From Cystobacter ferrugineus (lineage in GTDB: Bacteria; Myxococcota; Myxococcia; Myxococcales; Myxococcaceae), in NCBI RefSeq assembly GCF_001887355.1, contig NZ_MPIN01000004.1:62001-126000 (forward strand): a DNA stretch of 64,000 bases, given 5' to 3'. How positions within the stretch are numbered: the first letter of the stretch is position 1; every line of letters starts with the position of its first letter. The translations under genes were made by a program, and so were the position numbers. Below the pieces are notes generated by a model that was given only the letters and a program-made list of their open reading frames with translations, had not been told where the DNA came from and ran no database searches. Of this stretch, positions 1-64,000 are shown in pieces.

Positions 1-911
1 CTTGTCCGACATGCTGGGGGTGGAGTTGTCGCTGGGCAGTGTCAGCAACCTGGAGGCGGAGATGGCGGACGCGCTCGCGCCAGCGGCGGCCGAAGCCCTC
101 GCCTCCGTGCGAGCCTCGGAGGCAGTCAACGCCGACGAGACGAGTTTCGCACAGGGACGAGAGGGGGGCCGGGCCGCGCGTGCCTGGCTGTGGGTGGTGG
201 CCACGGCGCTGGTGGTGGTGTTCCACATCGCTCCCCTCCGCGGCGGCAAGGTGGCGCGCCAGTTGCTGGGCGAGGACTTCGCGGGCTTTCTCACCAGTGA
301 CAGGTGGAGCGGCTACGAGTGGGTGGACGCGGGGCTGCGGCAGCTGTGCTGGGCACACCTCACGCGTGACTTCCAGGGCTTCATCGACAGGGGCGGCCGG
401 GGCGGGGAGATAGGCCAGAAACTCATGCACGAGCGCAACCGATTCTTCGAGTGGTACCACCGCGTGCGCGACGGCACCCTGGCACGCGAGGAATTCGAAA
501 AGCGCATGCGCGAGGTGGAAAGCGAAGTCGGCCAATTGCTGCGCGAGGCGGCACGGCGGGCGGAGAAGAAGACGGCCGGCATGGCCCGGGAAATGCTGCG
601 CTTGGAGAAGTGTCTGTGGACGTTTGTCGATGTGCCGGGCCTGGAGCCCACCAACAACTTTGGTGAGCGCTGCATCCGGCACGCCGTCATGTACAGGAAG
701 ACGTCCTTTGGCACGCAGAGCGTGGAGGGCAGCCGCTTCGTGGAGCGAATCTTCACCGCCACTGTCACCCTCAAGTTGCAGGGCCGCGACGTGCTCGCCT
801 TCCTGACCGACTCCCTCGCCGCTCACCGCCGGGGCCTACACGGGCCTTCTCTCCTACCCTCCGCGCCCGGGCCTCAGCTCGCTCTCACCGCCTGAGCTGG
901 TGAACGGTTAC
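1..911 (+). mobile_element. Right-hand portion of an IS66 element
   Basis: The transposase stop at 895 is followed by CGGTTAC at 905-911. IS66 elements typically start with GTAAnCG and end with its complement CGnTTAC, so the element most likely ends at 911. The next eight bases (912-919) would be the target duplication; the left copy is outside the window, so this is inference. Confidence 0.65.
2..895 (+). CDS. IS66-family transposase, 3' part (cut by window start)
   Basis: This is the catalytic and C-terminal part of an IS66 (DDE) transposase; the gene enters from the left edge, so the true start is not visible. Seen: NADETSF (first Asp), SDRWSGY followed by QLCWAHLTRDFQ (second Asp region), and EPTNNFGER with RKTSFGTQS.EGSRF.ERI, which is the conserved third-acidic block and tail of IS66 transposases. 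The frame stays open to the stop at 893-895 with no internal break, so this half could be functional if the 5' half and the accessory IS66 ORFs lie to the left. The element's right terminus appears to follow within 16 bp of the stop. Confidence 0.93.
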   Translation: MSDMLGVELSLGSVSNLEAEMADALAPAAAEALASVRASEAVNADETSFAQGREGGRAARAWLWVVATALVVVFHIAPLRGGKVARQLLGEDFAGFLTSDRWSGYEWVDAGLRQLCWAHLTRDFQGFIDRGGRGGEIGQKLMHERNRFFEWYHRVRDGTLAREEFEKRMREVESEVGQLLREAARRAEKKTAGMAREMLRLEKCLWTFVDVPGLEPTNNFGERCIRHAVMYRKTSFGTQSVEGSRFVERIFTATVTLKLQGRDVLAFLTDSLAAHRRGLHGPSLLPSAPGPQLALTA

Positions 912-926
912 GAAGGGAGCAGTCAG

Positions 927-1244
927 ATGGATTGGAGAACAATCGATCTACATGGTGCCGCGAGCATTTCGCGGGTGGTCAACGTCTTCGAGATTCGCGA
1001 CATGCGCGGCATTCCATGGACAAAATACAAGATCAAGGTTCTCGAAGAAAACTCTGGAGGCTTCCTCGCAGTCGCCAATGTGTGTGTAAAAAATGCCAAT
1101 GGCACCCCCGATGGGGAGGCAGGACTCGGACGGACAGAGATAGAGGCCCTACAGGATCTCATCACGAGACTGGGTGAAAGATTGAACTCTCGCACGGACT
1201 GGCAAGAGGAAGATTTTGAATGGAGCGACCCGCAGGACTTCTGA
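927..1244 (+). CDS. Hypothetical acidic protein just downstream of IS66
   Basis: A 105-residue soluble protein with no signal peptide or membrane segment. The C-terminus is very acidic (EEDFEWSDPQDF). The ATG at 927 is preferred: a purine-rich GAAGGGAG (912-919) lies 7 bases upstream, while the alternative GTG at 900 would start inside the IS66 end. I do not recognise a named family; the size, charge and position beside toxin/immunity genes suggest an orphan immunity-like protein, but that is inference. The IS end abuts the ribosome-binding site, so the original promoter has probably been displaced. Confidence 0.6.
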   Translation: MDWRTIDLHGAASISRVVNVFEIRDMRGIPWTKYKIKVLEENSGGFLAVANVCVKNANGTPDGEAGLGRTEIEALQDLITRLGERLNSRTDWQEEDFEWSDPQDF

Positions 1245-1410
1245 GGGACGGAGCAACAGCGCCCCCCCGTGCTTGAACATGAACACTCACTTGGCTCCAG
1301 GTTCACCACGCCGAGGAGAAATGTGGCCCGGCGTGTGTCAGACCCACTGGGTATTTCCTTGGGTTTGCAACCCATCAGGGGGGGGATAGCCATCACCACG
1401 GGGAATTCCC

Positions 1411-1519
1411 ATGAAGCTGGCCGAAGCGGTGGTGTTGTTGGTGTTTCTCACCGGATGCGCGACAACCCAGGGGACGGGAGGTTCTGGCCCTTCGCCCTTT
1501 ACCGGGGGCCAGGCCCGCC
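1411..1519 (+). pseudogene. Lipoprotein signal-peptide exon of a toxin, separated from its body by a frameshift
   Basis: Reading from ATG 1411 gives a short lipoprotein signal sequence (MKLAEAVVLLVFLTGCATTQ; lipobox LTGC at residues 13-16) followed by a Gly/Ser/Pro linker. In this frame the reading runs out of sense and stops at 1638. The next frame contains the well-conserved toxin body beginning VKKELPW at 1520. Removing one G from the G5 run at 1504-1508 joins the two smoothly as ..SPFTGARPAVKKELPW.. This is either a sequencing/assembly error or a real inactivating frameshift. Confidence 0.6.
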
Positions 1520-2068
1520 GTGAAGAAGGAACTGCCCTGGTTGAACGTGCCCGGCGGACGGATGAAGACGACCCTCTTCCATGGCCCCTGGCAGTGTCGC
1601 CGGGAGTTCATGAACGGGTGCCAGAGGGAGTGCGCTAGCGAGGGCCACACGCTCAAGGGCTGCATGTGGCTGGCCGATTTCAAGTTCGACTGGGAGGGAC
1701 GCCTCGTTGCCTTGCCCGTTCCCGTCAAGGGCGGGAGCCGTTACGGCATCTATCACTGCTGCTGCAGCTACACCGAGCTGTCGAAGGAAGAAAACGAGAC
1801 CCAGCGCGATACATGGGACGCCTTCAGAGCCTCGTTCCGGGATGATTGGTCAAAGAAGTTCGGGCAGTGGCCCTTCGAAAACGGGGAGAATTGGCCAGGG
1901 CACCATGTCCATGACCTGAAGCACGGTGGCAACCCGGTGGACCGCAACAACATCATTCCCGCGCAGCCGGGTGTGCATAAGGTCTTCACCAAGGCGTACC
2001 CCGCTTGCTACGGTGGCCAATCGCCCTGGAATACAGTGGGGCCCGACTTGCCCTACACGGACAACTGA
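1520..2068 (+). CDS. Putative polymorphic-toxin body (lipoprotein effector, frameshifted from its signal peptide)
   Basis: A 182-residue reading that probably is the mature part of a secreted/lipoprotein toxin. Seen: a Cys-rich N-terminal half (CRREFMNGCQREC, GC at 46-47, YHCCCSY) and a C-terminal block ENWPGHHVHDLKHGGNPVDRNNIIPAQPGVHKVF, whose HH..H..D..N..P pattern looks like the DNA-binding/metal region of HNH-like bacterial toxins. There is no good ribosome-binding site at the GTG at 1520, so it was most likely made as a continuation of the lipoprotein leader at 1411 before a 1-base shift at 1504-1508. It overlaps the start of the SMI1/KNR4 gene by one base (TGATG), the normal toxin-immunity layout. 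In myxobacteria lipoprotein toxins with cognate downstream immunity genes are transferred by outer-membrane exchange (SitA/SitI); assignment to that class is inference. Confidence 0.6.
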   Translation: MKKELPWLNVPGGRMKTTLFHGPWQCRREFMNGCQRECASEGHTLKGCMWLADFKFDWEGRLVALPVPVKGGSRYGIYHCCCSYTELSKEENETQRDTWDAFRASFRDDWSKKFGQWPFENGENWPGHHVHDLKHGGNPVDRNNIIPAQPGVHKVFTKAYPACYGGQSPWNTVGPDLPYTDN

Positions 2069-2556
2069 TGATGGCCACACCGATGAGCCGCCTGCTCGAA
2101 GAGGTCTCCCGCGGGCACTTCCCGTATCCACCCGCCACGCCCGAGGAAATCGAGGAGTTTGAGCGGAGGGTGGGGTGGCGTCTGGACCCGGACTTGCGGG
2201 CCTTCTATCTGCATTGCAACGGGGCGGAGTTGTTCAAGCAGCGGCCAGGTTGCCCTTACCGCATCCTTCCCTTGTCCGAGATCATCCGGGCGCGGGTGGC
2301 CATCTACGACGAAGACGATGACCAGTGGGGTCCCGCTTCCGTGTATGCACTCTGCTACGTTCAGGACGGCGATTACGTGGTGGTGGAGGTGGGCCGCCAG
2401 GAGAACGGACGTTACCCCCTCGTCGATGGCTGGCATGAAGCATGGCCGGACCCGAAGCAATGCGGCCAGATTGCCAGTTCCTTCTCGGAGTTCTTGGAGG
2501 AGGCACTGCGGAGCAAGGGGCGCCAGTACTGGTTGAAGCGTGCCGCTGGGCGTTGA
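2068..2556 (+). CDS. SMI1/KNR4-family immunity protein
   Basis: A 162-residue cytoplasmic protein of the SMI1/KNR4 (SUKH) superfamily, the commonest immunity family of bacterial polymorphic toxins. Seen: PATPEEIEEFERRVGWRLDPDLRAFYLHCNGAELF near the N-terminus (typical SUKH helix plus the L..FY...NG turn), PYRILPLSEI, then a C-terminal SSFSEFLEEAL helix. The start codon at 2068 overlaps the toxin stop, implying translational coupling; a second ATG follows at 2071. It should bind and neutralise the product of the preceding toxin gene. A degraded second copy of its 3' end follows. Confidence 0.87.
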   Translation: MMATPMSRLLEEVSRGHFPYPPATPEEIEEFERRVGWRLDPDLRAFYLHCNGAELFKQRPGCPYRILPLSEIIRARVAIYDEDDDQWGPASVYALCYVQDGDYVVVEVGRQENGRYPLVDGWHEAWPDPKQCGQIASSFSEFLEEALRSKGRQYWLKRAAGR

Positions 2557-2562
2557 TGGGTT

Positions 2563-2756
2563 TGCGTACTGGTGGACGTAGCCCTCCAGGAGAACGACCG
2601 CTACCCCCTGATGGATTCGGCCACGAGGCGTGGCCGAATCCGGAGTACTGCGGGCCAGTCGCCAGTTCCTTCTCGGAATTCTTGGACAAGGCGCTGCGCA
2701 GCAAGGGACGCCTGTTCTACTTGCAGTCAACCAGCCAGGAAGAGCAGCCCGGATGA
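2563..2756 (+). pseudogene. Partial, frameshifted duplicate of the SMI1/KNR4 immunity gene
   Basis: Directly after the intact immunity gene the DNA again encodes its C-terminal third, but split between two frames: VALQENDRYPLMD in one frame, then GHEAWPNPEYCGPVASSFSEFLDKALRSKGR in another, ending at TGA 2754-2756. These match VGRQENGRYPLVD and WHEAWPDPKQCGQIASSFSEFLEEALRSKGR of the intact gene. The shift lies near 2610. It is the residue of a tandem array of immunity paralogues that has lost its 5' two-thirds. Confidence 0.75.
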
Positions 2757-2828
2757 TGCCGCGCGACTCCAAGATGTCTCCAGGGCTTGGAGGGGCTTCA
2801 GGAGACAGGTGGAACTGGCGGGGACTGC

Positions 2829-3560
2829 CCCGTGGCTCGGGAGGTGCGGCCCCCCACTCGGCCCCAGGAGGCCGCCCGGCGGCTGTTCGAGGTGGAGGCT
2901 CGGAGCGGTTCGTACACGTACGAGCCACCCAGCCGCCGCATCACTCCGCTCGAGCCGGGCGAGCACCTGGAGGGGCAGTCAACGACGGCGCAGGTGGAGT
3001 TGACGCGCGCCTACTTGCGCTGGTGCGAGCGCACCGGCAGGCCCGGGGACTGTCTGCGCCTGCTGACGGAAAGCCCCACCCTCAATGCTGATGGACGAGT
3101 CGGACCGGGCCACCACGTTCAACGAGCTGCGCGCAGCGGGCGAGCGGTACGGCAAGCTCATGGCGAAGTTACCCGGCTCGATGCAGGCGGCCGTACAAGC
3201 CGAGACGCAGATGGGCATCCGTCTCGCGGCGGTGGGGGAAGTGGAGACAGTCACCATCGCCCTGGCGCCGGGCGCGGTGGCGATGACGGCCCAGGGCAAC
3301 AGTGGCGGCAGTTCGCGGGCCAGAGGGAGCTTGACAGGACACCCAACCCGTCCTGGAGCCAACGACAAGAGGCCGGAAAACATCAAAGCGATCGAGCGGG
3401 AGAACGAGTCGGCGCGAACTCTCGCGGACAACGGCTACCCTGTGGAGCAGAACCCTCCGCCCAAGTCCAACGGCACGAGCGTCACGATCGAAGTCATGAA
3501 GAAGCAACTCTCGGATTGGCCGATTCCTGGACTCAAGCAACTCATCATTTCAGACCAGAC
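2829..3560 (+). pseudogene. Remnant of a SitA-like polymorphic toxin with a CdiA_C-type tail
   Basis: Two reading frames carry pieces of one toxin gene. The frame to about 3090 encodes RPQEAARRLFEVEARSGSY.YEP.SRRITPLEPGEHLEG, ELTRAYLRWCERTGRPGDCLRLL, a module I associate with myxobacterial SitA-type toxins. The next frame (from about 3085) encodes DRATTFNELRAAGERYGK, AAVQAETQMGIRLAA, then NIKAIERENESARTLADNGYPVEQNPPPKSNG and finally VTIEVMKKQLSDWPIPGLKQLII. The last two blocks match the start and end of the CdiA_C toxin nuclease fold, but the middle (about 50 residues with the catalytic core) is absent. The gene also lacks a signal peptide. It is dead as a toxin; family assignments are from memory. 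Confidence 0.68.
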
Positions 3561-3821
3561 CTGTCCGTGGGATTTCGACTCGATCCCAATAGCGGCGAAT
3601 ACGAGGAGGGAAATCGCATCATGCTGCGCGCGACGATGTTCCTGCTGGAGCATGGACGAGATGGGGTCCTGCTCTTCAACGGGGAGCACATCGTTTTGCA
3701 GAGGCTCAGCGGGCACCTGGTGCTCAACGAAGACGCCAAGAACTGGACGGACGGGCTCCGGCTGGAAAACGAGATTCACCTGTCCCACGAAAAGCGGCCC
3801 TTGCCATCGCCCCTATTGTAG
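3550..3821 (+). pseudogene. 3' fragment of a SitI3-like immunity gene
   Basis: Starting around 3550 the frame encodes LSVGFRLDPNSGEYEEGNRIMLRATMFLLEH..DGVLLFNGEHIVLQRLSGHLVLNE, and stops at 3821. This resembles the C-terminal half of SitI3-type immunity proteins (FRLDK..YEEG...LLRAT..LLE....DAVLLFNGE.VVL.R..G.LVLN). The 5' half is missing and the fragment is joined directly to the deleted toxin in a different frame, so one deletion probably removed the toxin stop and immunity start together. Confidence 0.6.
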
Positions 3822-3853
3822 CGGGCTTGAATCGGGCGGCGACACCTTGCGCT

Positions 3854-3890
3854 GACCGGAGTTGCCGCGCGAGTACGAGCAACTCCGGTC
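3854..3890. terminator. 12-bp perfect stem-loop between convergent genes
   Basis: GACCGGAGTTGC (3854-3865) pairs perfectly with GCAACTCCGGTC (3879-3890) across a 13-base loop. It lies between the rightward toxin remnants and the leftward GH92 gene ending at 3936. No T-run follows on either strand, so it is a possible bidirectional terminator. The same stretch also reads as a short coding-like tail ending in TGA at 3919-3921, so the dyad could be incidental. Confidence 0.4.
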
Positions 3891-3935
3891 GAAGGCCCTG
3901 GAGTACCAACCGCGGCCCTGACGCGGCGGACTGGA

Positions 3936-6623
3936 CTATCTGCCGAGCAATTCGATCTCCGCCAACTGGGTGATCGAGTCGCCGTGGGTCTCGTTGATCT
4001 GCAACCGGTACTGGCTGTAGGCCGTGTTGTTGTTCACGGCGAACGCCCGGGTCTGGTACCGCCAGGGGAAGTCCTGCCCGGTGCGCGTATCCAGGGTGAC
4101 CCAGGTGGAGCCATCATTGGAGGCCTGGAGCGTCCAGCTCCGGGGATCCCGTCCGGAGAAGTCATTGGCGGACGTCAGCGTGTACATCTTCACCGTCTTC
4201 GCCCCGCCCGCGAGCTGGTAGCGGATCCACGGGGTGGACTGGAAGGCGAGCCACTTCGTCAACGAGTTGTCGTCGAAGCCCTGGGCGGAGCCCTCGCCAC
4301 TCGCGGCATTGTCCGCGCTGGCGGAGATGATTCCCCCCTTGGCGACATCGGCCAGCGGCTGCGCCGCGGCGCTGCCCGTGGTGAGCGAAGGCGGCAGATC
4401 ACTCGCGCCCGAGCCCCAGTTGGTCGCGGACGCGCCCATCGTGAAGTCCAGCGTGCCGCCGTTCGCGAGGGCCGAGTGGGGCAGGTAGTTGCGCGTATAC
4501 GCCTGCCCGTTCAGGGAGACGCCCTGGATGTACCGGTTCGTGTCGCTGACGTTCGGGGCGTTGATGACGAGGTCCTTCCCATTCTCCAGGTGGACCGTCA
4601 TCTTGGTGAAGTACGGAGCGCCCACGGCGTACTCCGGCCGGCCCATGCTCACCGGATAGAAGCCCATCGCGCTGAAGAGGTACCACGCGGACAGCTCGCC
4701 GTTGTCCTCGTCACCCAGGTAGCCGTACCCATTGCCGAGACCGGACTGGTACTGGGTATTCAAGACGTCGCGCACGCGCTGCTGGGTCCGCCACGGCGTC
4801 CCCGCGTAGTTGTACATGTAGAGCGTGTGGTGAGCGGGCTGGTTGGAGTGGCCGTACTGGCCCATGTTCACGTCGTAGGCTTCCTTCATCTCGTGGATGA
4901 CGCCGCCGTAGCAGCCCACGTCGTAGTCCCGGGCCGCCGAGAACATGGCATCCAGCTTGTTGGCCAGCCCGCTCCGGCCCTGGTAGAGATTGGCGAGCCC
5001 CTGCCCGTCCTGGGGCGCGAGCACGCTGTAATGCCAGGCATTGCCCTCGGTGTACTCACAGCCCCACCGGTTCGCCTTGAAGTCCGCGTCCGAGGTCCGC
5101 CACGTGCCATTGGTGTTCTTGCCGCGGAAGAACCCCACCGAGGGCGAGAACAGGTTGACGTAGTTGAGGGAGCGGTTGAGGAAGTATTGCGCGTCCTCGG
5201 TCTTGCCCAGCGCCTGGGCGAGCTGGCCGATGCCGAAGTCGTTGAGGTAGCCCTCCAGGGACCAGGACGTCGACTCGCCCACGCGATCCTGCGGCGTGTA
5301 GCCGAGGAAGATGGAGCGATCCATCCCCTTGCGGCCCCGGGCCGGATCGCTGCTGTACGTCGCCGCGTTGCGCAGCATGGAGTCATACGCCGCGGCGACG
5401 TCGAAGTTGCGCACCCCCTTCAGATAGGCGTCGGCGAAGATCACGTCCGAGTTCGTCCCCACCATGATGTTGGCGTAGCCCGGCGCGGACCAGCGGGTGA
5501 CCCAACCCCCGTCCTTGTAGCCATTGACGAACCCGTCGATCATCTCGCCGGCCCGGGTGGGGATGAGCAGCGAGTAGAAGGGCCAGGTCGTGCGGTACGT
5601 GTCCCAGAACCCGTTGTTGACGTACACCTTGCCCGTCTTCACCGGATGGCCGCTCGCGTAGGGCGAGGCGTAGCGGGGCGTGCCCCCCACGTTCTCCCAG
5701 GCCGAGTTCGGGTACAGGAACGTCCGGTACAGGTTGGAGTAGAGGATCGTCTTCTGATCCTCGGTGGCCCCCTCCACCTCGATCTTTCCCAGCAGCGCGT
5801 TCCACGCGTTCTGCGCCTCCTGCTTGACGGTGTCGAAGCTCTTGGCGCCAATCTCCTGCTCCAGGTTGGACTGGGCCTGGGCCACGCTGAGGAAGGAGGT
5901 GGCGATCGCCATCGTCACCTTCTCGCCCGGGGAGGTGCTGAAGCGCACCCAGGACGTCACGGCGCGCTGCCCCGACACCTTCTGGGACTCGGCGATCGCC
6001 TTGCTGAACCTCGCGTAGAAGTACATGCGGGGCGCGGGACCCCACCCCGTCGAGTGGTCGGTATAGCCGGAGACCACACCATTGGCCTGGTCGATGGTGA
6101 GCGAGCCACTCTTGCCATCCACCGTGTCGAACAACACGTAGGAACTGGTGCTCGGGAAAGTGAAGCGCCAGGACGCGCCGTGGTCCGTGGGCGCGATCTC
6201 CGTCTGGAGGCCGTTGTTGAACCTCACGCTGTAGTAGTGCGCCCGGGCAATCTCGTTGGCGTGGCTGAAGGCCGCGCCGCGGCTCGCGCGGTCCGCCGTC
6301 ACCGAGCCCGTCTGGGGCATCACCTGGAACGTCTGCCGATCCCCCATCCAGGGGCTCGGCATGTGGCTGATGGTGAAGGCCTGGATCGCGCTCCGGTTGT
6401 AGTCGTAGATCCAGCTCGTCGAGTTCGCATCCGTCATCGGCGTCCAGAAATTGAAGCCGAAGGGCACCGCCGTCGCCGGGAACGTGTTCCCCCGGGAGTA
6501 GCCGCCACCGGAATTGCTCCCCCGCAGCGTGTTCACGTAGTCCGAGGGAAGCGCCACCGCCTCCCCCGCCCAGAGTGGACACAGCAGGAGCACGCCCAGC
6601 ATCTTCTTGCTTGGAGTCACCAA
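3936..6623 (-). CDS. Secreted GH92 alpha-mannosidase with C-terminal CBM32-like domain
   Basis: An 895-residue exported glycoside hydrolase of family 92 (Ca2+-dependent exo-acting alpha-mannosidases). Seen: signal peptide at residues 1-25 ending in AVA/LP, a GH92 N-terminal beta domain starting DYVNTLRGS, and the (alpha/alpha)6 catalytic domain with HEMKEAYD (Glu578, expected general acid) and GYLGDEDNGELSAWY (Asp638/Asp640, expected base region). Residues about 763-895 form an F5/8 type C/CBM32-like module with SNDGSTW. The start is a non-ATG: TTG 6623 or GTG 6620, both after AAAGGCGG; ATG at 6602 would shorten the signal peptide. It stands alone and likely trims mannose from yeast or glycoprotein glycans in a predatory or saprophytic lifestyle. 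Confidence 0.93.
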   Translation of the reverse strand: MVTPSKKMLGVLLLCPLWAGEAVALPSDYVNTLRGSNSGGGYSRGNTFPATAVPFGFNFWTPMTDANSTSWIYDYNRSAIQAFTISHMPSPWMGDRQTFQVMPQTGSVTADRASRGAAFSHANEIARAHYYSVRFNNGLQTEIAPTDHGASWRFTFPSTSSYVLFDTVDGKSGSLTIDQANGVVSGYTDHSTGWGPAPRMYFYARFSKAIAESQKVSGQRAVTSWVRFSTSPGEKVTMAIATSFLSVAQAQSNLEQEIGAKSFDTVKQEAQNAWNALLGKIEVEGATEDQKTILYSNLYRTFLYPNSAWENVGGTPRYASPYASGHPVKTGKVYVNNGFWDTYRTTWPFYSLLIPTRAGEMIDGFVNGYKDGGWVTRWSAPGYANIMVGTNSDVIFADAYLKGVRNFDVAAAYDSMLRNAATYSSDPARGRKGMDRSIFLGYTPQDRVGESTSWSLEGYLNDFGIGQLAQALGKTEDAQYFLNRSLNYVNLFSPSVGFFRGKNTNGTWRTSDADFKANRWGCEYTEGNAWHYSVLAPQDGQGLANLYQGRSGLANKLDAMFSAARDYDVGCYGGVIHEMKEAYDVNMGQYGHSNQPAHHTLYMYNYAGTPWRTQQRVRDVLNTQYQSGLGNGYGYLGDEDNGELSAWYLFSAMGFYPVSMGRPEYAVGAPYFTKMTVHLENGKDLVINAPNVSDTNRYIQGVSLNGQAYTRNYLPHSALANGGTLDFTMGASATNWGSGASDLPPSLTTGSAAAQPLADVAKGGIISASADNAASGEGSAQGFDDNSLTKWLAFQSTPWIRYQLAGGAKTVKMYTLTSANDFSGRDPRSWTLQASNDGSTWVTLDTRTGQDFPWRYQTRAFAVNNNTAYSQYRLQINETHGDSITQLAEIELLGR

Positions 6624-6819
6624 GGCACCGCCTTTCGTGTAATGGTCGGGACCAGCAATCCCCGCATAACACGGATACCTTGAGTTTCCTCCTAGAGGCT
6701 GGGACTCTTCACTGATTCCACACGCACCGCGTCACCCTGGCGGCTCAAACGAAGTGTCACCTCGTCCGGCGGCTCGACCACACGGGCCGGGGGGAAGAGG
6801 CCCCCCGGACCCGGGCGGC

Positions 6820-8364
6820 TCAGGTGCGCAGGAAGGCGCTCGCGTCGGGCAGCCCGCTGCCGGACGTGTCCACGCCCATCGCGGTGAGGATGCCCGAGAA
6901 GATGTCCGCCTCGTTCGACTCCACCTTGCCGGGCAGGGGCGTGCCGGTGCGCGGGTCGAAGCCGTAGGTCAGCGTGGTGGCCGGATCCACGCCGCCGAGC
7001 ACCGTGTTGCCCCGAACCATCGGCGAGAGAATCATGAAGCCGTTGTTCAGGTCATGCCCGGTGCCGAAGTACTCCGAGCCCTCCGCCCGGTTGCGCGTGC
7101 GCCCGAACTCGGTCGCCATGTAGATCAACGAGCGGTCCCACAGGCTCTCGCCGCTCGAGTCGAAGGGCTCCGACTTGAGCAACTCGATGAGCTTGTCGAT
7201 CGTGCCCATCATGCGCGACCACATGAAGGCCTGGATGGAGCGGTGATCATTGTGGCTGAAGTCATAGGCCAGCGGCGGGTTGGTGATCGAGAACGGCGGA
7301 GTCACCGCCACGTTGAACGACGGGCCCAACGTCACCGTCACCGACACCCGGTTCTTGAGCAGCAGGAACGCCAGCGCCGCCTGTCCCTCCACGGGATCCG
7401 TCATGTAGTTGGGGAACACCGCGCGCAGCCGCTCGGCGTCCGGGGAGCTCGACAGGCCGTACTCCGAAAGCGGCATCGTGGGCGGCTGGTCGGGCAGGAC
7501 GTTGAGGCGGCTGATGAGATCCTGCACCTCCAGCGCGGACTGTCCCGCGGTGCGCTGCTCGTTCCACAGCTTGAGCACCGCCGCGTCGTCGAAGGTCTTG
7601 CCGAAAACCGACTGGGCATCGAGCGAGTTGCGCACGGTCCGCGCCAGGGCCATCACGTCGCGGGAAGGCGCGTCCTTGATGCCCTTGATGCCATCCAGGC
7701 CCAGGGGCCAGAGCGAGGGGTTGGCCACCACCTCCCCGAAGCAGTACGCGGGAAGGGAGCTGTCGGTGCCGCGCTCGGAGAACCCCGAGTTGCCCATGTT
7801 CACGTTGGGAATGGGGAAGCCCGAGCCGTACTGGAGGGCCACGCACTCCTGCAACGTGCGGCCGCGCCAGGCGCCGTTGCCGGTGAGGCTGCGCTTCTGC
7901 GCGATGACGTGGTTGACCGACGTGCCCACCGAGGTGGCCACCAGCATGGAGTCCTTGTACTTCTTCACGAAGGGCAGCTGGTCCGTCTTCACCGGCACGG
8001 GGATGTTGCCAAGCTGGGGGCTGTCCACCTTCACGGCACGGAACGGGGAGCCGTCCACCACCTGCACCTGCGCGTCGGCGAAGGTGTTGAGCTTCGAGGC
8101 GTTGGCACCCGCCTCCGCGGAGCGCACGGCCAGCATGCTGTCGATGATGGAGGCGCCACCCACGGCGCCCACCACGATGAGGAAGCGGGGCTTGCCATCC
8201 AGGCGCGCCTGGCGCACGCCTCCGAGTTGCTCGAGTGCCGCCGGGGTGGTGAGCGCGTCCCGGCAGCCCGTCAGCAGGGGCCCCATGGCGGAGCCCGCCG
8301 CGCACATCGACAACGCCTTCAACATTTCCCGGCGCGAGAGCCGTCCATTATTACGCAGTGACAT
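6820..8364 (-). CDS. DUF1501-like exported protein
   Basis: A 514-residue exported protein. Seen: N-terminus with a twin-arginine-like SRREMLKAL motif (residues 10-18), a short hydrophobic stretch and LLTGC lipobox, then the DUF1501/alkaline-phosphatase-like signature pieces GHDLNNGFM, MATEFGRTRNR and SGILTAMGVD near the C-terminus. Family: DUF1501 proteins are usually encoded beside cytochrome-like DUF1588/DUF1592 proteins. Here it is the last gene of a three-gene leftward operon with a lipoprotein (9-bp gap) and a diheme cytochrome. Function is unknown; an oxidoreductase or sulfatase-like role outside the cytoplasm is inference. Confidence 0.82.
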   Translation of the reverse strand: MSLRNNGRLSRREMLKALSMCAAGSAMGPLLTGCRDALTTPAALEQLGGVRQARLDGKPRFLIVVGAVGGASIIDSMLAVRSAEAGANASKLNTFADAQVQVVDGSPFRAVKVDSPQLGNIPVPVKTDQLPFVKKYKDSMLVATSVGTSVNHVIAQKRSLTGNGAWRGRTLQECVALQYGSGFPIPNVNMGNSGFSERGTDSSLPAYCFGEVVANPSLWPLGLDGIKGIKDAPSRDVMALARTVRNSLDAQSVFGKTFDDAAVLKLWNEQRTAGQSALEVQDLISRLNVLPDQPPTMPLSEYGLSSSPDAERLRAVFPNYMTDPVEGQAALAFLLLKNRVSVTVTLGPSFNVAVTPPFSITNPPLAYDFSHNDHRSIQAFMWSRMMGTIDKLIELLKSEPFDSSGESLWDRSLIYMATEFGRTRNRAEGSEYFGTGHDLNNGFMILSPMVRGNTVLGGVDPATTLTYGFDPRTGTPLPGKVESNEADIFSGILTAMGVDTSGSGLPDASAFLRT

Positions 8365-8373
8365 GACGTTCCC

Positions 8374-9045
8374 TTAGAAGAAGACGGATTCGGCGGAGGA
8401 AAGGACGACGAAGCAGGAGGCGATCATCCAGTCGCGGCCCGGCGTCTGGGTGCCCTTGGACTCGAGCTCGGTGGCCAGTTGCGACAGGGTGCCCACTTCG
8501 GTGTCCGTGGGGTCTCGCAACAGGGCGCGCTGGTAGAGCGAGGTGATGGCGTCGCGGACCGGCGCGCCTTCCCGGTTGGCCAGGCGCCCCTGCGCGTCGA
8601 GCTCGATGCCCTTGAAGACGCTCGTCTCCCCGGGGGTGGCGATGTCGAGCGAGACGCGCCGGACACAGGCCGCCAGCGCCACGCGATCGATGACGATGGG
8701 GGTCGTCACGCCCGAGGACGTCAGGGGCTCGTAGAGGCCGACGCCATAGGGCTCGACACCGCCCAGGGCCACGGTGTGCACGTACGTGGTGCAGGGGTAC
8801 TGGCCCAGCTCGTTGCACACCTGCTCCGGAGGCAGGGACAGCGCCGAGGCGAAGTGGGCCGTGAGCTGCTCCGGATTCTTGAAGCGCAGGTTGTTGCGCG
8901 AGGAGGGCGCCACCTCACCCGAGGAACCCGTACCGGCATCGGGGGGCGGCGTACCGGCATCCGGCCCCGAGGGGGCGGGGGCGGGGCACGCGGAGAGGAC
9001 ACAGGCGGAGGACAGCACCAACACGCGAAGGAAATCAGGGCGCAC
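8374..9045 (-). CDS. Lipoprotein of the DUF1501/cytochrome operon
   Basis: A 223-residue lipoprotein: signal peptide with lipobox LSAC (Cys20), a Pro/Gly/Ser linker, then a soluble domain with four cysteines (VCNELGQYPC, ACVRRV, SCF). The C-terminal segment (LYQRALLRDPTDTEVGTLSQLATEL) resembles the short repeat found at the ends of DUF1592-type cytochromes. It overlaps the upstream cytochrome gene by 11 bp and is followed after 9 bp by the DUF1501 gene, so the three are surely co-translated. I do not recognise a named family. Confidence 0.8.
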   Translation of the reverse strand: MRPDFLRVLVLSSACVLSACPAPAPSGPDAGTPPPDAGTGSSGEVAPSSRNNLRFKNPEQLTAHFASALSLPPEQVCNELGQYPCTTYVHTVALGGVEPYGVGLYEPLTSSGVTTPIVIDRVALAACVRRVSLDIATPGETSVFKGIELDAQGRLANREGAPVRDAITSLYQRALLRDPTDTEVGTLSQLATELESKGTQTPGRDWMIASCFVVLSSAESVFF

Positions 9046-10453
9046 CGTAGGCCTCCGTGCGGATCAGGTCATGAAGCATGCGCTGCACGCGGTACTGGTG
9101 CGTGTCCTTGAAGCGCTTCCAGGTGGCGACGAACTCGGTGTGCTCCTCGGCGGTGGGCGGATGGCCCACGAGCAGCTTCCAGTAGTCGGTGACGGCGGAG
9201 ATGGCGAAGGCATCGCTGTTGGCGCCGACCTCGGCCCACTCCACGAGGTTGCTCACCGGCTGACCGAAGAGGTAACCGGTCTCCGGCATCTGGGTGATGA
9301 TGGGCGAGGCGTTGGCGAAGCGCTTCTCGATGCGGTCGGGCACGTAGCTCGCCCAGGGCACCTCGGGATTGATGGGGAAGGACAGGCCCTCGTAGTTGCG
9401 GAAGGGGTAGCTGAGCGGATCCAACGTCGCGTGGCAGGCCGCGCAGGCTGGCGCGGTCACGCCCTTGTTGTCGTAGTCGCGGGGCTCACCGGAGATGCTG
9501 AAGAGACCCTCCTGCTTGGCGATGTCGAGGCCCAGGTAGGCCCGGTAGGCCTGGGACGCGGCGTTGCGCGGCAGCGCGCTGAACATCACGAAGTAGATGA
9601 GGCTCCACCGGGAGGTGATGTTGCCCGCGCGGTGCAGCTCATCCACGGACTGCATCGGCAGCGTGGGCACCGCCGAGTAACGGGTGGGGTTGGTCTCCCG
9701 GAGCACGTAGTGCTTCGCCGTGATCACCTCGCGCGCGTCGTGATCGTCGAGCTGCGCGTAGGCGTAGAGCGCGTAGTCGTCATAGTAGTCGGCGAGGGGA
9801 ACGACCCCCTTGTCCTCCCCGGCCTTGAGCGAGCCCACCGGGCGGACCTTCGGGTGGGCCAGCTTCCACAGCTGCCCGTTCTTGCCACGCCAGAACTCGC
9901 TCTGGGTGCACCGGTCCAGCTCGGCGTCGAGCCGGGCGAGCCGCGCGTCGGCGCTCAACGCACTGAACTCCTTGAGCTGCGCGTAGGTGACCGGGGTGCC
10001 GCAGAAGTCGAGCAGGAGGCGCTTGTAGGCGAAGCGCGCGTCGTAATGGCACACGTCGTACTGGGAATTCTCGCCCGCCTGGCAGCGGCCGGTGTCCACG
10101 GGCACGCTGTTGGGATCGCCCGGGAAGGTGCCGCGCTGGATCTCCACGAGGTTGGGCACGCCATCACCGTCGGCGTCCTGCGCCTCGACGGCCTTGAGCG
10201 CCGAGGGAAGCGCGGCCGCGAAGTCCCCGTAGGACAGGGGGCGCGCCGCACCGGGCACCAGGTGGGGTTCCAGGCTGGCACCGAAGGCGTTGCGCTGCGG
10301 CGGCGCGACGTGACAGTACGTACACGCCGGCTGCTGGCCCGCGCACGCGGGCGCCGTGGGATAGGTGGAGCAGAACGCCCCACCCGCCGGAGGCATGGCC
10401 AATGCCTCCCCCGATAGGAACACGGCGGCCCCTACAATGAGTCGTCGAAGCAC
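9035..10453 (-). CDS. Exported diheme c-type cytochrome-like protein
   Basis: A 472-residue exported protein with two c-type heme sites: CTYCH (about residue 44) and CAACH (about residue 335). A signal peptide ends at ALA/MPP, residues 18-19. The middle contains an EF-hand-like DADGDGVPN loop (possible calcium site). The first part of the operon; the C-terminal half (RDYDNKGVTAPACAACHATLDPLSYPFRNYEG) looks like the heme domain of DUF1588-type cytochromes. The start is GTG at 10453, after GAGGTG. Presumed periplasmic or outer-membrane redox protein working with the DUF1501 partner; substrate unknown. Confidence 0.82.
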   Translation of the reverse strand: MLRRLIVGAAVFLSGEALAMPPAGGAFCSTYPTAPACAGQQPACTYCHVAPPQRNAFGASLEPHLVPGAARPLSYGDFAAALPSALKAVEAQDADGDGVPNLVEIQRGTFPGDPNSVPVDTGRCQAGENSQYDVCHYDARFAYKRLLLDFCGTPVTYAQLKEFSALSADARLARLDAELDRCTQSEFWRGKNGQLWKLAHPKVRPVGSLKAGEDKGVVPLADYYDDYALYAYAQLDDHDAREVITAKHYVLRETNPTRYSAVPTLPMQSVDELHRAGNITSRWSLIYFVMFSALPRNAASQAYRAYLGLDIAKQEGLFSISGEPRDYDNKGVTAPACAACHATLDPLSYPFRNYEGLSFPINPEVPWASYVPDRIEKRFANASPIITQMPETGYLFGQPVSNLVEWAEVGANSDAFAISAVTDYWKLLVGHPPTAEEHTEFVATWKRFKDTHQYRVQRMLHDLIRTEAYGAP

Positions 10454-10473
10454 GAGAACACCTCGTTAAAACA

Positions 10474-10491
10474 GTCGTTCATGAAAACGAC
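10474..10491. promoter_or_regulatory. Dyad upstream of the cytochrome/DUF1501 operon
   Basis: GTCGTT (10474-10479) and AACGAC (10486-10491) form an inverted repeat with a 6-base spacer, 21 bp upstream of the GTG start at 10453. It is a possible operator; no regulator gene is adjacent. Confidence 0.3.
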
Positions 10492-10679
10492 GACACTTCA
10501 GCGGCCAAAAAAGGAAAAAGGTCGCGTGAAGATTCCGTCAAACGGCCAGCCACCCATCATTCGCCGCTGGCCCGGCCACGCCTGGGCGTACCTCTCCTCA
10601 TGCCCGTGGCGCGTCGTTCACCTTGTCCTCATGACAATCCAAGTCCAGACGCGCTCGGCCGCCCGCCCGCGCGAGCCGG

Positions 10680-11513
10680 CTACAGGAACGTGCGGACCTC
10701 GGCCAGGACGCGATCGGCGTGCTGCGCGGGGAACCAGTGGTTGACGTCCTCGAAGAGGCGGAAGCGGCAATCCTCCCGCTCCCGCACCGCGCGCTCGAAG
10801 GCGTCCGTCGAGGCCATCCGATCGAAGGGGCTGCGGATGTAGAGCACGGGGAAGGGAAAGTCCGTGTAGGGCTTCTGGTACTCGGCGCCCAGCAGGGCGA
10901 AGGGCCAGCGCACGAGCCAGAGCGGACCGTGCCAGTAGTGGTAGCAATCCTGGTGGAGCCGGTCGGCGTGTTCGCCGCGATAGCCCGCGGAGCGCTGGAT
11001 GGCCTCGGACACGGCGCGCTGGAGCAACGGCACGCGCACGTAGTACGGCAGGCTGAAGAACAGGGCGTAGAACCACCCCAGGGCCCGGAGGCCGTGCTCA
11101 CCCAGGTCGTAGCGGAACGAGGAGCCCACCGACAGGGCGACCAGCTTCTCGATGGGCGCATGGGGATGGCGTGCCCGGGCATAGGCCCACGTGTAGGTCG
11201 CCCCCCAGTCATGCGCGATGACCACCAGCTTGCCCGTGGGGCTCGCGGCGGCGAGGTCATCGAACAGGCGCGCCACCTCCTCGCGGAGGACGTCCCCCAC
11301 CAGCTCGCTCAGCTTGGGAAAGTGGGGATGGGTGAGGCGGTTGGGGAAGGCGATGGCGTAGATGTCACGGCCCCGGAGCCACGGCTGCTCGCGCTCCCCG
11401 GCCCGCACGTAGGCGTCATACATCCGGGGTGAGTCCGGAAAACCATGCAGCAACACCAACGGGCTGCGCGTCGCGTCCGGTTCCTCGTGAAGGTGCTCGA
11501 GCATGCAGTACAT
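10680..11513 (-). CDS. Alpha/beta-fold hydrolase (epoxide hydrolase-like)
   Basis: A 277-residue cytoplasmic alpha/beta hydrolase. Seen: oxyanion motif HGFPDSP (His23), nucleophile elbow AHDWGA with Asp102 in place of Ser, and a C-terminal NHWFP (His259) as the catalytic histidine. An Asp nucleophile in an HDWG context is characteristic of epoxide hydrolases and haloalkane dehalogenases rather than esterases. A cap region lies between about residues 130 and 215. Monocistronic on the minus strand, divergent from the amylase gene at 11611 (about 100 bp apart). Substrate cannot be assigned. Confidence 0.83.
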   Translation of the reverse strand: MYCMLEHLHEEPDATRSPLVLLHGFPDSPRMYDAYVRAGEREQPWLRGRDIYAIAFPNRLTHPHFPKLSELVGDVLREEVARLFDDLAAASPTGKLVVIAHDWGATYTWAYARARHPHAPIEKLVALSVGSSFRYDLGEHGLRALGWFYALFFSLPYYVRVPLLQRAVSEAIQRSAGYRGEHADRLHQDCYHYWHGPLWLVRWPFALLGAEYQKPYTDFPFPVLYIRSPFDRMASTDAFERAVREREDCRFRLFEDVNHWFPAQHADRVLAEVRTFL

Positions 11514-11610
11514 GGGCGTCTCCGTGGACCGTCACTCCCATGGACGGCCGCGCCCGGCACATTAACCATGCCCCCCCCACTCCGTCCGTGCCCGGGTAGG
11601 CTCCCACGCC

Positions 11611-14265
11611 ATGCCCTCTCTCTTCTCGAAGCGTCTGGCCGCGGTGTGTGCCACCGCCGCGTGGCTCGCCTGCAAGAGCGACCCCACGCCCGGCCCCACT
11701 CCAACTCCGCCCCAGCCTCCGCCGCCCGTGGAGCCGCTCCACGTGCCCTCTCCGGATTGGAGGGATCAGATCCTCTATTTCGTCATGACCGACCGTTTCG
11801 CCAACGGCGATCCGGGCAACGATGACCAGGGCGCCGGCGAGTACGACCCGGCGGATGGGGCGAAGTACAGCGGCGGGGACTTGAAGGGGCTGCGCGAGCG
11901 GCTCGACTACATCCAGGGCCTGGGCGCCACGGCCGTGTGGCTCACCCCACCCGTGGCGAACCAATGGTGGGATCCGCTCGTCAACTACGGCGGCTATCAC
12001 GGCTACTGGGCGCGCGACTTCAAGCAGGTGGACCCGCACCTGGGCACGCTGGAGGACTACCGGAGCCTGTCACGGGAGCTGCACTCGCGCGGCATGTACC
12101 TGGTGCAGGACATCGTCCTCAACCACATGGCCAATTGCTTCCGGTACACGCGCTACGACCCCGCGGACGTGTCCGCCCACGTGGAGCTCAACACGGGCGC
12201 CAGGCCCGCGTGTGGCCCCACCCAGGCGCCCTTCGACCAGTGGGATCCCACCCGTCCCGCCCACCGCGATGCCCACGTCTTCCACTGGACGCCCACCATC
12301 CAGGACTACGGCGTGCGCGACCAGGAGCTGAACTGGCAGCTCTCGGACCTGGATGACCTCGACACGGAGAACCCCGCCGTGCTCACGGCCCTCCGCGACA
12401 GCTACGACTTCTGGATCCGCGAGGTGGGCGTGGATGGCTTCCGCGTGGACACGGTCTTCTACGTGCCCCAGGCCAGCATCAAGGACTTCCTCTACTCCAC
12501 GGACGCCACCCACCCCGGCGTCGTCCCGTTCGCCCGGAGCCTGGGCAAGGAGGGCTTCCTCGCGTTCGGCGAGGGCTACGCCACCGACCTGCCCTTCCAG
12601 GACACCGCGACCCGGAAGATCGCCTCGTACATGACGGAGGAGTCCACGGGTGAGGCCCTGCTGCCGGGCATGCTCGACTTCCCGCTCTACCGCACGACGG
12701 GGGACGTGTTCGCCCGGGGCGCCCCCACCTCCCAGCTCGGCTACCGGATGACGCGCTCGGGGACGGCGTTCCCGCGTCCGCACCTGATGCCCACCTTCCT
12801 GGACAACCACGACGTGGACCGCTTCCTCAAGGGAGGCTCGGAGACAGCGCTCCGGCAGGCGCTGGTGTTCATGATGACCGTGCCAGGCGTCCCCGTCCTC
12901 TATTACGGCACCGAGCAGGGCTTCACCGAGCAGCGCGGCGCCATGTTCCAGAAAGGGTTCGCCTCGGGAGGCAAGGACCGCTTCGACACCACGGCGCCCT
13001 TGTACGCCCTCATCCGCGAGCTGACGACACTGCGCAAGACGCACGCCGTCTTCCGGCATGGCTCCCCCACGGTGCTGCGGCAGAACGAAGCTCGCGCGGG
13101 GGTGTTCGCCTACAAGATGGACGACGCGGGACAGGTCGCGTTCGTCGTCTTCAACACCTCGGACGAGGAGGTGTTGCTGGACAACCTGCCCACGGGCCTC
13201 GCCGGAGGCAGCGGGCTGAAGGTGCTCGCGAGCCTGGACCCGGAGGCCGGGGACGTCCGGACCGGCGTGGACGGAAGGCTGTCCCTGAAGCTCCCCGCTC
13301 GCGCGGCCCGGGTCTACCAGCCCTCGGGCGACGTCGTCCCGCCCCCCGCGCCCACCGCCCGTGTCACCGTCTCCAACGCCAGCGGCGGCACCGTCCCGGG
13401 TGACTTCGAGCTGTCCGGCACCGCCACCGGCGTGTCCTCGTTCCGCCTCGTGGTGGATGGAGTGCTCGGGAGCGCCCCCCTCGTGACGGTGCGGACGGAC
13501 GGCTCCTGGAGCACCCGCGTCAGCACCCAGGGCATGGTGGACAACACCCTCCAGCACTCGCTCGTCGCGTGGGCCGGGGAGGACCAGGTGCTCTCCGACA
13601 CGTGGACCTTCCGCGTGGAGCGCTCCTTCACGGCCCTGCTCACCCACGACGACCCCGAGGGCGATGACGTGGGCCCCACGGGCGCCTACCACTACCCCAC
13701 CGATGAGACCTGGGGCGTCAACCACCAGGGAGACCTGCGCCGCGTCACCCTCCTGGGCTCGGGTAACACGCTCAAGCTCGCGCTCCAGACGAAGACCGTC
13801 ACCACCATCTGGAACCCGCAGAACGGCTTCGACCACGTGGCCTTCACCGTCTACATCGACGTGCCCGGCGAGATGCCCGGACGCCCAGGCCTCACCGTGA
13901 TGCCGCAGCAGAACGCGTCGCTTCCCCCCGGCATGGCATGGGACTACCGCCTGCGCGTCCACGGCTGGTCCAATGCCCTGTTCGACCCCCGGGGCGCCTC
14001 CGCCACCGTGGAGGGCACCCCGGTCTCCCCCACCGCCACCATCGAGGTGGACAAGGATGCCCACACCGTCTTCCTCACCCTGTCCGGGGAATTGTTCAGC
14101 GGTCTATCGACGCTCCAGGGCGTGAAGGTCTACGTCACCACCTGGGACTACGACAACGGCTACCGGCCCCTCGTCCCCGCGTCCGAGCAGTGGAAGTTCT
14201 GGGGAGCGGATGGCGCCACGTCGCCTCTCGTCCTGGACGACACGCCCGTGCTCACCCTCCCCTGA
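11611..14265 (+). CDS. Lipoprotein GH13 alpha-amylase-type glycosidase
   Basis: An 884-residue exported glycosidase. Seen: lipobox LAC with Cys21, Pro/Thr-rich linker to residue 42, GH13 catalytic barrel with DIVLNH (region I), GFRVDTVFY (nucleophile Asp280), AFGEGYATD (acid/base Glu321) and FLDNHD (Asp401, region IV). After the GH13 C-terminal beta domain (about residue 570) come an Ig-like segment and THDDPEGDDVGPTGAYHYPTDETW, the opening of a glucodextranase-type C-terminal binding module that runs to the end. It should hydrolyse alpha-glucans at the cell surface. The ATG at 11611 gives a proper signal peptide. It precedes the P450 gene by 95 bp but no functional link is evident. Confidence 0.92.
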   Translation: MPSLFSKRLAAVCATAAWLACKSDPTPGPTPTPPQPPPPVEPLHVPSPDWRDQILYFVMTDRFANGDPGNDDQGAGEYDPADGAKYSGGDLKGLRERLDYIQGLGATAVWLTPPVANQWWDPLVNYGGYHGYWARDFKQVDPHLGTLEDYRSLSRELHSRGMYLVQDIVLNHMANCFRYTRYDPADVSAHVELNTGARPACGPTQAPFDQWDPTRPAHRDAHVFHWTPTIQDYGVRDQELNWQLSDLDDLDTENPAVLTALRDSYDFWIREVGVDGFRVDTVFYVPQASIKDFLYSTDATHPGVVPFARSLGKEGFLAFGEGYATDLPFQDTATRKIASYMTEESTGEALLPGMLDFPLYRTTGDVFARGAPTSQLGYRMTRSGTAFPRPHLMPTFLDNHDVDRFLKGGSETALRQALVFMMTVPGVPVLYYGTEQGFTEQRGAMFQKGFASGGKDRFDTTAPLYALIRELTTLRKTHAVFRHGSPTVLRQNEARAGVFAYKMDDAGQVAFVVFNTSDEEVLLDNLPTGLAGGSGLKVLASLDPEAGDVRTGVDGRLSLKLPARAARVYQPSGDVVPPPAPTARVTVSNASGGTVPGDFELSGTATGVSSFRLVVDGVLGSAPLVTVRTDGSWSTRVSTQGMVDNTLQHSLVAWAGEDQVLSDTWTFRVERSFTALLTHDDPEGDDVGPTGAYHYPTDETWGVNHQGDLRRVTLLGSGNTLKLALQTKTVTTIWNPQNGFDHVAFTVYIDVPGEMPGRPGLTVMPQQNASLPPGMAWDYRLRVHGWSNALFDPRGASATVEGTPVSPTATIEVDKDAHTVFLTLSGELFSGLSTLQGVKVYVTTWDYDNGYRPLVPASEQWKFWGADGATSPLVLDDTPVLTLP

Positions 14266-14360
14266 GGGCCTCCCCCGAGGAGAACGGCATCCTCATACTT
14301 CTGGTGATGCCCCCGATGCGGCCGACCGCACCGGCCCTGTCCCAGCCCAGGAGATGCCCG

Positions 14361-15548
14361 ATGCAATCGACTCCGGATGTGATGGCGCTCGCGCACCGCA
14401 TCAATCCCTATCCGCTGTACGCGGAGTTGAGACGTGACCATCCGGTCTGCCGGGTCGAGCCCGGCGGACTCATGGCCATCAGCCGGTACAAGGACGTGGA
14501 GTACGTCCTCAAGCATCCGGAGCTCTTCTCCTCCCACGGCTTGCGGGTCGCGTGGCAGCCGGAGTGGGTGGGTGACAACCCGGTCGCCCAATCCCTCGCC
14601 GCGTCCGATGGCGAGGAGCACGCCCGCCTGCGCTCCCTGGTCAGCCGCGCCTTCACCCCCGTGGCCATCAACCGCCTCGACGAGAAGGTCCGCGCGAGCG
14701 CCGCCCGGCTGGCGGAGGGCCTGCTCGCCCGGGGCGAGTCGGACTTCATGGAGGAATTCGCCACCCCACTGCCCGCGCGAGCCATCAGCAACTTGTTGGG
14801 GTTCGACCCCGCGCTCGAGCGCCACTACAAGCGCTGGACCGGGGTCATCGTCGGCGTCACGCCCGTTCCCGAGAACGAGGAGCACGTGTCCCGCACCCGC
14901 GACACCATCGCCGAGATGAAACGCTACGTGCAGCAGATCATCGATGCGCGGCGCTCCCAGCCGGACGACGACGTGATGGGTCTCATCGTGAAGGGCGGCC
15001 CCAATGGCCAGCGTCCGAGCAATCAGGAGATCATCGGCCTGGCATTCACCCTGCTCGCCGCGGGACTCGAGACGACGAGCTTCTTCTTCGCGCATGCGCT
15101 GCGGTTGCTGGCCGAGCGCCCCGACGTGCTCGAGCGACTGCGCGCCGACCGCAAGCTGCTGCCGAAGTTCATCGAGGAAATGCTGCGCTACAACGGCCCG
15201 ATACGGGGGCTGCCGCGCATCGTCATGGCCGACGTGGAGCTGTCCGGCGTGCGCATCGAGCACGGGGCCTGCATCCTACCGCTCATCGCCTCGGCCAACC
15301 GGGACGAGACCCGTTTTCCCCATGCCGACCGCTTCGACCTCGCTCGGGAGCAGACAGGCATCTCCTTCGGGTTTGGCAGCCACTACTGCCTCGGGGCCTT
15401 CCTGGCACGGCTCGAGGCCCAGGCGGGCCTCGACGCACTGCTCGACCGGTTCAGCGGCTTCTCGCTCATCCCCGAGGGCGTGGTGTGGAACCGGAGCCTC
15501 GTCACGAGCGGACCGTTGAAGATGCCGGTCCGCGTCCTGCCGGTATGA
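14361..15548 (+). CDS. Cytochrome P450
   Basis: A 395-residue soluble bacterial P450, full length for the class. Seen: I-helix AAGLETTS (residues 233-240, Glu237/Thr238), ExxR as EMLR (Glu273, Arg276), and the heme loop SFGFGSHYCLGAF with Cys343 as the thiolate ligand. The ATG at 14361 is preceded by AGGAG at 14349-14353. No ferredoxin or reductase gene is next to it, so redox partners are encoded elsewhere; it may be housekeeping or part of secondary metabolism, substrate unknown. It has no in-window pathway partners. Confidence 0.93.
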   Translation: MQSTPDVMALAHRINPYPLYAELRRDHPVCRVEPGGLMAISRYKDVEYVLKHPELFSSHGLRVAWQPEWVGDNPVAQSLAASDGEEHARLRSLVSRAFTPVAINRLDEKVRASAARLAEGLLARGESDFMEEFATPLPARAISNLLGFDPALERHYKRWTGVIVGVTPVPENEEHVSRTRDTIAEMKRYVQQIIDARRSQPDDDVMGLIVKGGPNGQRPSNQEIIGLAFTLLAAGLETTSFFFAHALRLLAERPDVLERLRADRKLLPKFIEEMLRYNGPIRGLPRIVMADVELSGVRIEHGACILPLIASANRDETRFPHADRFDLAREQTGISFGFGSHYCLGAFLARLEAQAGLDALLDRFSGFSLIPEGVVWNRSLVTSGPLKMPVRVLPV

Positions 15549-15722
15549 GGGCCCCTCGCGCGGTCAGTGGGAAACGCCGGGCTCCTTCACTTCCGGCAGC
15601 CCCAGTCTCTTCGCGGCCTCGTCCATCATGCGCTGCCGGACCTCTTCTGGCTCGCCCTCCGCGCCTCGCGCGCGGATTGCCCCCCACCCTGCGAGCGATC
15701 GGGCGGGCAGGCCCCCCTGCGG

Positions 15723-16262
15723 CTAGCCTCCCGCCAGCTCGTGCAGCTTCAGCACCGTCCTCCAGTTGCGCGCGGTGACGGGTGAGCCCGCCGCCTTGTC
15801 GAACACCGCCGGGCCGAGCTTCGTCCCGGCCACGCCGTTGGGATAGAGCACCCAGAGCGCGTCACCCGACGCCTCGATCAGCTCGCCGGCACTCGCTCGC
15901 TCGCGAAGCGCGGCGACCGCGCCCGGCTTGGGCTTCTGCTTGGACAGCGCCAGATGCAGGAGGTTCGGCTGCTTCTCGGCGGCGTCCGGGAAGGGACTCC
16001 CCGCGGCATAGGCCGCCCACTGCCGGGCGGTCCGGGCGATCACATCGACCGCGAAACCGAAGCGCTGTTGCAGCGCGGTCTCGAGCATCGCCGCGGCGGC
16101 CTCCGCGCCCCCGGGAGCGGTGACGACGAGGTTGCCACTCTGGATGTAGCTCTCGACGTCGTCGAAGCCGATGTCGCGGCACGTCTGGCGGAGTTCCTCC
16201 ATGGGAACCTTGCGATGACCACCAACGTTGACGCCGCGAAGAAGCAGGATGATCCGGGACAT
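15723..16262 (-). CDS. DUF1697 family protein
   Basis: A 179-residue protein beginning MSRIILLLRGVNVGG and containing ESYIQSGNLVV, QKPKPGAV and LGPAVFDKAAGSPVTARNWRTVLKLHEL; these are the signature pieces of DUF1697 (LRGVNVGG, SGNVVF-like, TaRNW-tvtkL). Function of the family is unknown. The ATG at 16262 is chosen because the LLRGVNVGG motif starts at the N-terminus in the family. It lies 41 bp downstream of the MFS gene on the same strand and could be its operon partner. Confidence 0.9.
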   Translation of the reverse strand: MSRIILLLRGVNVGGHRKVPMEELRQTCRDIGFDDVESYIQSGNLVVTAPGGAEAAAAMLETALQQRFGFAVDVIARTARQWAAYAAGSPFPDAAEKQPNLLHLALSKQKPKPGAVAALRERASAGELIEASGDALWVLYPNGVAGTKLGPAVFDKAAGSPVTARNWRTVLKLHELAGG

Positions 16263-16303
16263 GGGAGCAAGCGTGCCACTCCCGTGCGCGCGAGGGGAGT
16301 CCC

Positions 16304-17773
16304 TCAGTGCGGCGCCACCGCGTCGCTGGAGGGAAGCGACGCGGGGGTGGGGCGCTGGGTCCGGGGGAAGAAGAGCCCGGCGGAGAAGGCGCCCAGGGCC
16401 GAGACGCAGATGAGCCAGAAGTTGAGGGACAGGCCGCGGCCGAGCGCGTCTCCGAGCGTGCGCAACACCTCGGGCGCGAGGCCCCGGCCATGCTCGGGGC
16501 TGAGGATCTGATTGGCCGCGGACAGGGGGATGCGGGGATCCTCGACCAGCTTGGACACCATCACCCCGCCCATCAACCCCACGCCCAGCGCCCCGCCGAT
16601 GGTGCGGAAGAACATGTTGCTCGCGGTGGCCACGCCTCGCAGCTCCCAGCCCACGCTCGTCTGCACCGCGATGAGCAGCGACGTGGAGGCAAAGCCCAGA
16701 CCGAGGCCGAATACTCCCATGGCCACCTCGGGGATGAGCAGGGGCGCACCCGGCTTGAGCAGCAACGCCATCAGCGCCGTGCCCGCTCCCGCCATCCCGA
16801 ATCCGCCGATGATGAGCGGGCGGAAGCCCATCTTGAGGATGAGCCGTCCCGCCAGGAGGCTCGCCAGGGGCCAGCCGACGATCATCGGGGTGATCATCCC
16901 ACCGGCCAGCGTGGGCGAGCCGCCCAGCACGGCCTGCACGTACAGCGGCACGTAGGTGGTGGCGCCGAACTGCGCGGAGGAGAAGAGTGCTCCGGCCACC
17001 GAGGAGATGGCGATGGCGGGAATCCGGAAGAGGGACATCGGCAGGAGGGGCTCGGCCGCCCGGAGCTCCACGAACACGAAGGCGGCGAGCAACACTCCCG
17101 CCCCCAGGAGCGCGGGAAGCTGGTGGTCCATGCCCTGCACCCCGACCAGCAGCAACACCACGCCGGCGGAGAGCAGCACCGCCCCCGCGATGTCCAGCCG
17201 CTGGGCTTTGCGCTCGATGCGCTCGTGGAAGAAGACGGCGAGCAGCAGCATCGCGCCCAGACCGATGGGGACGTTGACGAAGAAGATCCAATGCCAGGTG
17301 AGGTACTTCACGATGAGCCCGCCGGTGAGGGGACCCACCAGGCCGGCGATGCCCCACACGGCGCTGAAGGCGCCCTGGACGCGGGCGCGCTGCTCGAGCG
17401 TATAGAGGTCCCCCACCACGGTGAGCGCCACGGGCTGCATGGCGCCGGCCCCGAGCCCCTGGAGCGTGCGGAAGGCGATGAGCATGCCCATGGACGTGGC
17501 CAGGCCGCTGGCGATGGAGCCCACGAGGAACAGGCCCACGCCGAAGAGGAGCACGGGCTTGCGGCCGTAGAGATCCGAGAGCTTGCCGTAGATGGGGACG
17601 GTGATGGTGGAGGTGAGCATGTACGCGGTGAAGACCCACGCGTAGCTGTGCAGCCCGCCCAGGTCGCTGACCACCGTGGGCATGGCCGTGGAGACGACCG
17701 TCATCTCCAGGGCCGCCATGAAGAGACACAGGGCGAGGGCCAGGGTAGTCAGGGGGCGTTGCGTGGTACGCAT
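16304..17773 (-). CDS. MFS drug/proton antiporter, DHA2 (EmrB/QacA) type
   Basis: A 489-residue polytopic membrane protein with the 14-helix DHA2 layout. Seen: LDATVVNTA-like segment replaced by LEMTVVSTAMPTVVSDL in helix 1, GKLSDLYGRKPVLLFG (motif A), GAGAMQPVALTVVGDLY in helix 4, and RVQGAFSAVWGIAGLVGPLTGG (motif C) in helix 5. It should export drugs or toxic metabolites. The 5' end is well defined by MRTTQRPLTTLALALCLFMAALEMTVV. No TetR-type regulator is adjacent. Confidence 0.92.
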   Translation of the reverse strand: MRTTQRPLTTLALALCLFMAALEMTVVSTAMPTVVSDLGGLHSYAWVFTAYMLTSTITVPIYGKLSDLYGRKPVLLFGVGLFLVGSIASGLATSMGMLIAFRTLQGLGAGAMQPVALTVVGDLYTLEQRARVQGAFSAVWGIAGLVGPLTGGLIVKYLTWHWIFFVNVPIGLGAMLLLAVFFHERIERKAQRLDIAGAVLLSAGVVLLLVGVQGMDHQLPALLGAGVLLAAFVFVELRAAEPLLPMSLFRIPAIAISSVAGALFSSAQFGATTYVPLYVQAVLGGSPTLAGGMITPMIVGWPLASLLAGRLILKMGFRPLIIGGFGMAGAGTALMALLLKPGAPLLIPEVAMGVFGLGLGFASTSLLIAVQTSVGWELRGVATASNMFFRTIGGALGVGLMGGVMVSKLVEDPRIPLSAANQILSPEHGRGLAPEVLRTLGDALGRGLSLNFWLICVSALGAFSAGLFFPRTQRPTPASLPSSDAVAPH

Positions 17774-17916
17774 CCGCCCTGCCTAGCGGGTGGGCCCCCC
17801 GGGCGCCACCTCAAATGCACCCCGGCGCCCCCCCGCGTCCTGCTCGACTCCACTCCGGTGATGAACGTGCTCTCCGAGAGTCGTTGGACACGCTCCCGGT
17901 GAGGGTCCTCCTGGCT

Positions 17917-18738
17917 TCAGCCGACCTTGGCGATCTGCGGAGCGGCCTTGTCCTGGGGAACGGCGTAGCCCGAGAGGATCAGGGCCTCCGCGATGGCCTC
18001 GCCCATGCCGCCCGACACCGGGCCGAACGACGCGTTCTGGCACCACGCCTGGACCATCAGCACGGGGCCCTTCACGGTGAACTCCGCGAAGCCGATGGAG
18101 AGCGCGGGCTGCGCCAGCACTCCCGGCACCGCGGCCACCCGCTCCTCCAGGGCCCGCCGGATGGCGGCGACGTCGGCACCGTGCCGCAGCGGCACCTTGA
18201 TGGCGACCTGCCGGGTGGAGTGGTGGCTGTAGTTGACGATGTTGTCACCGAGCAACCGGCTGTTGCCCACGGTGATGCGCAGGTTGTCTGGCGTCTCGAT
18301 GGAGGTGACGAACAGACCGACCTCATGGACCGTGCCCGAGACCCCCGCGGAGGAGATCGCGTCTCCGACGCGGAAGGGCCGCAGCACGAGCAGGAAGACG
18401 CCCGCGGCGAAGTTGCTCAACAGGCCCGACCACGCCGAGCCGATGGCGATGCCGGCCGCCGCCAGCAACGCGGCGAACGAGGTGGTCTCGATGCCCATCA
18501 TCCCCAGCAGCGCCAGCAGCAGCAGGATGGTGAAGGCGCCCGAGAAGAGCGACTCGGTGTAGCGGATGAGCGTGGCGTCCAGCTTGCGCTTGTTGAGCGC
18601 GATGTTCAGCACGCGCTGGAAACCGGCGATGAGCGAGCGCCCCACGAACCAGAGGACGATCGCGGCGCCCAGCTTCATGAAGAAGGGGAGCGCCTGCGTG
18701 AGGGCCAGGGTCTTGAGCTGCTCGATGAGTGATTCCAT
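17917..18738 (-). CDS. Small-conductance mechanosensitive channel (MscS family)
   Basis: A 273-residue membrane protein. The pore helix GIAIGSAWSGLLSNFAAGVFLLVLRPFRVGD is the MscS TM3 signature followed by the beta domain (GTVHEVGLFVTSIETPDNLRITVGNS). Start ATG 18738 is chosen because an upstream extension would add a Pro/Arg-rich tail unlike the family. The channel releases solutes during hypo-osmotic shock. The C-terminus is typical in length. The gene stands alone. Confidence 0.92.
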   Translation of the reverse strand: MESLIEQLKTLALTQALPFFMKLGAAIVLWFVGRSLIAGFQRVLNIALNKRKLDATLIRYTESLFSGAFTILLLLALLGMMGIETTSFAALLAAAGIAIGSAWSGLLSNFAAGVFLLVLRPFRVGDAISSAGVSGTVHEVGLFVTSIETPDNLRITVGNSRLLGDNIVNYSHHSTRQVAIKVPLRHGADVAAIRRALEERVAAVPGVLAQPALSIGFAEFTVKGPVLMVQAWCQNASFGPVSGGMGEAIAEALILSGYAVPQDKAAPQIAKVG

Positions 18739-18862
18739 GGGAAGGGGATGCCTTTGAGGAGAAGGCCGCCGTCCTTGGGCCGGCGGCCCTGCCACACTAG
18801 CAAGCCTCATGCCCACGTGTCCGCCCCCCTCCCGCCTGGGCGGGACCCGTCAGGGCCCGTCA

Positions 18863-18895
18863 CTGACGTGTCGACATGGGGCGCTGACACGTCAG
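18863..18895 (-). terminator. Stem-loop terminator after the CoA-transferase gene
   Basis: CTGACGTGTC (18863-18872) and GACACGTCAG (18886-18895) pair over 10 bp with a 13-base loop. The stem starts 8 bp beyond the stop of the leftward CoA-transferase gene. There is no T-run, so termination strength is uncertain. Confidence 0.55.
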
Positions 18896-18902
18896 GCGCG
18901 GC

Positions 18903-20423
18903 TCAGCCCCCCTTGGGGAAGGAGGCGCAGGCCTCACCGTACTCGCGCCACCAGCCCTCCAGGGCCTTGAGGTCGGTGGGCCGGGGCTCGTCGCCCGCGC
19001 CCGCCATGTCCAGGTAGGCGTGCAGCAGCGGGCGGAAATGCGGGTGCGCGCACTTGTCGATGATGTCCACGGCGCGGCGCTTGGGCGAGCGGATGTCCAT
19101 GTTGAGCGCGTAGCCGTGCTCGGTGACGACGCACTTGATGTCGTGCTCGGTGTGGTCGATGTGCCGCACGTACGGCATCACGCAGCTCACCGTGCGCCCG
19201 TCCTTGAGCGGCCGGGTGGACGGCGTGTGCACGATGCTCAGGTAGGCGTTGCGGAAGAAGTCTCCCGAGCCGCCCAGCCCGTTGACGATGCGCGAGCCGT
19301 CGATGTGGGTGGAGTTGACGTGGCCGTAGATGTCCACCTCGATGGGGGTGTTCATCGCGATGACGAACAGGCGGGAGATGATCTCCGGGCTGTTGGACAG
19401 CCACATGGGCCGCAGCACCAGCTTGTCCCGGCAGCGATCGAACAGCTCCATGAAGCGCCGGCGCCCATCCGCCGAGAAGGACACCGCGGTGGCCGAGGCG
19501 TTCTCGAACTTCGCGTCATCCTCCAGGTAGCGCAGCATTCCGTCCTGGAAGACCTCGGTCCAGAAGCGGATCTTCTGGAAGGGGGACGTGTAGAGCTCGC
19601 CGATGATGGCGTTGGCCACGTTGCCCACGCCGGACTGGATGGGGGGCAGGCGCTCGCCCCAACCGAACTGCTCGCGGCACTGGAGCAGGAAGGCGATGAC
19701 GTTCTGCGCGATGCGGCGGTCCGTCTCGCTCGTGCCCTTGAAGGGCACCGGATGGTCGGGCGTGCGCGACTCGACGACGGCCACCACCTTGCGGTGATCG
19801 AACTCGACGTTGGGCGTGCCGATGCGATCCCGCACGTTGAGCAGCGGCAGCGGCCAGCCCACCTTGGGGTGCACCGCGGGCACGACGATGTCGTGGAAGC
19901 CCGTGTAGTCCGGCACCGCGGTGTTCACCTCGAGGATGACCTTGCGCGCGCGGGTGAGCGCCTCGGCGGAGATGCCCACCGACGAGGAGAGGATGACGCT
20001 GCCGTCGGCGAGGATGCGCGACACCTCGACGACGGCGACGTCGATCTCCCCATAGAAGCCGTACATGAGGTTGCGCGCGAAGGCGGACAGGTGCACGTCG
20101 GTGAAGTCCATCTCGCCCGAGTGGATGAGCTTGCGCGAGGCGGACGAGGACATGTACGGCCCGCGCTTGCGGATGAAGGGCGCCATGGGGCCCTCCACGT
20201 CGTCGGCGAGCGAGGCGCCGCTGAGCAGCGTGATGCGCGAGGCGGGAGCCGTCTCGGTGAAGTGCCGGGCGAGCGCCGGGAAGAAGGTCTTCGGCTCGCC
20301 CGACTTGGTGAAACCACTGATGGCCACGGTGTTGCCGTCGGTGACGTGCTTCACCGCCTCTTCCACCGGGACGACCTTGGCCAACAACTCCGCGTTCTCG
20401 ATCCGCTTCTGCAGTGCGCTCAT
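18903..20423 (-). CDS. Acetyl-CoA hydrolase/transferase family protein
   Basis: A 506-residue cytoplasmic enzyme of the class I CoA-transferase/acetyl-CoA hydrolase family. Seen: ISGFTKSGEPKTFFPAL near the N-terminus, GADLV-type segment absent but SGASLADDVEGPM and PYMSSSASRKLI present, IQSGVGNVANAIIGEL (the glycine-rich region near the catalytic Glu), and NGLGGSGDFFRNAYLSIVHTPS, typical of succinyl-CoA:acetate CoA-transferases. It should move CoA between acetate and another acyl group. ATG at 20423 is chosen; ATG at 20435 is also possible as neither has a strong ribosome-binding site. The gene is divergent from blaI-like gene 20675. Confidence 0.88.
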   Translation of the reverse strand: MSALQKRIENAELLAKVVPVEEAVKHVTDGNTVAISGFTKSGEPKTFFPALARHFTETAPASRITLLSGASLADDVEGPMAPFIRKRGPYMSSSASRKLIHSGEMDFTDVHLSAFARNLMYGFYGEIDVAVVEVSRILADGSVILSSSVGISAEALTRARKVILEVNTAVPDYTGFHDIVVPAVHPKVGWPLPLLNVRDRIGTPNVEFDHRKVVAVVESRTPDHPVPFKGTSETDRRIAQNVIAFLLQCREQFGWGERLPPIQSGVGNVANAIIGELYTSPFQKIRFWTEVFQDGMLRYLEDDAKFENASATAVSFSADGRRRFMELFDRCRDKLVLRPMWLSNSPEIISRLFVIAMNTPIEVDIYGHVNSTHIDGSRIVNGLGGSGDFFRNAYLSIVHTPSTRPLKDGRTVSCVMPYVRHIDHTEHDIKCVVTEHGYALNMDIRSPKRRAVDIIDKCAHPHFRPLLHAYLDMAGAGDEPRPTDLKALEGWWREYGEACASFPKGG

Positions 20424-20609
20424 GGCGAGCAGCATCCAATGACTCGGAACCACTCCCCACCACAAGCACACGGGCCCACAAGAAAAAGTCGTCGGAGTCT
20501 TCAGCAGGAAACACCACCGCTGTGGACCTGAGCCTACCTCTACACGTTGCGCGGATCTGCTCCCCAGCCCGGACCTCCCCGGCACGACGGATTCTCGTCC
20601 CACCGGCTT

Positions 20610-20625
20610 GACTACAACCGTAGTC
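20610..20625. promoter_or_regulatory. BlaI/MecI-type operator 1
   Basis: GACTAC-AACC-GTAGTC is a perfect 6+6 dyad resembling the ACTACA/TGTAGT boxes bound by BlaI/MecI repressors. It lies 50-65 bp upstream of the ATG of the BlaI-like gene. Confidence 0.7.
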
Positions 20626-20644
20626 AGGACGTACCTTGCTCCTT

Positions 20645-20660
20645 GACGACACTTGTAGTC
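20645..20660. promoter_or_regulatory. BlaI/MecI-type operator 2
   Basis: GACGAC-ACTT-GTAGTC repeats operator 1 with one mismatch in the left arm. The centres of the two sites are 35 bp apart, allowing two repressor dimers to bind on similar faces, and the second sits just upstream of the start codon at 20675. Confidence 0.65.
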
Positions 20661-20674
20661 ACGCGAGCGGGAAC

Positions 20675-21061
20675 ATGAAGAAGCCGGTGGGAGAGCAGGA
20701 ATTGACGCTGCTGCGCTGGGTGGCGGAGCACGGCCCCGTCACCGTGGGAGAGGCGGCGGAGAAGTTCGGCGAGCCGCAGGGGTTGGCGCGCTCCACCATC
20801 CTCACGGTGATGGAGCGGCTGCGGAGCAAGGGGCACCTCACCCGGCGCAAGGTGGAGGGCGTCTACCAGTACAGCTCGAGCGTGCCGCTGGCGGAGCTCT
20901 TGCGAGGGGTGGTGGGGGACTTCGTGAAGAAGTCCCTGGCGGGCTCGCTGTCCCCCTTCGCCACGTGGCTGTCCGAGACCAACGAGGTCAGCGACGAGGA
21001 GTTGCGCCAGCTCGAGGAGGCCGTCGCCCGGCTCAAGTCGAAGAAGGAGGGGGAGTCATGA
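20675..21061 (+). CDS. BlaI/MecI-family transcriptional repressor
   Basis: A 128-residue winged-helix repressor. Seen: LTLLRWVAEHGPVTVGEAAEKFGEPQGLARSTILTVMERLRSKGHLTRRKVEGVYQYSS, which is the BlaI/MecI/CopY wing domain, followed by an amphipathic dimerisation/cleavage region. ATG at 20675 is preferred over an upstream start that would add a tail across operator 2. Its own promoter contains the two dyads at 20610 and 20645, implying autorepression. The stop overlaps the M56 gene start (ATGA at 21058-21061), the usual BlaI-BlaR1 arrangement. The gene probably controls the M56 gene and perhaps other targets; no beta-lactamase gene is in the window. Confidence 0.93.
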   Translation: MKKPVGEQELTLLRWVAEHGPVTVGEAAEKFGEPQGLARSTILTVMERLRSKGHLTRRKVEGVYQYSSSVPLAELLRGVVGDFVKKSLAGSLSPFATWLSETNEVSDEELRQLEEAVARLKSKKEGES

Positions 21062-22845
21062 GCGCGCTGGACTGGAACGTGGGCAGGGAACTCGCGCTCG
21101 TCGTGGCGCGGACACTGTGGCAGGTGTCCTGGCAGGCGGCGCTCTGGGCACTGGGGGCGTGGGCCATCACGCGCGCCTGGCCGAGGCTGCCCGCCTCCGC
21201 GCGGACCACGCTGTGGTGGCTCGTGGGGCTCAAATGCCTGGTGGGCTTGTGCTCGGTGGGAGCGGTGCGCCTGCCGCTGCTGCCCGCGCCCGAGGCCCCC
21301 ACGGCGCGCATGGGGGTGGTGGCCGTGGGACCCACTTCCGTGCACGACGACGCGCGGCCGGTGGACGTTCCGCCCGTGTCCGTGCATGGCGAGGCGCCCG
21401 AGGAGGGACTGCCCTGGAGGGAGGGAGCCCTGCTGCTATGGCTCGGGGGCCTCGCGTGGCAGGGACGGGAGCTGCTGCGGGGGCTGGTGCGCCTGCGCCA
21501 CCTCCGGCGCGAGGCCCGGCCTATCGAGGATGACGCGATCCACGAGACGGCGATGGCGCTGGGGCGGGAGCTGGGCCTCGCGCGGGTTCCCCCCCTGCTC
21601 GTCTCCGAGCAGGCGCCGGGCCCGCTGGTGTTCGGCCTGCTGCGCCCCGAGATCATCCTGCCGCGCCGCGCGCTGGAGTCGCTCTCCCCCCTGGAGCAGC
21701 GCATGGCGCTCGCGCACGAGCTCGCCCACGTGCGGCGCCGGGACCTGTGGCTCGGCTGGGTGCCGGTGCTCGCGCGGGCCGTGTTCTTCTTCCACCCGCT
21801 CGTGCGGCGGGCCTGCCACGAGTACGCGCTCGCCCGTGAGGAAGCCTGTGACGCCGCCGCGCTCCAGGCCACCGGCGCCGAGCCCCACGACTACGGACGC
21901 CTTCTGCTCCTCTTTGGTGTCGCCCGCGCGCCGGCCGCGGCGGCGGCATCCGGTGCACCGTCACACCTCGCGGCCCTGAAACGGAGAATCGTCATGCTGG
22001 AACACGCGCAGAACGAAGCGACGCGTCACCCCCACTGGGCCCGCTGGGTGCTGGGAGGACTCGCCCTGGTGGCACTCGTCCCCTTCCAGGTGGTCGCCCG
22101 CGAGGCCCCCGCCTCCACCCCGGCCCCCCGTGTCTCGGGCACCCTCGCCGTGCCCCGTCCCGCGCTGAGCGCCCCGCGGGCGGACGAGGACTCCGCGCTC
22201 TCCTATGTCCTCATCACGCCTCCCCACCACACGACCATGTCCGGCACGACGGACGACTTGAGGGCGGCGCGCGCGCTGGCGGGAGAGGGAAACAAGCCCC
22301 TCCTCTACGTGCGCCGGGACGGCCAGGAGTACCTCATCCGGGATGCGGCGACGCTGAAGGCCGTCGAGGAGTCGTTCGCCACGCAGCGGGAAATCGGTGA
22401 GAAGCAGTCCGAGCTGGGCCGCAAGCAGTCCGAGCTGGGCCACAAGCAGTCCGAGCTGGGCAGGAAACAAGCCGAGCTGGGCTACAAGCAGGCGACCATC
22501 GGGAGGAAGATGGCGGACGTGGCGCGGAAGCGAAGCGATCTCGCCCTCGAGCGGCACCGGCTGGAGAGAACGAACGCCCAGGTGTCCCCGGAGTTCGAGC
22601 GCCGGGAGCAGGAGCTGGAGCGCGAGATGGAACCGCTCGAACAGCAGATGGAGGAACTCAATCAGCAGATGAAGGCCTTCACCGAGCCCATGGAGGAGCT
22701 CGGCCGGCAGATGGAGATCCTCGGCAAGCCGATGGAGGAGTTCGGCCGGCAGATGGAGGCGGCCAGCCAGGAGGCACAGCAGAAGGTGCGGACCCTGTTG
22801 GACGACGCGCTCCGCAAGGGTCTGGCCGAGCCCGTGAAGCGCTAG
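21058..22845 (+). CDS. BlaR1/MecR1-like M56 metallopeptidase with coiled-coil heptad tail
   Basis: A 595-residue membrane protein. N-terminal transmembrane helices (residues about 12-40, 52-70, 120-140) precede a zinc metallopeptidase domain with HELAHVRRRD (His220, Glu221, His224) and REEACD (Glu261), the M56/BlaR1 signature. A further membrane helix lies at about 330-350. Instead of the penicillin-binding sensor of BlaR1, the periplasmic C-terminus has five near-identical seven-residue repeats (KQSELGR type, residues about 449-483) and then a long charged coiled coil to the end. It probably senses a signal and cleaves the BlaI-like repressor encoded upstream; the ligand is unknown. Confidence 0.88.
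   Translation: MSALDWNVGRELALVVARTLWQVSWQAALWALGAWAITRAWPRLPASARTTLWWLVGLKCLVGLCSVGAVRLPLLPAPEAPTARMGVVAVGPTSVHDDARPVDVPPVSVHGEAPEEGLPWREGALLLWLGGLAWQGRELLRGLVRLRHLRREARPIEDDAIHETAMALGRELGLARVPPLLVSEQAPGPLVFGLLRPEIILPRRALESLSPLEQRMALAHELAHVRRRDLWLGWVPVLARAVFFFHPLVRRACHEYALAREEACDAAALQATGAEPHDYGRLLLLFGVARAPAAAAASGAPSHLAALKRRIVMLEHAQNEATRHPHWARWVLGGLALVALVPFQVVAREAPASTPAPRVSGTLAVPRPALSAPRADEDSALSYVLITPPHHTTMSGTTDDLRAARALAGEGNKPLLYVRRDGQEYLIRDAATLKAVEESFATQREIGEKQSELGRKQSELGHKQSELGRKQAELGYKQATIGRKMADVARKRSDLALERHRLERTNAQVSPEFERREQELEREMEPLEQQMEELNQQMKAFTEPMEELGRQMEILGKPMEEFGRQMEAASQEAQQKVRTLLDDALRKGLAEPVKR
22399..22490 (+). repeat. 21-bp in-frame tandem repeat in the M56 gene
   Basis: AAGCAGTCCGAGCTGGGCCGC and close variants recur with a 21-base period about four to five times, encoding the KQSELGR heptads. 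The repeat is a coding expansion, not a CRISPR. Confidence 0.8.
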
Positions 22846-22881
22846 CTGCCTTTATTCCAGGTATTTCACCGTCCCCATCGC

Positions 22882-23205
22882 TCAGCCGGCCGGGCGGACG
22901 ACGATGCCCGCGAGCAGGGCGAACACGGCCAGCACCGAGATGATGATGAGCGCCTCGGAACTGCCCCGGAAGGCGGCGCCGAACCCCTGCGCGTACTCAC
23001 GTCCAGTGCTCGGCGTCTTCTTGCTGACCGCGTGGTCGATGACGAGCACCGTCAGGCTGACCGCGAGCCAGGCGCCCAAGGCCAGCCAGGGCACCGAGCC
23101 GGCCAGGAGACCCACGAAGAACGACACCGTGGCGAGGGCATATCCAATGACATACGCCACGTGGGATGGAGGGTAGAAAGCACGTCCAGGCGTTCCGGCG
23201 ACCAT
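22882..23205 (-). CDS. Small membrane protein, three predicted helices
   Basis: A 107-residue hydrophobic protein with helices at about residues 18-37, 41-59 and 83-103. A KKTPSTGREYAQGFG loop links the last two. The ATG at 23205 has GGGGAG eight bases upstream, better than the GTG at 23214. I do not recognise the family. It lies convergent with the M56 gene (36-bp gap) and no partner gene is evident. Confidence 0.72.
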   Translation of the reverse strand: MVAGTPGRAFYPPSHVAYVIGYALATVSFFVGLLAGSVPWLALGAWLAVSLTVLVIDHAVSKKTPSTGREYAQGFGAAFRGSSEALIIISVLAVFALLAGIVVRPAG

Positions 23206-23311
23206 GACACACACTCCCCCCCTCCCCTTTTAAAGTGAGACGCCCTCCGCTCCCGTCAACCGGAACGAAGCCTCCACTCCGGCAATCGCTCGCATCGGCT
23301 CCTCGTGGACC

Positions 23312-24019
23312 TCAAGCCCCTTTGCGCGTCAACGTCCTTGGTTCGAACTCCGAGAACGACGGGAAGCGCAGTGGCTCCGTCGTGTCCAACGAGACGAGCC
23401 GCTGGCCATAGGCTTCGAGGTAGCGGGCCCTTGCCTCCTCCCCGACATGCGCGACGCTCCAGGCGACGAATGGTGGCAGGACGTCGAGCCCCGTGAAGCG
23501 AAAGATGCCGTGGTGGATGGGAAGGAGCAGTTGCTCCAGGGAGCCGAACAACCCGTCCTCGGAGAACCGGGTCTCCCCGCTCCCCGTCGTCAACGACAGC
23601 ATGGCCCGCTTGCCCCGCAGCACCCCGGTGCCGAACCACCGGCCGCTCCCATAGATGGTCCCCATGGCGAACACCCGGTCCACCCACCCCTTGAGGATGG
23701 CCGGGACGGAGAACCACCAGAGGGGGAATTGGAAGATGAGCACATCGCACCGCAGGAGCTTCTCGAGCTCGGCCTGGATCTCCGGAACGAAGCCCCCGCT
23801 CTCCCCGGCGTGCAACTCCTCCTGCTGCTGCTTGAAGAAGATGGGATCCTTGCGTGTCACGAAGTTGCGGCGATCCGACACGGGATCCCACCCCATGGCG
23901 TGGAGATCGGACACCACGACCTGGTGCCCCTGGGCGGTCAGCACCTTCTGGGCATGACGGGTGAGCGCCCCATTGAAGCTCTGGGGCTCGGGGTGCGCGT
24001 GCACGATGAAGACATTCAT
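23312..24019 (-). CDS. NAD(P)H:quinone oxidoreductase (flavodoxin-like fold)
   Basis: A 235-residue cytoplasmic flavoprotein of the NQO1/MdaB/KefF family. Seen: MNVFIVHAHPEPQSFNGALTRHA (FMN/FAD phosphate loop), DVLIFQFPLWWFSVPAILKGWVDRVFAMG (the signature segment), and LTTGSGETRFSEDGLFG. The enzyme reduces quinones by two electrons and protects against redox stress. Start ATG 24019 is preceded by AGAGG. It is divergent from the HxlR gene at 24124 with 104 bp between starts, a classic HxlR-regulated pair. Confidence 0.93.
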   Translation of the reverse strand: MNVFIVHAHPEPQSFNGALTRHAQKVLTAQGHQVVVSDLHAMGWDPVSDRRNFVTRKDPIFFKQQQEELHAGESGGFVPEIQAELEKLLRCDVLIFQFPLWWFSVPAILKGWVDRVFAMGTIYGSGRWFGTGVLRGKRAMLSLTTGSGETRFSEDGLFGSLEQLLLPIHHGIFRFTGLDVLPPFVAWSVAHVGEEARARYLEAYGQRLVSLDTTEPLRFPSFSEFEPRTLTRKGA

Positions 24020-24123
24020 GGAGACCTCTCGGATAGAGGCTCTTCTTATTCGCTCCTTCTTCCCCGGCTTCAAGTACTCATGATTCTCGTATATAGTCAG
24101 TAAAAGTAGAGTGTGGAGGACAG

Positions 24124-24498
24124 ATGAAGAAACAGCGCCAACCCTCGGACTTCACCTGCCCGGTGGAATGGACCCTGGATGTCATCGGCGGGAAGTGGAA
24201 GAGCGTCATCCTCTTCTACCTGATGGAGAAGGAAACGCTGCGCTTCAACGAGTTCCGGCGGCTCATGCCACGCATCACGCTGCAGATGCTCACCAACCAG
24301 TTGCGCGAACTCGAGGCGGACGGGGTGGTGCACCGCGAGGTCTACCCGCAGGTGCCCCCCAAGGTGGAGTACTCGCTCACCCCGTTCGGCAAGAGCCTCG
24401 AGCCCATCATCCGCCTCATGCTCGAGTGGGGACGCCGCCACGAGAAACGCCTGCACGGGGGGAGTGAGGGCAAGGAGGCCCGAGGCACCTCGATGTAA
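24124..24498 (+). CDS. HxlR-family transcriptional regulator
   Basis: A 124-residue winged-helix regulator with the HxlR signature: [77 protein letters not shown]. Cys12 in the N-terminal motif is the redox/electrophile-sensing cysteine in characterised members such as HypR and QorR. A GGAGGA ribosome-binding site precedes the ATG. It is divergent from the quinone reductase at 24019 and probably controls it in response to quinones or electrophiles. Confidence 0.94.
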
Positions 24499-24513
24499 GC
24501 TGGGGCCGTTCCC

Positions 24514-24966
24514 ATGCGCCCACCACGGCTCGCCAGCCTCCTCCTGCTGACCTTTGCCCTCCCCGCCCTGGCCGGTGATGCACCGGGCACACGGAAGGTG
24601 TCCCGCCGCGAGGAACAGCGCCTGCTCGACGAGGCCGTGAAACGCACCAATGCGGCGTGCGGAGCGGCCATGCGCATGCGCATCGACTGGAGCACCTGGG
24701 CGGCTCAGGACCCCGGGGAACGCCGGCCCCATGAAGGGTGCTCGGCGTTCCTGAAGGTCGTCGAGCACATCTGCGAGACCTCGGAGGGCCAGGGATACAT
24801 GCGCCGGATGCTGAAGACCGTGCGCTGTGAGTACCAGGAGACAGGCATGGTCCTCGGGCTCGGCTCCCGGGAGGACGATTGGGTCTTCTTCTACTCCACC
24901 GCCTGGGAGCGCGGGCCCGAGTACGCCCGGAAGCTCGAGAACTGGATGCTCAAGCTGGCGCCCTAG
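24514..24966 (+). CDS. Small secreted protein of unknown function
   Basis: A 150-residue exported protein with signal peptide (residues 1-20, ALA/GD) and a soluble body with four cysteines (NAACGAAM, HEGCSAF, EHICETSEGQG, TVRCEYQ), suggesting two disulfides. Charge is mixed and there is a C-terminal amphipathic helix. The gene starts 15 bp after the HxlR stop on the same strand, but functional linkage is not evident. I do not recognise a family. Confidence 0.8.
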   Translation: MRPPRLASLLLLTFALPALAGDAPGTRKVSRREEQRLLDEAVKRTNAACGAAMRMRIDWSTWAAQDPGERRPHEGCSAFLKVVEHICETSEGQGYMRRMLKTVRCEYQETGMVLGLGSREDDWVFFYSTAWERGPEYARKLENWMLKLAP

Positions 24967-24972
24967 CCAGGC

Positions 24973-25563
24973 TCACCCGGGACGCGCGTAGACACCCACG
25001 GTCTCGCCGAACGCGAGCACGTGACCCTGCACGGCCCTGAGGAGTTGCTGTCGTCCGAAGCCCGGCTCGAGCTCGAGGCGCCGGTCGAGCGCCAGCACCT
25101 GGAGGTGGTAGCGATGTGGAATGTCGCCCCAGGGCGGAGCGCAGCCGGTGTAGCCCACGCGCAGGAAGCTGTTGCGGCCTTGCACCGCCACGTCCGTGCC
25201 CTGTGCCGGAATGCCCTCGGGCAGCGAGTCGCGCCCCGCGTCCAGGTCCGCGACGAGCCAGTGGACGAACGGCTCGGGAGTGGGCGCGTCCGGGTCCTCC
25301 ATCCAGACCACGAAGGATTGAGTGCCCGCGGGGCCCGCGCCCCAGCGCAGCGGAGGACTGAGCCCCGCTCCATCGGCGGTGTAGTGCACCGGAATGTCGC
25401 GACCCTTCACGAAGGCGGGACTCATCACCACCAGGGGAGCCACGAGGCTCGAGTCCAGCCGGTATTGGGCGAGCCGCTCCTCTCCCGCTCGCTCGCCGGG
25501 ACGTCCGCGCAGCATCCGGGGCATGCCCAGGACGAGGCTTCGCAACGTGTGGTTCAGGTTCAT
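24973..25563 (-). CDS. PEBP-family protein (YbhB/YbcL type)
   Basis: A 196-residue phosphatidylethanolamine-binding-protein-like protein. Seen: LSPPLRWGAGPAGTQSFVVWMEDPDAP (the ligand-binding DPDAP), VHWLVADLDAG, and RVGYTGCAPPWGDIPHRYHLQVLALD (GY.GP.PP.G..H.Y typical of YbhB). A start at ATG 25563 gives a normal length; a GTG at 25647 would add 28 residues and cannot be excluded. It converges with the secreted protein gene ending at 24966 (6 bp apart). Ligand and role are unknown. Confidence 0.88.
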   Translation of the reverse strand: MNLNHTLRSLVLGMPRMLRGRPGERAGEERLAQYRLDSSLVAPLVVMSPAFVKGRDIPVHYTADGAGLSPPLRWGAGPAGTQSFVVWMEDPDAPTPEPFVHWLVADLDAGRDSLPEGIPAQGTDVAVQGRNSFLRVGYTGCAPPWGDIPHRYHLQVLALDRRLELEPGFGRQQLLRAVQGHVLAFGETVGVYARPG

Positions 25564-25927
25564 CCGCCGAAGGTAGGAACGACTTCCCTTCCAGGCCTGG
25601 AGCGGGTACTCGCCCGGCTGCTTCAACCCGAAGGGAAAAAAGGACACGGAGGCGAATGGAGTCCCTGGGTGGACGCAGCCTTGGGTTGTCCGCCCCCAAG
25701 GTTCACGTTAAGGTCGCGCGCCTCGTGGCCACCTGGCGTTCCGATGGCGGCACGGGCACCCGCTGCCCGGCCGTAGGACGCCCGGGTGGCGCCTGTTCGC
25801 GGCCCAGGCCCCCCGGCACTCCACCGGTCGCGCGGACGGCGGACCCCATGGCACTCCTCGAAATCGAACTGCTCCGGGCCACCTCCGAGTACATCGATAG
25901 ATGAGGCCCCGGGCCCGGGAGGAACGT

Positions 25928-26083
25928 ATGGAAGTGATCATCGTGTCGCTGGTGGGTGTGCTGGCATTTGGGGGCGTCTTCCTGCTTCTGGGCCCGGAGT
26001 GGTGGAGCTCGAGCCTGGGGACGCTCAAGAAGAAGCCTGGCGAGAACGACCCTCCAAAGGACAAGTCCCAGAAGGAGCAGTAG
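25928..26083 (+). CDS. 51-residue single-span membrane protein
   Basis: ATG at 25928 follows GGGAGGAACGT. The product starts MEVIIVSLVGVLAFGGVFLL, one transmembrane helix, and ends in a Lys/Pro-rich tail (KKKPGEND..KDKSQKEQ). The pattern (strong ribosome-binding site, one helix, charged tail) supports a real small gene. Function unknown. Confidence 0.65.
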   Translation: MEVIIVSLVGVLAFGGVFLLLGPEWWSSSLGTLKKKPGENDPPKDKSQKEQ

Positions 26084-26213
26084 CCGCGAGCCCGCCATGG
26101 CACGAGAGCAGCGCGCGCATCGAGCGCTGCCCCACTGCGTCAGGAGGATTTCCATGCGGGGAGGCGAGCGCCCGGCGTACGCTGCGCGCCCTCTACTCCA
26201 AGGAGAACGCCGC

Positions 26214-26819
26214 ATGAGCGACGAGATCGTCTTCTATCACAACCCCCGGTCGCGAGCGCAGATGGTGCACTGGATGCTCGAGGAACTTGGTGGCGTGCCC
26301 TACCGGACCGTGATCCTCGACATGGAGAAGCAGGAGCACAAGACGCCGGAGTTCCTCGCCATCAATCCGATGGGCAAGCTGCCGACGCTCGTGCACGACG
26401 GCGTCGTCATCACCGAGACGGCCGCGATCATCACCTATCTCGCCGACACGTTCCCCCAGGCCGGCCTGGCCCCGCTGCCCGGTGATCCGCGCCGCGGCAC
26501 CTATCTGCGCTGGCTCTTCTTCGGCGCGGGATGTTTCGAGCCGGCGCTCCTCGACGCCATGTTCAAGCGTCCGCCGGTCGAGCGCAAAGGCGCCCTGGGC
26601 TACGGCAGCTACGAGGACACCATCGGCGCGCTCAAGAAGATGCTCGTCCCCGGCCCCTACATCCTTGGGGATCAGTTCAGCGCGGTCGACATCTACGTCG
26701 GCTCCGAGCTGAGCTGGGGCGCGAAGTTCGGTGCGCCCGGTCTGGACGAGCCCATCTTCAAGGACTACCTCGCGCGCATCACCTCGCGCCTGGCCTACAA
26801 GACCACGTCGGGCACCTGA
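26214..26819 (+). CDS. Glutathione S-transferase
   Basis: A 201-residue GST. The N-terminal thioredoxin-like domain has YHNPRSRAQMVHWMLEELG, INPMGKLPTLVHDGVVITETAAIITYLAD (conserved cis-Pro and E-S/T-A-I motif); the helical C-terminal domain includes GPYILGDQFSAVDIYVG. ATG at 26214 has AAGGAG at 26200-26205. It likely conjugates glutathione to electrophiles, or is a regulatory GST; substrate unknown. The next gene (26953) is a second GST-like fragment on the same strand. Confidence 0.93.
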   Translation: MSDEIVFYHNPRSRAQMVHWMLEELGGVPYRTVILDMEKQEHKTPEFLAINPMGKLPTLVHDGVVITETAAIITYLADTFPQAGLAPLPGDPRRGTYLRWLFFGAGCFEPALLDAMFKRPPVERKGALGYGSYEDTIGALKKMLVPGPYILGDQFSAVDIYVGSELSWGAKFGAPGLDEPIFKDYLARITSRLAYKTTSGT

Positions 26820-26952
26820 GGCAGAGGGCGGGAGCTGCTCCCGTCAGTGGCGGTAGACCTCGATGCCCGAACTGTCGAGCCATGGACCCCTGGTTCTCCA
26901 GGGGAGAGAGAGGCCGCGCCCCCTGCCCGTCTGACCGTGAAGGGATGAAGAG

Positions 26953-27408
26953 ATGAGCCACATCCGGGTGAGCGCCTTTCGTTGGGTCCCGCCTTTCGCG
27001 CAGGGATTGGTGCGCGAGTTCCGGGTGCGCTGGGCGCTCGAGGAGGCGGGCCTCGCCTATGAAGAGCTGTTGATCGGGCCGGAGGATCAAACGACCGACG
27101 AGATCGACCTGTTCCACGCCGGGGAGGAGTGGGCGAAGCAGCGCCGGCCCGCGGCGGTCGAGGAGGTGAGGCGGCGGCTGACAGACCTGGCGCGCTGGAT
27201 GGAGGGGCCCAACCACCTCGAGGACCGCTTCACCGCGGCGGATCTGCTCATGACGACGGTGTTGAACATCCTGCGCCACACGCCGCTCGTCGCGGAGCAA
27301 CCGGTGCTCGAGGCCTACCGCGTGCGGTGCGCGGCACGGCCGGCGTACCAGAAGGCGATGGCCGACCACCTGGCCCCCTTCGCCAGGAACGCACCTCCAG
27401 GTACGTAG
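26953..27408 (+). CDS. Internally shortened GST-like protein
   Basis: A 151-residue protein whose N-terminus (VSAFRWVPPFAQGLVREFRVRWALEEAGLAYEELLIGPEDQ) is a GST beta1-alpha1-beta2 segment and whose remainder (EIDLFHAGEEWAKQRRPAAVEEVRRRL through RFTAADLLMTTVLNILRHTPLVAEQPVLEAY) is the GST helical domain. About 60-65 residues normally in between (beta3-beta4, ESGAIVLYL motif and early helices) are absent, yet the frame is preserved. This looks like an in-frame deletion; it may be non-functional. ATG 26953 follows GGGATGAAGAG. Confidence 0.78.
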   Translation: MSHIRVSAFRWVPPFAQGLVREFRVRWALEEAGLAYEELLIGPEDQTTDEIDLFHAGEEWAKQRRPAAVEEVRRRLTDLARWMEGPNHLEDRFTAADLLMTTVLNILRHTPLVAEQPVLEAYRVRCAARPAYQKAMADHLAPFARNAPPGT

Positions 27409-27477
27409 GAACACCCGCACGAAGCGTACGAGCAAGCGGCCCTGGCGCGTCGCGTCATGATGCTTACCCATTGCGCC

Positions 27478-28416
27478 ATGGACGCCATCTCTCTACTCAA
27501 ACAGGACCACGCCACCCTCCGGAAGTTGTTCAAGCGCCACGAGGCGCTCAAGCACGGAGGGGACGTCAGGAAGAAGCAGGAGATCTCCCGGCGAATCATC
27601 CTGGAGCTCTCCATCCACGCCGCCATCGAGGAGCAGGTCTTCTATCCCTCGGTGAAGGCCCACGACCCGAGGTGGATCGAGCGGATCGACGAGTCCCTCG
27701 AGGAGCACCGGGTCGCGAAGTGGGAGCTCGCCGCGATCCAGCGGATGAGCCCGGAGGATCCGCGGTTCGACGCGCGATTCACCGTGCTGGTGCGGAACGT
27801 GCTGCACCACATCGAGGAGGAGGAGAACGGGCTGTTCGCCCGCATCCACCAGACGTTCACCCAGGAGGAACTCGACGCCATGGCGGACGCGCTCGCCCTC
27901 GCGAAGCGAGCGGTGCCGACGCACCCGCACCCGATGCTCCCGGATGAACCCCCTGGCAACCTGGTGATGCCACTGGTGGCGGTGATCGACCGGGGCCGGG
28001 ACCTGGTCACCGAGCTGGTGGAGCGCGGCATGGAGTGGGCACGGCAACTGGCCCAGGTGGGACGCGGGCGCGCGGAGCAGGTGGGCGAGGAGGCACGCAA
28101 GTGGACGCTCGAGGCCCCGGGCCGGGGACTGAAGGTGACCAGCGACATGCTCGAGGAGGCCCGGGACATGGCACGCGACGCGACCCAGAGTGCCCGGCGC
28201 ATGGCGGAGCAGGCGGCGAATGATGCCACGCCTTGGAGGGGCAACGGAGAGCGACGAGGCCATGGCGCGAGCACCCACCGCGCGAAGACGTCCCATCCGC
28301 CAAGACAGCGGGGAAGCATGAGCCGCCAGACGAGCGCCCCCGCCGGAAAGACGGCGCACAAGCGCGCCACGAGCGACAAGGGCAACTCCGCCGGCAAGTC
28401 CGCCCCGAGAGCGTAG
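27478..28416 (+). CDS. Hemerythrin-like (HHE) domain protein
   Basis: A 312-residue protein. The N-terminal ~145 residues form a hemerythrin-like HHE domain: AISLLKQDHATLRKLFKRHE, SIHAAIEEQVFYPSV, ESLEEHRVAKWEL, and RNVLHHIEEEENGLFARI provide the His/Glu di-iron ligands. Residues about 170-260 are an amphipathic helical stretch, and the C-terminal 70 residues are Lys/Arg/Ala/Ser-rich and probably disordered, unusual for HHE proteins and possibly DNA-binding. ATG 27478 is preferred over ATG 27457 because the HHE domain starts immediately. May sense O2 or NO, or store iron. Confidence 0.88.
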   Translation: MDAISLLKQDHATLRKLFKRHEALKHGGDVRKKQEISRRIILELSIHAAIEEQVFYPSVKAHDPRWIERIDESLEEHRVAKWELAAIQRMSPEDPRFDARFTVLVRNVLHHIEEEENGLFARIHQTFTQEELDAMADALALAKRAVPTHPHPMLPDEPPGNLVMPLVAVIDRGRDLVTELVERGMEWARQLAQVGRGRAEQVGEEARKWTLEAPGRGLKVTSDMLEEARDMARDATQSARRMAEQAANDATPWRGNGERRGHGASTHRAKTSHPPRQRGSMSRQTSAPAGKTAHKRATSDKGNSAGKSAPRA

Positions 28417-28526
28417 ACTCCGCGCGATGCATTCCCCCTCGGGAGGGGGCCACCCCGCGGAGCGAAGAGGCCTCGAGACGTCGATTCCTCTACGCCTGGG
28501 CCTCGTCGCCATGGTCTGGTGCCAGG

Positions 28527-29279
28527 ATGTCGCTCTCTCGAAAATCCATCATCCTCAGCGTCTACGCTCCAGAGATCGAGAGAGATGACGAGCGCATTCT
28601 CACCGTTGCGCAAGGGATGGGGCACACGCCTCCTGGCTTGCGCCTGGCCTGGTCGATCTCCCACGAGGGGCGGTTCATGCCATCGCCTCAGCGCAATGCA
28701 TGGCTCGGCGAAGAGGCCCCGCACGAGGAACTTCCGAGATCTCGCGGTGGAGACGAGGGTCACCTCGTGACACTCATCGGGTGGGAGCGGCCAGCGGCCC
28801 ATTCTCCGGGAGGGCGGGCCCAATTCGAAGTCCATGCGAAGTGGCCATTGGGCGCGGTCGACAGCGTGGCGGCGGAGGATTTGCTGGAGCGTGTGGCGGA
28901 GGGAGTCCGCGCGTACTGGGGGAATGCGACGCCGAACGACATGGTGGCGGGGATGGAACCGCGAGTCCCTCCTACGGGGCGGCCCATGGTCGAGCGCCCG
29001 GAGAACACCCGCCGCCCGGAGATTCCACGGCACCTGGGGTGGCTGAACTACTGGTCGGCCACTGCCGCACACGCCCTCGGCTTTCCGGATCCCGAGCGTG
29101 ACGCGGACCTGCTCTCGCGGGCGAAGCGCACCGCGACAGGCGGGTGGATGGTGCGGCTCACGGACACGCCGCTCGACCTGGGCAATCCCACCCACATCGA
29201 TGCGCTCCTGCGCGGATACGAGCGATTTCCGCAGATGGGCGGAAGGCCTGTCGACCGCGCCTTCAGCGGCGCATCATGA
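28527..29279 (+). CDS. DUF5953 family protein
   Basis: A 250-residue soluble protein recognised as DUF5953, a family I know mainly from myxobacteria: LVYAPEIE-like N-terminus (ILSVYAPEIERDDERIL), LRLAWSISHEGR, VTLIGWERPA, VHAKWPLGAVDSVAAEDLLERVAEG, IPRHLGWLNYWSATAAHALGFPDPERD, TATGGWMVRLTDTPLDLGNPTHIDALLRGYERFP. Function unknown; often found near toxin/immunity loci, which would fit an immunity role. The ATG at 28527 aligns with the usual family start. Confidence 0.85.
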   Translation: MSLSRKSIILSVYAPEIERDDERILTVAQGMGHTPPGLRLAWSISHEGRFMPSPQRNAWLGEEAPHEELPRSRGGDEGHLVTLIGWERPAAHSPGGRAQFEVHAKWPLGAVDSVAAEDLLERVAEGVRAYWGNATPNDMVAGMEPRVPPTGRPMVERPENTRRPEIPRHLGWLNYWSATAAHALGFPDPERDADLLSRAKRTATGGWMVRLTDTPLDLGNPTHIDALLRGYERFPQMGGRPVDRAFSGAS

Positions 29280-29296
29280 ACTGACCGACGAAGATT

Positions 29297-29337
29297 ACTT
29301 AGCTCTTGCGCTAAGTTTCCCCGCCGTGATACTTAGC
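29297..29337. promoter_or_regulatory. Operator upstream of the ArsR gene
   Basis: ACTTAGC (29297-29303) and GCTAAGT (29310-29316) form a dyad; a third ACTTAGC half-site occurs at 29331-29337, right next to the ATG at 29341. The arrangement strongly suggests autoregulation by the ArsR-type protein. Confidence 0.7.
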
Positions 29338-29340
29338 TTC

Positions 29341-29685
29341 ATGGCACAGTATTCAGAACAACTGGACGGCATCTTCCAGGCGCTGGCCGACCCCACTCGC
29401 CGAGCGGTGTTGGGACGGCTGGGCAAGGGCCCCGCGAGCATCAGCGAACTGGCGAAGCCTTTCGATATGGCGTTGCCGTCCTTCATGAAACACATCCATC
29501 TGCTCGAAGAGAGCGGATGGATCCAGACGCGCAAGGAAGGTCGCGTGCGGACCTGCGCCCTTCAGAAAAAGCCATTCGCCGCGGTCGAGACATGGCTGAC
29601 CGAACAGCGCTCCCTTTGGGAAGGCCGTACCGACCGGCTCGAGTTGTTTGTCACCACCCTGCAGAAAAAGGAAGAATCGGAATGA
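29341..29685 (+). CDS. ArsR-family regulator
   Basis: A 114-residue winged-helix repressor. Seen: LDGIFQALADPTRRAVLGRLGKGPASISELAKPFDMALPSFMKHIHLLEESGWIQTRKEGRVRTCAL, an ArsR HTH without the metal-binding cysteines. Such proteins paired with a SRPBCC gene are common in bacteria. The ATG at 29341 is the only sensible start after the operator. Its stop overlaps the SRPBCC start (ATGA at 29682-29685). Confidence 0.93.
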   Translation: MAQYSEQLDGIFQALADPTRRAVLGRLGKGPASISELAKPFDMALPSFMKHIHLLEESGWIQTRKEGRVRTCALQKKPFAAVETWLTEQRSLWEGRTDRLELFVTTLQKKEESE

Positions 29686-30158
29686 GCCTCTCTGTGAATC
29701 CAGAACTCGACCTGACCATCTCGCGAGTCATCAAGGCGCCCCGGTCGGCCGTCTGGCACGCCTGGACGGACCGCGCGAGCTTCGAGCAGTGGTGGGTTCC
29801 CGCGCCAGCCCGATGCAGGGTCCAGGAGATGGAACTCCGTCCCGGCGGTTCACTCGTCACCCTGCTCAGCGAGAACGGTGGCGACTTCATGCCGCATCTG
29901 CGGGGCTGTTTTCTCGCCATCGACGAACTCGAACGTCTCGTCTTCACGAATTCCCTGGTCGGTGGATGGAGGCCCGCGGAGGAACCCTTCATGACCGCGA
30001 TCATCACCCTGCGGGAGCATCCGCTGGGCACCGACTACACCGCCCACGTGATGCACAAGAGCAACGCCGATCGAAACATGCATGAGAAAATGGGCTTCTA
30101 CGATGGGTGGGGCACCGTCACGGAGCAGCTCGCCCGGCTCGTGGAGCGGCGGTCGTAG
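29682..30158 (+). CDS. SRPBCC (AHSA1-like) family protein
   Basis: A 158-residue START-like protein. Seen: LTISRVIKAPRSAVWHAWTDRASFEQWWVPAPARC, MELRPGG, FTNSL and a C-terminal KMGFYDGWGTVTEQLARLV, the AHSA1/polyketide-cyclase-like pattern. It is translationally coupled to the ArsR gene and is the last intact chromosomal gene before the tRNA-Pro integration site. Ligand unknown; in this layout the SRPBCC protein is usually co-regulated by its ArsR partner. Confidence 0.92.
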   Translation: MSLSVNPELDLTISRVIKAPRSAVWHAWTDRASFEQWWVPAPARCRVQEMELRPGGSLVTLLSENGGDFMPHLRGCFLAIDELERLVFTNSLVGGWRPAEEPFMTAIITLREHPLGTDYTAHVMHKSNADRNMHEKMGFYDGWGTVTEQLARLVERRS

Positions 30159-30162
30159 CCAG

Positions 30163-30330
30163 GGGCCCTGTCGGGTCTGCCGGTGCGAGGAGTGCGGCGA
30201 CGAGGAGCGGAAGTCCCACGCCGTACCCGGCGCCTGCCCCCACGGCGGCATGAAGCTCTGGCCCCGGGCGCTCCCCCGCCCGCTCCGCTTCCACGACCCG
30301 CGGCACGCGACGGCCACCTTGCTTGCGCCG
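30163..30330 (+). pseudogene. 3' remnant of a tRNA-Pro-type integrase, outside the present left att
   Basis: The frame encodes CRVCRCEECGDEERKSHAVPGACPHGGMKLWPRALPRPLRFHDPRHATATLL. The segment MKLWPRALPRPLRFHD is identical to that of the intact integrase at 41023-42207, followed by HDPRHATATLL against HDLRHTTATLL. It therefore spans the Cys insert and the HxxRH box. Upstream sequence belongs to the intact SRPBCC gene, and the downstream Tyr region is missing. It lies 68 bp left of the direct repeat at 30398, so it is a scar of a different, earlier element. Confidence 0.8.
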
Positions 30331-30349
30331 GAGGGCTCCGAGGAAAAAC

Positions 30350-30396
30350 AAAAGCCCTGGAGTCTCGCTGTAAGTCCGCGAAACTCCAGGGCTTTT
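30350..30396 (-). terminator. tRNA-Pro terminator preserved at the left att copy
   Basis: AAAAGCCCTGGAGT (30350-30363) pairs perfectly with ACTCCAGGGCTTTT (30383-30396), a 14-bp stem. On the minus strand it is followed by a T-rich run (complement of 30341-30353). It ends 2 bp from the 51-bp repeat, as expected for the original transcription terminator of the tRNA before the element was inserted. Confidence 0.85.
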
Positions 30397-30448
<52 letters not shown>

Positions 30449-30560
30449 GCCGGGGACCGTCCAGGGGTTATCAGCGGTTCACAACCCGTTGTAAATACTC
30501 GGGTTTCTGGAGTCGGACCGGTCCAGCCGTCCCATCCGGTATGCGAGGGCACCAAGGATT

Positions 30561-30580
30561 TTGCTGCTACCTTGCTGCTG
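30561..30580 (+). repeat. Inner-end repeat, left copy
   Basis: TTGCTGCTACCTTGCTGCTG is two TTGCTGCT units 11 bases apart. An 18/20 match occurs at 44068-44087 in the same orientation, just inside the right end. Both lie within about 115 bp of an att copy, a position expected of integrase arm-type sites. Confidence 0.5.
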
Positions 30581-30600
30581 CACCCTGCCCCGCTGCTGCC

Positions 30601-30759
30601 GGGTCCGGCGAGCCTGGCCGGCTGCTGAGCATCCGGGAAGTCGCGCAGCGGCTTGGGGTGGGCCGGGCCACCCTGTGCGAACGAGGTCCATTCCTCGGGT
30701 GGAGCCGGGTAAACCCCCGAGATTACTGGACGCTGGCGTTCATCCACGTTCACCAGTGA
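30601..30759 (+). pseudogene. Fragment of an excisionase-like HTH gene
   Basis: The frame encodes LLSIREVAQRLGVGRATLCERG, which reads like the start of a helix-turn-helix excisionase/MerR-type domain, then loses sense and stops at 30757-30759. The N-terminal part lacks a clear start. It sits just inside the left end and is most likely a decayed relic, distinct from the intact excisionase-like gene at 40760. Confidence 0.5.
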
Positions 30760-30832
30760 CCGGCCGATTACGTACAGATTACGTACCGCGCTCCCCCAGA
30801 TAGGGACCCAGAGCAACTCTCATATGTTCCGC

Positions 30833-31561
30833 CTACTTCACGACGACGCTTTTCAGCCCCGTTCGCACCTCGAAATCACGAGCCAGCCGCTCCATTTCCT
30901 TCGGATCCTCGCAGCCCAAACTGAATGAGAAGGTCGGTGCTGTCGGATGCTGGTAGAGCAGAAGACCGGCGTCGCCGCGCTCGTAAAGCGCGCAACGCTC
31001 GGCGGGAGGGATGCGCTTGAAGCCCTTCTCTTCGGCCAGAGCAGACACGAGGTCCGATCGGTATCGGACAGCGACACCGGGGTCCTCCGGCGACGAGAAA
31101 TCCCGACGATAAGGCAGCAACGGCAGGCGAAGCTCCTTGAAGGCCTCGTAGTAGAGAAACTCCTCTAGGCCCGCGTGTTTGGGATGACTGGCCACAGGAG
31201 GGAAGTCCTCATCCAGCGGCATGCGGACGAGCATGCAGTCGTCAACGCCATGGGGCATCGAACGATCGAGAAAGTAGTCCCAGCCGGCAAGCCCGTCGTC
31301 TCCCGCCACATAGATGTAGCGCCCGTGCCGCAGCCATCGCATGGCTTGGTAGGTGTAGATGCTCCCGGGGATGGAGAAGTCGGCCTCAGCAAGCTCAAGG
31401 TCACCCATGCTAGCGCCCATCGTTTGCAGGAATCGACGGTAGGCGCCCGGCAGGGGCCCTGCGTGTTCCTCCAGGAGCGCAATGTCTATCTCGTCCGCTG
31501 GCACGGCCTCCTTGGAGAAACCGGGGCGGTACTTTTCAATGAACTCGACGAGTGCCTTCAT
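30833..31561 (-). CDS. SMI1/KNR4-family immunity protein of the T6SS cargo operon
   Basis: A 242-residue SUKH-type immunity protein. Seen: LLEEHAGPLPGAYRRFLQTMGAS (SUKH helix and turn), DDGLAGWDYFLDRS, PKHAGLEEFLYYEAFKELRL, then a second C-terminal domain with FKRIPPAERCALYERGDAGLLLYQHPTAPTFSF, making it longer than single-domain relatives. It is the last gene of the cargo operon, 15 bp after the DUF4150 effector, and should neutralise that effector. The assignment to the effector is from gene order. Confidence 0.85.
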   Translation of the reverse strand: MKALVEFIEKYRPGFSKEAVPADEIDIALLEEHAGPLPGAYRRFLQTMGASMGDLELAEADFSIPGSIYTYQAMRWLRHGRYIYVAGDDGLAGWDYFLDRSMPHGVDDCMLVRMPLDEDFPPVASHPKHAGLEEFLYYEAFKELRLPLLPYRRDFSSPEDPGVAVRYRSDLVSALAEEKGFKRIPPAERCALYERGDAGLLLYQHPTAPTFSFSLGCEDPKEMERLARDFEVRTGLKSVVVK

Positions 31562-31576
31562 GGTCGCTCCTCTGAA

Positions 31577-32830
31577 TCAGCCGCACTTCGTATCGCAGTA
31601 CAGGGCGGCAAGCTTCTCCTGGCACTGCGAACAAGAAGGCACGTTCTCGCCGGTCTTGAAGCGCTGTTTGCGCTCCTCTACGGTGAGATTCTTCGTCACC
31701 GGGTCCTCTACCACAGCTTGGAAAGTTATCTGGGGCCCCTTGCTGGGCTTGAGTCCCTTCACCGCTGGAGAGAACCACCGCTCGATGAGTTGCTTGGGCT
31801 TGTGTCCCTGGGTCTTCTCCATGATCTGCCTGGCAGCACACTGCCACTCGTCTTGCGCGTCATCGGTTCCCCACGTGACAGGGGGGCTCGCGCACTCGAA
31901 ACCTGCCGATGACACAGCCCTCTCGAAGACCGGAGGTGCTCGACCTGAGCAGGCCGCGAGCTTCTTGCCTTTTTTGCCTTTGCAAACGCAAACGCAGAGC
32001 ATGACACCGAGCATGTAGCCCTTGAAAAAGGTGGCGTTGCCCCTGTCCCATCGAAGCACGGCGTTCGCCTTAAAGAACGACATGAGCGCATCGACCTTGG
32101 CTTCAAGAGCCGGGATTTCGCCCGTCAACGCTGCCAGCTCTTGTTTCTCTGCGGGGTTCAGCCCGCGTTTGTCGCGCTTGGTCTCCAGGTCTTTGCTCCT
32201 CCGCCGCTTCGAGGTCAGGTCCACGTGCGCTTGGTTCAAATCGCGAATCTTCCCCTTCTGGGCGTCGAACGATTTCCGCACTGCCTTGAACAGCGTACGG
32301 ATCATCTCTAGCGTCTCTACACCCGCTTCCAGCGGGTGCGTCTTCCCGCACCGCCCGCATGGCTTGTCGTCACCGTAGGTGACCGAGACCACCTTGGCCA
32401 TCTGGACGATCCCCGACATGGTAGCCGCGTTGGCGGGGCTTCCCGAGGGGCCGCAGTTGTTGAGCATGGGGTCGCTCAGTAGCTGGACGTTCTTGCCCTC
32501 GATCTGGACGTTCATCGAGCCAGGCCCCAGGAACTTCGTGGGACCGTGGGTGTTGCTGGAGACGAGGCCACCACCGGTACCCTTGCTGGCCATATCGCCC
32601 TGGCTGCCGAAGCTGGCGCCGGTAATGGCGACGGGCTGACCATCTATCGTCACTGTCTTGGAGTAGCCCTTTGGCGAATCGCCACTATTGCCGATATTGG
32701 GCAGGGGCGTGGGCACGAAGGGGGCCGGCGGGCCGGGCATCTTGCAGACGTTGGGGAGGGTGGCGGCGGCGATGCCAGAGCTGCCCTTGGTGACGGGGGT
32801 CTTGGGGGAATTGATGGCTACCGTGCCCAT
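31577..32830 (-). CDS. DUF4150 (PAAR-like) T6SS effector with Cys-rich C-terminal domain
   Basis: A 417-residue effector. Residues 1-125 are a DUF4150/PAAR-like domain (PLPNIGNSGDSPKGYSKTVTIDGQPVAITGASFGSQGDM), which caps the T6SS spike; CGRCGKTHPL (158-167) closes this part. Residues about 170-255 are a charged coiled-coil stalk. The C-terminal toxin has Cys279, Cys281, Cys283 and Cys294, WQCAARQIMEK (Cys331) and SCSQCQEKL (Cys400, Cys403). The CxxC plus upstream CA pattern recalls the zinc site of deaminase-fold toxins, but the expected Glu is Ala333, so activity is uncertain. The start overlaps the ketosynthase-like gene by 13 bp. Confidence 0.85.
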   Translation of the reverse strand: MGTVAINSPKTPVTKGSSGIAAATLPNVCKMPGPPAPFVPTPLPNIGNSGDSPKGYSKTVTIDGQPVAITGASFGSQGDMASKGTGGGLVSSNTHGPTKFLGPGSMNVQIEGKNVQLLSDPMLNNCGPSGSPANAATMSGIVQMAKVVSVTYGDDKPCGRCGKTHPLEAGVETLEMIRTLFKAVRKSFDAQKGKIRDLNQAHVDLTSKRRRSKDLETKRDKRGLNPAEKQELAALTGEIPALEAKVDALMSFFKANAVLRWDRGNATFFKGYMLGVMLCVCVCKGKKGKKLAACSGRAPPVFERAVSSAGFECASPPVTWGTDDAQDEWQCAARQIMEKTQGHKPKQLIERWFSPAVKGLKPSKGPQITFQAVVEDPVTKNLTVEERKQRFKTGENVPSCSQCQEKLAALYCDTKCG

Positions 32831-33909
32831 GGTCGGATTCCTCCTCCACGTTCGGGGTTTGGATCCTCAAGTAGAACAGCGGCTCGCAGGCCGGCGTCGG
32901 AGCTACCCCAGACCAGCGAGCGTGGACCGCGCGCGTACCTGCGCCGCCAGGCCTGTGCGCTCATCACCAGATTCAGCGCTCCGGTGGCGGCACCCACGTC
33001 GCCGCAACTCCGCACAGGCGTCTGGATGGCAGAGGCATCGCGGAACGCTGTCCCGAGCCGCAACGCCACGAAGCCCCACTCCTCCGAGCGGTAGCGGTCA
33101 CCGTTGATGTCGCAATGAATGTTCTCAACCGTCTCTCGCGAGCCGTCGAGCGACGCAAGCGCCTTGCTCACGGCGGAGGTCAGCCCCTCGCCCAGATTGA
33201 GCGCATCCGTGTTGATCAGCCGGGTCTCACGGGCGGTGGCGGAGGCGCGCACGGTGGCGGCGGGAGTCAGGCCTAGCCGGCGTGCGTCGGAGGCGGCCAC
33301 CAGCGCCACGAAGGCGGCGGCCTCGCCGGGAGCGAAACCGGTACGCGATCCTTCCTCAAGCCACTGGTTGTTCTCGCGTAGCCAGGCCAGCGTCTCGATG
33401 TCGAGGTAGCTGTCGACACCGCCCACTAGCACCAGGGGGCAACGCCCGGCGCGGCCGACCCGCGTGACGGCCTCCTGCAGCCCATCCAGCGCCGCAGCAT
33501 GGCCGGAGAGGCGCGGCTCGATTCGTAGGCGCAGGCTCCCTCCCCCAACAGCACCCAACGCGGCAACCACCTGCGGGACGTCGGACGCCTCCCATCCGGG
33601 GCGCTCCTCAGGGAGTCCCACGAGCACCGGCACCTCGGCGTTCAGGTACGCCGCCGTCGGAGCCAGCTTCCCAATGACCTCCGCCAGCGCCGCCGCTCCC
33701 AGCACGGCCATGCGCCCCGCTCCACCCCACTCGTTTGGGTCGAGCAACCCGTCCCGCCCGACGAACGAATCGGATTCGCCGCCCAGTTCCGGCACCTGAA
33801 CACGTCGCACCCGGCTGATGCCCGCACGTACGGCCGCTGCCACGCCCTCGGCCGTCGACCCCACCGGCGCGCGCGCTCCTGCGGCGACGATCTGCACATC
33901 CGCGCTCAT
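32818..33909 (-). CDS. Ketosynthase/thiolase-like protein of T6SS cargo operon
   Basis: A 363-residue protein with a 3-oxoacyl-ACP-synthase-like fold: LVLVGGVDSYLDIETLAWL, GFAPGEAAAFVALV, NIHCDINGDRYRSEEWGF and SCGDVGAATGALNLVM (the thiolase-fold C-terminal GxxGA loop). The canonical catalytic Cys motif is not evident in the nucleophile region, suggesting a non-enzymatic role. Homologues of this type recur between DUF2169 and DUF4150 genes in T6SS cargo clusters, where they are thought to assist effector handling. It follows DUF2169 with a 1-bp gap and overlaps the effector gene by 13 bp. Confidence 0.8.
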   Translation of the reverse strand: MSADVQIVAAGARAPVGSTAEGVAAAVRAGISRVRRVQVPELGGESDSFVGRDGLLDPNEWGGAGRMAVLGAAALAEVIGKLAPTAAYLNAEVPVLVGLPEERPGWEASDVPQVVAALGAVGGGSLRLRIEPRLSGHAAALDGLQEAVTRVGRAGRCPLVLVGGVDSYLDIETLAWLRENNQWLEEGSRTGFAPGEAAAFVALVAASDARRLGLTPAATVRASATARETRLINTDALNLGEGLTSAVSKALASLDGSRETVENIHCDINGDRYRSEEWGFVALRLGTAFRDASAIQTPVRSCGDVGAATGALNLVMSAQAWRRRYARGPRSLVWGSSDAGLRAAVLLEDPNPERGGGIRPWAR

Positions 33910-33910
33910 C

Positions 33911-34915
33911 TCAGTCGGTCCTCATGGTGATCACCGTGAAGTCGAGGTGGTCGGTTTCTCGCGGGCCGACCATCAGGCCAGTTTGGTAGACCATGCGCAG
34001 CTTTTTCAGCTCGGGCTCGATCACTACCGTACCCAGCGTGGCCTCGTGAAAGCGCCGGACGGCCCCGAAATGTGTGTCGAACCCGAAACGCAGGCGAGGC
34101 AGCACGAAGCTGAGCGAGCCTCGCGGCGTGAGCTGGTACAGGACGATCGTCTCGCCGCCCACGAGACGGCGCGACGGTCGCTGGTCGACGGGCGCGCATA
34201 GGGCGGAACGTTCGTCGTGATCGCGCGGTAGCAAGGGACGCCTGGTTTTCGACCAGGCGTCGTCGAAGGTGCCGCATAGCTCAAGCCGCGGCGACCAGTG
34301 GCTGGCGATGGGGCCAAACCCGGCTGGGCCCTGCTCGGCCGGCTTGCCCTGCAGGTACTCGATGCGGTGGGCGGGCTGGTCCACCAGGTGTGCGTCGCTG
34401 GTGGCCAAGCCGCGACCCACCGGGTTGCGGCAATCGCTGCGGTGCTTGCGCGGGTCCGGGTCTGTGGTGTCGGTGCCTCCCCAGGCCCACTCGTAGACGA
34501 TCGGCTGGCTCACGAAGGGCTTGGGGGCTGACGGTCTCACGCCCAGCACGCCGCGCTTGTAGACGCGCTCGCCGTAGACCACCAGCATCTTGTCAATGTC
34601 GTGGATGCGGACGGCGACCTCGACGCGGGGAGCGGGCCGGCCGCCGGGCGCGTGCGCGCAGGCATTGATGATGACGTCGGTGTGGGGCTTGGGGGCGACC
34701 AGATCGGCCTCGTAGCGCAGGCTGGAACGGCCGGGCTCACCCAGGTAGACGGGCTCGCGCAGCGGCGGCTCCTGCTCGGCCGAGGGGCGGAGCTGGCCCG
34801 TATCATCGAGGTCGAAGGTCGCCTTGACCACAACGACCCAAACGTGGTTGCCGTCCTTGTCGCGGACCCAGGTGCGTTCGACGGCGTGGGGAGTGCGGTT
34901 CGATAGGGCCCACAT
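33911..34915 (-). CDS. DUF2169 T6SS effector-adaptor protein
   Basis: A 334-residue cytoplasmic adaptor. Seen: MWALSNRTPHAVERTWVRDKDGNHVWVVVVKATFDL (the usual DUF2169 start), LVAPKPHTDVIINACAHAPGG, YGERVYKRGV, PIVYEWAWGGTD, NPVGRGL, GFGPIASHWSPRLELCGTFDDAW. Family: DUF2169 proteins load PAAR effectors onto VgrG spikes. ATG at 34915 is chosen as it gives the family start; an upstream extension to 35209 is unlike the family. First gene of the leftward cargo operon; no VgrG or Hcp gene is in the window. Confidence 0.92.
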   Translation of the reverse strand: MWALSNRTPHAVERTWVRDKDGNHVWVVVVKATFDLDDTGQLRPSAEQEPPLREPVYLGEPGRSSLRYEADLVAPKPHTDVIINACAHAPGGRPAPRVEVAVRIHDIDKMLVVYGERVYKRGVLGVRPSAPKPFVSQPIVYEWAWGGTDTTDPDPRKHRSDCRNPVGRGLATSDAHLVDQPAHRIEYLQGKPAEQGPAGFGPIASHWSPRLELCGTFDDAWSKTRRPLLPRDHDERSALCAPVDQRPSRRLVGGETIVLYQLTPRGSLSFVLPRLRFGFDTHFGAVRRFHEATLGTVVIEPELKKLRMVYQTGLMVGPRETDHLDFTVITMRTD

Positions 34916-35248
34916 AGCAGGTCTCTCCAATGGTAGGCAGTGGGCACCGCAAGAGTCTACAAGGGCCCGACTCGCCGCCAGCCACGCGGCGTCGTTCAGA
35001 ACGTGACGGTAACACTCGCGGCAGCGAGCTTGCCCTGGAAGTGGACAGATGGTGAGCGTACCGGCGGCGATGCCGGTCAATCTCCACCGGTTCCGTGCTG
35101 CCCGGCAACTCCGTGCGCGTGGCCCGATAAAACCCGCGTGCTCCTCGGCATAAGGCTCATGGCGGTCACCTCCGCTGACCCTCTGGCTGGTCGGCCAGTG
35201 CGTCTTCATTCAATTCCACACGCGCAATCCACACGAGGAGGAACCCAG
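34916..35248. other. Divergent intergenic region (333 bp)
   Basis: This stretch separates the leftward T6SS cargo operon (start 34915) from the rightward small-gene group (start 35249) and must hold both promoters. I see no convincing -10/-35 pair, operator or small gene in it. An open frame crosses it on the minus strand as an upstream extension of DUF2169 but shows no family resemblance. Confidence 0.5.
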
Positions 35249-35458
35249 ATGGAACACGTCAGCCTCTCCGCTGAGCTGGGGGAAATTCGTTATGCCATCG
35301 AGGGCGCCCACTGGATCGCGGACAGCGTCGCCATGGGCGCGGTACCCGACCCGGAGCGGACGCACAGTGCGCCCGTCATCATCAGCGCCATCCTGCTGCT
35401 GGTGGAAACCAGGCTGCATCAGTGCTCCGAGGCGAGGAGAACCCGGCGCACCTGTTGA
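35249..35458 (+). CDS. Small acidic hypothetical protein, possibly frameshifted into the next frame
   Basis: ATG 35249 follows a strong GAGGAGG ribosome-binding site (35234-35240). The 69-residue product is rich in helix formers (AELGEIRYAIEGAHWIADSVAMGAVPDPERTHSAPVIISAILLLVETRLHQ); the last residues (CSEARRTRRTC) look out of frame. From about 35422 the next frame reads VLRGEENPAHLLTPHNVTAGEY..DDVVLRPW, a sensible continuation, so the real protein is probably about 140 residues and a frameshift lies near 35421. Function unknown. Confidence 0.6.
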   Translation: MEHVSLSAELGEIRYAIEGAHWIADSVAMGAVPDPERTHSAPVIISAILLLVETRLHQCSEARRTRRTC

Positions 35459-35682
35459 CGCCGCACAACGTCACCGCTGGGGAGTACGCGGACAGGGATG
35501 ACGTGGTTCTGCGGCCCTGGGACTGGAGCGGAGCGTCGAGGCCGTCTCCATCCGAGAAGAAGGAAACCAAGCAACCCGGTCCAGTAGGGGGAACAGAGCT
35601 TCCTCGTTCGTTGGAGGAGAGCCCGCCCACCCAGCCCGGCACGCAGGGGGCGCAACCGCCCCCCACCGGGGAGCCGGACTGA
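35422..35682 (+). pseudogene. Out-of-frame continuation of the small gene at 35249
   Basis: The frame from GTG 35422 encodes an ordered 86-residue tail: VLRGEENPAHLLTPHNVTAGEYADRDDVVLRPW then a Pro/Gln-rich end. No ribosome-binding site precedes it. The two halves join in sense if one base is added or removed around 35421, so this is either a frameshift mutation, a sequence error, or programmed shifting. Confidence 0.5.
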
Positions 35683-35735
35683 CTGGCTGCGGCCTGTATC
35701 GTGCCTGGAGTTCCAGGGGAAGGGAGGTGAAGACG

Positions 35736-35849
35736 ATGCTGGGTACCGTGAAGAAGCTGGCCGCATCACCGCTCACCCTCCGGGTGGCAGCGGCCATCTT
35801 GCTCGGGCTGGCCGAGCACCTGCGGGAGGTGACGCGGCACGGGCGGTGA
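35736..35849 (+). CDS. 37-residue hydrophobic peptide
   Basis: ATG at 35736 follows GGGAGGTGA, one of the best ribosome-binding sites in the window. The product (MLGTVKKLAASPLTLRVAAA, then ILLGLAEHLREVTRHGR) has a short amphipathic or membrane helix. Its length and strong translation signal suggest a real small gene. Function unknown. Confidence 0.6.
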   Translation: MLGTVKKLAASPLTLRVAAAILLGLAEHLREVTRHGR

Positions 35850-36353
35850 AGATGCCCGGAGTTGAAGCACCGTCCCCGTCGCACCAACACCAGCGATGAT
35901 GCTCCCGGTCTTGGCCGGGCGGTGTGGCGGGGCCGGTTCGTCTCCACGGGCTCCGCTTCTGGTGGCACCAGCTCCGGTGCAGTTCCATCGCCGGAGGTCC
36001 CCGGTCACTTCTCCCGGTGGTCCTCCAGATTTTTAAGTATCAGGGGGGCATTACCCCCTCGTGAGCGAGGAGCTGGAGGGCGAACACTGGGTACGGCCAT
36101 CAGTAACCCCTGGGCGAAGCTCGCCAGGGACCGCGTACCGGGAGCAGCCCGCTGGAGTGTCCCCCCCGAAAAAATCTTGAGGACCCCCATCCCCAGGGAC
36201 TCGAAGGAGAGCGGGGGGCTTGCGGGTGGACCTGCGACAAGGGAACCCCTGTCCCCCCATCCCGGGGGCGCTCACCCAGATTCGCTAGCCCTACCGATTA
36301 GCGAGCCAGGGCGGAGACGGCCCGGGAGAGGCGTCAGAATGAACCCGAGGGCG
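35850..36353. other. 504-bp stretch without a recognisable gene
   Basis: Frames here have no family resemblance. Two weak dyads occur: AGGGGG...CCCCCT around 36042-36059 and TCGCTA/TAGCGA (36282-36287, 36299-36304), the latter 50 bp beyond the 3' end of the leftward gene ending at 36354 and a possible terminator. An AT-richer patch (36030-36040) interrupts high-GC sequence. Nothing else is seen. Confidence 0.4.
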
Positions 36354-37220
36354 TCACTTCACGAGCCGCAGGCGCACGCGCAGCTCCTTGGCCTCGGCCG
36401 GGTTCTGGGCCTTCACGGCGGCCACCTGGACGCGGAGCTGGTCGAGGAGCCCGAGCTGCCGTTGCATTGCGGTCTCCAGCAGCTTGCGGTGGCGCTCCAG
36501 CTTCCGCAGGTCCACGTCGTCCAGCAGCAGCACCTCGGCGGCCAGCCGCTCGCGCACCGGCGCCAGCGCGCCCTCGTCCTCGGCCAGCTTCGCGGTGAGG
36601 GCCCCCTTCAGCGCCTTGGCCGCGTTTCCCAGGGCCCGGTAGGCGTCCGGCAGCATGCGTCCGTCCTTGGAGGTCTCCCGGGCATGAGCGAGCGAGAATG
36701 CGAGGGGCTGACTCACCGCCTTCGGCAACTCCGGCACCTCGTAGACGATCTTCATGGTGCCCTCCACGGCGGCCAGCAGGGCGTCGGTCTGCACCTCATC
36801 CTGCGGCGCCGGGCAGGCGTCCGCGATCTCCACGAAGGCGCTCACGGCCTGGAGTGCGCGGCGGGTGAGGACGAACCGCTCGAACTCGGGCGTCTTCTCC
36901 ACGGCATCATCCAGGCTGGCGAGAGTCCGTCCGCTCTCCAACTTGCTCAGCCGCTCCAGCTTCCAGGCCGTATCCCCGAGCTGCGCCACGATGACGGCCT
37001 CGGGCAGGGTAGCTGGCGCGAAGGTGACGAAGTACCCATCGAGATGGCGCTCGTACTCGTTGGCATCTTCCCCGGGCAGTAGTAGCTGCTTGGCGCTCAA
37101 CCCGTGCCGGAGGGCATTGAGTGAGGATGCAACCTTCCCTTCAGGCGTCTTCGGACCCTTCGAGTGCGCCCCATTGATCGCGGCCTGCGCAGCCTGCACG
37201 GCGGTTCTGACGGTCTTCAT
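36354..37220 (-). CDS. Helical hypothetical protein with NALRHGLSA motif
   Basis: A 288-residue cytoplasmic protein. Seen: KGPKTPEGKVASSLNALRHGLSAKQLLLPGEDANEYERHLDGYF near the N-terminus, a motif widespread in uncharacterised bacterial proteins of mobile regions, then long amphipathic helices (LGDTAWKLERLSKLESGR; ERHRKLLETAMQRQLGLLDQLRVQVAAVKAQ) suggesting a coiled coil. The ATG at 37220 is the first clear start. It diverges from the 37282 gene (61-bp gap). Function unknown; possibly a mobile-element-associated DNA-binding protein. Confidence 0.75.
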   Translation of the reverse strand: MKTVRTAVQAAQAAINGAHSKGPKTPEGKVASSLNALRHGLSAKQLLLPGEDANEYERHLDGYFVTFAPATLPEAVIVAQLGDTAWKLERLSKLESGRTLASLDDAVEKTPEFERFVLTRRALQAVSAFVEIADACPAPQDEVQTDALLAAVEGTMKIVYEVPELPKAVSQPLAFSLAHARETSKDGRMLPDAYRALGNAAKALKGALTAKLAEDEGALAPVRERLAAEVLLLDDVDLRKLERHRKLLETAMQRQLGLLDQLRVQVAAVKAQNPAEAKELRVRLRLVK

Positions 37221-37281
37221 GCTCGAATTGTGAAGGAGCCTCTACACCTGTGGGAACTGCTTCTTGGCGGGGGGACCAGGC

Positions 37282-38028
37282 GTGACGAGCTTCTCGGCCA
37301 TGAACCAGCCACGCTTCATCGCGCATCTCGCCTCGAATGCCTCGGTTTTCGCCTACCTTGAAGTAGAGCAGGAACGCATCCGCCCGCATGTTGACGCGCT
37401 TGCAGCGAGCATGGAGATGGGACTCAAGATCTCCAATGCGTCCGAGCCCCTGCGGAACCTGCTGGGATGGCTCGGCAAGAAGAACGACGTGCTCAGCCAG
37501 CGCAAGCAGTCGCTCTTCCAGAACGCCAGGAGCAGTTGGGTGGGGCGATACATCCAGGTCACGCGCGGCTTGCTGCCGCCCGTGCTCGTCGAGAGCCTCC
37601 AGCCTCTGCGCCAACTGGAACGAGTGGCCACCTTCCTTCTCGCTCTCCAGCGACGTATCGGACCCCTGCTCGAAGAAGTGAAACAGAAGCCAGCTCTCCG
37701 TGTCCTGCTCGAAGGAGCGGGTGCGGAGAAGAGGATGATGGCCGCCTTCGCGGACTTCACGGCGGAGATACTCGGCATCGAGTTGGCGCACAGGGAGATC
37801 GCCGCGCTCGCCATCCTCATCGGCTATGAGGACCCCACCTCGGACAAAGATGAAACCGACAAGCGGGTGTGGAAGTGGACCAACGCGCGCCAAAACTCCA
37901 AGGAACTCCTGGCGGCGTTGAGACAACTCACAGGCCAGAGTCCCCCACCCACGGCGCCAACCGACCCGTCACCAGAGGAGCCGCCCGTTCCTCCACCGCA
38001 ATCCCCTTTCGGGGACTTGCAGGCATGA
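37282..38028 (+). CDS. Unknown helical protein with Pro-rich tail, inside the element
   Basis: A 248-residue protein (GTG 37282, after GGGGGA; ATG 37300 is an alternative). It is predominantly helical (LEVEQERIRPHVDALAASMEMGLKI, ARSSWVGRYIQVTRGLLPPVLVESLQPLRQLERVATFLLALQRRI, LGIELAHREIAALAILIGYEDP) and ends in a Pro/Thr/Glu tail. I do not recognise a family. It is divergent from 36354-37220 and followed by the long leader of polB, so it could be a replication accessory, but that is only position. Confidence 0.7.
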   Translation: MTSFSAMNQPRFIAHLASNASVFAYLEVEQERIRPHVDALAASMEMGLKISNASEPLRNLLGWLGKKNDVLSQRKQSLFQNARSSWVGRYIQVTRGLLPPVLVESLQPLRQLERVATFLLALQRRIGPLLEEVKQKPALRVLLEGAGAEKRMMAAFADFTAEILGIELAHREIAALAILIGYEDPTSDKDETDKRVWKWTNARQNSKELLAALRQLTGQSPPPTAPTDPSPEEPPVPPPQSPFGDLQA

Positions 38029-38481
38029 GATCCAGGGCGTGGAGATGATGGGGGCAGTGAGCCCTCCCATCTCCAGGGGGTAGAGATGGTGCTGGGTAAC
38101 GAGCCATTCCGTCTCTAGTAGAGGCCAATCGCCCCACAACCCCACGAGACCTCTAGGATTTTTCTTCGACCGAAGCATCTCGACATTGCCACTCAGAGCC
38201 GGACGCCCAGGACAGGCGCCCTGCGCACGAGGCGGCAAGATGCGACGGTCGAAAGCCACCAGGAACTCCAAGAACATCACCCTCATCCAAGGGATCACGA
38301 TGAGGGGGCAGGCGTGTTGTCCGCCCCCTCATCACGGTTCCGGACACTCTGTTGAGCCCCTCGACGTCGTAATTTCGAGGGCTTGCAAGCTCCGAGGGGC
38401 TGGACGGTTCCAGTCCGCCATCTGGCGAAACGCGCCAATCTCCTGCCGCGCCAAGTCCCTGCAATTGCTCGGGGGTGGCGC
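38029..38481 (+). promoter_or_regulatory. Structured 453-bp leader upstream of polB
   Basis: No gene is seen in this gap. GAGATG appears at 38042-38047 with CATCTC at 38068-38073 and a further GAGATG nearby, a possible iteron-like group. Towards polB there are a strong hairpin at 38299-38333 (described separately), a competing stem CCTCATC/GATGAGG (38281-38287 with 38299-38305), and AGCCCCTCG/CGAGGGGCT (38355-38363 with 38393-38401). Candidate roles are an attenuator, replication origin or structured RNA. Confidence 0.5.
38299..38333. terminator. 11-bp hairpin 149 bp upstream of polB
   Basis: GATGAGGGGGC (38299-38309) and GCCCCCTCATC (38323-38333) pair perfectly. The first arm could instead pair with CCTCATC at 38281-38287, giving two mutually exclusive structures as in attenuators. 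No T-run follows. Confidence 0.5.
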
Positions 38482-40767
38482 ATGAACGAGAAGGATTTGG
38501 AGACGCACCTGGGGCTGCTCCTGTCCCGGACGCTCTCTCCCCTCCGTCGTCGGCCCCGAGCGTATCCGCACACCGTGCTGGTGGGCGTGAGCGTGAAGTG
38601 GGACGAGGAGCATCGCGTCCCGCTGCTGTTGCAGCTCGTCACCCTCGCGGACGAGCACGTCCACGCCCAAGCCTACGAGCTGCCCGAGGGACAGCTCATG
38701 GGCGAGCAGCTCATCGACTGCATCCGGGAACTGCTCCGGCGGGCCGATGCCATGCCGCCCGCCCGGCGCGGAATCCGGCAGGTGCATGTGGTGGCACACG
38801 AGGCCAGCAGTCTCCTCGCCCTCTTTCCTTCCGCCGTGACCGAGGCGCGGGTGGAGCAGGTGGGAAAGGCCCACCACGCGCGACTGGAGCGCGTGAAGCG
38901 CGAGGAGGGCACCTGGGACGTGCGGCTGGTGGAGCTCGCGGGCTATTTCCCGAAGACTCCCTTGGAGGAAATCGCTCGAACCGTGGGCCGTCCCCGCCAG
39001 GAGGCAGATGGGCCGCACCTGACCGAGCTGAAGCGGACGGCTCTAGCGTGGCTGGTGGCCCATGCCGCCCGGGACGCGGAGGTGGCCCTGCGTGCCATGC
39101 GGGACTTCCGCCAGGGGGTGCTCGCCGAGTGGAACATCGACGTGCTCGGCAACCGCACCTTACCGGCCGTGGCGTCCGCCATCTTCCGCCTGCACTTCGT
39201 CCGGAATGGCCCCGCCCCGGTGGTGAAGCGCGAGGTGGTGCGCAAGGTGAAGAAGGGCACGGGCTACCGGGATGAGCCGCGTGTCGAGCTGGTCTTCAAC
39301 GGCGACCCGAACGTGCGCCGCATGGCCTGCCGCGCCTACTGGGGTGCGCAGTCGGAGGCGTTCCGGCGCGGCTTCCACGTCGGCGCCTTCGCCGAGTACG
39401 ACGCAGTGTCCCTCTATCCCTACGCGGCGATGCTCCAGCCGCTCCCCCACGCTGGGACACGGTGGGTCCGGCTGGAATCCCTCGCCCAGGTCGAGGAGCA
39501 CGAGGGCTTCGGCACCTTCACGTTCGTCTTCCCGAGGGGCACGCGCTACCCCTGCCTGCCAGTGCATCGCAACGGCGTGCGTCGACTCGTCTTTCCTCTT
39601 CAAGGAACCTCCTCCTGCACGTTGGCCGAGGTGCGCCTGGCGCTACGACGGGGGGCGAAGGTGAAGGTGGTGGAAGCCTACGGCTTCAAGCCCGGCCCTC
39701 GTGAGCGCGACCACGACGTGAGCCGCTACATGCGGCACTTCCTCGAGAAGAAGGCCGCCGCCAAGAGGGGCACCCTGGAGTACGCCACGGCCAAGCTCTT
39801 CGCCAACGCTCTGCTGGGCAAGCTGGCCGAGAAGATGCACGGTTCGGGCCTGCTGGACGTCGAGCGCGAGGCCCAGCTCCACGGCTTCGGCCCGGGACTG
39901 GGAGCGGCCATCCACGGCTCGCCGTTGTTGCGCGCCTCGCTTAAGGGGCCTCCGGATGTAGGCAGTGCTTTCGCCCCGGAGTGGGCCACGCTGGTGCTGG
40001 GCCAAGCTCGCGCCCTCATGGCCGACATCACCGCGCGTGGGGCCCTTCTCGTCTCCACCGACGCCATCATCTGCCCCGAGGAGTTGGACCTGCGCTGTGA
40101 AGGGCTCGATGCGCTGGAGAGCGTTGGCAGCGGCATGCGCCTGGAGCATCGGGCTGATGCCGTCTTCATCGCCCGTGCTCGCTTGTACGCGCTGCTGCGG
40201 AGGGTGGAGGACGTGGGCCCCGGTGAGACGGTGCTGGGAAGGGATGACACCTGGGCGGTGGTGCGTGTCGCCCGTCAGGGGACGAGCGAGTCGGAGGCGG
40301 ACTTCGCCCAGACGCTTCTGGCCTGCCTGCGCGAGGGGCGCGACGTGGCCCCGACGCGCATCAGGAAACGGCGGCTGACGATGGAGGCGGCTGTGCGTGA
40401 GGGCAAGCCCATCCACTCCCTGGTACAGGAGGAGGTGCGCACGGGCTTCTCGTGGGACAACAAGCGACGGTTGCTCGACCGCGACAGCAAACCATTCACG
40501 CAGAGCACGGACACCGCCCCGTACCGCTCACTCTCGCGGCTGGAAGCAGGTGAGCGTCAGCGACAGATTCGAGAGGGAGGCGCGCGCCCTCGGAAGTCAC
40601 GGGTGCCGGCCCACAAGATGGAGAAGGCCCTCGCCTTGTTGAGTGGCGGCAGAAGTGTTCGAGAGGTGGCCAATGAGCTGAAACTGGCCCGCTCCACGGT
40701 CGGCGACATCAAGAAGCGCGCTGGCCTGGGCACAGTGGAGTCTGAAGAAGGAGGCGCCGATGCGTAG
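38482..40767 (+). CDS. Family-B DNA polymerase with C-terminal HTH
   Basis: A 761-residue DNA polymerase of family B, organellar/viral (DNA_pol_B_2) kind. Seen: motif A EYDAVSLYPY (Asp307), motif B KLFANALLG (Lys438, Asn442, Gly446; canonical Kx3NSxYG), motif C LLVSTDAII (Asp527; first Asp of DTD is Ser525). Residues 20-210 look like the DEDDy 3'-5' exonuclease fold with ARDAEVALRAM (third motif) but the acidic residues of the first two motifs are not evident (VGVSVKW, AHEASSLLAL), so proofreading is probably lost. Residues about 712-746 form a resolvase-like helix-turn-helix (ALLSGGRSVREVANELKLARSTVGDIKKRAGL). ATG 38482 follows GGGGGTGG. It should replicate or repair the element; next gene overlaps by 8 bp. 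Confidence 0.82.
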   Translation: MNEKDLETHLGLLLSRTLSPLRRRPRAYPHTVLVGVSVKWDEEHRVPLLLQLVTLADEHVHAQAYELPEGQLMGEQLIDCIRELLRRADAMPPARRGIRQVHVVAHEASSLLALFPSAVTEARVEQVGKAHHARLERVKREEGTWDVRLVELAGYFPKTPLEEIARTVGRPRQEADGPHLTELKRTALAWLVAHAARDAEVALRAMRDFRQGVLAEWNIDVLGNRTLPAVASAIFRLHFVRNGPAPVVKREVVRKVKKGTGYRDEPRVELVFNGDPNVRRMACRAYWGAQSEAFRRGFHVGAFAEYDAVSLYPYAAMLQPLPHAGTRWVRLESLAQVEEHEGFGTFTFVFPRGTRYPCLPVHRNGVRRLVFPLQGTSSCTLAEVRLALRRGAKVKVVEAYGFKPGPRERDHDVSRYMRHFLEKKAAAKRGTLEYATAKLFANALLGKLAEKMHGSGLLDVEREAQLHGFGPGLGAAIHGSPLLRASLKGPPDVGSAFAPEWATLVLGQARALMADITARGALLVSTDAIICPEELDLRCEGLDALESVGSGMRLEHRADAVFIARARLYALLRRVEDVGPGETVLGRDDTWAVVRVARQGTSESEADFAQTLLACLREGRDVAPTRIRKRRLTMEAAVREGKPIHSLVQEEVRTGFSWDNKRRLLDRDSKPFTQSTDTAPYRSLSRLEAGERQRQIREGGARPRKSRVPAHKMEKALALLSGGRSVREVANELKLARSTVGDIKKRAGLGTVESEEGGADA

Positions 40768-40975
40768 GCCCACCATGGACACGGACAACTTGGAGCAGGA
40801 GGAGGGCCTCTGGGACGCGAATGACGTGGCTCGCTTCCTCAAAGCCTCGCGCTCGTGGGTGTACCAGCGGGCTCAGGCGGGTCAGCTTCCGTGCGTGAAG
40901 ATCGGCGGGCTGCTGCGCTTCGAGCCGGCAGCGCTCCGCGCCTTCATCAGGGGCCAGGGCACAAAAATCAGGTAG
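40760..40975 (+). CDS. Excisionase-like helix-turn-helix protein
   Basis: A 71-residue HTH_17-type protein: LWDANDVARFLKASRSWVYQRAQAGQLPCVKIGGLLRFEPAALRAFI is the typical DNA-binding excisionase/AlpA-like domain (D-A-x-x-V-A-x-x-L-x-x-S-x-x-x-V-Y, then IGG-LRF). The start codon lies inside the polB stop region (40760-40767), so it is translationally coupled to the polymerase; ATG 40775 is an alternative. It should act with the integrase 48 bp downstream to control excision. Confidence 0.88.
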   Translation: MRRPTMDTDNLEQEEGLWDANDVARFLKASRSWVYQRAQAGQLPCVKIGGLLRFEPAALRAFIRGQGTKIR

Positions 40976-41022
40976 GTCCAGGTCATAAGACCTCTGAGGT
41001 TCATCATCACGAGGAGGTCCGA

Positions 41023-42207
41023 ATGGGTTCCATCTACCGCAAGAACGACAAGTGGTACGTCCGATTCAAGGACGGACACGGCCGGTGGCGCGACACCGCC
41101 ACCCAGGCCACCACGAAGACGGAGGCGAAGTCCCTCCTCCATGACTTGGAGGTTCAATCCGACCGGCAACGGCGCGGCCTGGAGCCCATGCCCGAGCACC
41201 GGAAGCAAGTCACCTTCGGGGAGGCCATGGACCGCTGGAAGACCGAAGTGGGTAGTCGGCTCCGCTCCACCACCATCATCGGCTTCGGAGAGAAGCACCT
41301 GCGCGACGAGCTAGGCGCCCTCCCGCTCAAGGACATCACGCCTTCTCGTCTGGAAGTGCTGATCAACGCGAAGGCGAGCGAGCTGGCGCCCAAGTCGCGC
41401 AACCACCTGCGCACCCTTCTCCACCGCATCTTCGAGCTGGCGATCCGGCGCGGTCTCTTCAGCGGCCTCAACCCCGCCAAGACCGTCCCGCGCATCAAAC
41501 AGCCGAAGAAGCTCCCGCAGTACCTCAAGGCCGAGGAGGTCCCGCTGATGCTCACGACCCTGGAGCACCGCTGGCGGCCCCTGTTCGCCACAGCCGTCTA
41601 CACCGGGATGCGTAAGGGCGAGTTGCTGGCGCTGCGCAAGTCGGACGTGGACCTCGAGACAGGCACCATCCGGGTGGGCCGCTCCCACGGGAGCGACACC
41701 ACGAAGGGAAACCGGGAGGACCTGCTGCCCATCGCGGTGGGCCTGGCGCCCTACCTGCGCGAGGCCATGGCTACGTCCCCCTCGGAGCTTCTATTCCCTC
41801 GGGAGGATGGTACTCAGCACCGGCCAGACGTGGCCCTGCACAAGGTGCTGCGCCGAGCCCTGGGGCGCGCGGGACTGGTGGAGGGCTACAACCACGTCTG
41901 TCGGCGCAAGGGCTGCGGTTACAAGGCGAGGAAGCGTCACGGGGTGCCCGAGCCCTGCCCCCGCTGCGGCATGAAGCTGTGGCCACGGGCGCTCCCCCGC
42001 CCGCTGCGCTTCCACGACCTGCGGCACACCACGGCCACCCTGCTGCTCAAGGCAGGCGTCCCGCTGGCCACCGTGCAGCGAATCCTCCGCCACTCAGACC
42101 CGGCCATCACCACGGAGGTCTACGGCCACCTCGACGTGGAGGACATGCGCAAGGGCCTCGATCAACTCGACTTCACGGCGCCCGAGCCGACCACCCCGGC
42201 CGAGTAG
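41023..42207 (+). CDS. Tyrosine recombinase/integrase with a four-Cys insert
   Basis: A 394-residue phage-type integrase. Seen: N-terminal AP2-like arm-binding domain (GSIYRKNDKWYVRFKDGHGRWR), SAM-like core-binding domain (residues about 65-155), and catalytic residues Arg197 (TGMRKGE), Lys228, His331/Arg334 (HDLRH), His357 (RHSD) and Tyr367 (TEVYGHL). Between the Arg and HxxR motifs sits CRRKGCGY..GVPEPCPRCGMKLW with Cys293, Cys298, Cys312 and Cys315, a zinc-ribbon-like insert uncommon in this family. ATG 41023 follows AGGAGG. It most likely recombines the 51-bp tRNA-Pro att repeats. Confidence 0.93.
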   Translation: MGSIYRKNDKWYVRFKDGHGRWRDTATQATTKTEAKSLLHDLEVQSDRQRRGLEPMPEHRKQVTFGEAMDRWKTEVGSRLRSTTIIGFGEKHLRDELGALPLKDITPSRLEVLINAKASELAPKSRNHLRTLLHRIFELAIRRGLFSGLNPAKTVPRIKQPKKLPQYLKAEEVPLMLTTLEHRWRPLFATAVYTGMRKGELLALRKSDVDLETGTIRVGRSHGSDTTKGNREDLLPIAVGLAPYLREAMATSPSELLFPREDGTQHRPDVALHKVLRRALGRAGLVEGYNHVCRRKGCGYKARKRHGVPEPCPRCGMKLWPRALPRPLRFHDLRHTTATLLLKAGVPLATVQRILRHSDPAITTEVYGHLDVEDMRKGLDQLDFTAPEPTTPAE

Positions 42208-42347
42208 TTCCCACTGGTCGCCAGAGGCGAGCGAGGTTGGGCACGGCCTGCTCCGGTATGATCCAGCCCGCTCCCTCAACAGGCTTCTCATTCACCCCAT
42301 ACATCACACCCCATGCCACATGACGATGCAGCCGGATCTTCAGTCGG

Positions 42348-42365
42348 TGATTTTTCCATGAATCA
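42348..42365. promoter_or_regulatory. AT-rich dyad upstream of the RHH-EVE gene
   Basis: TGATT (42348-42352) and AATCA (42361-42365) flank TTTCCATG in an AT-rich patch (42345-42415) that stands out from the high-GC background. It probably includes the promoter of the next gene and a site for its RHH domain. Confidence 0.35.
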
Positions 42366-42432
42366 TATATTGCACCAAAAATCGCATCGTGCGCATATGG
42401 CGGTGGCACTAACACCGAGAGGGAGTGAGCCG

Positions 42433-43083
42433 ATGAGCAAACTGGTCGAACTGATCCGGGAGTCGAAGAGCGCGAAGAAGGAGGAGATGGTCCCCACCAC
42501 GCTGCGCCTTCCCGTCAAACTGAACTCGTACGTGGAGGGGCTGGCCGACCAGCTGTCCCTGTCCAAGCAGGAGATGCTGCTGCGCTTGGTGGAGGAGGGA
42601 GTGAACGCCGCCGAGAACGAACTGAAGCTGGATGACCGCGAGGAGGAGAGGAAGAAGCAGGCGGCCGAGCGGGAAATGCAGGGGAAGTGCAGCTTCCACG
42701 TGCTGAACACCAACAAGCGGCACAGCGTCGAGGACCACGAATGGATGATCCGGGAAGGGGTGGCTGCCGCTTTCTATGACCCCTGGAAGTACAACATCGA
42801 CCGGCTCAAGAAGGGCGATGTCGTCTTCCTGTACGAGAACGGGGTGGGGATCGTTGCGTACGGAACCGCAACGGGAGAGGTGCTGGTCGCGGATCACGAC
42901 GACGACCGGGACGAGACCCACTACCAGAAGCTTCAGGACTTCAAGCGGCTGTCGTCGAAGCCGCTGCCTGCTGCTGAAATCAAGAAGACCCTCAGCCGGA
43001 ACGTCGTGTTCCTGAGGACCATGTCCGCGATGCCCGACGGCCAAAAGGTACTGGACAAACTTGCCACCTACGAGCGGACCTGA
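42433..43083 (+). CDS. Ribbon-helix-helix/EVE-like fusion protein
   Basis: A 216-residue protein. The N-terminal half (residues about 20-62) is RHH-like: VPTTLRLPVKLNSYVEGLADQLSLSKQEMLLRLVEEGV. After a charged linker (DDREEERKKQAAERE) the C-terminal ~125 residues look like an EVE/PUA-like domain: CSFHVLNTNKR...DHEWMIREGVAAAFYDPWKYNIDRLKKGDVVFLYENGVGIVAYGTATGEV. EVE domains read modified nucleotides and occur in antiphage restriction modules. ATG 42433 follows GAGGGAGTGA. The fusion may be a regulator reading modified nucleic acid, or a defence component; this is inference. Confidence 0.7.
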   Translation: MSKLVELIRESKSAKKEEMVPTTLRLPVKLNSYVEGLADQLSLSKQEMLLRLVEEGVNAAENELKLDDREEERKKQAAEREMQGKCSFHVLNTNKRHSVEDHEWMIREGVAAAFYDPWKYNIDRLKKGDVVFLYENGVGIVAYGTATGEVLVADHDDDRDETHYQKLQDFKRLSSKPLPAAEIKKTLSRNVVFLRTMSAMPDGQKVLDKLATYERT

Positions 43084-43220
43084 AGAGACCGGCTGCTCGG
43101 AGAAGCCGGGCAAGGTGTCAGAGAATTCCAGCCGCTTTTAGCCCAGCTTAACCCCCATCCCGAGTTCCCAAGCTGGCCCCCAGGCACGATTACGCCAGCG
43201 CGCAGAAGTGAGAGAGGGTC

Positions 43221-44051
43221 ATGTCAATACGGAGAGCAACATCCAGGCGGCGACTCCGCTGCCACGGTCTTTTCTACGCTCGTGGATTGGCGAGTGGCGA
43301 GAGACAACTGTGCCGCAGCCAGCTTGTCCTTGAGTTCTGCGACACCAAACCGAACAACCGGACACTGCTGGTCTACCTCATGAACCCCGGCGCCGGTGTC
43401 CCGGTCGCCACCGCGCACATCCCCATTGTTACCCACGCGTGTCAGATCCCCCAGATGGCCGTCTGGCTCCCGACGATCCCCGATGCCACGCAAGCGCAGA
43501 TCGTCCTGCTGATGGAAGCGCTCGACTGCGGGCGCGCCATCGTCGTGAACCTCACCGATGTCTGCGAGCCGGACAGCAGCGCGCTCGGCCCGCGCGTGAC
43601 GGCTCTCGCGAACAACACGCCTCGCTGGGATTCCCTCTTCCACGCTCCGCGTCACGCCGAACTGAACAACCTACTGACGGCCGGCCCCTACGTCGCCATG
43701 ATCGGCGGCTGGGGCGCCCTGGGGTCGAAGCAGGCGTGCCTACGGGACGCGGCCAGTGAGGTCTGCGCCCGTTTCCCTGGCATCATCGGGGCACCAGCCA
43801 GGTCGAGCTACCGGAACTTGGGATTCCGCCATCCCCGACCGACCGCTGCTGGCGGGCCGAAGCGGCGATATTACGGGAGTTGGCGAAAAGACGTGGCATC
43901 GCTACTGAACCTCTCTCAGGAGAGTGTGGCTGCGCTCAGCGCCGAGCACACGATCGACCTGCTCGTGGATAAGAACCGCATCTGGACCATCGACGGGAAC
44001 AACAGCCTCAACATCGACTTGTCCTGCGCGAGCCGACCCGAAGGGACTTAG
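43221..44051 (+). CDS. DUF1643-like protein
   Basis: A 276-residue protein. LLVYLMNPGAG, IVVNLTDVCEPDSSALG, NNLLTAGPYVAMIGGWGALG and YRNLGFRHPRPT match in order the MLNPS, NLF, P...N, WG..G and P.HP elements of DUF1643, found in mobile and defence regions. ATG 43221 follows GAGAGGG. No enzymatic motif is evident beyond this. It is the last gene before the right att. Confidence 0.55.
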   Translation: MSIRRATSRRRLRCHGLFYARGLASGERQLCRSQLVLEFCDTKPNNRTLLVYLMNPGAGVPVATAHIPIVTHACQIPQMAVWLPTIPDATQAQIVLLMEALDCGRAIVVNLTDVCEPDSSALGPRVTALANNTPRWDSLFHAPRHAELNNLLTAGPYVAMIGGWGALGSKQACLRDAASEVCARFPGIIGAPARSSYRNLGFRHPRPTAAGGPKRRYYGSWRKDVASLLNLSQESVAALSAEHTIDLLVDKNRIWTIDGNNSLNIDLSCASRPEGT

Positions 44052-44067
44052 AGTCGGCCCCCTCCGC

Positions 44068-44087
44068 TTGCTGCTAGTTTGCTGCTG
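44068..44087 (+). repeat. Inner-end repeat, right copy
   Basis: TTGCTGCTAGTTTGCTGCTG matches the left copy at 30561-30580 at 18 of 20 positions, with the same two TTGCTGCT units 11 bases apart. It ends 69 bp inside the right att repeat. Confidence 0.5.
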
Positions 44088-44109
44088 GCCTCTTGGCCCC
44101 GGAAAGACG

Positions 44110-44153
44110 AAGGGCGCGGAGTCCGAGGATTTCTCCAAGGATTCCGCGCCCTT
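44110..44153 (-). terminator. Element-borne terminator after tRNA-Pro
   Basis: AAGGGCGCGGA (44110-44120) and TCCGCGCCCTT (44143-44153) pair over 11 bp. The stem ends 4 bp from the tRNA 3' end on the minus strand. It replaces the ancestral terminator left at 30350-30396. Confidence 0.65.
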
Positions 44154-44156
44154 CTG

Positions 44157-44234
<78 letters not shown>

Positions 44235-44491
44235 TTACCGGTACGACCTCCGCCGGGACTGCTCTCGGGCCGACGAAGTGGGCGGGGATGTACCCGACCC
44301 ACCCGGCTGAGTCAACGCCCATCACACGGCTTTCCATTCCTCCGTGCGCCTCCGGCGTCCCTCGCGACCCATAGGTCATGAAAAACCCATGGCTCCGCCC
44401 CCGCAACCCCCTCATCTTCCAGGGATTTCGCGCCGGAACGCCGCTTGCTCTGTCTGAGTGTCCACCGAACCGCTCCACCCACCAGGGTACC

Positions 44492-44893
44492 ATGGCTTCT
44501 CCGGTTGTCCTCATTTCCGACGATGAGCCGCTCGTCGTGTCCGCGCTCGCCCGGGAGGCTCGGCGCACGGGCCTCACTTCCGTGGCGGACACCACCTCCC
44601 GGCACGTGATGGAGCTGGCCCGGCGGCACCGCCCCGCGGTCATCATCCTGGACATCCACCAGCACGAGGATGGAAGGGATCTGCTCGCCCAGCTCAAGCA
44701 GGACCCCCAGACGCGGGACTGCAAGGTCATCATCCTCAGTGGCGTGGAGGATCAGTTCACCCGCCATGTGTGCTTCGAGCTGGGCGCGGACGCCTACGAG
44801 GTGAAGCCCTTCGACCACACCTTCATGACCCGGGTGGCGAGGATGGCGGGCCTGAAGAGCCGCTCCCCCGGGGGCCTGTGCTCAGGCGCGTAG
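44492..44893 (+). CDS. Single-domain response regulator
   Basis: A 133-residue CheY-like receiver domain without output domain. Seen: ISDDEP (acidic pair Asp10/Asp11), phosphoacceptor Asp54 in VIILDIHQ, Ser83 in IILSG, and Lys105 in EVKPF. ATG 44492 is chosen as the domain starts there; the open frame extends upstream to 44378 without resemblance. The 3' end overlaps the rpe gene on the opposite strand by 12 bp. Partner kinase not in the window. Confidence 0.92.
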   Translation: MASPVVLISDDEPLVVSALAREARRTGLTSVADTTSRHVMELARRHRPAVIILDIHQHEDGRDLLAQLKQDPQTRDCKVIILSGVEDQFTRHVCFELGADAYEVKPFDHTFMTRVARMAGLKSRSPGGLCSGA

Positions 44894-45535
44894 GGAGTGG
44901 ATGGCGGCGGCGTAGTCCTTCGCTCCGAACACGTACGAGCCCGCCACCAGCACGTCCGCCCCCGCCTCCACCACCAGGCGGGCGGTCTCCGAGTTGATCC
45001 CCCCATCCACCTGGATGTGCGTGTGCAGCCCGCGCGCATCGAGCATCGCGCGCAACCGGCGCACCTTGTCCACCGTATGGGGGATGAAGCCCTGGCCTCC
45101 GAAGCCCGGGTTCACGCTCATCAGCAGCACCATATCCACCTCGCCCAGCACCTCCTCCACCGCCGACAGCGGCGTGGCCGGGTTGAGCACCACCGCCGGC
45201 CGGGCTCCCGCGTGGCGGATCTGCTGCAACACCCGGTGCAGGTGCGTGCACGCCTCCACGTGCACCGTGAGGATGTCCGCCCCCGCCTTGGCGAACGCCT
45301 CGATGTACTTCTCCGGCTCGACGATCATCAGGTGCACGTCCAGCGGCCGGGTGGCCACCTTCTTGATCGCCTGAACGATGACCGGCCCCAGGGTGATGTT
45401 GGGCACGTAGCGCCCGTCCATCACGTCCACGTGGATCCAGTCCGCGCCCGCGGCTTCCACCGCGCGGACCTCCTCCGCCAGGCGGCCAAAATCCGAGGAC
45501 AGCAGCGAGGGCGACACGAGCACACGGCGGGTCAT
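44882..45535 (-). CDS. rpe: Ribulose-phosphate 3-epimerase
   Basis: A 217-residue TIM-barrel enzyme of the pentose phosphate pathway that interconverts ribulose 5-phosphate and xylulose 5-phosphate. Seen: SPSLLSSDFGRLAEEVRAVEAAGADWIHVDVMDGRYVPNITLGP, PLDVHLMIVEP, LLMSVNPGFGGQGFIP and IQVDGGINSETARLVVEAGADVLVAGSYVFG, with the metal-binding His/Asp pairs intact. ATG 45535; full family length. Confidence 0.97.
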   Translation of the reverse strand: MTRRVLVSPSLLSSDFGRLAEEVRAVEAAGADWIHVDVMDGRYVPNITLGPVIVQAIKKVATRPLDVHLMIVEPEKYIEAFAKAGADILTVHVEACTHLHRVLQQIRHAGARPAVVLNPATPLSAVEEVLGEVDMVLLMSVNPGFGGQGFIPHTVDKVRRLRAMLDARGLHTHIQVDGGINSETARLVVEAGADVLVAGSYVFGAKDYAAAIHSLRA

Positions 45536-45563
45536 GGGCGCTACTTAGCCACTTCCCCACCTC

Positions 45564-47234
45564 ATGGGTACTGGCTCGGTTGGAGAGCGAACAGACGAAG
45601 AAGGGGTTTCACTCGGAGGGGAAGCATCCGGCCGGGGAGGAAGCGGCGGCTCCCGAGGCCGTGGTAAGAAGCACCTTTACAGTTCGCGCGCCGTTTCCTC
45701 TCCGGAGCCATTCCTGGTGCTTCCACAGACCCAGCCAACCGAGCCCGCCGATCTCAACCGGCGCCTCAAGAAGCTCACGTCCATCCTGGACGTCACCAAG
45801 GCGATGAGCGCCGAGCGGGACCTGGATCTGCTGCTCCCCCTCATCCTCTACGAGGCCAGCAAGGTGGTGGAGGCGGATCGCTGCTCGCTCTTCGTGCTGG
45901 ACCGCGAGCGCAACCAGCTCTGGAGCAAGGTGGCCCAGGGCTCCAAGAGCGAGATCCGCCTTCCCATGGGCAGCGGCATCGCCGGACGGGTGGCGGAGAC
46001 GGGCGAGGTCATCAACCTCCCGGACGCCTATGCCGACGAGCGCTTCAACCGCACCTTCGACAGCATCAGCGGCTACCGCACCCAGAGCGTGCTGTGCGTG
46101 CCCATGCGCGACGCCAACGGCGAGGTCACCGGCGTCATCCAGGCCCTCAACAAGCTGAGCGGCAACGCCTTCGACTCCGAGGACGAGGAGCTGCTGCTCG
46201 CCCTGGGCGCCCAGGCCGCCGGCGCCATCGAGAACGCCCTGCTCCACGAGGAGATCAACAGCCTCTTCGAGGGCTTCGTCTCCGCCTCCGTGGTGGCCAT
46301 CGAGTCGAGAGATCCCACCACCGCGGGCCACTCGGGCCGCGTCGCCAATCTCACCGTCTCCCTGGCGCGCGCGCTCGAGCACGTGCACACCGGGCCCTAC
46401 GCCCACACGCGCTTCAGCGCCACCGAGTTGCAGGAAGTGCGCTACGCCTCGCTCCTGCACGACTTCGGCAAGGTGGGTGTGCGCGAGCCGGTGCTCGTCA
46501 AGGCCGAGAAGCTCTACCCCCATGAGCTGGAGGGGCTGCGCGCCCGCTTCCAGCTCGCGCGCAAGGATCTGCAGCTGCACAGCTACCGCCGGCGGATCGC
46601 CGCCGTGAAGCTGCGCGGCACCCAGCACCTGGCGGAGATAGAAGCCGAGGAAGAGGCGCGGCTCGCCCAGGAGTGCAAGCAGCTCGACGAGGTGCTCGAG
46701 TTCGTCCTCACCTGCAACCGGCCCAGCGTGCTCGCCCAGGGCAACTTCGAGCGGTTGCACGAGCTCAAGCACCTGCGCTTCCAGGACGGGTTCGACCGGG
46801 AGCAGCCCCTGCTGCTCGAGCGGGAGATCCAGTCACTCTCCATCCTCAAGGGCACGCTCTCCGAGGCGGAGCGCCTGGAGATCGAGAGCCACGTGGAGCA
46901 CACCTACCGCTTCCTGTCGCAGATTCCCTGGACGCGCACCCTGCGGCGCGTGCCGGAGATCGCCTACGCGCACCACGAGAAGCTCAATGGGACGGGCTAC
47001 CCGCGCGCCATCCCCGACACCGGCATCCCCGTGCAGTCGCGGATGATGGCCATCGCGGACATCTACGACGCGCTCACCGCCAGCGACCGTCCCTACAAGA
47101 AGGCCGTGCCGCACCCGCTCGCGCTCGACATCCTCCAGCGCGAGGTGAAGAGCGGACAGCTCGATGCCGAGCTGTTCCGCATCTTCGTCGAGGCCGAGGT
47201 GCCCCAGCGCGCCCAGCAGCCCCTGCCCGAGTGA
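45564..47234 (+). CDS. GAF and HD-GYP-type signalling protein
   Basis: A 556-residue cytoplasmic protein. Residues about 85-230 form a GAF domain (KVVEADRCSLFVLDRERNQLW, GIAGRVAETGEVINLPDAYADERFN). A split HD-type phosphohydrolase follows: SRDPTTAGHSGRVANLTVSLARALE, SLLHDFGKVGVREPVL (HD), and about 160 residues later AYAHHEKLNGTGYPRAIPDTGIPVQSRMMAIADIYDALTASDRPYKKA (GYP signature). The long coiled-coil insert between the halves is unusual. Start at ATG 45564 gives a Gly/Ser-rich N-terminus that may not be real. It probably degrades cyclic di-GMP or a related nucleotide under GAF control. Confidence 0.9.
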   Translation: MGTGSVGERTDEEGVSLGGEASGRGGSGGSRGRGKKHLYSSRAVSSPEPFLVLPQTQPTEPADLNRRLKKLTSILDVTKAMSAERDLDLLLPLILYEASKVVEADRCSLFVLDRERNQLWSKVAQGSKSEIRLPMGSGIAGRVAETGEVINLPDAYADERFNRTFDSISGYRTQSVLCVPMRDANGEVTGVIQALNKLSGNAFDSEDEELLLALGAQAAGAIENALLHEEINSLFEGFVSASVVAIESRDPTTAGHSGRVANLTVSLARALEHVHTGPYAHTRFSATELQEVRYASLLHDFGKVGVREPVLVKAEKLYPHELEGLRARFQLARKDLQLHSYRRRIAAVKLRGTQHLAEIEAEEEARLAQECKQLDEVLEFVLTCNRPSVLAQGNFERLHELKHLRFQDGFDREQPLLLEREIQSLSILKGTLSEAERLEIESHVEHTYRFLSQIPWTRTLRRVPEIAYAHHEKLNGTGYPRAIPDTGIPVQSRMMAIADIYDALTASDRPYKKAVPHPLALDILQREVKSGQLDAELFRIFVEAEVPQRAQQPLPE

Positions 47235-47288
47235 GTCGGCCCCACCCCGGCCCCGGTTGTCCGGGGCCCGGAGGAAGGGCCGCGCGCC

Positions 47289-48719
<1,431 letters not shown>

Positions 48720-48807
48720 GGCGCGGGAGAATCAATCCGAGCCACGCATAGGGTCAAGCAGCGACAGCGTCACCGCGTCGATCGGTAAATCCGTAAAGCA
48801 GAGCCCC

Positions 48808-49695
48808 TCAACCGCGCAGCAACAGGTTGAGGTTCTCGCGCTCCCAACGCAGTGCGGCAGCGTAGAGCGGAAAGGCCTTCTCCCGCTCCCGGAACGCCCG
48901 CGGGTGGTGCACCCGGCGGCCCGTCGCGTTGGAGCTGGGAAAGAGCTGGTGGAGCATCTCGTGGAAGAGGATGAACTCCACGAAGAAGGCAGGCACCTCG
49001 GGGCGATCCAACGCGGGGTGGATGCGAATCTCCCGCGTCTGATGATCATAGACGCCCAAACGAATGGACTTGCGGCGTCGGCGAGGAGGCAGGCGGCCCC
49101 AGCCCACGCGCGCCCGGATGGTGTCCTGGAAGTAGGTGCGGTTGAGCTGGTTGAACATCTCCTGCAGGTTGAAGCAACGGCCCTGGGGATCCAGGTCGGC
49201 CTCGGCCGCGTGACGCTCCTGGCGGATGCGCGGCTGCTGGCCCCGGATGTAGTCGTCCAGGATGACGCCCGCCATGCGGTTGCCGCGGCCCGCGTAGTCC
49301 GCCACCGCGCGCACCACCGCCTCCGGCGCATCCAGGAACATGTGGTGCAGCCGCAGTTGCAGTGCGTGTGAGGTGCGGCGGAAGGACACCATGGTGGAGC
49401 GGTTGTCCGTCACCGACAGGCGCACCGGGATGCGCAGGTTCGCCGACAGCCAATAGGCGAGCGTCTCCGCCCGGGCCCACAGCTCTTCCCGGGTGGGCTG
49501 GGCAACGATCGGCCATTCCTCGGGAGCCACCGTCTCGCGCGAGACGCGATCCACGAAGGGCGCCTCCTCGCGCGGGAGCGTGGCCAGCCGATGCGAGGCC
49601 TCCACGGCCCGATGGCGCGCGGGCTGCGACTCGGCGCCCTGCTCGGAGGGCGCTCGCGGAAGGAGATGGAGGGGTTGGGTCGGGAGCGACGACAC
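48808..49695 (-). CDS. SprT-like zinc metalloprotease-domain protein
   Basis: A 295-residue protein whose C-terminal half carries FNQLNRTYFQDTIRARVGWGRLP and FILFHEMLHQLFP (His245, Glu246, His249), the SprT/WSS1-like zinc protease signature; residues 1-130 are a separate region without a recognised domain. Family: SprT/Spartan-type peptidases may process DNA-protein crosslinks, but bacterial members are poorly characterised. The GTG start at 49695 is uncertain. Confidence 0.83.
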   Translation of the reverse strand: MSSLPTQPLHLLPRAPSEQGAESQPARHRAVEASHRLATLPREEAPFVDRVSRETVAPEEWPIVAQPTREELWARAETLAYWLSANLRIPVRLSVTDNRSTMVSFRRTSHALQLRLHHMFLDAPEAVVRAVADYAGRGNRMAGVILDDYIRGQQPRIRQERHAAEADLDPQGRCFNLQEMFNQLNRTYFQDTIRARVGWGRLPPRRRRKSIRLGVYDHQTREIRIHPALDRPEVPAFFVEFILFHEMLHQLFPSSNATGRRVHHPRAFREREKAFPLYAAALRWERENLNLLLRG

Positions 49696-49770
49696 GCGGG
49701 GGGTATCGTACCCAGCGGCTCCCGGGACTCAAGGCCGGCGGCACCTGCCCGCCCGCCCAGCGTCACCCCG

Positions 49771-50334
49771 TCAACCCCGTCCGTGCCGCCTGCTCTCCTC
49801 CGCGAGCCGGGCGCCCAACGCCTCCACCGTCTCCGGCGTGGTATTGAACGCCGCCCACACCTCCTCCATACCGCCCGCCTCTTCCACCGCCAGACAGGCG
49901 TCCCCCGCCGCCCGGGCCTGCTCCAGGTCCCCATAGCGCCCCATCTGCACGCTCCAGCTCCCATCCGGCCAGCGCTCGAAGGGGTAGAGCCGGCATGCCA
50001 GGGGCCGCACCTCGGGGGGCAGTCCACACCCCTGGCCCCGCTCGTGGAAGACACAGGCCCCCGCGCGCGCGAACAGCGTCAGCCGCACCGGCCCGCGACG
50101 GAAGTAGCCCCGGTAGAGCGGACGGCGCGCCTCGTAGCCGGCCGCGTCCTCCTCGGTGAGGTACTCCTCGGTGACGAAGCGCCGGGGGGAAAGCCCCGTG
50201 TGCTCGGCGATGCGCTCCACGTCCGAGCGCGTGAGGGTGGCCAGATGCTCTCCCGGCTTCACCTCGCAGCACGAGCTGCCCAGCAGCCGCGGACAGCGGG
50301 CGCAGACCGGGCCCATGGGAGGCGTGTCCGTCAT
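49771..50334 (-). CDS. YkgJ-type zinc/iron-chelating cysteine-cluster protein
   Basis: A 187-residue protein with the YkgJ-like cysteine pattern: CARCPRLLGSSCCEV (Cys11, Cys14, Cys22, Cys23), AGACVFHERGQGCGLPPEVRPLACRLYPFERW, matching the CxxC...CC...C.F....GC...P..RP..CR.YPF signature. Likely a metal-cluster protein of unknown enzymatic role. The start overlaps the NFACT stop by four bases (ATGA), so the two are translationally coupled. Confidence 0.88.
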   Translation of the reverse strand: MTDTPPMGPVCARCPRLLGSSCCEVKPGEHLATLTRSDVERIAEHTGLSPRRFVTEEYLTEEDAAGYEARRPLYRGYFRRGPVRLTLFARAGACVFHERGQGCGLPPEVRPLACRLYPFERWPDGSWSVQMGRYGDLEQARAAGDACLAVEEAGGMEEVWAAFNTTPETVEALGARLAEESRRHGRG

Positions 50335-51791
50335 GGGACGGCGGGCACCTCGCCCCCGCGCGTCTTGAGCAGCCGCTCCAGGCGCTCCGGCTCCACGCGC
50401 ACCACCAGCGTCTTCTCCCGGCTGTAGATGACCTGCCCCGGCGCGCCCCCCTTCACCTTCTTCACGAACTTCACCGGCACCCAGCTCACCTCGCCCCGCG
50501 GCTCGCCCTTGGCCCCCGAGTGGTGCAGCGCCAGGTGCGCCGCATCCAGGAGCACTTCCTGGGAGACCTCCACCCCCTTCTCCAGGGGGACCACCACGTG
50601 GCTGCCGGGCAGTCCCCGGGCGTGCAGCCACAGGTGCCCCGGACGCGCCACCTTGAAGGTGAGCGTGTCGTTGTCCTCGCCGCCCTTGCCCACCCAGATG
50701 CGCTGGCCCCCGTGCCCCACGTACTCCTTGAAGGGCCGTGCCTCGGGCGGGCCATCCTCACCCACCCCCTTGCGCAACACCTCCACCTGCGCGAGCAGCG
50801 CCGCCTCGTCCAGCGCCTCCAACTGACGCAGCGCCAGTTGCGCGTGCTCCACCTCCCGCGCCAGCTCCGCCTCGCGCTGCCGCGCATGCTCCACGCCCCG
50901 CAGCAGGCGCCGGTACTGGTGGAAGTGCCAGTCCACCTCCTCCTTCGGCGTGCGCTTGGGGTCCAACGTCACCTTCACCTCCTCCACCCCCTCCTCGGTG
51001 TACGCGGTGAGCGACACCTCGGACGCCCCGCGCTTGAGACGGTGGAGGTTCTGGGTGAGCAGCTCCCCCACCCGCCGGTGGCGCTCGGCCTCCGGGCCCC
51101 GCGCGGCTTCCGCGCGCACCTTCTCCAGCGTCCGCCCCGAGCGCTTGAGCCGCGCCCGGTACGGCAGCGTCAGCCTCCGGCGGATCATCTCCGCCCGGCT
51201 CGTCTTGTCCCGCGCGCCCAGCAGCCCCTCGGCCGCCTCGGCCAGGGGCAGGAAGGCCCCTTCCACGGGCACCAGGCGCGAGGGCTGGCCCCGCGTCCGC
51301 TCGAGCACCTCGGGCGAGAGGGGCTCGGGAGGTGACCACTGGGCGCCCGGGTGCAGGGAGCGCCGCTGCGCGAGGCCCTCGCCCGAGAGCATCAACACCC
51401 TTCCCGCCTCCGTCGTCAGCACCAGCCCCCCGGGCGAGCCCAGCTCCAGCACGAGCCGCCGCCGGGACTCGTCGCTCTGGAGCTCGAGCACCACCAGCCG
51501 CTCGGTGTCCCGCCAGGCGAGGCCCACGAGCTTCAACCCCACCAGTTCCTGGCGCAACCAGCGCTGGAAGGGCGCGGGCTCACCCGGCGTGGGGAAGCGC
51601 TCGGCGGCCACGGAGACGCGCGCCAGCTCTCCCTCGGCGCACAGGCACAGGAGCACCGAGCGCCCCGGCACGCGCAGCTCCAGGTAGACGAGGCGCGGCA
51701 GGGGACACCACGCCTTCTGCACCACCGCGCCCGTCAGCCGCGCGGCCACCTCCGCCACCACCTGCTCCAACTCCGAGGGACGCAGCGACAC
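50331..51791 (-). CDS. NFACT (RqcH/Rqc2-like) family protein
   Basis: A 486-residue protein related to RqcH/NEMF, which binds 50S-tRNA complexes and tags stalled nascent chains with C-terminal alanine tails. Seen: N-terminal NFACT-N domain, a charged coiled-coil (residues about 275-345), and NFACT-R core KGGEDNDTLTFKVARPGHLWLHARGLPGSHVVVPLE. The NFACT-N Asp-Arg pair typical of RqcH is not evident, so function may differ. Coupled to the cysteine-cluster gene by an overlapping ATGA. Confidence 0.88.
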   Translation of the reverse strand: MSLRPSELEQVVAEVAARLTGAVVQKAWCPLPRLVYLELRVPGRSVLLCLCAEGELARVSVAAERFPTPGEPAPFQRWLRQELVGLKLVGLAWRDTERLVVLELQSDESRRRLVLELGSPGGLVLTTEAGRVLMLSGEGLAQRRSLHPGAQWSPPEPLSPEVLERTRGQPSRLVPVEGAFLPLAEAAEGLLGARDKTSRAEMIRRRLTLPYRARLKRSGRTLEKVRAEAARGPEAERHRRVGELLTQNLHRLKRGASEVSLTAYTEEGVEEVKVTLDPKRTPKEEVDWHFHQYRRLLRGVEHARQREAELAREVEHAQLALRQLEALDEAALLAQVEVLRKGVGEDGPPEARPFKEYVGHGGQRIWVGKGGEDNDTLTFKVARPGHLWLHARGLPGSHVVVPLEKGVEVSQEVLLDAAHLALHHSGAKGEPRGEVSWVPVKFVKKVKGGAPGQVIYSREKTLVVRVEPERLERLLKTRGGEVPAVP

Positions 51792-51820
51792 CTCAGCCTC
51801 CTCACTGGCGCGAAAAACAC

Positions 51821-51854
51821 GAACGGCCCGGCGGGAAGTCCGCCGAGCCGTTCA
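51821..51854 (-). terminator. Rho-independent terminator of the histone-like gene
   Basis: GAACGGCCCGGCGG and CCGCCGAGCCGTTC pair at 13 of 14 positions around a 5-base loop; on the minus strand the stem is followed by GTGTTTTTC. It lies 27 bp beyond the stop of the leftward gene ending at 51881 and could also stop the 50331 operon's upstream neighbour. Confidence 0.85.
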
Positions 51855-51880
51855 AACTGCGCCAAGTGACTGGCTGGAGT

Positions 51881-52105
51881 CTAGCCCTCGTCCTCGGACG
51901 GGGCGGCCTCGGTGGCCGCCTTGGCCGTGCGCTTGCGGGCCGGAGCCTTGCGGGTGGCGGTCTTCTTGCCAGCGGCCTTCTTGGCCGTGGTCTTGCCCGC
52001 CGCCTTCTTCGTGGCGGTGCGGGGAGCGGCGGTCTTGCGGGTCGTCTTCTTCGCGGCGGTCTTCTTCGTCGCGGCCTTCTTCGCGGTCTTCTTCTTCGCG
52101 GCCAT
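51881..52105 (-). CDS. Histone-H1-like Lys/Ala/Thr-rich protein
   Basis: A 74-residue basic protein built of KKTAKKAATKKTAAKK-type runs and AP.T/KR.K motifs, ending in an acidic tail (EAAPSEDEG). Such proteins bind DNA non-specifically like eukaryotic H1 C-terminal tails and are common in myxobacteria and other large-genome bacteria. ATG 52105 is clear. Nucleoid organisation is the probable role. Confidence 0.9.
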   Translation of the reverse strand: MAAKKKTAKKAATKKTAAKKTTRKTAAPRTATKKAAGKTTAKKAAGKKTATRKAPARKRTAKAATEAAPSEDEG

Positions 52106-52459
52106 TCAAAGCCTCCGTGGGTTACCGCCACTCGCTAGGAGTGGGGCCTGCACTCGCATGGGGAGTGCTTGTGGTGAAGAGTAGAGATGCCTTGCCAGTG
52201 TGTCAACGCATGGTGATGTAGTGCAACGCGTGGCGAGCCGATTTTTCGGCATCTCGCGCACGATCGGGGCCGTCTGGACGGTGCTACAGGTCGTGGCCAC
52301 GGCGCTCCGGAGCCGATTTTCCGGCCTCCGCCGCGTTCCGGGCGTGCCCTCGGGGTCCGAGGCACTGTCTCCCCGCGCGCACTGGCGCGCGAAACGGCGC
52401 GAACTTCGCGGAGTTCGGCAGTGCGAGCGGGCACGTACGTGCTTACCGTGGCCTTCGCG
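52106..52459. other. 354-bp divergent intergenic region with a direct repeat
   Basis: It separates the histone-like gene (start 52105) from the GH1 gene (start 52460). GAGCCGATTTTTCGGC (52235-52250) and GAGCCGATTTTCCGGC (52310-52325) form a 16-bp direct repeat with one mismatch, 75 bp apart; each is also a small dyad (GCCG...CGGC). They could be operators. No small gene is seen. Confidence 0.55.
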
Positions 52460-53800
52460 ATGAATGCTCACGTGAGAACCTTTCCTGACTCCTTCACCTT
52501 CGGTGTCGCCACATCCGCGTACCAGGTGGAGGGTGGCATCGAGAACGACTGGGCCGAGTGGGAGCGGGCCGGGAAGCTGAAGGAGCCGCACGTGCGCTGC
52601 GGCCGGGGCGTGGACCACTGGAACCGCTACGAGGAGGACTACGGCCTGGCGCTGGACGTGGGCGCGAGCGCCTTCCGCATGTCGCTGGAGTGGGCGCGCA
52701 TCGAGCCGGAGCGCGGGCGCATCGACGGCGCGGTGCTCGAGGCCTACCGCGAGCGGCTCCTGAAGATGAAGGCCCGGGGCCTGCGGCCGGTGGTGACGCT
52801 CCATCACTTCACCCACCCCCTGTGGTTCCACCGTGACACGCCCTGGCACCTGCCCCAGAGCGTCGAGGCCTTCCGCGCCTATGTGCGCGCCTGTGCCCCC
52901 ATCCTCCGGGGACTGGACGCGCTCGTCATCTCCCTGAACGAGCCCATGGTGCTGCTGCTCGGCGGCTACCTGCAGGGCCTGATGCCGCCGGGCATCGCCG
53001 ACGGGGCGAAGATGATGGCGGCCCTGGGCAACATGGTACGCGCCCACGTGGCCGCGCGCGAGGAGCTCCAGGCGGCGCTCGGCCACGTGGAGATCGGCAT
53101 CTCGCAGAACACGCTCGCCTTCGCGCCGGACCGCTCCTGGAATCCCCTGGATCGCGCGCTCGTGCGCCTGGGCGCCCAGGCCTACAACCACTCCTTCCAC
53201 GAGGTGCTGGTGTCCGGAAAGCTCCGGGTGAACATGCCCGGCATCGGCTCCACGAAGCAGGACATCCCCGGGGCGAAGGACTCGTGCGACTTCATCGGGG
53301 TGAACTACTACACGCGCGCCCACCTGCGCTTTTTGCCGCGCCCCCCGTTCCTCTCCTTCCAGTTCCGCGACAAGCACGGCCGGGGCCTCACGGACATCGG
53401 CTGGGAGGTGTGGCCCGAGGGCTTCGGCCAGGTGCTGCGCGAGCTCAAGCGCTACGGGCTGCCGGTGTGGGTGACGGAGAACGGCATCGATGACCGCGGC
53501 GGGGAGCGCCGTCCGGCCTACCTGCGCGAGCACCTGGAGCAGGTGCTCACCGCGCGCGCCGAGGGCGTGGACGTGCGCGGCTACCTCTACTGGAGCCTCC
53601 TGGACAACTTCGAGTGGCTCGAGGGCTGGGGGCCGCGCTTCGGCCTGTACCACGTGGACTTCGAGACGCTCGAGCGCCGCCCCACCCCCGCCTGCCAGTT
53701 CTACCGGGAGGTGGCCACCACGCGGCGCCTGCCGAGCCTCGTCCCGCCGAGTTCCGCCACGCGGCCCAACCTCATCATTCAGCCGAGCGCGGCGCGGTAG
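52460..53800 (+). CDS. GH1 family beta-glucosidase
   Basis: A 446-residue GH1 enzyme. Seen: FTFGVATSAYQVEGG (start motif), acid/base LNEP with Glu161, nucleophile TENG with Glu340, and FGLYHVDFETLERRPTPACQFYREV at the end. It should cleave terminal beta-glucosides; no signal peptide, so it acts in the cytoplasm. ATG 52460 chosen; an open frame begins earlier at 52421 without support. The 3' end overlaps the dus gene by 22 bp on the opposite strand. Confidence 0.95.
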   Translation: MNAHVRTFPDSFTFGVATSAYQVEGGIENDWAEWERAGKLKEPHVRCGRGVDHWNRYEEDYGLALDVGASAFRMSLEWARIEPERGRIDGAVLEAYRERLLKMKARGLRPVVTLHHFTHPLWFHRDTPWHLPQSVEAFRAYVRACAPILRGLDALVISLNEPMVLLLGGYLQGLMPPGIADGAKMMAALGNMVRAHVAAREELQAALGHVEIGISQNTLAFAPDRSWNPLDRALVRLGAQAYNHSFHEVLVSGKLRVNMPGIGSTKQDIPGAKDSCDFIGVNYYTRAHLRFLPRPPFLSFQFRDKHGRGLTDIGWEVWPEGFGQVLRELKRYGLPVWVTENGIDDRGGERRPAYLREHLEQVLTARAEGVDVRGYLYWSLLDNFEWLEGWGPRFGLYHVDFETLERRPTPACQFYREVATTRRLPSLVPPSSATRPNLIIQPSAAR

Positions 53801-54798
53801 TCCACGTCCTGCTCCTCGCCGGGCCCCTCGGGGTCCGCGCTCGCCGAGCCGAAGAAGCGGCGCACCGCGTCGCGCACCTCGTCGGCAGAGTCGAGCTGGT
53901 TGACCTCGGAGCGGAAGAGGGCGGCGCCGCGCAGGCCGTGGCCATACCAGGCCAGGTGCTTGCGGAAGGAGCGCACCGCGGCGAGCTCCAGCCCCGCGCC
54001 CACGAAGTCCAGGTGGGCGGCGAAGTGCCGGAGCACCCCCTCGCAGCGCTCCTCGGGCTCCGGGGGCGCACCGCCGAGCAGCTCGCGGAAGAGCCACGGG
54101 TTGCCCAGCGCCCCGCGGCCAATCATCACGAAGTCACACCCCGTGGTCTCCAGCATCCGCCGCGCGTCCGCGGGCGTCTTCACGTCGCCGTTGCCGATGA
54201 TGGGCCGCTCCGGGAAGTGCCGCTTGAGGTCGGCGATGACACTCCAGTCCGCCTGGCCCGAGTAGCCCTGGGCGCGGGTGCGCGGATGGATGGCGAGCCC
54301 CGCGCACCCGGCGTCGAAGAGCGCGTGGGCCACCTGGAGGTAGTTGCGCTGGGTGTCGTCCCAGCCCGAGCGGATCTTGCAGGTGACCGGCAGGCCCGTG
54401 GCCGCGTGGATGTCGCGCACCAGCGTGGCCGCCCGCTCCGGCTCGCACAAGAGCGCACTGCCCGCGCCGTTGCGCGTCACCTTCTTCACGGGGCAGCCCA
54501 TGTTGATGTCGATGATCTGCGCCCCATGGCTCTTGCCCACGAGCGCCGCGCGCACCATGGCCTCCGGCTCTCCCCCGAAAATCTGGAGGCTGTAGGGCCG
54601 CTCCACCTCCGGATTGAAGCGGAGGTACTTGAGGGTGCGCTGGTTGGCGCGCATGAGGCCCTGGGAGCTCACCAGCTCGGTGGGACAGAGCGCCGCGCCC
54701 AACTGGAAGGCGATGACGCGGAACGGCATCTCGCTCACCCCCGCCATGGGGGCGAGGATGTAGGGGTTGGGCAGGGTGTAGGGACCGAGACGCGGCAT
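53779..54798 (-). CDS. tRNA-dihydrouridine synthase
   Basis: A 339-residue flavoenzyme of the Dus family, which reduces uridine to dihydrouridine in the tRNA D-loop. Seen: YILAPMAGVSEMPFRVIAFQLGAALCPTELVSSQGL, IDINMGCPVKKVTRNGAGSALL with Cys102 (active site acid), KIRSGWDD, IHPRTRAQGYSGQADW, IIGNGDV and CDFVMIGRGALGNPWLF. It resembles DusB. ATG 54798 starts with the family's PY.LPNPYILAPMAG. Confidence 0.94.
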   Translation of the reverse strand: MPRLGPYTLPNPYILAPMAGVSEMPFRVIAFQLGAALCPTELVSSQGLMRANQRTLKYLRFNPEVERPYSLQIFGGEPEAMVRAALVGKSHGAQIIDINMGCPVKKVTRNGAGSALLCEPERAATLVRDIHAATGLPVTCKIRSGWDDTQRNYLQVAHALFDAGCAGLAIHPRTRAQGYSGQADWSVIADLKRHFPERPIIGNGDVKTPADARRMLETTGCDFVMIGRGALGNPWLFRELLGGAPPEPEERCEGVLRHFAAHLDFVGAGLELAAVRSFRKHLAWYGHGLRGAALFRSEVNQLDSADEVRDAVRRFFGSASADPEGPGEEQDVDYRAALG

Positions 54799-54889
54799 GA
54801 TGGGGGCGAGAACCTAGCGGATTGAATGGATTGTTCCAGGGGCGGCCAGGCACTGCGCGCGGGCGGACCTTTGGTTAAGGTTCCGCCCC

Positions 54890-56323
54890 ATGCTGCGCTT
54901 CCGGCTCGGAGACATTCCCGTCGAGATCCGTTTCTCGCACCTGTTCTTCTCCGCGCTCCTGGGCACCCTGCTGGCGAGGGATCTGCCAGGGGGAGATCCG
55001 GGCGTCTGGCCCTACCATGCCCTCCAGGACGCGAGCGGCCCGGGGTACACCCGCACGGCGCTCCTCGTGGCGCTTGCCTGGATGGGCATCGTCTCGGTGA
55101 CCGTGTTCGTCCACGAGGCGGGTCACGCGCTCATGCTCCGGGCCTTCGGTCACCGGCCTGGCATCCAACTCGTCTGGCTGGGAGGCCACACCCGGCCCAG
55201 GGGCCGCATGCCCCTGCCGTGGCATCAACACGTGCTGACCACCGCCGCGGGGCCGTTCGCCGGACTCCTCGTGGGGCTGGGCGCCCTGGGCTTGTGGCAC
55301 TACGGCGTGCCCCCCAGCGCCGAGGTGGCGCGCTTCCTGCTCGACGGGCTCTTCGCCACCAACGTCCTCTGGAGCCTCTTCAACCTGCTGCCCGTGCCCA
55401 GCCTCGACGGAGGCGTGCTCGTGAGCGCCCTGGCCACGCGCCTGTTCGGCAAGGTGGGCTTCCTGTGCGCGCAAGGATTCGCGCTCGTGCTGTGCGTGGC
55501 CCTGCTGGCCTACGGGGTCGGCCATGCCCCCGTGCTCGGCATCCTCTTCGGACTCTATGGCCTGCAGGCGTTGCGGCTGCTGCTCGCCGCGGCGCGCGGT
55601 GACCTCCAGGTGTCCTCGGGCGTGGCGCCCCGGCCCCTCGTCGAGGAGCTGAACCAGGCCCGGCAGGCGCTCGACCACGGACGGCTGGACGAGGCGCGGC
55701 AGCGGGGCATGCGCGTGCTGGAGGACAAGAAGGCCACCCTGGAGCTCGCCGCGCGCGCCCACCATCTGCTCGGCTGGGTGGCCCTCAAGGACGGCCAGGG
55801 ACGCCTGGCGCTCGAGCACTTCTCCCAGGCGCGACGCCAGCCGGTGGAGACCCACGCCGTGGCGGCGGCCTTCTCCCTGGTGGGCGACGAGCCCCGGGCG
55901 CTCGCCCTGTGGGAGATGGCCTGGAACGAGACGCGCGACCGCACGGTGCTGCACGAGTACGCCGGCTCGCTCATCCGCGCCGCCCAGGTGCACAGCGCCC
56001 TGCGTCTGCCCGGCGTGGAGGCCGAGACGGCGTTCCTGTGCGCCGGGCGCCCCCTCTTCACGCGCGGGGCCTACTCGGAGGCGGCGGCGATCGCCGAGGC
56101 GGGACTCGAGCACGCCCCGGGCGCGCGCCTGGCCTATGACGCGGCATGTGCCCATGCCCGGGCGCGTCATCCGCTCGACGCGGTGCGCATGCTGCGGCGG
56201 GCCACGGAGCTGGGCTTCCAGGATGTGCACTACGCGGCGTCCGACGAGGACCTGGCCCCGCTGCATGGGCATCCGGATTTCGAACGCTGGCTCGGGGAGC
56301 TGCGGAAATCTCTCCCGGCCTGA
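54890..56323 (+). CDS. M50 site-2-protease-type peptidase with TPR-like tail
   Basis: A 477-residue membrane protein. Zinc motif VFVHEAGHALMLR (about residue 78-90) and NLLPVPSLDGGVL (about 165-177) are the two metal-binding segments of M50 intramembrane peptidases; several transmembrane helices surround them up to residue about 245. The C-terminal 220 residues are helical TPR-like repeats (ARQALDHGRLDEARQRGMRVLEDKK, HHLLGWVALKDGQGRLALEHFSQARRQ). The TPR part may bind partners in the cytosol. Start ATG 54890. Confidence 0.9.
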   Translation: MLRFRLGDIPVEIRFSHLFFSALLGTLLARDLPGGDPGVWPYHALQDASGPGYTRTALLVALAWMGIVSVTVFVHEAGHALMLRAFGHRPGIQLVWLGGHTRPRGRMPLPWHQHVLTTAAGPFAGLLVGLGALGLWHYGVPPSAEVARFLLDGLFATNVLWSLFNLLPVPSLDGGVLVSALATRLFGKVGFLCAQGFALVLCVALLAYGVGHAPVLGILFGLYGLQALRLLLAAARGDLQVSSGVAPRPLVEELNQARQALDHGRLDEARQRGMRVLEDKKATLELAARAHHLLGWVALKDGQGRLALEHFSQARRQPVETHAVAAAFSLVGDEPRALALWEMAWNETRDRTVLHEYAGSLIRAAQVHSALRLPGVEAETAFLCAGRPLFTRGAYSEAAAIAEAGLEHAPGARLAYDAACAHARARHPLDAVRMLRRATELGFQDVHYAASDEDLAPLHGHPDFERWLGELRKSLPA

Positions 56324-56407
56324 CACGGCCATGACACGCGCGGGTGTTCATGGGGCTCGAGACTGAGCACCTTCCGGCTCGGTCTGACTCCTGGTCCGAG
56401 GGCTCCC

Positions 56408-57433
<1,026 letters not shown>

Positions 57434-57580
57434 GGTAGGTAGCCCTCCTACACCCCAGGACGGCCCCGCCCCGTCCTTGCCGTCCAGGGCCCTCGTCTCC
57501 CCGCTCGCCCGAGGAGAGTGTTCCTTCCCAATCAAAGCACCTTGAAACCACCGGGGGGTGGACGTTTATTGGGAACACCA

Positions 57581-59680
57581 ATGAAGGACGAGCCCCCGCC
57601 GGTTTCCCGATTCGCGCTGCGCGCGCAGTTGGAGCGCTTCACGCATGCGTCCCTGCAGGCCTTCAACCGGATCCGCCTTCCAGGCCCCTCGGTGCTCCCG
57701 GTGGCCGGAGCGGTGGTGGGCCTGTACAGCGGACTGGCCGCGGGCATCTTCGCCAACCTGATTGGCGTCATCCGCGGCTTCGCCTTCAACATGGTCTGGC
57801 TCACGGATGCCATCCGGCATCCCGGCTCGCGCATGCTGCTGTCCGTCTGGGACATGCTGCGCACGGCGCGCTGGCACCTGGAGTACGCCATCATCGGCGC
57901 GCCCCTGGCGCTGGGCGCCCTGCTGCTCGCGCGCATCATCGAGCCCGGCGGCCCGCGGGACGAGGTGAAGCGCCGGCTGCGCCTGCTCGCCCTCCTGGTG
58001 CTCGGCGCGCTCGCCCTCTACTACCCGCTGGTGGCGCTCACCGCGCTCAACCGCGTCTTCAACCACGGCCAGGCCACCCCCGAGGTGCTCACCCAACTGC
58101 CCTGGTGGATCTACCTGCTGATGCCCACCCTGGGCGGGCTCGCGGTGGGCCGCCTGCTGCGCGACTACCCGGACACCCGAGGCCACGGCCTGCCCGAGGT
58201 GGTCAAGGCGGTGAAGGGCAACCAGGCGCTGCCCGGCGGGTTCGGTCTGCTCAAGCTCATCGCCAGCTCGATCACCATCGGCACGGGAGGCTCGGCCGGG
58301 CGCGAGGGCCCCATCGTCTATGGCGGCGCCGCGTTCGCCTCCACCGTGGGCCGCACCCTGGGCTTCTCCCGGCGCGAGCTGGCCATCCTGCTCGCCTGCG
58401 GCGCGGGCGCGGGCATCGCCGCCTCCTTCAACGCCCCCATCGCCGGCGCCGTGTTCGCCATGGAAATCATCCTGCGCGAGTTCGAGCTGCGCGTCTTCTC
58501 GCCCATCATCCTCGCCAGCGTGGCGGGCACGCTCGTGGGCCGGGGCACCGTGGGCACCGAGTCGATGATCCACCGGCTCGGCTACCAGATGGTGAGCGGC
58601 TGGGAGGTCATCTGCTACGTGGGGCTGGGGCTGCTCTGCGGGCTGCTCGCGTATGCCTTCGTGCGGCTGCTCCACCACTCGGAGGACTTCTTCGCCGGCC
58701 GGTTCGAGGGACGGCTGTCGGCGTGGCTCGGCCAGCGCACGCTGCCCAAGCGCGCGGCCCTCGGCGGGCTGTGCTCGGGCGTGCTCGCCATGCTCAGCCC
58801 CACCGTGTGGGGCAGCGGGCATGAATACATCAACCTGGCGGCCATCGGGCAGCTGAGCTTCGTCTTCCTCGTCACCGCGTGTGGGGTGAAGCTCGTGGCC
58901 ACCGCCGTCACCCTGGGCTCGGGCGGCTCGGGCGGCACCTTCTTCCCCTCGGCGCTCATGGGGGCCATGCTCGGGGGTGCCTTCGGCACCGTGGTGCACT
59001 ACTTCTTTCCCGCCAGCACCGGACCCAGTGGCGCCTACGCCATCGTGGGCATGGGCGGCGCCGTGGCGGCGCTCACCCGCGGGCCGCTCACGGGCATGAT
59101 GATGCTCTACGAGCTGAGCGGCAACCACGCCATCATCCTGCCGCTCATGGTGACGTGCACCATCTCCTCCGCGCTCTGCCACTACCTCATCGAGCGCCGC
59201 GCGCCCAAGCCGCAGTCGGACGCGGAGCTCCTGTCCACCACGCCCGTGCGCGCGCTCATGCGCGAGCTGGCCCCGGTGCCCGCCGACATGCACCTGCGCC
59301 CGCTGATGGACCAGGTCTTCACCACCGAGAACGGCACGCTCCCCGTGCTCGATGGCGAGGGCAAGCTCTACGGCATCGTCCAGGCGGACCAGTTCCAGGA
59401 CATCTGGCGCGACGAGACGCTCTACCCCGTGCTCGTCGCGAGCGACGTGGCGCGCAAGGTGCCCCTGCTGTCCCCGGACACGGACCTGGCGCAGGCGCTC
59501 TTCCTGATGGATCAGGAGGACGTGGACGCCCTGCCCGTGCAGGGGCCTCCCGGTGGACAGACGTGCGGGCTGCTCACGCGCACCCGCGTGCGGCGCTTCC
59601 TCAACGCGCACCACACCGGCCAGAACGCCCGGCCCGCCGAGCCGGAGCACCTCGTGGCGCCGACGGAAATCCGCAACTGA
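57581..59680 (+). CDS. ClC family chloride channel/antiporter with CBS domains
   Basis: A 699-residue membrane protein. Seen: GTGGSAGREGPIVYGG (with the gating Glu of GREGP), GAGAGIAASFNAPIAGAVFAME, LVATAVTLGSGGSGGTFFPSALMGAMLGG and GAYAIVGMGGAVAALTRGPLTGMMM, then two C-terminal CBS-like segments (about residues 560-690). It exchanges or conducts chloride. ATG 57581 starts just before the N-terminal helix; an in-frame start at 57518 is possible but lacks support. Confidence 0.95.
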   Translation: MKDEPPPVSRFALRAQLERFTHASLQAFNRIRLPGPSVLPVAGAVVGLYSGLAAGIFANLIGVIRGFAFNMVWLTDAIRHPGSRMLLSVWDMLRTARWHLEYAIIGAPLALGALLLARIIEPGGPRDEVKRRLRLLALLVLGALALYYPLVALTALNRVFNHGQATPEVLTQLPWWIYLLMPTLGGLAVGRLLRDYPDTRGHGLPEVVKAVKGNQALPGGFGLLKLIASSITIGTGGSAGREGPIVYGGAAFASTVGRTLGFSRRELAILLACGAGAGIAASFNAPIAGAVFAMEIILREFELRVFSPIILASVAGTLVGRGTVGTESMIHRLGYQMVSGWEVICYVGLGLLCGLLAYAFVRLLHHSEDFFAGRFEGRLSAWLGQRTLPKRAALGGLCSGVLAMLSPTVWGSGHEYINLAAIGQLSFVFLVTACGVKLVATAVTLGSGGSGGTFFPSALMGAMLGGAFGTVVHYFFPASTGPSGAYAIVGMGGAVAALTRGPLTGMMMLYELSGNHAIILPLMVTCTISSALCHYLIERRAPKPQSDAELLSTTPVRALMRELAPVPADMHLRPLMDQVFTTENGTLPVLDGEGKLYGIVQADQFQDIWRDETLYPVLVASDVARKVPLLSPDTDLAQALFLMDQEDVDALPVQGPPGGQTCGLLTRTRVRRFLNAHHTGQNARPAEPEHLVAPTEIRN

Positions 59681-59773
59681 GAGAATGCTCCGCGGGCCTC
59701 GCCGCGCGGAGCCCGAGCAGGGCTAGAGAGAACCGCGTGACGGGGTCCACCCGGGTGGGTAGCGTGGGCGCTG

Positions 59774-60487
59774 GTGGCGATCCTCGAAAACCCCCAGGAC
59801 CGGCGCATCCTCGAACAATCCCTGTTCTGCCAGGGGCTGAGCGCGAGCGACCTCGACCTCGTCATCGCGCAAGCCCACACCCAGAAGCTGAGAAAAGGCG
59901 CCGTCCTCTTCCATCAGGCCGACTCCGCCTCATCGACCTACATCGTCCTCTCGGGGCAGCTCAAGCTGACCCAGGTCACGGCCGACGGAGCCCGGACCTT
60001 TCTCCGGCTCCTCGGGCCGGGGCAACTCCTCGCGCTCATCTCCGCCCTGGAGATCTCCAATTATCCCGCGACCGCGAAGGCCGAGCGCCCCTCGGTCGTG
60101 ATGGGCTGGGAAGGCAAGACACTGGACCAGCTCTTCCTCGAGGTTCCAGGCCTCGCGCGCAACGGTCTTCGCATCCTCTATGGCCGCCTTCGGGAGATGC
60201 AGGAGCGCTTCGGCGAGCTCGCCGCAGAACGGACCGAGCGGCGCCTCGCGCGCGCGCTTTCCAAGCTCGCCCTCCAGGTCGGAAGGCCAGGACTCAACGG
60301 AGCCATCGTGCTGGAGCTCACGCTGTCGCGCGAGGAGCTCGCGGAGATGATCGGCACCACCCTGTTCTCCGTGAGCCGGATTCTCAACCAGTGGAAGAAG
60401 AATGGCTGGGTCCTGCTCGGCAGGCAGTCAATCACCCTCACCGAGCCGGACGCCTTGGGCCGCATCGCCGAGGAAGACGTGGGCTGA
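59774..60487 (+). CDS. Crp/Fnr-family regulator next to the NO reductase gene
   Basis: A 237-residue regulator: N-terminal cyclic-nucleotide-binding-like fold (QSLFCQGLSASDLDLVIAQAHTQKLRKGAVLFHQADSASSTYIVLSGQLKL) and C-terminal HTH (LTLSREELAEMIGTTLFSVSRILNQWKKNGWVLLGRQSITL). There are no Fnr-type iron-sulfur cysteines near the N-terminus, as in NnrR/DNR-type NO sensors. The start is GTG 59774. It is convergent with the norZ gene (40 bp between stops) and likely controls it through the TTG-N8-CAA dyad at 62867. Confidence 0.9.
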   Translation: MAILENPQDRRILEQSLFCQGLSASDLDLVIAQAHTQKLRKGAVLFHQADSASSTYIVLSGQLKLTQVTADGARTFLRLLGPGQLLALISALEISNYPATAKAERPSVVMGWEGKTLDQLFLEVPGLARNGLRILYGRLREMQERFGELAAERTERRLARALSKLALQVGRPGLNGAIVLELTLSREELAEMIGTTLFSVSRILNQWKKNGWVLLGRQSITLTEPDALGRIAEEDVG

Positions 60488-60526
60488 GTCCCGGCAACCC
60501 CCTGCCAGGACGCGACGCCCTCCGGG

Positions 60527-62806
60527 TCACGCGGTCCGCGAGTCCACCTTGCGGGCCTCGCGGGAGGTGGACCAGCCCATCTTCAGTCCGAGCACGAACC
60601 CTCCGAGCGCGAGGATTCCAAGCGCGAACACCGTATCACCGACGACCCGCATCCACCGCAGTTTGGCCATGAGGCCCGTTTGCAGGAATTCCGCCGAGCG
60701 CGCGTACCACATGCCGTGCTCGACACTCGCCCAGGTCTGCAGCAGACCGATGGGCAACAGGCTCAACAGGACCATCAGCGCGAGCCCGATGTTGATGGCC
60801 CAGAAGGCGAACCGGACCGCGCCCGCGTTCCAGACGCCTCCGACATCCAGGCCCTTCAGACAGAAGAGCATGAGTCCGATGCCCAGCATGCCGTACACAC
60901 CGAAGAGCGCGGTATGGCCATGGACGGCCGTCGTGTTCAATCCCTGCATGTAATAGAGCGCGATGGGAGGATTGATGAAGAAGCCGAACAGGCCCGCCCC
61001 CACCAGGTTCCAGAAGGCCACGGACACGAAGAAGAAGATGGGCCATTTGTACTCCTGGACCCACGGCCGGGCCCAGGTCAGGCTCAGGTTCTCGTAACCC
61101 TCGAAGCCGATCAGCACGAGCGGCACCACCTCGAGCGCGCTGAACGTGGCTCCGAGCGCCAGGACCGCCGTCGGAGTGCCCGAGAAGTAGAGGTGGTGGA
61201 AGGTGCCGAGGATTCCACCCGTCAGGAACACCACCGTCGAGAAGAGCACCGCGGCCGTCGCGCTCGCCACCCGCAGCAGACCCATTCGCGTGAAGAGGAA
61301 CGCGATGACCACCGTCGCGAAGACCTCGAAGAACCCCTCGACCCACAGGTGCACGACCCACCACCGCCAATACTCCGCGATGGCGAGGTTCGTCTGACGG
61401 CCCCACATCAGACCCGCTCCGTAGAAGGCGGCGATCGCCAGGGACGAAATCAAGAAGAGACCGAGCAGGTGCCGGTTCTCGCTCGGCCGCGCGACGGCGG
61501 GCCAGAGCGCCCGCCCCATCAGGGCCAACCACACGAAGAGTCCCACGAAGAGGAAGATCTGCCAGAACCGTCCCAGGTCCACGTACTCATAACCCTGGTG
61601 CCCGAACCAGAAGTTCGTCTCGAGCCCGAGCTTCTGCGAGATGCCGAGCCACTGCCCGGCCATCGAGCCGACGACGATGATCAACAGACAGACGAAGAGG
61701 AAGTTCACGCCCAGGCGTTGGAACCGGGGCTCGTGGCCGGACACCGCGGGTGCGATGAAGAGCCCGGTGGCGAGCCATGCGGTGGCGATCCAGAAGATGC
61801 CGAGCTGCGTATGCCAGGTGCGCGTCACGGAGTAGGGGAGCCAGCGATCCAGCGGGATGCCGTAGAAGCCACTGCCCTCGACGCCATAATGAGCGGAGAT
61901 CGCGCCGAGCAGGACCTGCACGACGATCAACGCGGCGACGACCCAGAAATACTTCAAGGTCGCGCGCATCGACGGCGTCGGCCGGAGATTGAAAAGCGGA
62001 TCACTCTCCGGGAGCACATGCGGCCCCTCGAGGGCGTTCTGGTGGTTGACGCGCGCGGTGTACCAGACCATCGCGCCGATACCGGCCAGGAGCAGCACGA
62101 AGCTCGCCACCGACCAGACGACCATCGAGCCCGTGGGACGGTTCTCGATGAGCTCCTCCGGCGGCCAGTTGCTGGTGTAGGTGATTTGCTCCCCGGGGCG
62201 ATTCGTGGACGTGGCCCAGGCCGCCCAGAAGAAGAACGCATTCATCCGCCGCTGGCGCTCGGGATCCTCGAGGGTGTTCCTCCGAATGGCGTAGGCGTTC
62301 CGAAGCCCATCGAGCGCCGGGTCGTCTCCAAAGAGCGCCGTGTAGTGCGTCCCGACCTGATGGATGGCCTCGGCGCGAAGGGATGAGACGGAGAGGGAGC
62401 CGGTCGAGGGCTCGTACGTATTCGTGCGCAGCTCCTTCTTCAGTCGCTCACGCAGGACGGCCTGGGTCTCGGAGTCGAGCTCCGCGTAGGGCCTCGCCTT
62501 CTCGGCCTTCGCCCAATGGTCGAGCAGCCACGTCGCTTCGCGATGGAGCCAGTCCGCGGTCCAGTCCGGAGCGACGTAGGCGCCGTGTCCCCAGATACTG
62601 CCCACCTCCTGCCCCCCCATGGATTGCCAGACATTCTGACCGTCGCGGATGTCCTGTCCGGTGAAGAGGACCTTCCCACCAGCCGTGACGACTCGCTCGG
62701 GAATGGGTGGGGCCTTCCGGTAGATTTCCCGGCCGTAGTAGCCGAGGACGAAAAACGAGCCTAACGTCACGGCCAGAAAGGCCATCCAAAGCCTGCGGTA
62801 CCTCAT
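60527..62806 (-). CDS. norZ: Quinol-dependent nitric oxide reductase
   Basis: A 759-residue qNOR, reducing 2 NO to N2O with quinol as donor, at the cytoplasmic membrane. Length is typical. An N-terminal helix and large periplasmic segment with DGQNVWQSMGGQEVGSIWGHGAYVAPDWTADWLHRE precede the heme-copper-oxidase-like core with histidines in RTWHTQLGIFWI, HLWVEGFFEVF, TFHHLYFSG and HGHTALFGVYG. ATG 62806 gives the usual RYRRLW start. It detoxifies NO rather than being part of a visible denitrification cluster. Convergent with the Crp/Fnr gene. Confidence 0.96.
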   Translation of the reverse strand: MRYRRLWMAFLAVTLGSFFVLGYYGREIYRKAPPIPERVVTAGGKVLFTGQDIRDGQNVWQSMGGQEVGSIWGHGAYVAPDWTADWLHREATWLLDHWAKAEKARPYAELDSETQAVLRERLKKELRTNTYEPSTGSLSVSSLRAEAIHQVGTHYTALFGDDPALDGLRNAYAIRRNTLEDPERQRRMNAFFFWAAWATSTNRPGEQITYTSNWPPEELIENRPTGSMVVWSVASFVLLLAGIGAMVWYTARVNHQNALEGPHVLPESDPLFNLRPTPSMRATLKYFWVVAALIVVQVLLGAISAHYGVEGSGFYGIPLDRWLPYSVTRTWHTQLGIFWIATAWLATGLFIAPAVSGHEPRFQRLGVNFLFVCLLIIVVGSMAGQWLGISQKLGLETNFWFGHQGYEYVDLGRFWQIFLFVGLFVWLALMGRALWPAVARPSENRHLLGLFLISSLAIAAFYGAGLMWGRQTNLAIAEYWRWWVVHLWVEGFFEVFATVVIAFLFTRMGLLRVASATAAVLFSTVVFLTGGILGTFHHLYFSGTPTAVLALGATFSALEVVPLVLIGFEGYENLSLTWARPWVQEYKWPIFFFVSVAFWNLVGAGLFGFFINPPIALYYMQGLNTTAVHGHTALFGVYGMLGIGLMLFCLKGLDVGGVWNAGAVRFAFWAINIGLALMVLLSLLPIGLLQTWASVEHGMWYARSAEFLQTGLMAKLRWMRVVGDTVFALGILALGGFVLGLKMGWSTSREARKVDSRTA

Positions 62807-62866
62807 CGGTTCATTCCCTTTCACCAGTGATTCCGATGGGAATAGCAGGGCGGGGGCGCGCGTTCC

Positions 62867-62880
62867 TTGCGCTGCGTCAA
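62867..62880. promoter_or_regulatory. FNR/NNR-type dyad upstream of norZ
   Basis: TTGCGCTGCGTCAA is a TTG-N8-CAA dyad 61-74 bp upstream of the norZ ATG, matching the Crp/Fnr superfamily site pattern. It is a candidate site for the adjacent regulator. Confidence 0.55.
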
Positions 62881-62929
62881 ACACCCCTACGAGAACGTCG
62901 TGCTGGGACAGTTCCCGTTCATCCCCCAG

Positions 62930-64000
62930 TCAAGGGACGAGCCTCCGGGGAGAAGGGAAGGTGAACGCGACCCAGGCCACGGCCACGCCACAGAGGACCG
63001 CCGCGAGCGTGAAGTGCCAGGCGTAGCCGAGCGCCTGGGCACTGAAGCCACTCACGGCCGCGGCGCCTCCGGTGGCCATGACGACGAGCGAGGCCTGCAC
63101 CGTGTAGTCGGACGCGGCATGCTCCGCGCGGCACAGGCCCATCATCCCCGTGAAGAGGGCCGCGGTGGCCATGCCGCTGGCGAGGTGCTCCACGCCACAC
63201 ACGAGCGTGAGCACCGCGAGGCCCGTCTCCCGACTCGCCGCCAGGGCGTAGAGCAGCACCGCACCCGCCTGGAGGGTGCCGAAGACGAGCAGCGCGCGCC
63301 GCTGCCCCAGCCGGTGGACGAGCGCCCCTCCCATCAGCGCGCCGAGCAGCCCGGTGGTGAAGCCCACGAACCCGAGCATCCACCCCACCTGAGACAGGCC
63401 CAGCCCCGCGTCGACCAGGAAGGTGCGCAGCATGCCCGTGGCCAGACTCTCCCCCGCCTTGAAGAGCACGAGCAGGAGGAACCACGTGCCGGCACCCGGG
63501 CGGTGCACCCAGTACAGCAGGGCCTCGCGCAGCCAACGCCCCAGGCTCGCATCCGCACTCCGCGGCGCGCGCGAGGGGGGCTCGCGGAAGAGCGCCACCG
63601 GCACCGTGGCCACGAGCAACAGCACCCCCAGGCTCACCAGGGTGGGACGCCAGCCGAGAGCATCGAAGACGAGCAGCATCAACCCGCCACCGAGAATCAT
63701 CCCCACCCGGTAGCCCGCCACCTGGATGCCGTTGCCCCAGCCCAGCTCCTCGGGCTCGAGCAGCTCCACCGCGAGCCCATCCGTGGCCACGTCCTGCGTG
63801 GCCGCCAGCAGGTTGACGAGCAGCATGGCCACCAGGAGGGTCGCCACGCCCACGCTCCCCTCGGGCAGGGCGAGCCCCAGCAGCAGCGCCGCCGAGAGGA
63901 ACTGGAGCGGGAGGATGTAGCCACGCCGCCGACCCAGCCGCTCCGAGCCGTACCGGTCCATCACCGGGGCCCAGAGGAACTTGAGCGCCCACGGCAGCGC
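62930..64000 (-). CDS. AmpG-like MFS permease (cut by window end)
   Basis: The C-terminal ~356 residues of a polytopic transporter; the N-terminus lies beyond 64000. The frame reads ALPWALKFLWAPVMDRYGSERLGRRRGY, the characteristic AmpG start of helix 2, followed by DVATDGLAVELLEPEELGWGNGIQVAGYRVGMILGGGLM and about ten more helices. AmpG permeases import anhydro-muropeptides in Gram-negatives; related members transport siderophores or other solutes. Not certain which substrate. Confidence 0.88.
   Translation of the reverse strand, partial: ALPWALKFLWAPVMDRYGSERLGRRRGYILPLQFLSAALLLGLALPEGSVGVATLLVAMLLVNLLAATQDVATDGLAVELLEPEELGWGNGIQVAGYRVGMILGGGLMLLVFDALGWRPTLVSLGVLLLVATVPVALFREPPSRAPRSADASLGRWLREALLYWVHRPGAGTWFLLLVLFKAGESLATGMLRTFLVDAGLGLSQVGWMLGFVGFTTGLLGALMGGALVHRLGQRRALLVFGTLQAGAVLLYALAASRETGLAVLTLVCGVEHLASGMATAALFTGMMGLCRAEHAASDYTVQASLVVMATGGAAAVSGFSAQALGYAWHFTLAAVLCGVAVAWVAFTFPSPRRLVP

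What the first reader, a model, noticed from the sequence alone, without database searches (positions are those of the whole stretch)
42433..43083. Ribbon-helix-helix fused to an EVE-like domain
EVE/PUA-like domains read modified bases; here the domain is fused to an RHH DNA-binding domain, a combination I do not know as a described family, within a mobile element and beside a DUF1643-like gene. It may be a sensor of modified phage DNA or a regulator that responds to modified nucleic acids.
Basis: partly seen in the sequence, partly recalled or inferred. Interest (0 to 1): 0.58.

Follow-up and report, generated by a model that had tools for sequence, protein, structure and literature searches.

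The report
Self-regulated DNA-binding EVE-like reader gene
A small gene carried by plasmids and other mobile DNA joins a DNA-binding repressor domain to a domain of the kind that recognises chemically modified bases, and seems to control its own expression, so it may be a compact sensor of foreign or modified nucleic acid whose job is still untested.

Summary
The 216-aa protein at 42433-43083 is a ribbon-helix-helix (RHH) domain joined to an EVE/YTH-type PUA-like domain, by AlphaFold2 models and structure comparison; it stays below Pfam's cut-offs for both. It is cargo of a 13.8-kb integrative element (51-bp direct repeats at tRNA-Pro). Relatives give tblastn matches in 147 of 72,556 plasmid records, including 2.7-2.9-kb plasmids with two to four annotated genes. 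The models scanned in Pfam, NCBIfam, PHROGs and PADLOC do not describe the fusion, and my paper searches found none.

Two new results. (1) Just upstream lies an array of G[ACG][AT][TC]C-like boxes every 11-12 bp. In leave-one-out tests it is the best array of the whole locus in 8 of 8 relatives, the window included (AT-matched controls: at most 3 of 8 in 9,748 runs). Other clades mostly carry different boxes. This points to autoregulation by the RHH part. (2) A homologous EVE-like domain sits on NucS-like nucleases that match PADLOC's defence candidate PDC-S11.

Best reading: a self-contained, autorepressed reader of modified or foreign nucleic acid. Ligand and phenotype are untested. The neighbouring 'DUF1643-like' gene is not a fixed partner.

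The parts
30398..30448 (.). left direct repeat (attachment site) of the integrative element
   Evidence: 51-bp exact copy of 44157-44207; 96% over 57 bases in whole-genome search
44157..44207 (.). right direct repeat, within the 3' part of tRNA-Pro
   Evidence: tRNA-Pro 44158-44234 (-) by ARAGORN
41023..42207 (+). tyrosine integrase of the element (open frame from 40855; likely start at 41023 by eye)
   Evidence: Pfam Phage_integrase E 7.8e-25 for the frame 40855-42204
40760..40975 (+). excisionase-like HTH_17 protein
   Evidence: Pfam E 3.8e-10
42349..42388 (.). predicted operator: four boxes GATTT 42349, GAATC 42360, GCACC 42372, GCATC 42384, spaced 11/12/12 bp
   Evidence: held-out box model: 1 of 1000 and 1-2 of 500 shuffles reach it; best array of the 64 kb, both strands
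42433..43083 (+). RHH-EVE-like fusion gene, 216 aa (the finding)
42487..42681 (+). RHH domain with long second helix (residues 19-83)
   Evidence: AF2 models; structure rows; PHROGs Arc-like
42682..43080 (+). EVE/YTH-type PUA-like domain (residues 84-216); invariant T93, M105, G139, I140, L167, T196 in 19 rows
   Evidence: no Pfam family at E <= 1; 63% homologue in a genome without RHH-EVE

Best explanation
The gene encodes a self-contained, autorepressed nucleic-acid reader carried as cargo by mobile DNA. Shown by computation: an RHH domain fused to an EVE/YTH-type PUA-like domain; a phased multi-box array immediately upstream that goes with the gene on unrelated replicons and differs between clades; purifying selection; a homologous EVE-like domain fused to NucS-like nucleases. 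Inferred: RHH dimers bind the box array side by side and repress their own gene. The EVE-like pocket flips and holds a modified or otherwise foreign base. When such DNA (or RNA) enters the cell it draws the protein off its operator, expression rises, and the protein coats the marked nucleic acid, which blocks or delays a competing phage or plasmid. No nuclease domain is present, so any effect would be by binding, not cutting.
For: Fold of both halves. Operator array: the top-scoring array of the 64 kb lies at this gene with models trained on relatives. In leave-one-out tests 8 of 8 loci have their best array at this gene, against at most 3 of 8 in 9,748 AT-matched control runs. L033, outside the training set, is reached by 2-3 of 500 shuffles. 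Clades B and C have other boxes, TACAA/TTGTA and TAATAC/GTATTA, in 7 of 11 loci. Homologous domain on NucS-like nucleases: L057 (family profile E 1.6e-38 over the domain, 31% identity; PADLOC PDC-S11 E 2e-25) and L034 (19% identity; PDC-S11 E 1e-24). Cargo on replicons of different kinds: 2883-bp plasmids whose 3123-bp relative carries Rop, 2.7-kb MobV plasmids, a 4.6-kb Rep plasmid, IncF and IncU plasmids, and chromosomal or island copies in Polaromonas and Pectobacterium. dN/dS 0.06-0.19 in 8 of the 10 pairs tried; 2 saturated.
Against: No ligand or phage evidence exists. Canonical EVE pocket residues could not be mapped with confidence, and the Pfam EVE score is below cut-off. No defence neighbour is constant: four loci have Abi, restriction or DNA-methyltransferase genes in the flank shown, others show none. 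The box was first spotted by eye in the training sequences, the window included. On the true loci the six seeds tried gave 8, 8, 8, 7, 3 and 3 of 8. L004, L005 and L023 are close relatives. In 3 of 8 loci the best array reads on the minus strand. Of 14 other loci scored with the clade A model, one non-clade-A member, L011, also scored 12.7 (7-16 of 500 shuffles). No sigma-70-like promoter was found by consensus scan in the three upstream regions tested. In clades B and C, L020, L052 and L056 show no excess of boxes and L018 is marginal. For L010, L022, L052 and L055 I took an internal ATG as start; the annotated or longest frames start further upstream.
Confidence: 0.4

Rival explanations
1. 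A plasmid/element housekeeping regulator (copy number, mobilisation or partition) of CopG type, whose EVE-like domain senses a small ligand or an RNA.
For: CopG and ORF56, plasmid copy-control proteins, and ParG appear among the structure rows; the gene is one of 2-3 annotated genes on 2.7-kb plasmids.
Against: It sits on replicons of different types: rep_cluster_2335 plasmids with Rop in the 3123-bp relative, Rep plasmids, IncF/IncU, and chromosomal contigs. With the clade A model the best array is at the gene itself in 8 of 8 loci; next-best arrays are lower, so no target replication gene is seen.
Confidence: 0.2
2. An anti-restriction or masking protein: it binds the marks that EVE-type or NucS-EVE nucleases read and shields its own plasmid.
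For: A homologous EVE-like domain is on NucS-like nucleases; many carriers are plasmids (147 records).
Against: No co-occurrence test with such nucleases was made; chromosomal solo copies do not obviously need it.
Confidence: 0.15
3. A one-protein toxin-antitoxin-like unit: the RHH half represses and restrains, the EVE-like half is harmful or targets RNA when freed.
For: Antitoxin RHH domains (KacA, MazE-mt9) are the best structure rows for the N-terminal half; EVE proteins with GNAT/PIN partners are predicted TA parts (PMC7641849 passages).
Against: EVE domains are not known to me as toxins; no toxin gene recurs beside it; the invariant residues T93, M105, G139, I140, L167, T196 do not look like a catalytic set (judgement).
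Confidence: 0.1
4. An ordinary autoregulated transcription factor of unknown small-molecule signal, with no role in defence.
For: RHH plus operator array is sufficient for this; MarR-EVE and YafY-EVE operons are predicted ligand-responsive regulators (PMC7641849 passages).
Against: No other clade A array of equal score was seen in the loci scanned; a lone regulator of itself alone would have no output.
Confidence: 0.15

Closest known systems
EVE domain proteins (Pfam PF01878; UPF0310 such as MJECL36; PH1033)
   Same: same PUA-like fold over residues 82-216 (Z 12.1 and 11.8); MJECL36 is also the best PDB sequence match of the domain profile, though not significant (E 0.2). That UPF0310 and PH1033 are EVE is recalled
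   Different: below Pfam cut-off; fused to RHH; LNTN...AAAF...W-type conserved stretch of its own
VcaM4I, EVE-HNH modification-dependent endonuclease (PMC7897488, passages seen)
   Same: EVE-type reader domain (Z 11.3)
   Different: HNH nuclease instead of an RHH domain; its pocket residues P24, W82, Y130 could not be matched residue by residue here
PADLOC candidate PDC-S11 / NucS-like nuclease-EVE proteins (L057, L034)
   Same: homologous EVE-like C-terminal domain, 31% and 19% identity; both match PDC-S11 models (E 2e-25 and 1e-24)
   Different: NucS-like nuclease part at the N terminus (Pfam NucS_C, below cut-off) instead of RHH; no significant clade A box array upstream
RHH autorepressors (Arc, CopG, omega, KacA and other antitoxins)
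   Same: RHH fold and multi-box operator at the own gene
   Different: those carry no EVE-like domain, and antitoxins come with a toxin gene (recalled)

Membership tests
EVE (PF01878) / PUA-like EVE-YTH superfamily | PUA-like fold matching solved EVE domains | tested here: met
   2p5d Z 12.1 (2.8 A over 119), 1wmm Z 11.8, 6yex Z 11.3; YTH 10.9 and ASCH 10.3 close behind, so EVE and YTH are not sharply separated
EVE (PF01878) / PUA-like EVE-YTH superfamily | Pfam EVE curated score (23 bits) | tested here: not met
   14.2 bits; 5 of 18 relatives match at E <= 1, best 0.0034. So called EVE-like here, not a Pfam EVE member
EVE (PF01878) / PUA-like EVE-YTH superfamily | aromatic base-binding pocket | tested here: inconclusive
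   aromatic at the W118 column in 18 of 19 rows (L034 has a gap), T93 invariant; no residue-by-residue structural mapping was available
EVE (PF01878) / PUA-like EVE-YTH superfamily | binding of modified base | not testable with these tools
   needs binding assay
Ribbon-helix-helix repressors (Arc/CopG) | RHH fold | tested here: met
   KacA complex 5.9, MazE-mt9 5.8, SO_1444-SO_1445 complex 5.5, MatP 5.0, CopG 4.2; modest Z, Foldseek E 1.3 at best, homeodomain rows from Z 4.0 down; supported by PHROGs Arc-like E 4e-4 and CopG-family sequence hits
Ribbon-helix-helix repressors (Arc/CopG) | Pfam RHH family score for the window protein | tested here: not met
   no Pfam RHH family listed for P0001 at E <= 1; of 18 relatives 2 weakly match RHH_5 and 1 RHH_1
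Ribbon-helix-helix repressors (Arc/CopG) | operator boxes at own promoter region | tested here: met
   8 of 8 clade A loci in leave-one-out; binding itself not testable here
PDC-S11 phage-defence candidate | NucS-like nuclease domain | tested here: not met
   none found in P0001 by Pfam; PADLOC gives 0 families for it
Type II toxin-antitoxin | adjacent toxin gene conserved among relatives | tested here: not met
   among 184 neighbour ORFs (80 aa or more) of 24 loci none recurs in more than 3 loci; shorter ORFs were not compared

The most novel reading that the evidence does not exclude
A one-gene defence switch: the repressor that holds its own promoter is itself the sensor, and modified invader DNA turns it on by titrating it off the operator array through its EVE-like pocket, after which it coats the marked DNA.
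Probability: 0.18. Interest if true: 0.8.

Novelty: new variant of a known kind. Interest (0 to 1): 0.56.

Why it matters
The readers of modified DNA in bacteria best known to me are joined to nucleases. A widespread family in which such a reader is joined to its own repressor, on plasmids as small as 2.7 kb, would be a minimal sensor of modified or foreign nucleic acid. It comes with an operator that can be tested directly, and a reporter can be built from one short promoter.

Tried and rejected
The neighbouring P0002 gene as a functional partner: rejected, since its 63% homologue lies in a genome without an RHH-EVE match, there was no plasmid match at E <= 0.01, and no Pfam match at E <= 1. 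The uracil-DNA-glycosylase-like gene next to L053 as a conserved partner: it did not recur among the neighbour ORFs of 24 loci. Recurring neighbours there were few: one ORF in 3 loci (L010, L017, L022), and five further groups in 2 loci each, one of them the 114-aa gene that is labelled abortive infection protein in L017. A tree of the EVE-like domain (19 rows) did not settle whether RHH or nuclease fusions came first: 10 of 16 inner branches were open and three rows had long branches. Sequence search of the PDB with the domain profile gave nothing significant (best E 0.2). PolB against PDB sequences gave nothing useful. Promoter consensus scans of three upstream regions found no sigma-70-like site. 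Phage records: no match. Three of five viral-contig scans found no relative; the other two found L023 and L024. Structure re-alignment covered only the best-ranked Foldseek chains (999 and 152), so absent families are not excluded.

Full report
What was checked. Its start agrees with relatives in Polaromonas (58%), a Zetaproteobacteria MAG (55%) and Pectobacterium (54%) (alignment). The same frame is open back to an ATG at 42313; if that were the true start, the array described below would be coding. The gene is the only match there, and 1 of 195 genomes searched in the phylum has a match, namely this one. Horizontal acquisition is inferred from this.

Domains. An AlphaFold2 model from six sequences (mean pLDDT 78, pTM 0.58) shows a short strand, two helices with a long second helix (RHH), then a beta-barrel domain. 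Foldseek ranks VcaM4I first (E 4e-5). Over residues 82-216 the best re-aligned rows are MJECL36 2p5d Z 12.1, PH1033 1wmm Z 11.8 and VcaM4I 6yex Z 11.3; YTH domains (10.9) and ASCH (10.3) follow. The first 84 residues were folded alone (mean pLDDT 80). Foldseek gave no significant match (best E 1.3, AmrZ). Re-alignment of 152 chains put RHH proteins in most of the best rows (KacA complex 5.9, MazE-mt9 5.8, SO_1444-SO_1445 complex 5.5, MatP 5.0, CopG 4.2, Arc 4.0), with homeodomain rows from Z 4.0 down. A profile search of PDB sequences returns CopG-family chains and the antitoxin EndoAI first (E 0.047-0.13), and PHROGs gives Arc-like repressor at E 4e-4. Pfam cut-offs are not reached for either half, so 'EVE-like' is the correct label.

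The element. tRNA-Pro lies at 44158-44234 (-). A 51-bp exact direct repeat joins 44157-44207 with 30398-30448 (also seen by whole-genome search). That makes an integrative element of 13,810 bp with an integrase, an excisionase-like gene and a family-B DNA polymerase (DNA_pol_B_2 E 8e-14), and a secretion-type cargo (Tox-PAAR-like E 9e-17, DUF2169 E 1e-80). The RHH-EVE gene and P0002 lie between the integrase and the attachment site.

Distribution. tblastn with the window protein finds 147 of 72,556 plasmid records, all below 60% identity, 120 with at least 80% coverage. Not every one need be the full fusion: a Lysinibacillus record found with the Polaromonas protein (L019) holds the EVE-like domain alone. 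There is no match in 50,697 phage records. Among 5,426 complete E. coli genomes, three family members were searched at high identity: 5, 7 and 2 genomes have them, all on plasmids. In drawn genome sets, full-length fusions occur in 2 of 369 (class of the Pectobacterium genome, that genome included, and again 2 of 369 with the Polaromonas genome as centre, a largely identical draw), 5 of 247 (its order, likewise) and 2 of 399 (order of the Polaromonas genome, likewise). Most other hits cover only the RHH part. The carriers differ in kind: 2883-bp plasmids, whose 3123-bp relative with the same replicon type has Rop, so probably ColE1-like; 2.7-kb plasmids on which MobV, an HTH gene and this gene are all that is annotated (one search lists two genes; the PLSDB gene table is incomplete); IncF and IncU conjugative plasmids. 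By my reading of the translations the Pectobacterium copy lies in an integrase- and conjugation-like region and the Polaromonas copy between metabolic genes. Among 184 neighbour ORFs of 24 RHH-EVE loci none recurs in more than 3 loci. NCBIfam (window protein only) and PADLOC have no model of the fusion; PADLOC's PDC-S11 matches 10 of 18 relatives weakly (best E 8e-4), in the two examined over residues 49-147 and 124-180.

The operator. Upstream sequences of relatives carry repeated boxes. For clade A (window, L002, L003, L004, L005, L023, L008 and L033, held longer as L063) the boxes are G[ACG][AT][TC]C-like and spaced 11-12 bp. The pattern was noticed by eye in all of these except L033, then tested. 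A box model trained on the other six loci scores the window's upstream at 18.6; 1 of 1000 dinucleotide shuffles reaches that (the other six, each left out in turn: 0, 0, 0, 0, 1 and 10 of 1000). L033, not used in the training, scores 11.5 there (2-3 of 500 shuffles). Spacing 11/12, the spacing used in training, is the best of eleven for the window and ties with 10/11 for L033. Of 14 loci of other kinds scored with this model, 13 score 7 or less and L011 (Thiothrix, also RHH-EVE) scores 12.7 (7-16 of 500 shuffles). Over whole loci and both strands, leave-one-out models put the single best array within 110 bases upstream of this gene in 8 of 8 loci, including the whole 64-kb window (minus strand in L002, L023 and L008). 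With AT-matched random stretches in place of the true upstream regions, 9,748 runs gave at most 3 of 8 (4,874 with the standard seed: at most 2). On the true data the standard seed gave 8 of 8 and five other seeds 8, 8, 7, 3 and 3. L004, L005 and L023 are close relatives, so the eight loci are not fully independent. Four clade B loci (L010, L017, L021, L022) carry TACAA/TTGTA boxes, and L053-L055 carry TAATAC/GTATTA boxes, in numbers that none of 500 shuffles reached; L018 is marginal, and L020, L052 and L056 show no excess (words chosen after looking; internal ATG used for L010, L022, L052, L055). The RHH strand differs in parallel: T-x-R in clade A, S-x-R in these B and C loci. Together this supports binding of the gene's own RHH domain to its own promoter region. 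It does not show repression.

Relatives of the reader domain. In genome G1176 a 346-residue protein (L057:868-1908) has a NucS-like part (Pfam NucS_C E 0.002, below cut-off) followed by a homologous EVE-like domain (family profile E 1.6e-38; 31% identity to the window's) and matches PADLOC PDC-S11 at E 2e-25. L034 carries a 347-residue protein of the same plan (19% identity in the domain) that matches PDC-S11 at E 1e-24. L019 has the domain alone (138 aa). Thus this reader domain is used with a DNA-binding domain, with a nuclease-like part, and alone. The invariant residues across all 19 rows are T93, M105, G139, I140, L167 and T196. In VcaM4I a threonine (T11) and the residues P24, W82 and Y130 hold the flipped base (PMC7897488, passages). 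Whether T93 and W118 correspond to any of these could not be established.

Literature. The survey of EVE domains (PMC7641849) was searched by term in its main text: no RHH, ribbon, CopG, plasmid, NucS or DUF91. Passages seen describe EVE with MarR/YafY regulators, nucleases and GNAT/PIN proteins. Term combinations returned no paper. Searches (2 papers; 12 papers; 62 papers, 20 listed) were seen as listings; only PMC7641849 and PMC7897488 were opened, in passages. Papers outside the held library were not searched.

Mechanism. Shown: two-domain anatomy, box array at the own promoter region, selection on the protein, mobile cargo. Inferred: autorepression, a base-binding pocket, a response to modified or foreign nucleic acid. 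I rate the whole chain at 0.4, because the ligand, the direction of regulation and any phage effect are untested. The autoregulation step alone I would rate near 0.85.

Verdict. The defence reading is plausible and now better motivated, but unproven. Novelty: a new variant of a known kind (modified-base readers of the PUA superfamily), with a new partner domain and a self-contained regulatory design.

Noticed in passing
window 30398-44207: 13.8-kb integrative element at tRNA-Pro with 51-bp direct repeats, carrying a Tox-PAAR-like protein (31577-32830), DUF2169 (33911-35209), a weakly ketoacyl-synthase-like protein (32818-33909) and a weakly SUKH-like protein (30833-31561): probably a secretion-linked effector/immunity cargo.
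   Followed up: partly
window 38383-40767: Family-B DNA polymerase (DNA_pol_B_2) with a C-terminal HTH-like stretch next to excisionase and integrase genes in an integrative element; recalls pipolin-type elements (recalled, not tested).
   Followed up: no
L053 2139-2909: Gene directly after RHH-EVE with a weak uracil-DNA-glycosylase superfamily match (Pfam E 8e-4, below cut-off), followed by a weak tubulin/FtsZ-like GTPase match (2906-3469).
   Followed up: partly
L057 868-1908; L034 1435-2478 (-): NucS-like nuclease part joined to the EVE-like domain; both match PADLOC PDC-S11; candidate modification-dependent nucleases.
   Followed up: partly
L014, L015, L025: 2.7-kb enterobacterial plasmids with two or three annotated genes, on which the RHH-EVE gene is about a fifth of the replicon.
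   Followed up: partly
L017 2664-4730; L022 3585-5687: Two RHH-EVE loci share an upstream block of three small genes, one named abortive infection protein in L017.
   Followed up: no
window 43221-44051; L059: P0002 family: 63% homologue in one other genome of the same family, read with one TGA inside by the search tool; no Pfam match at E <= 1 for P0002; function unknown.
   Followed up: partly
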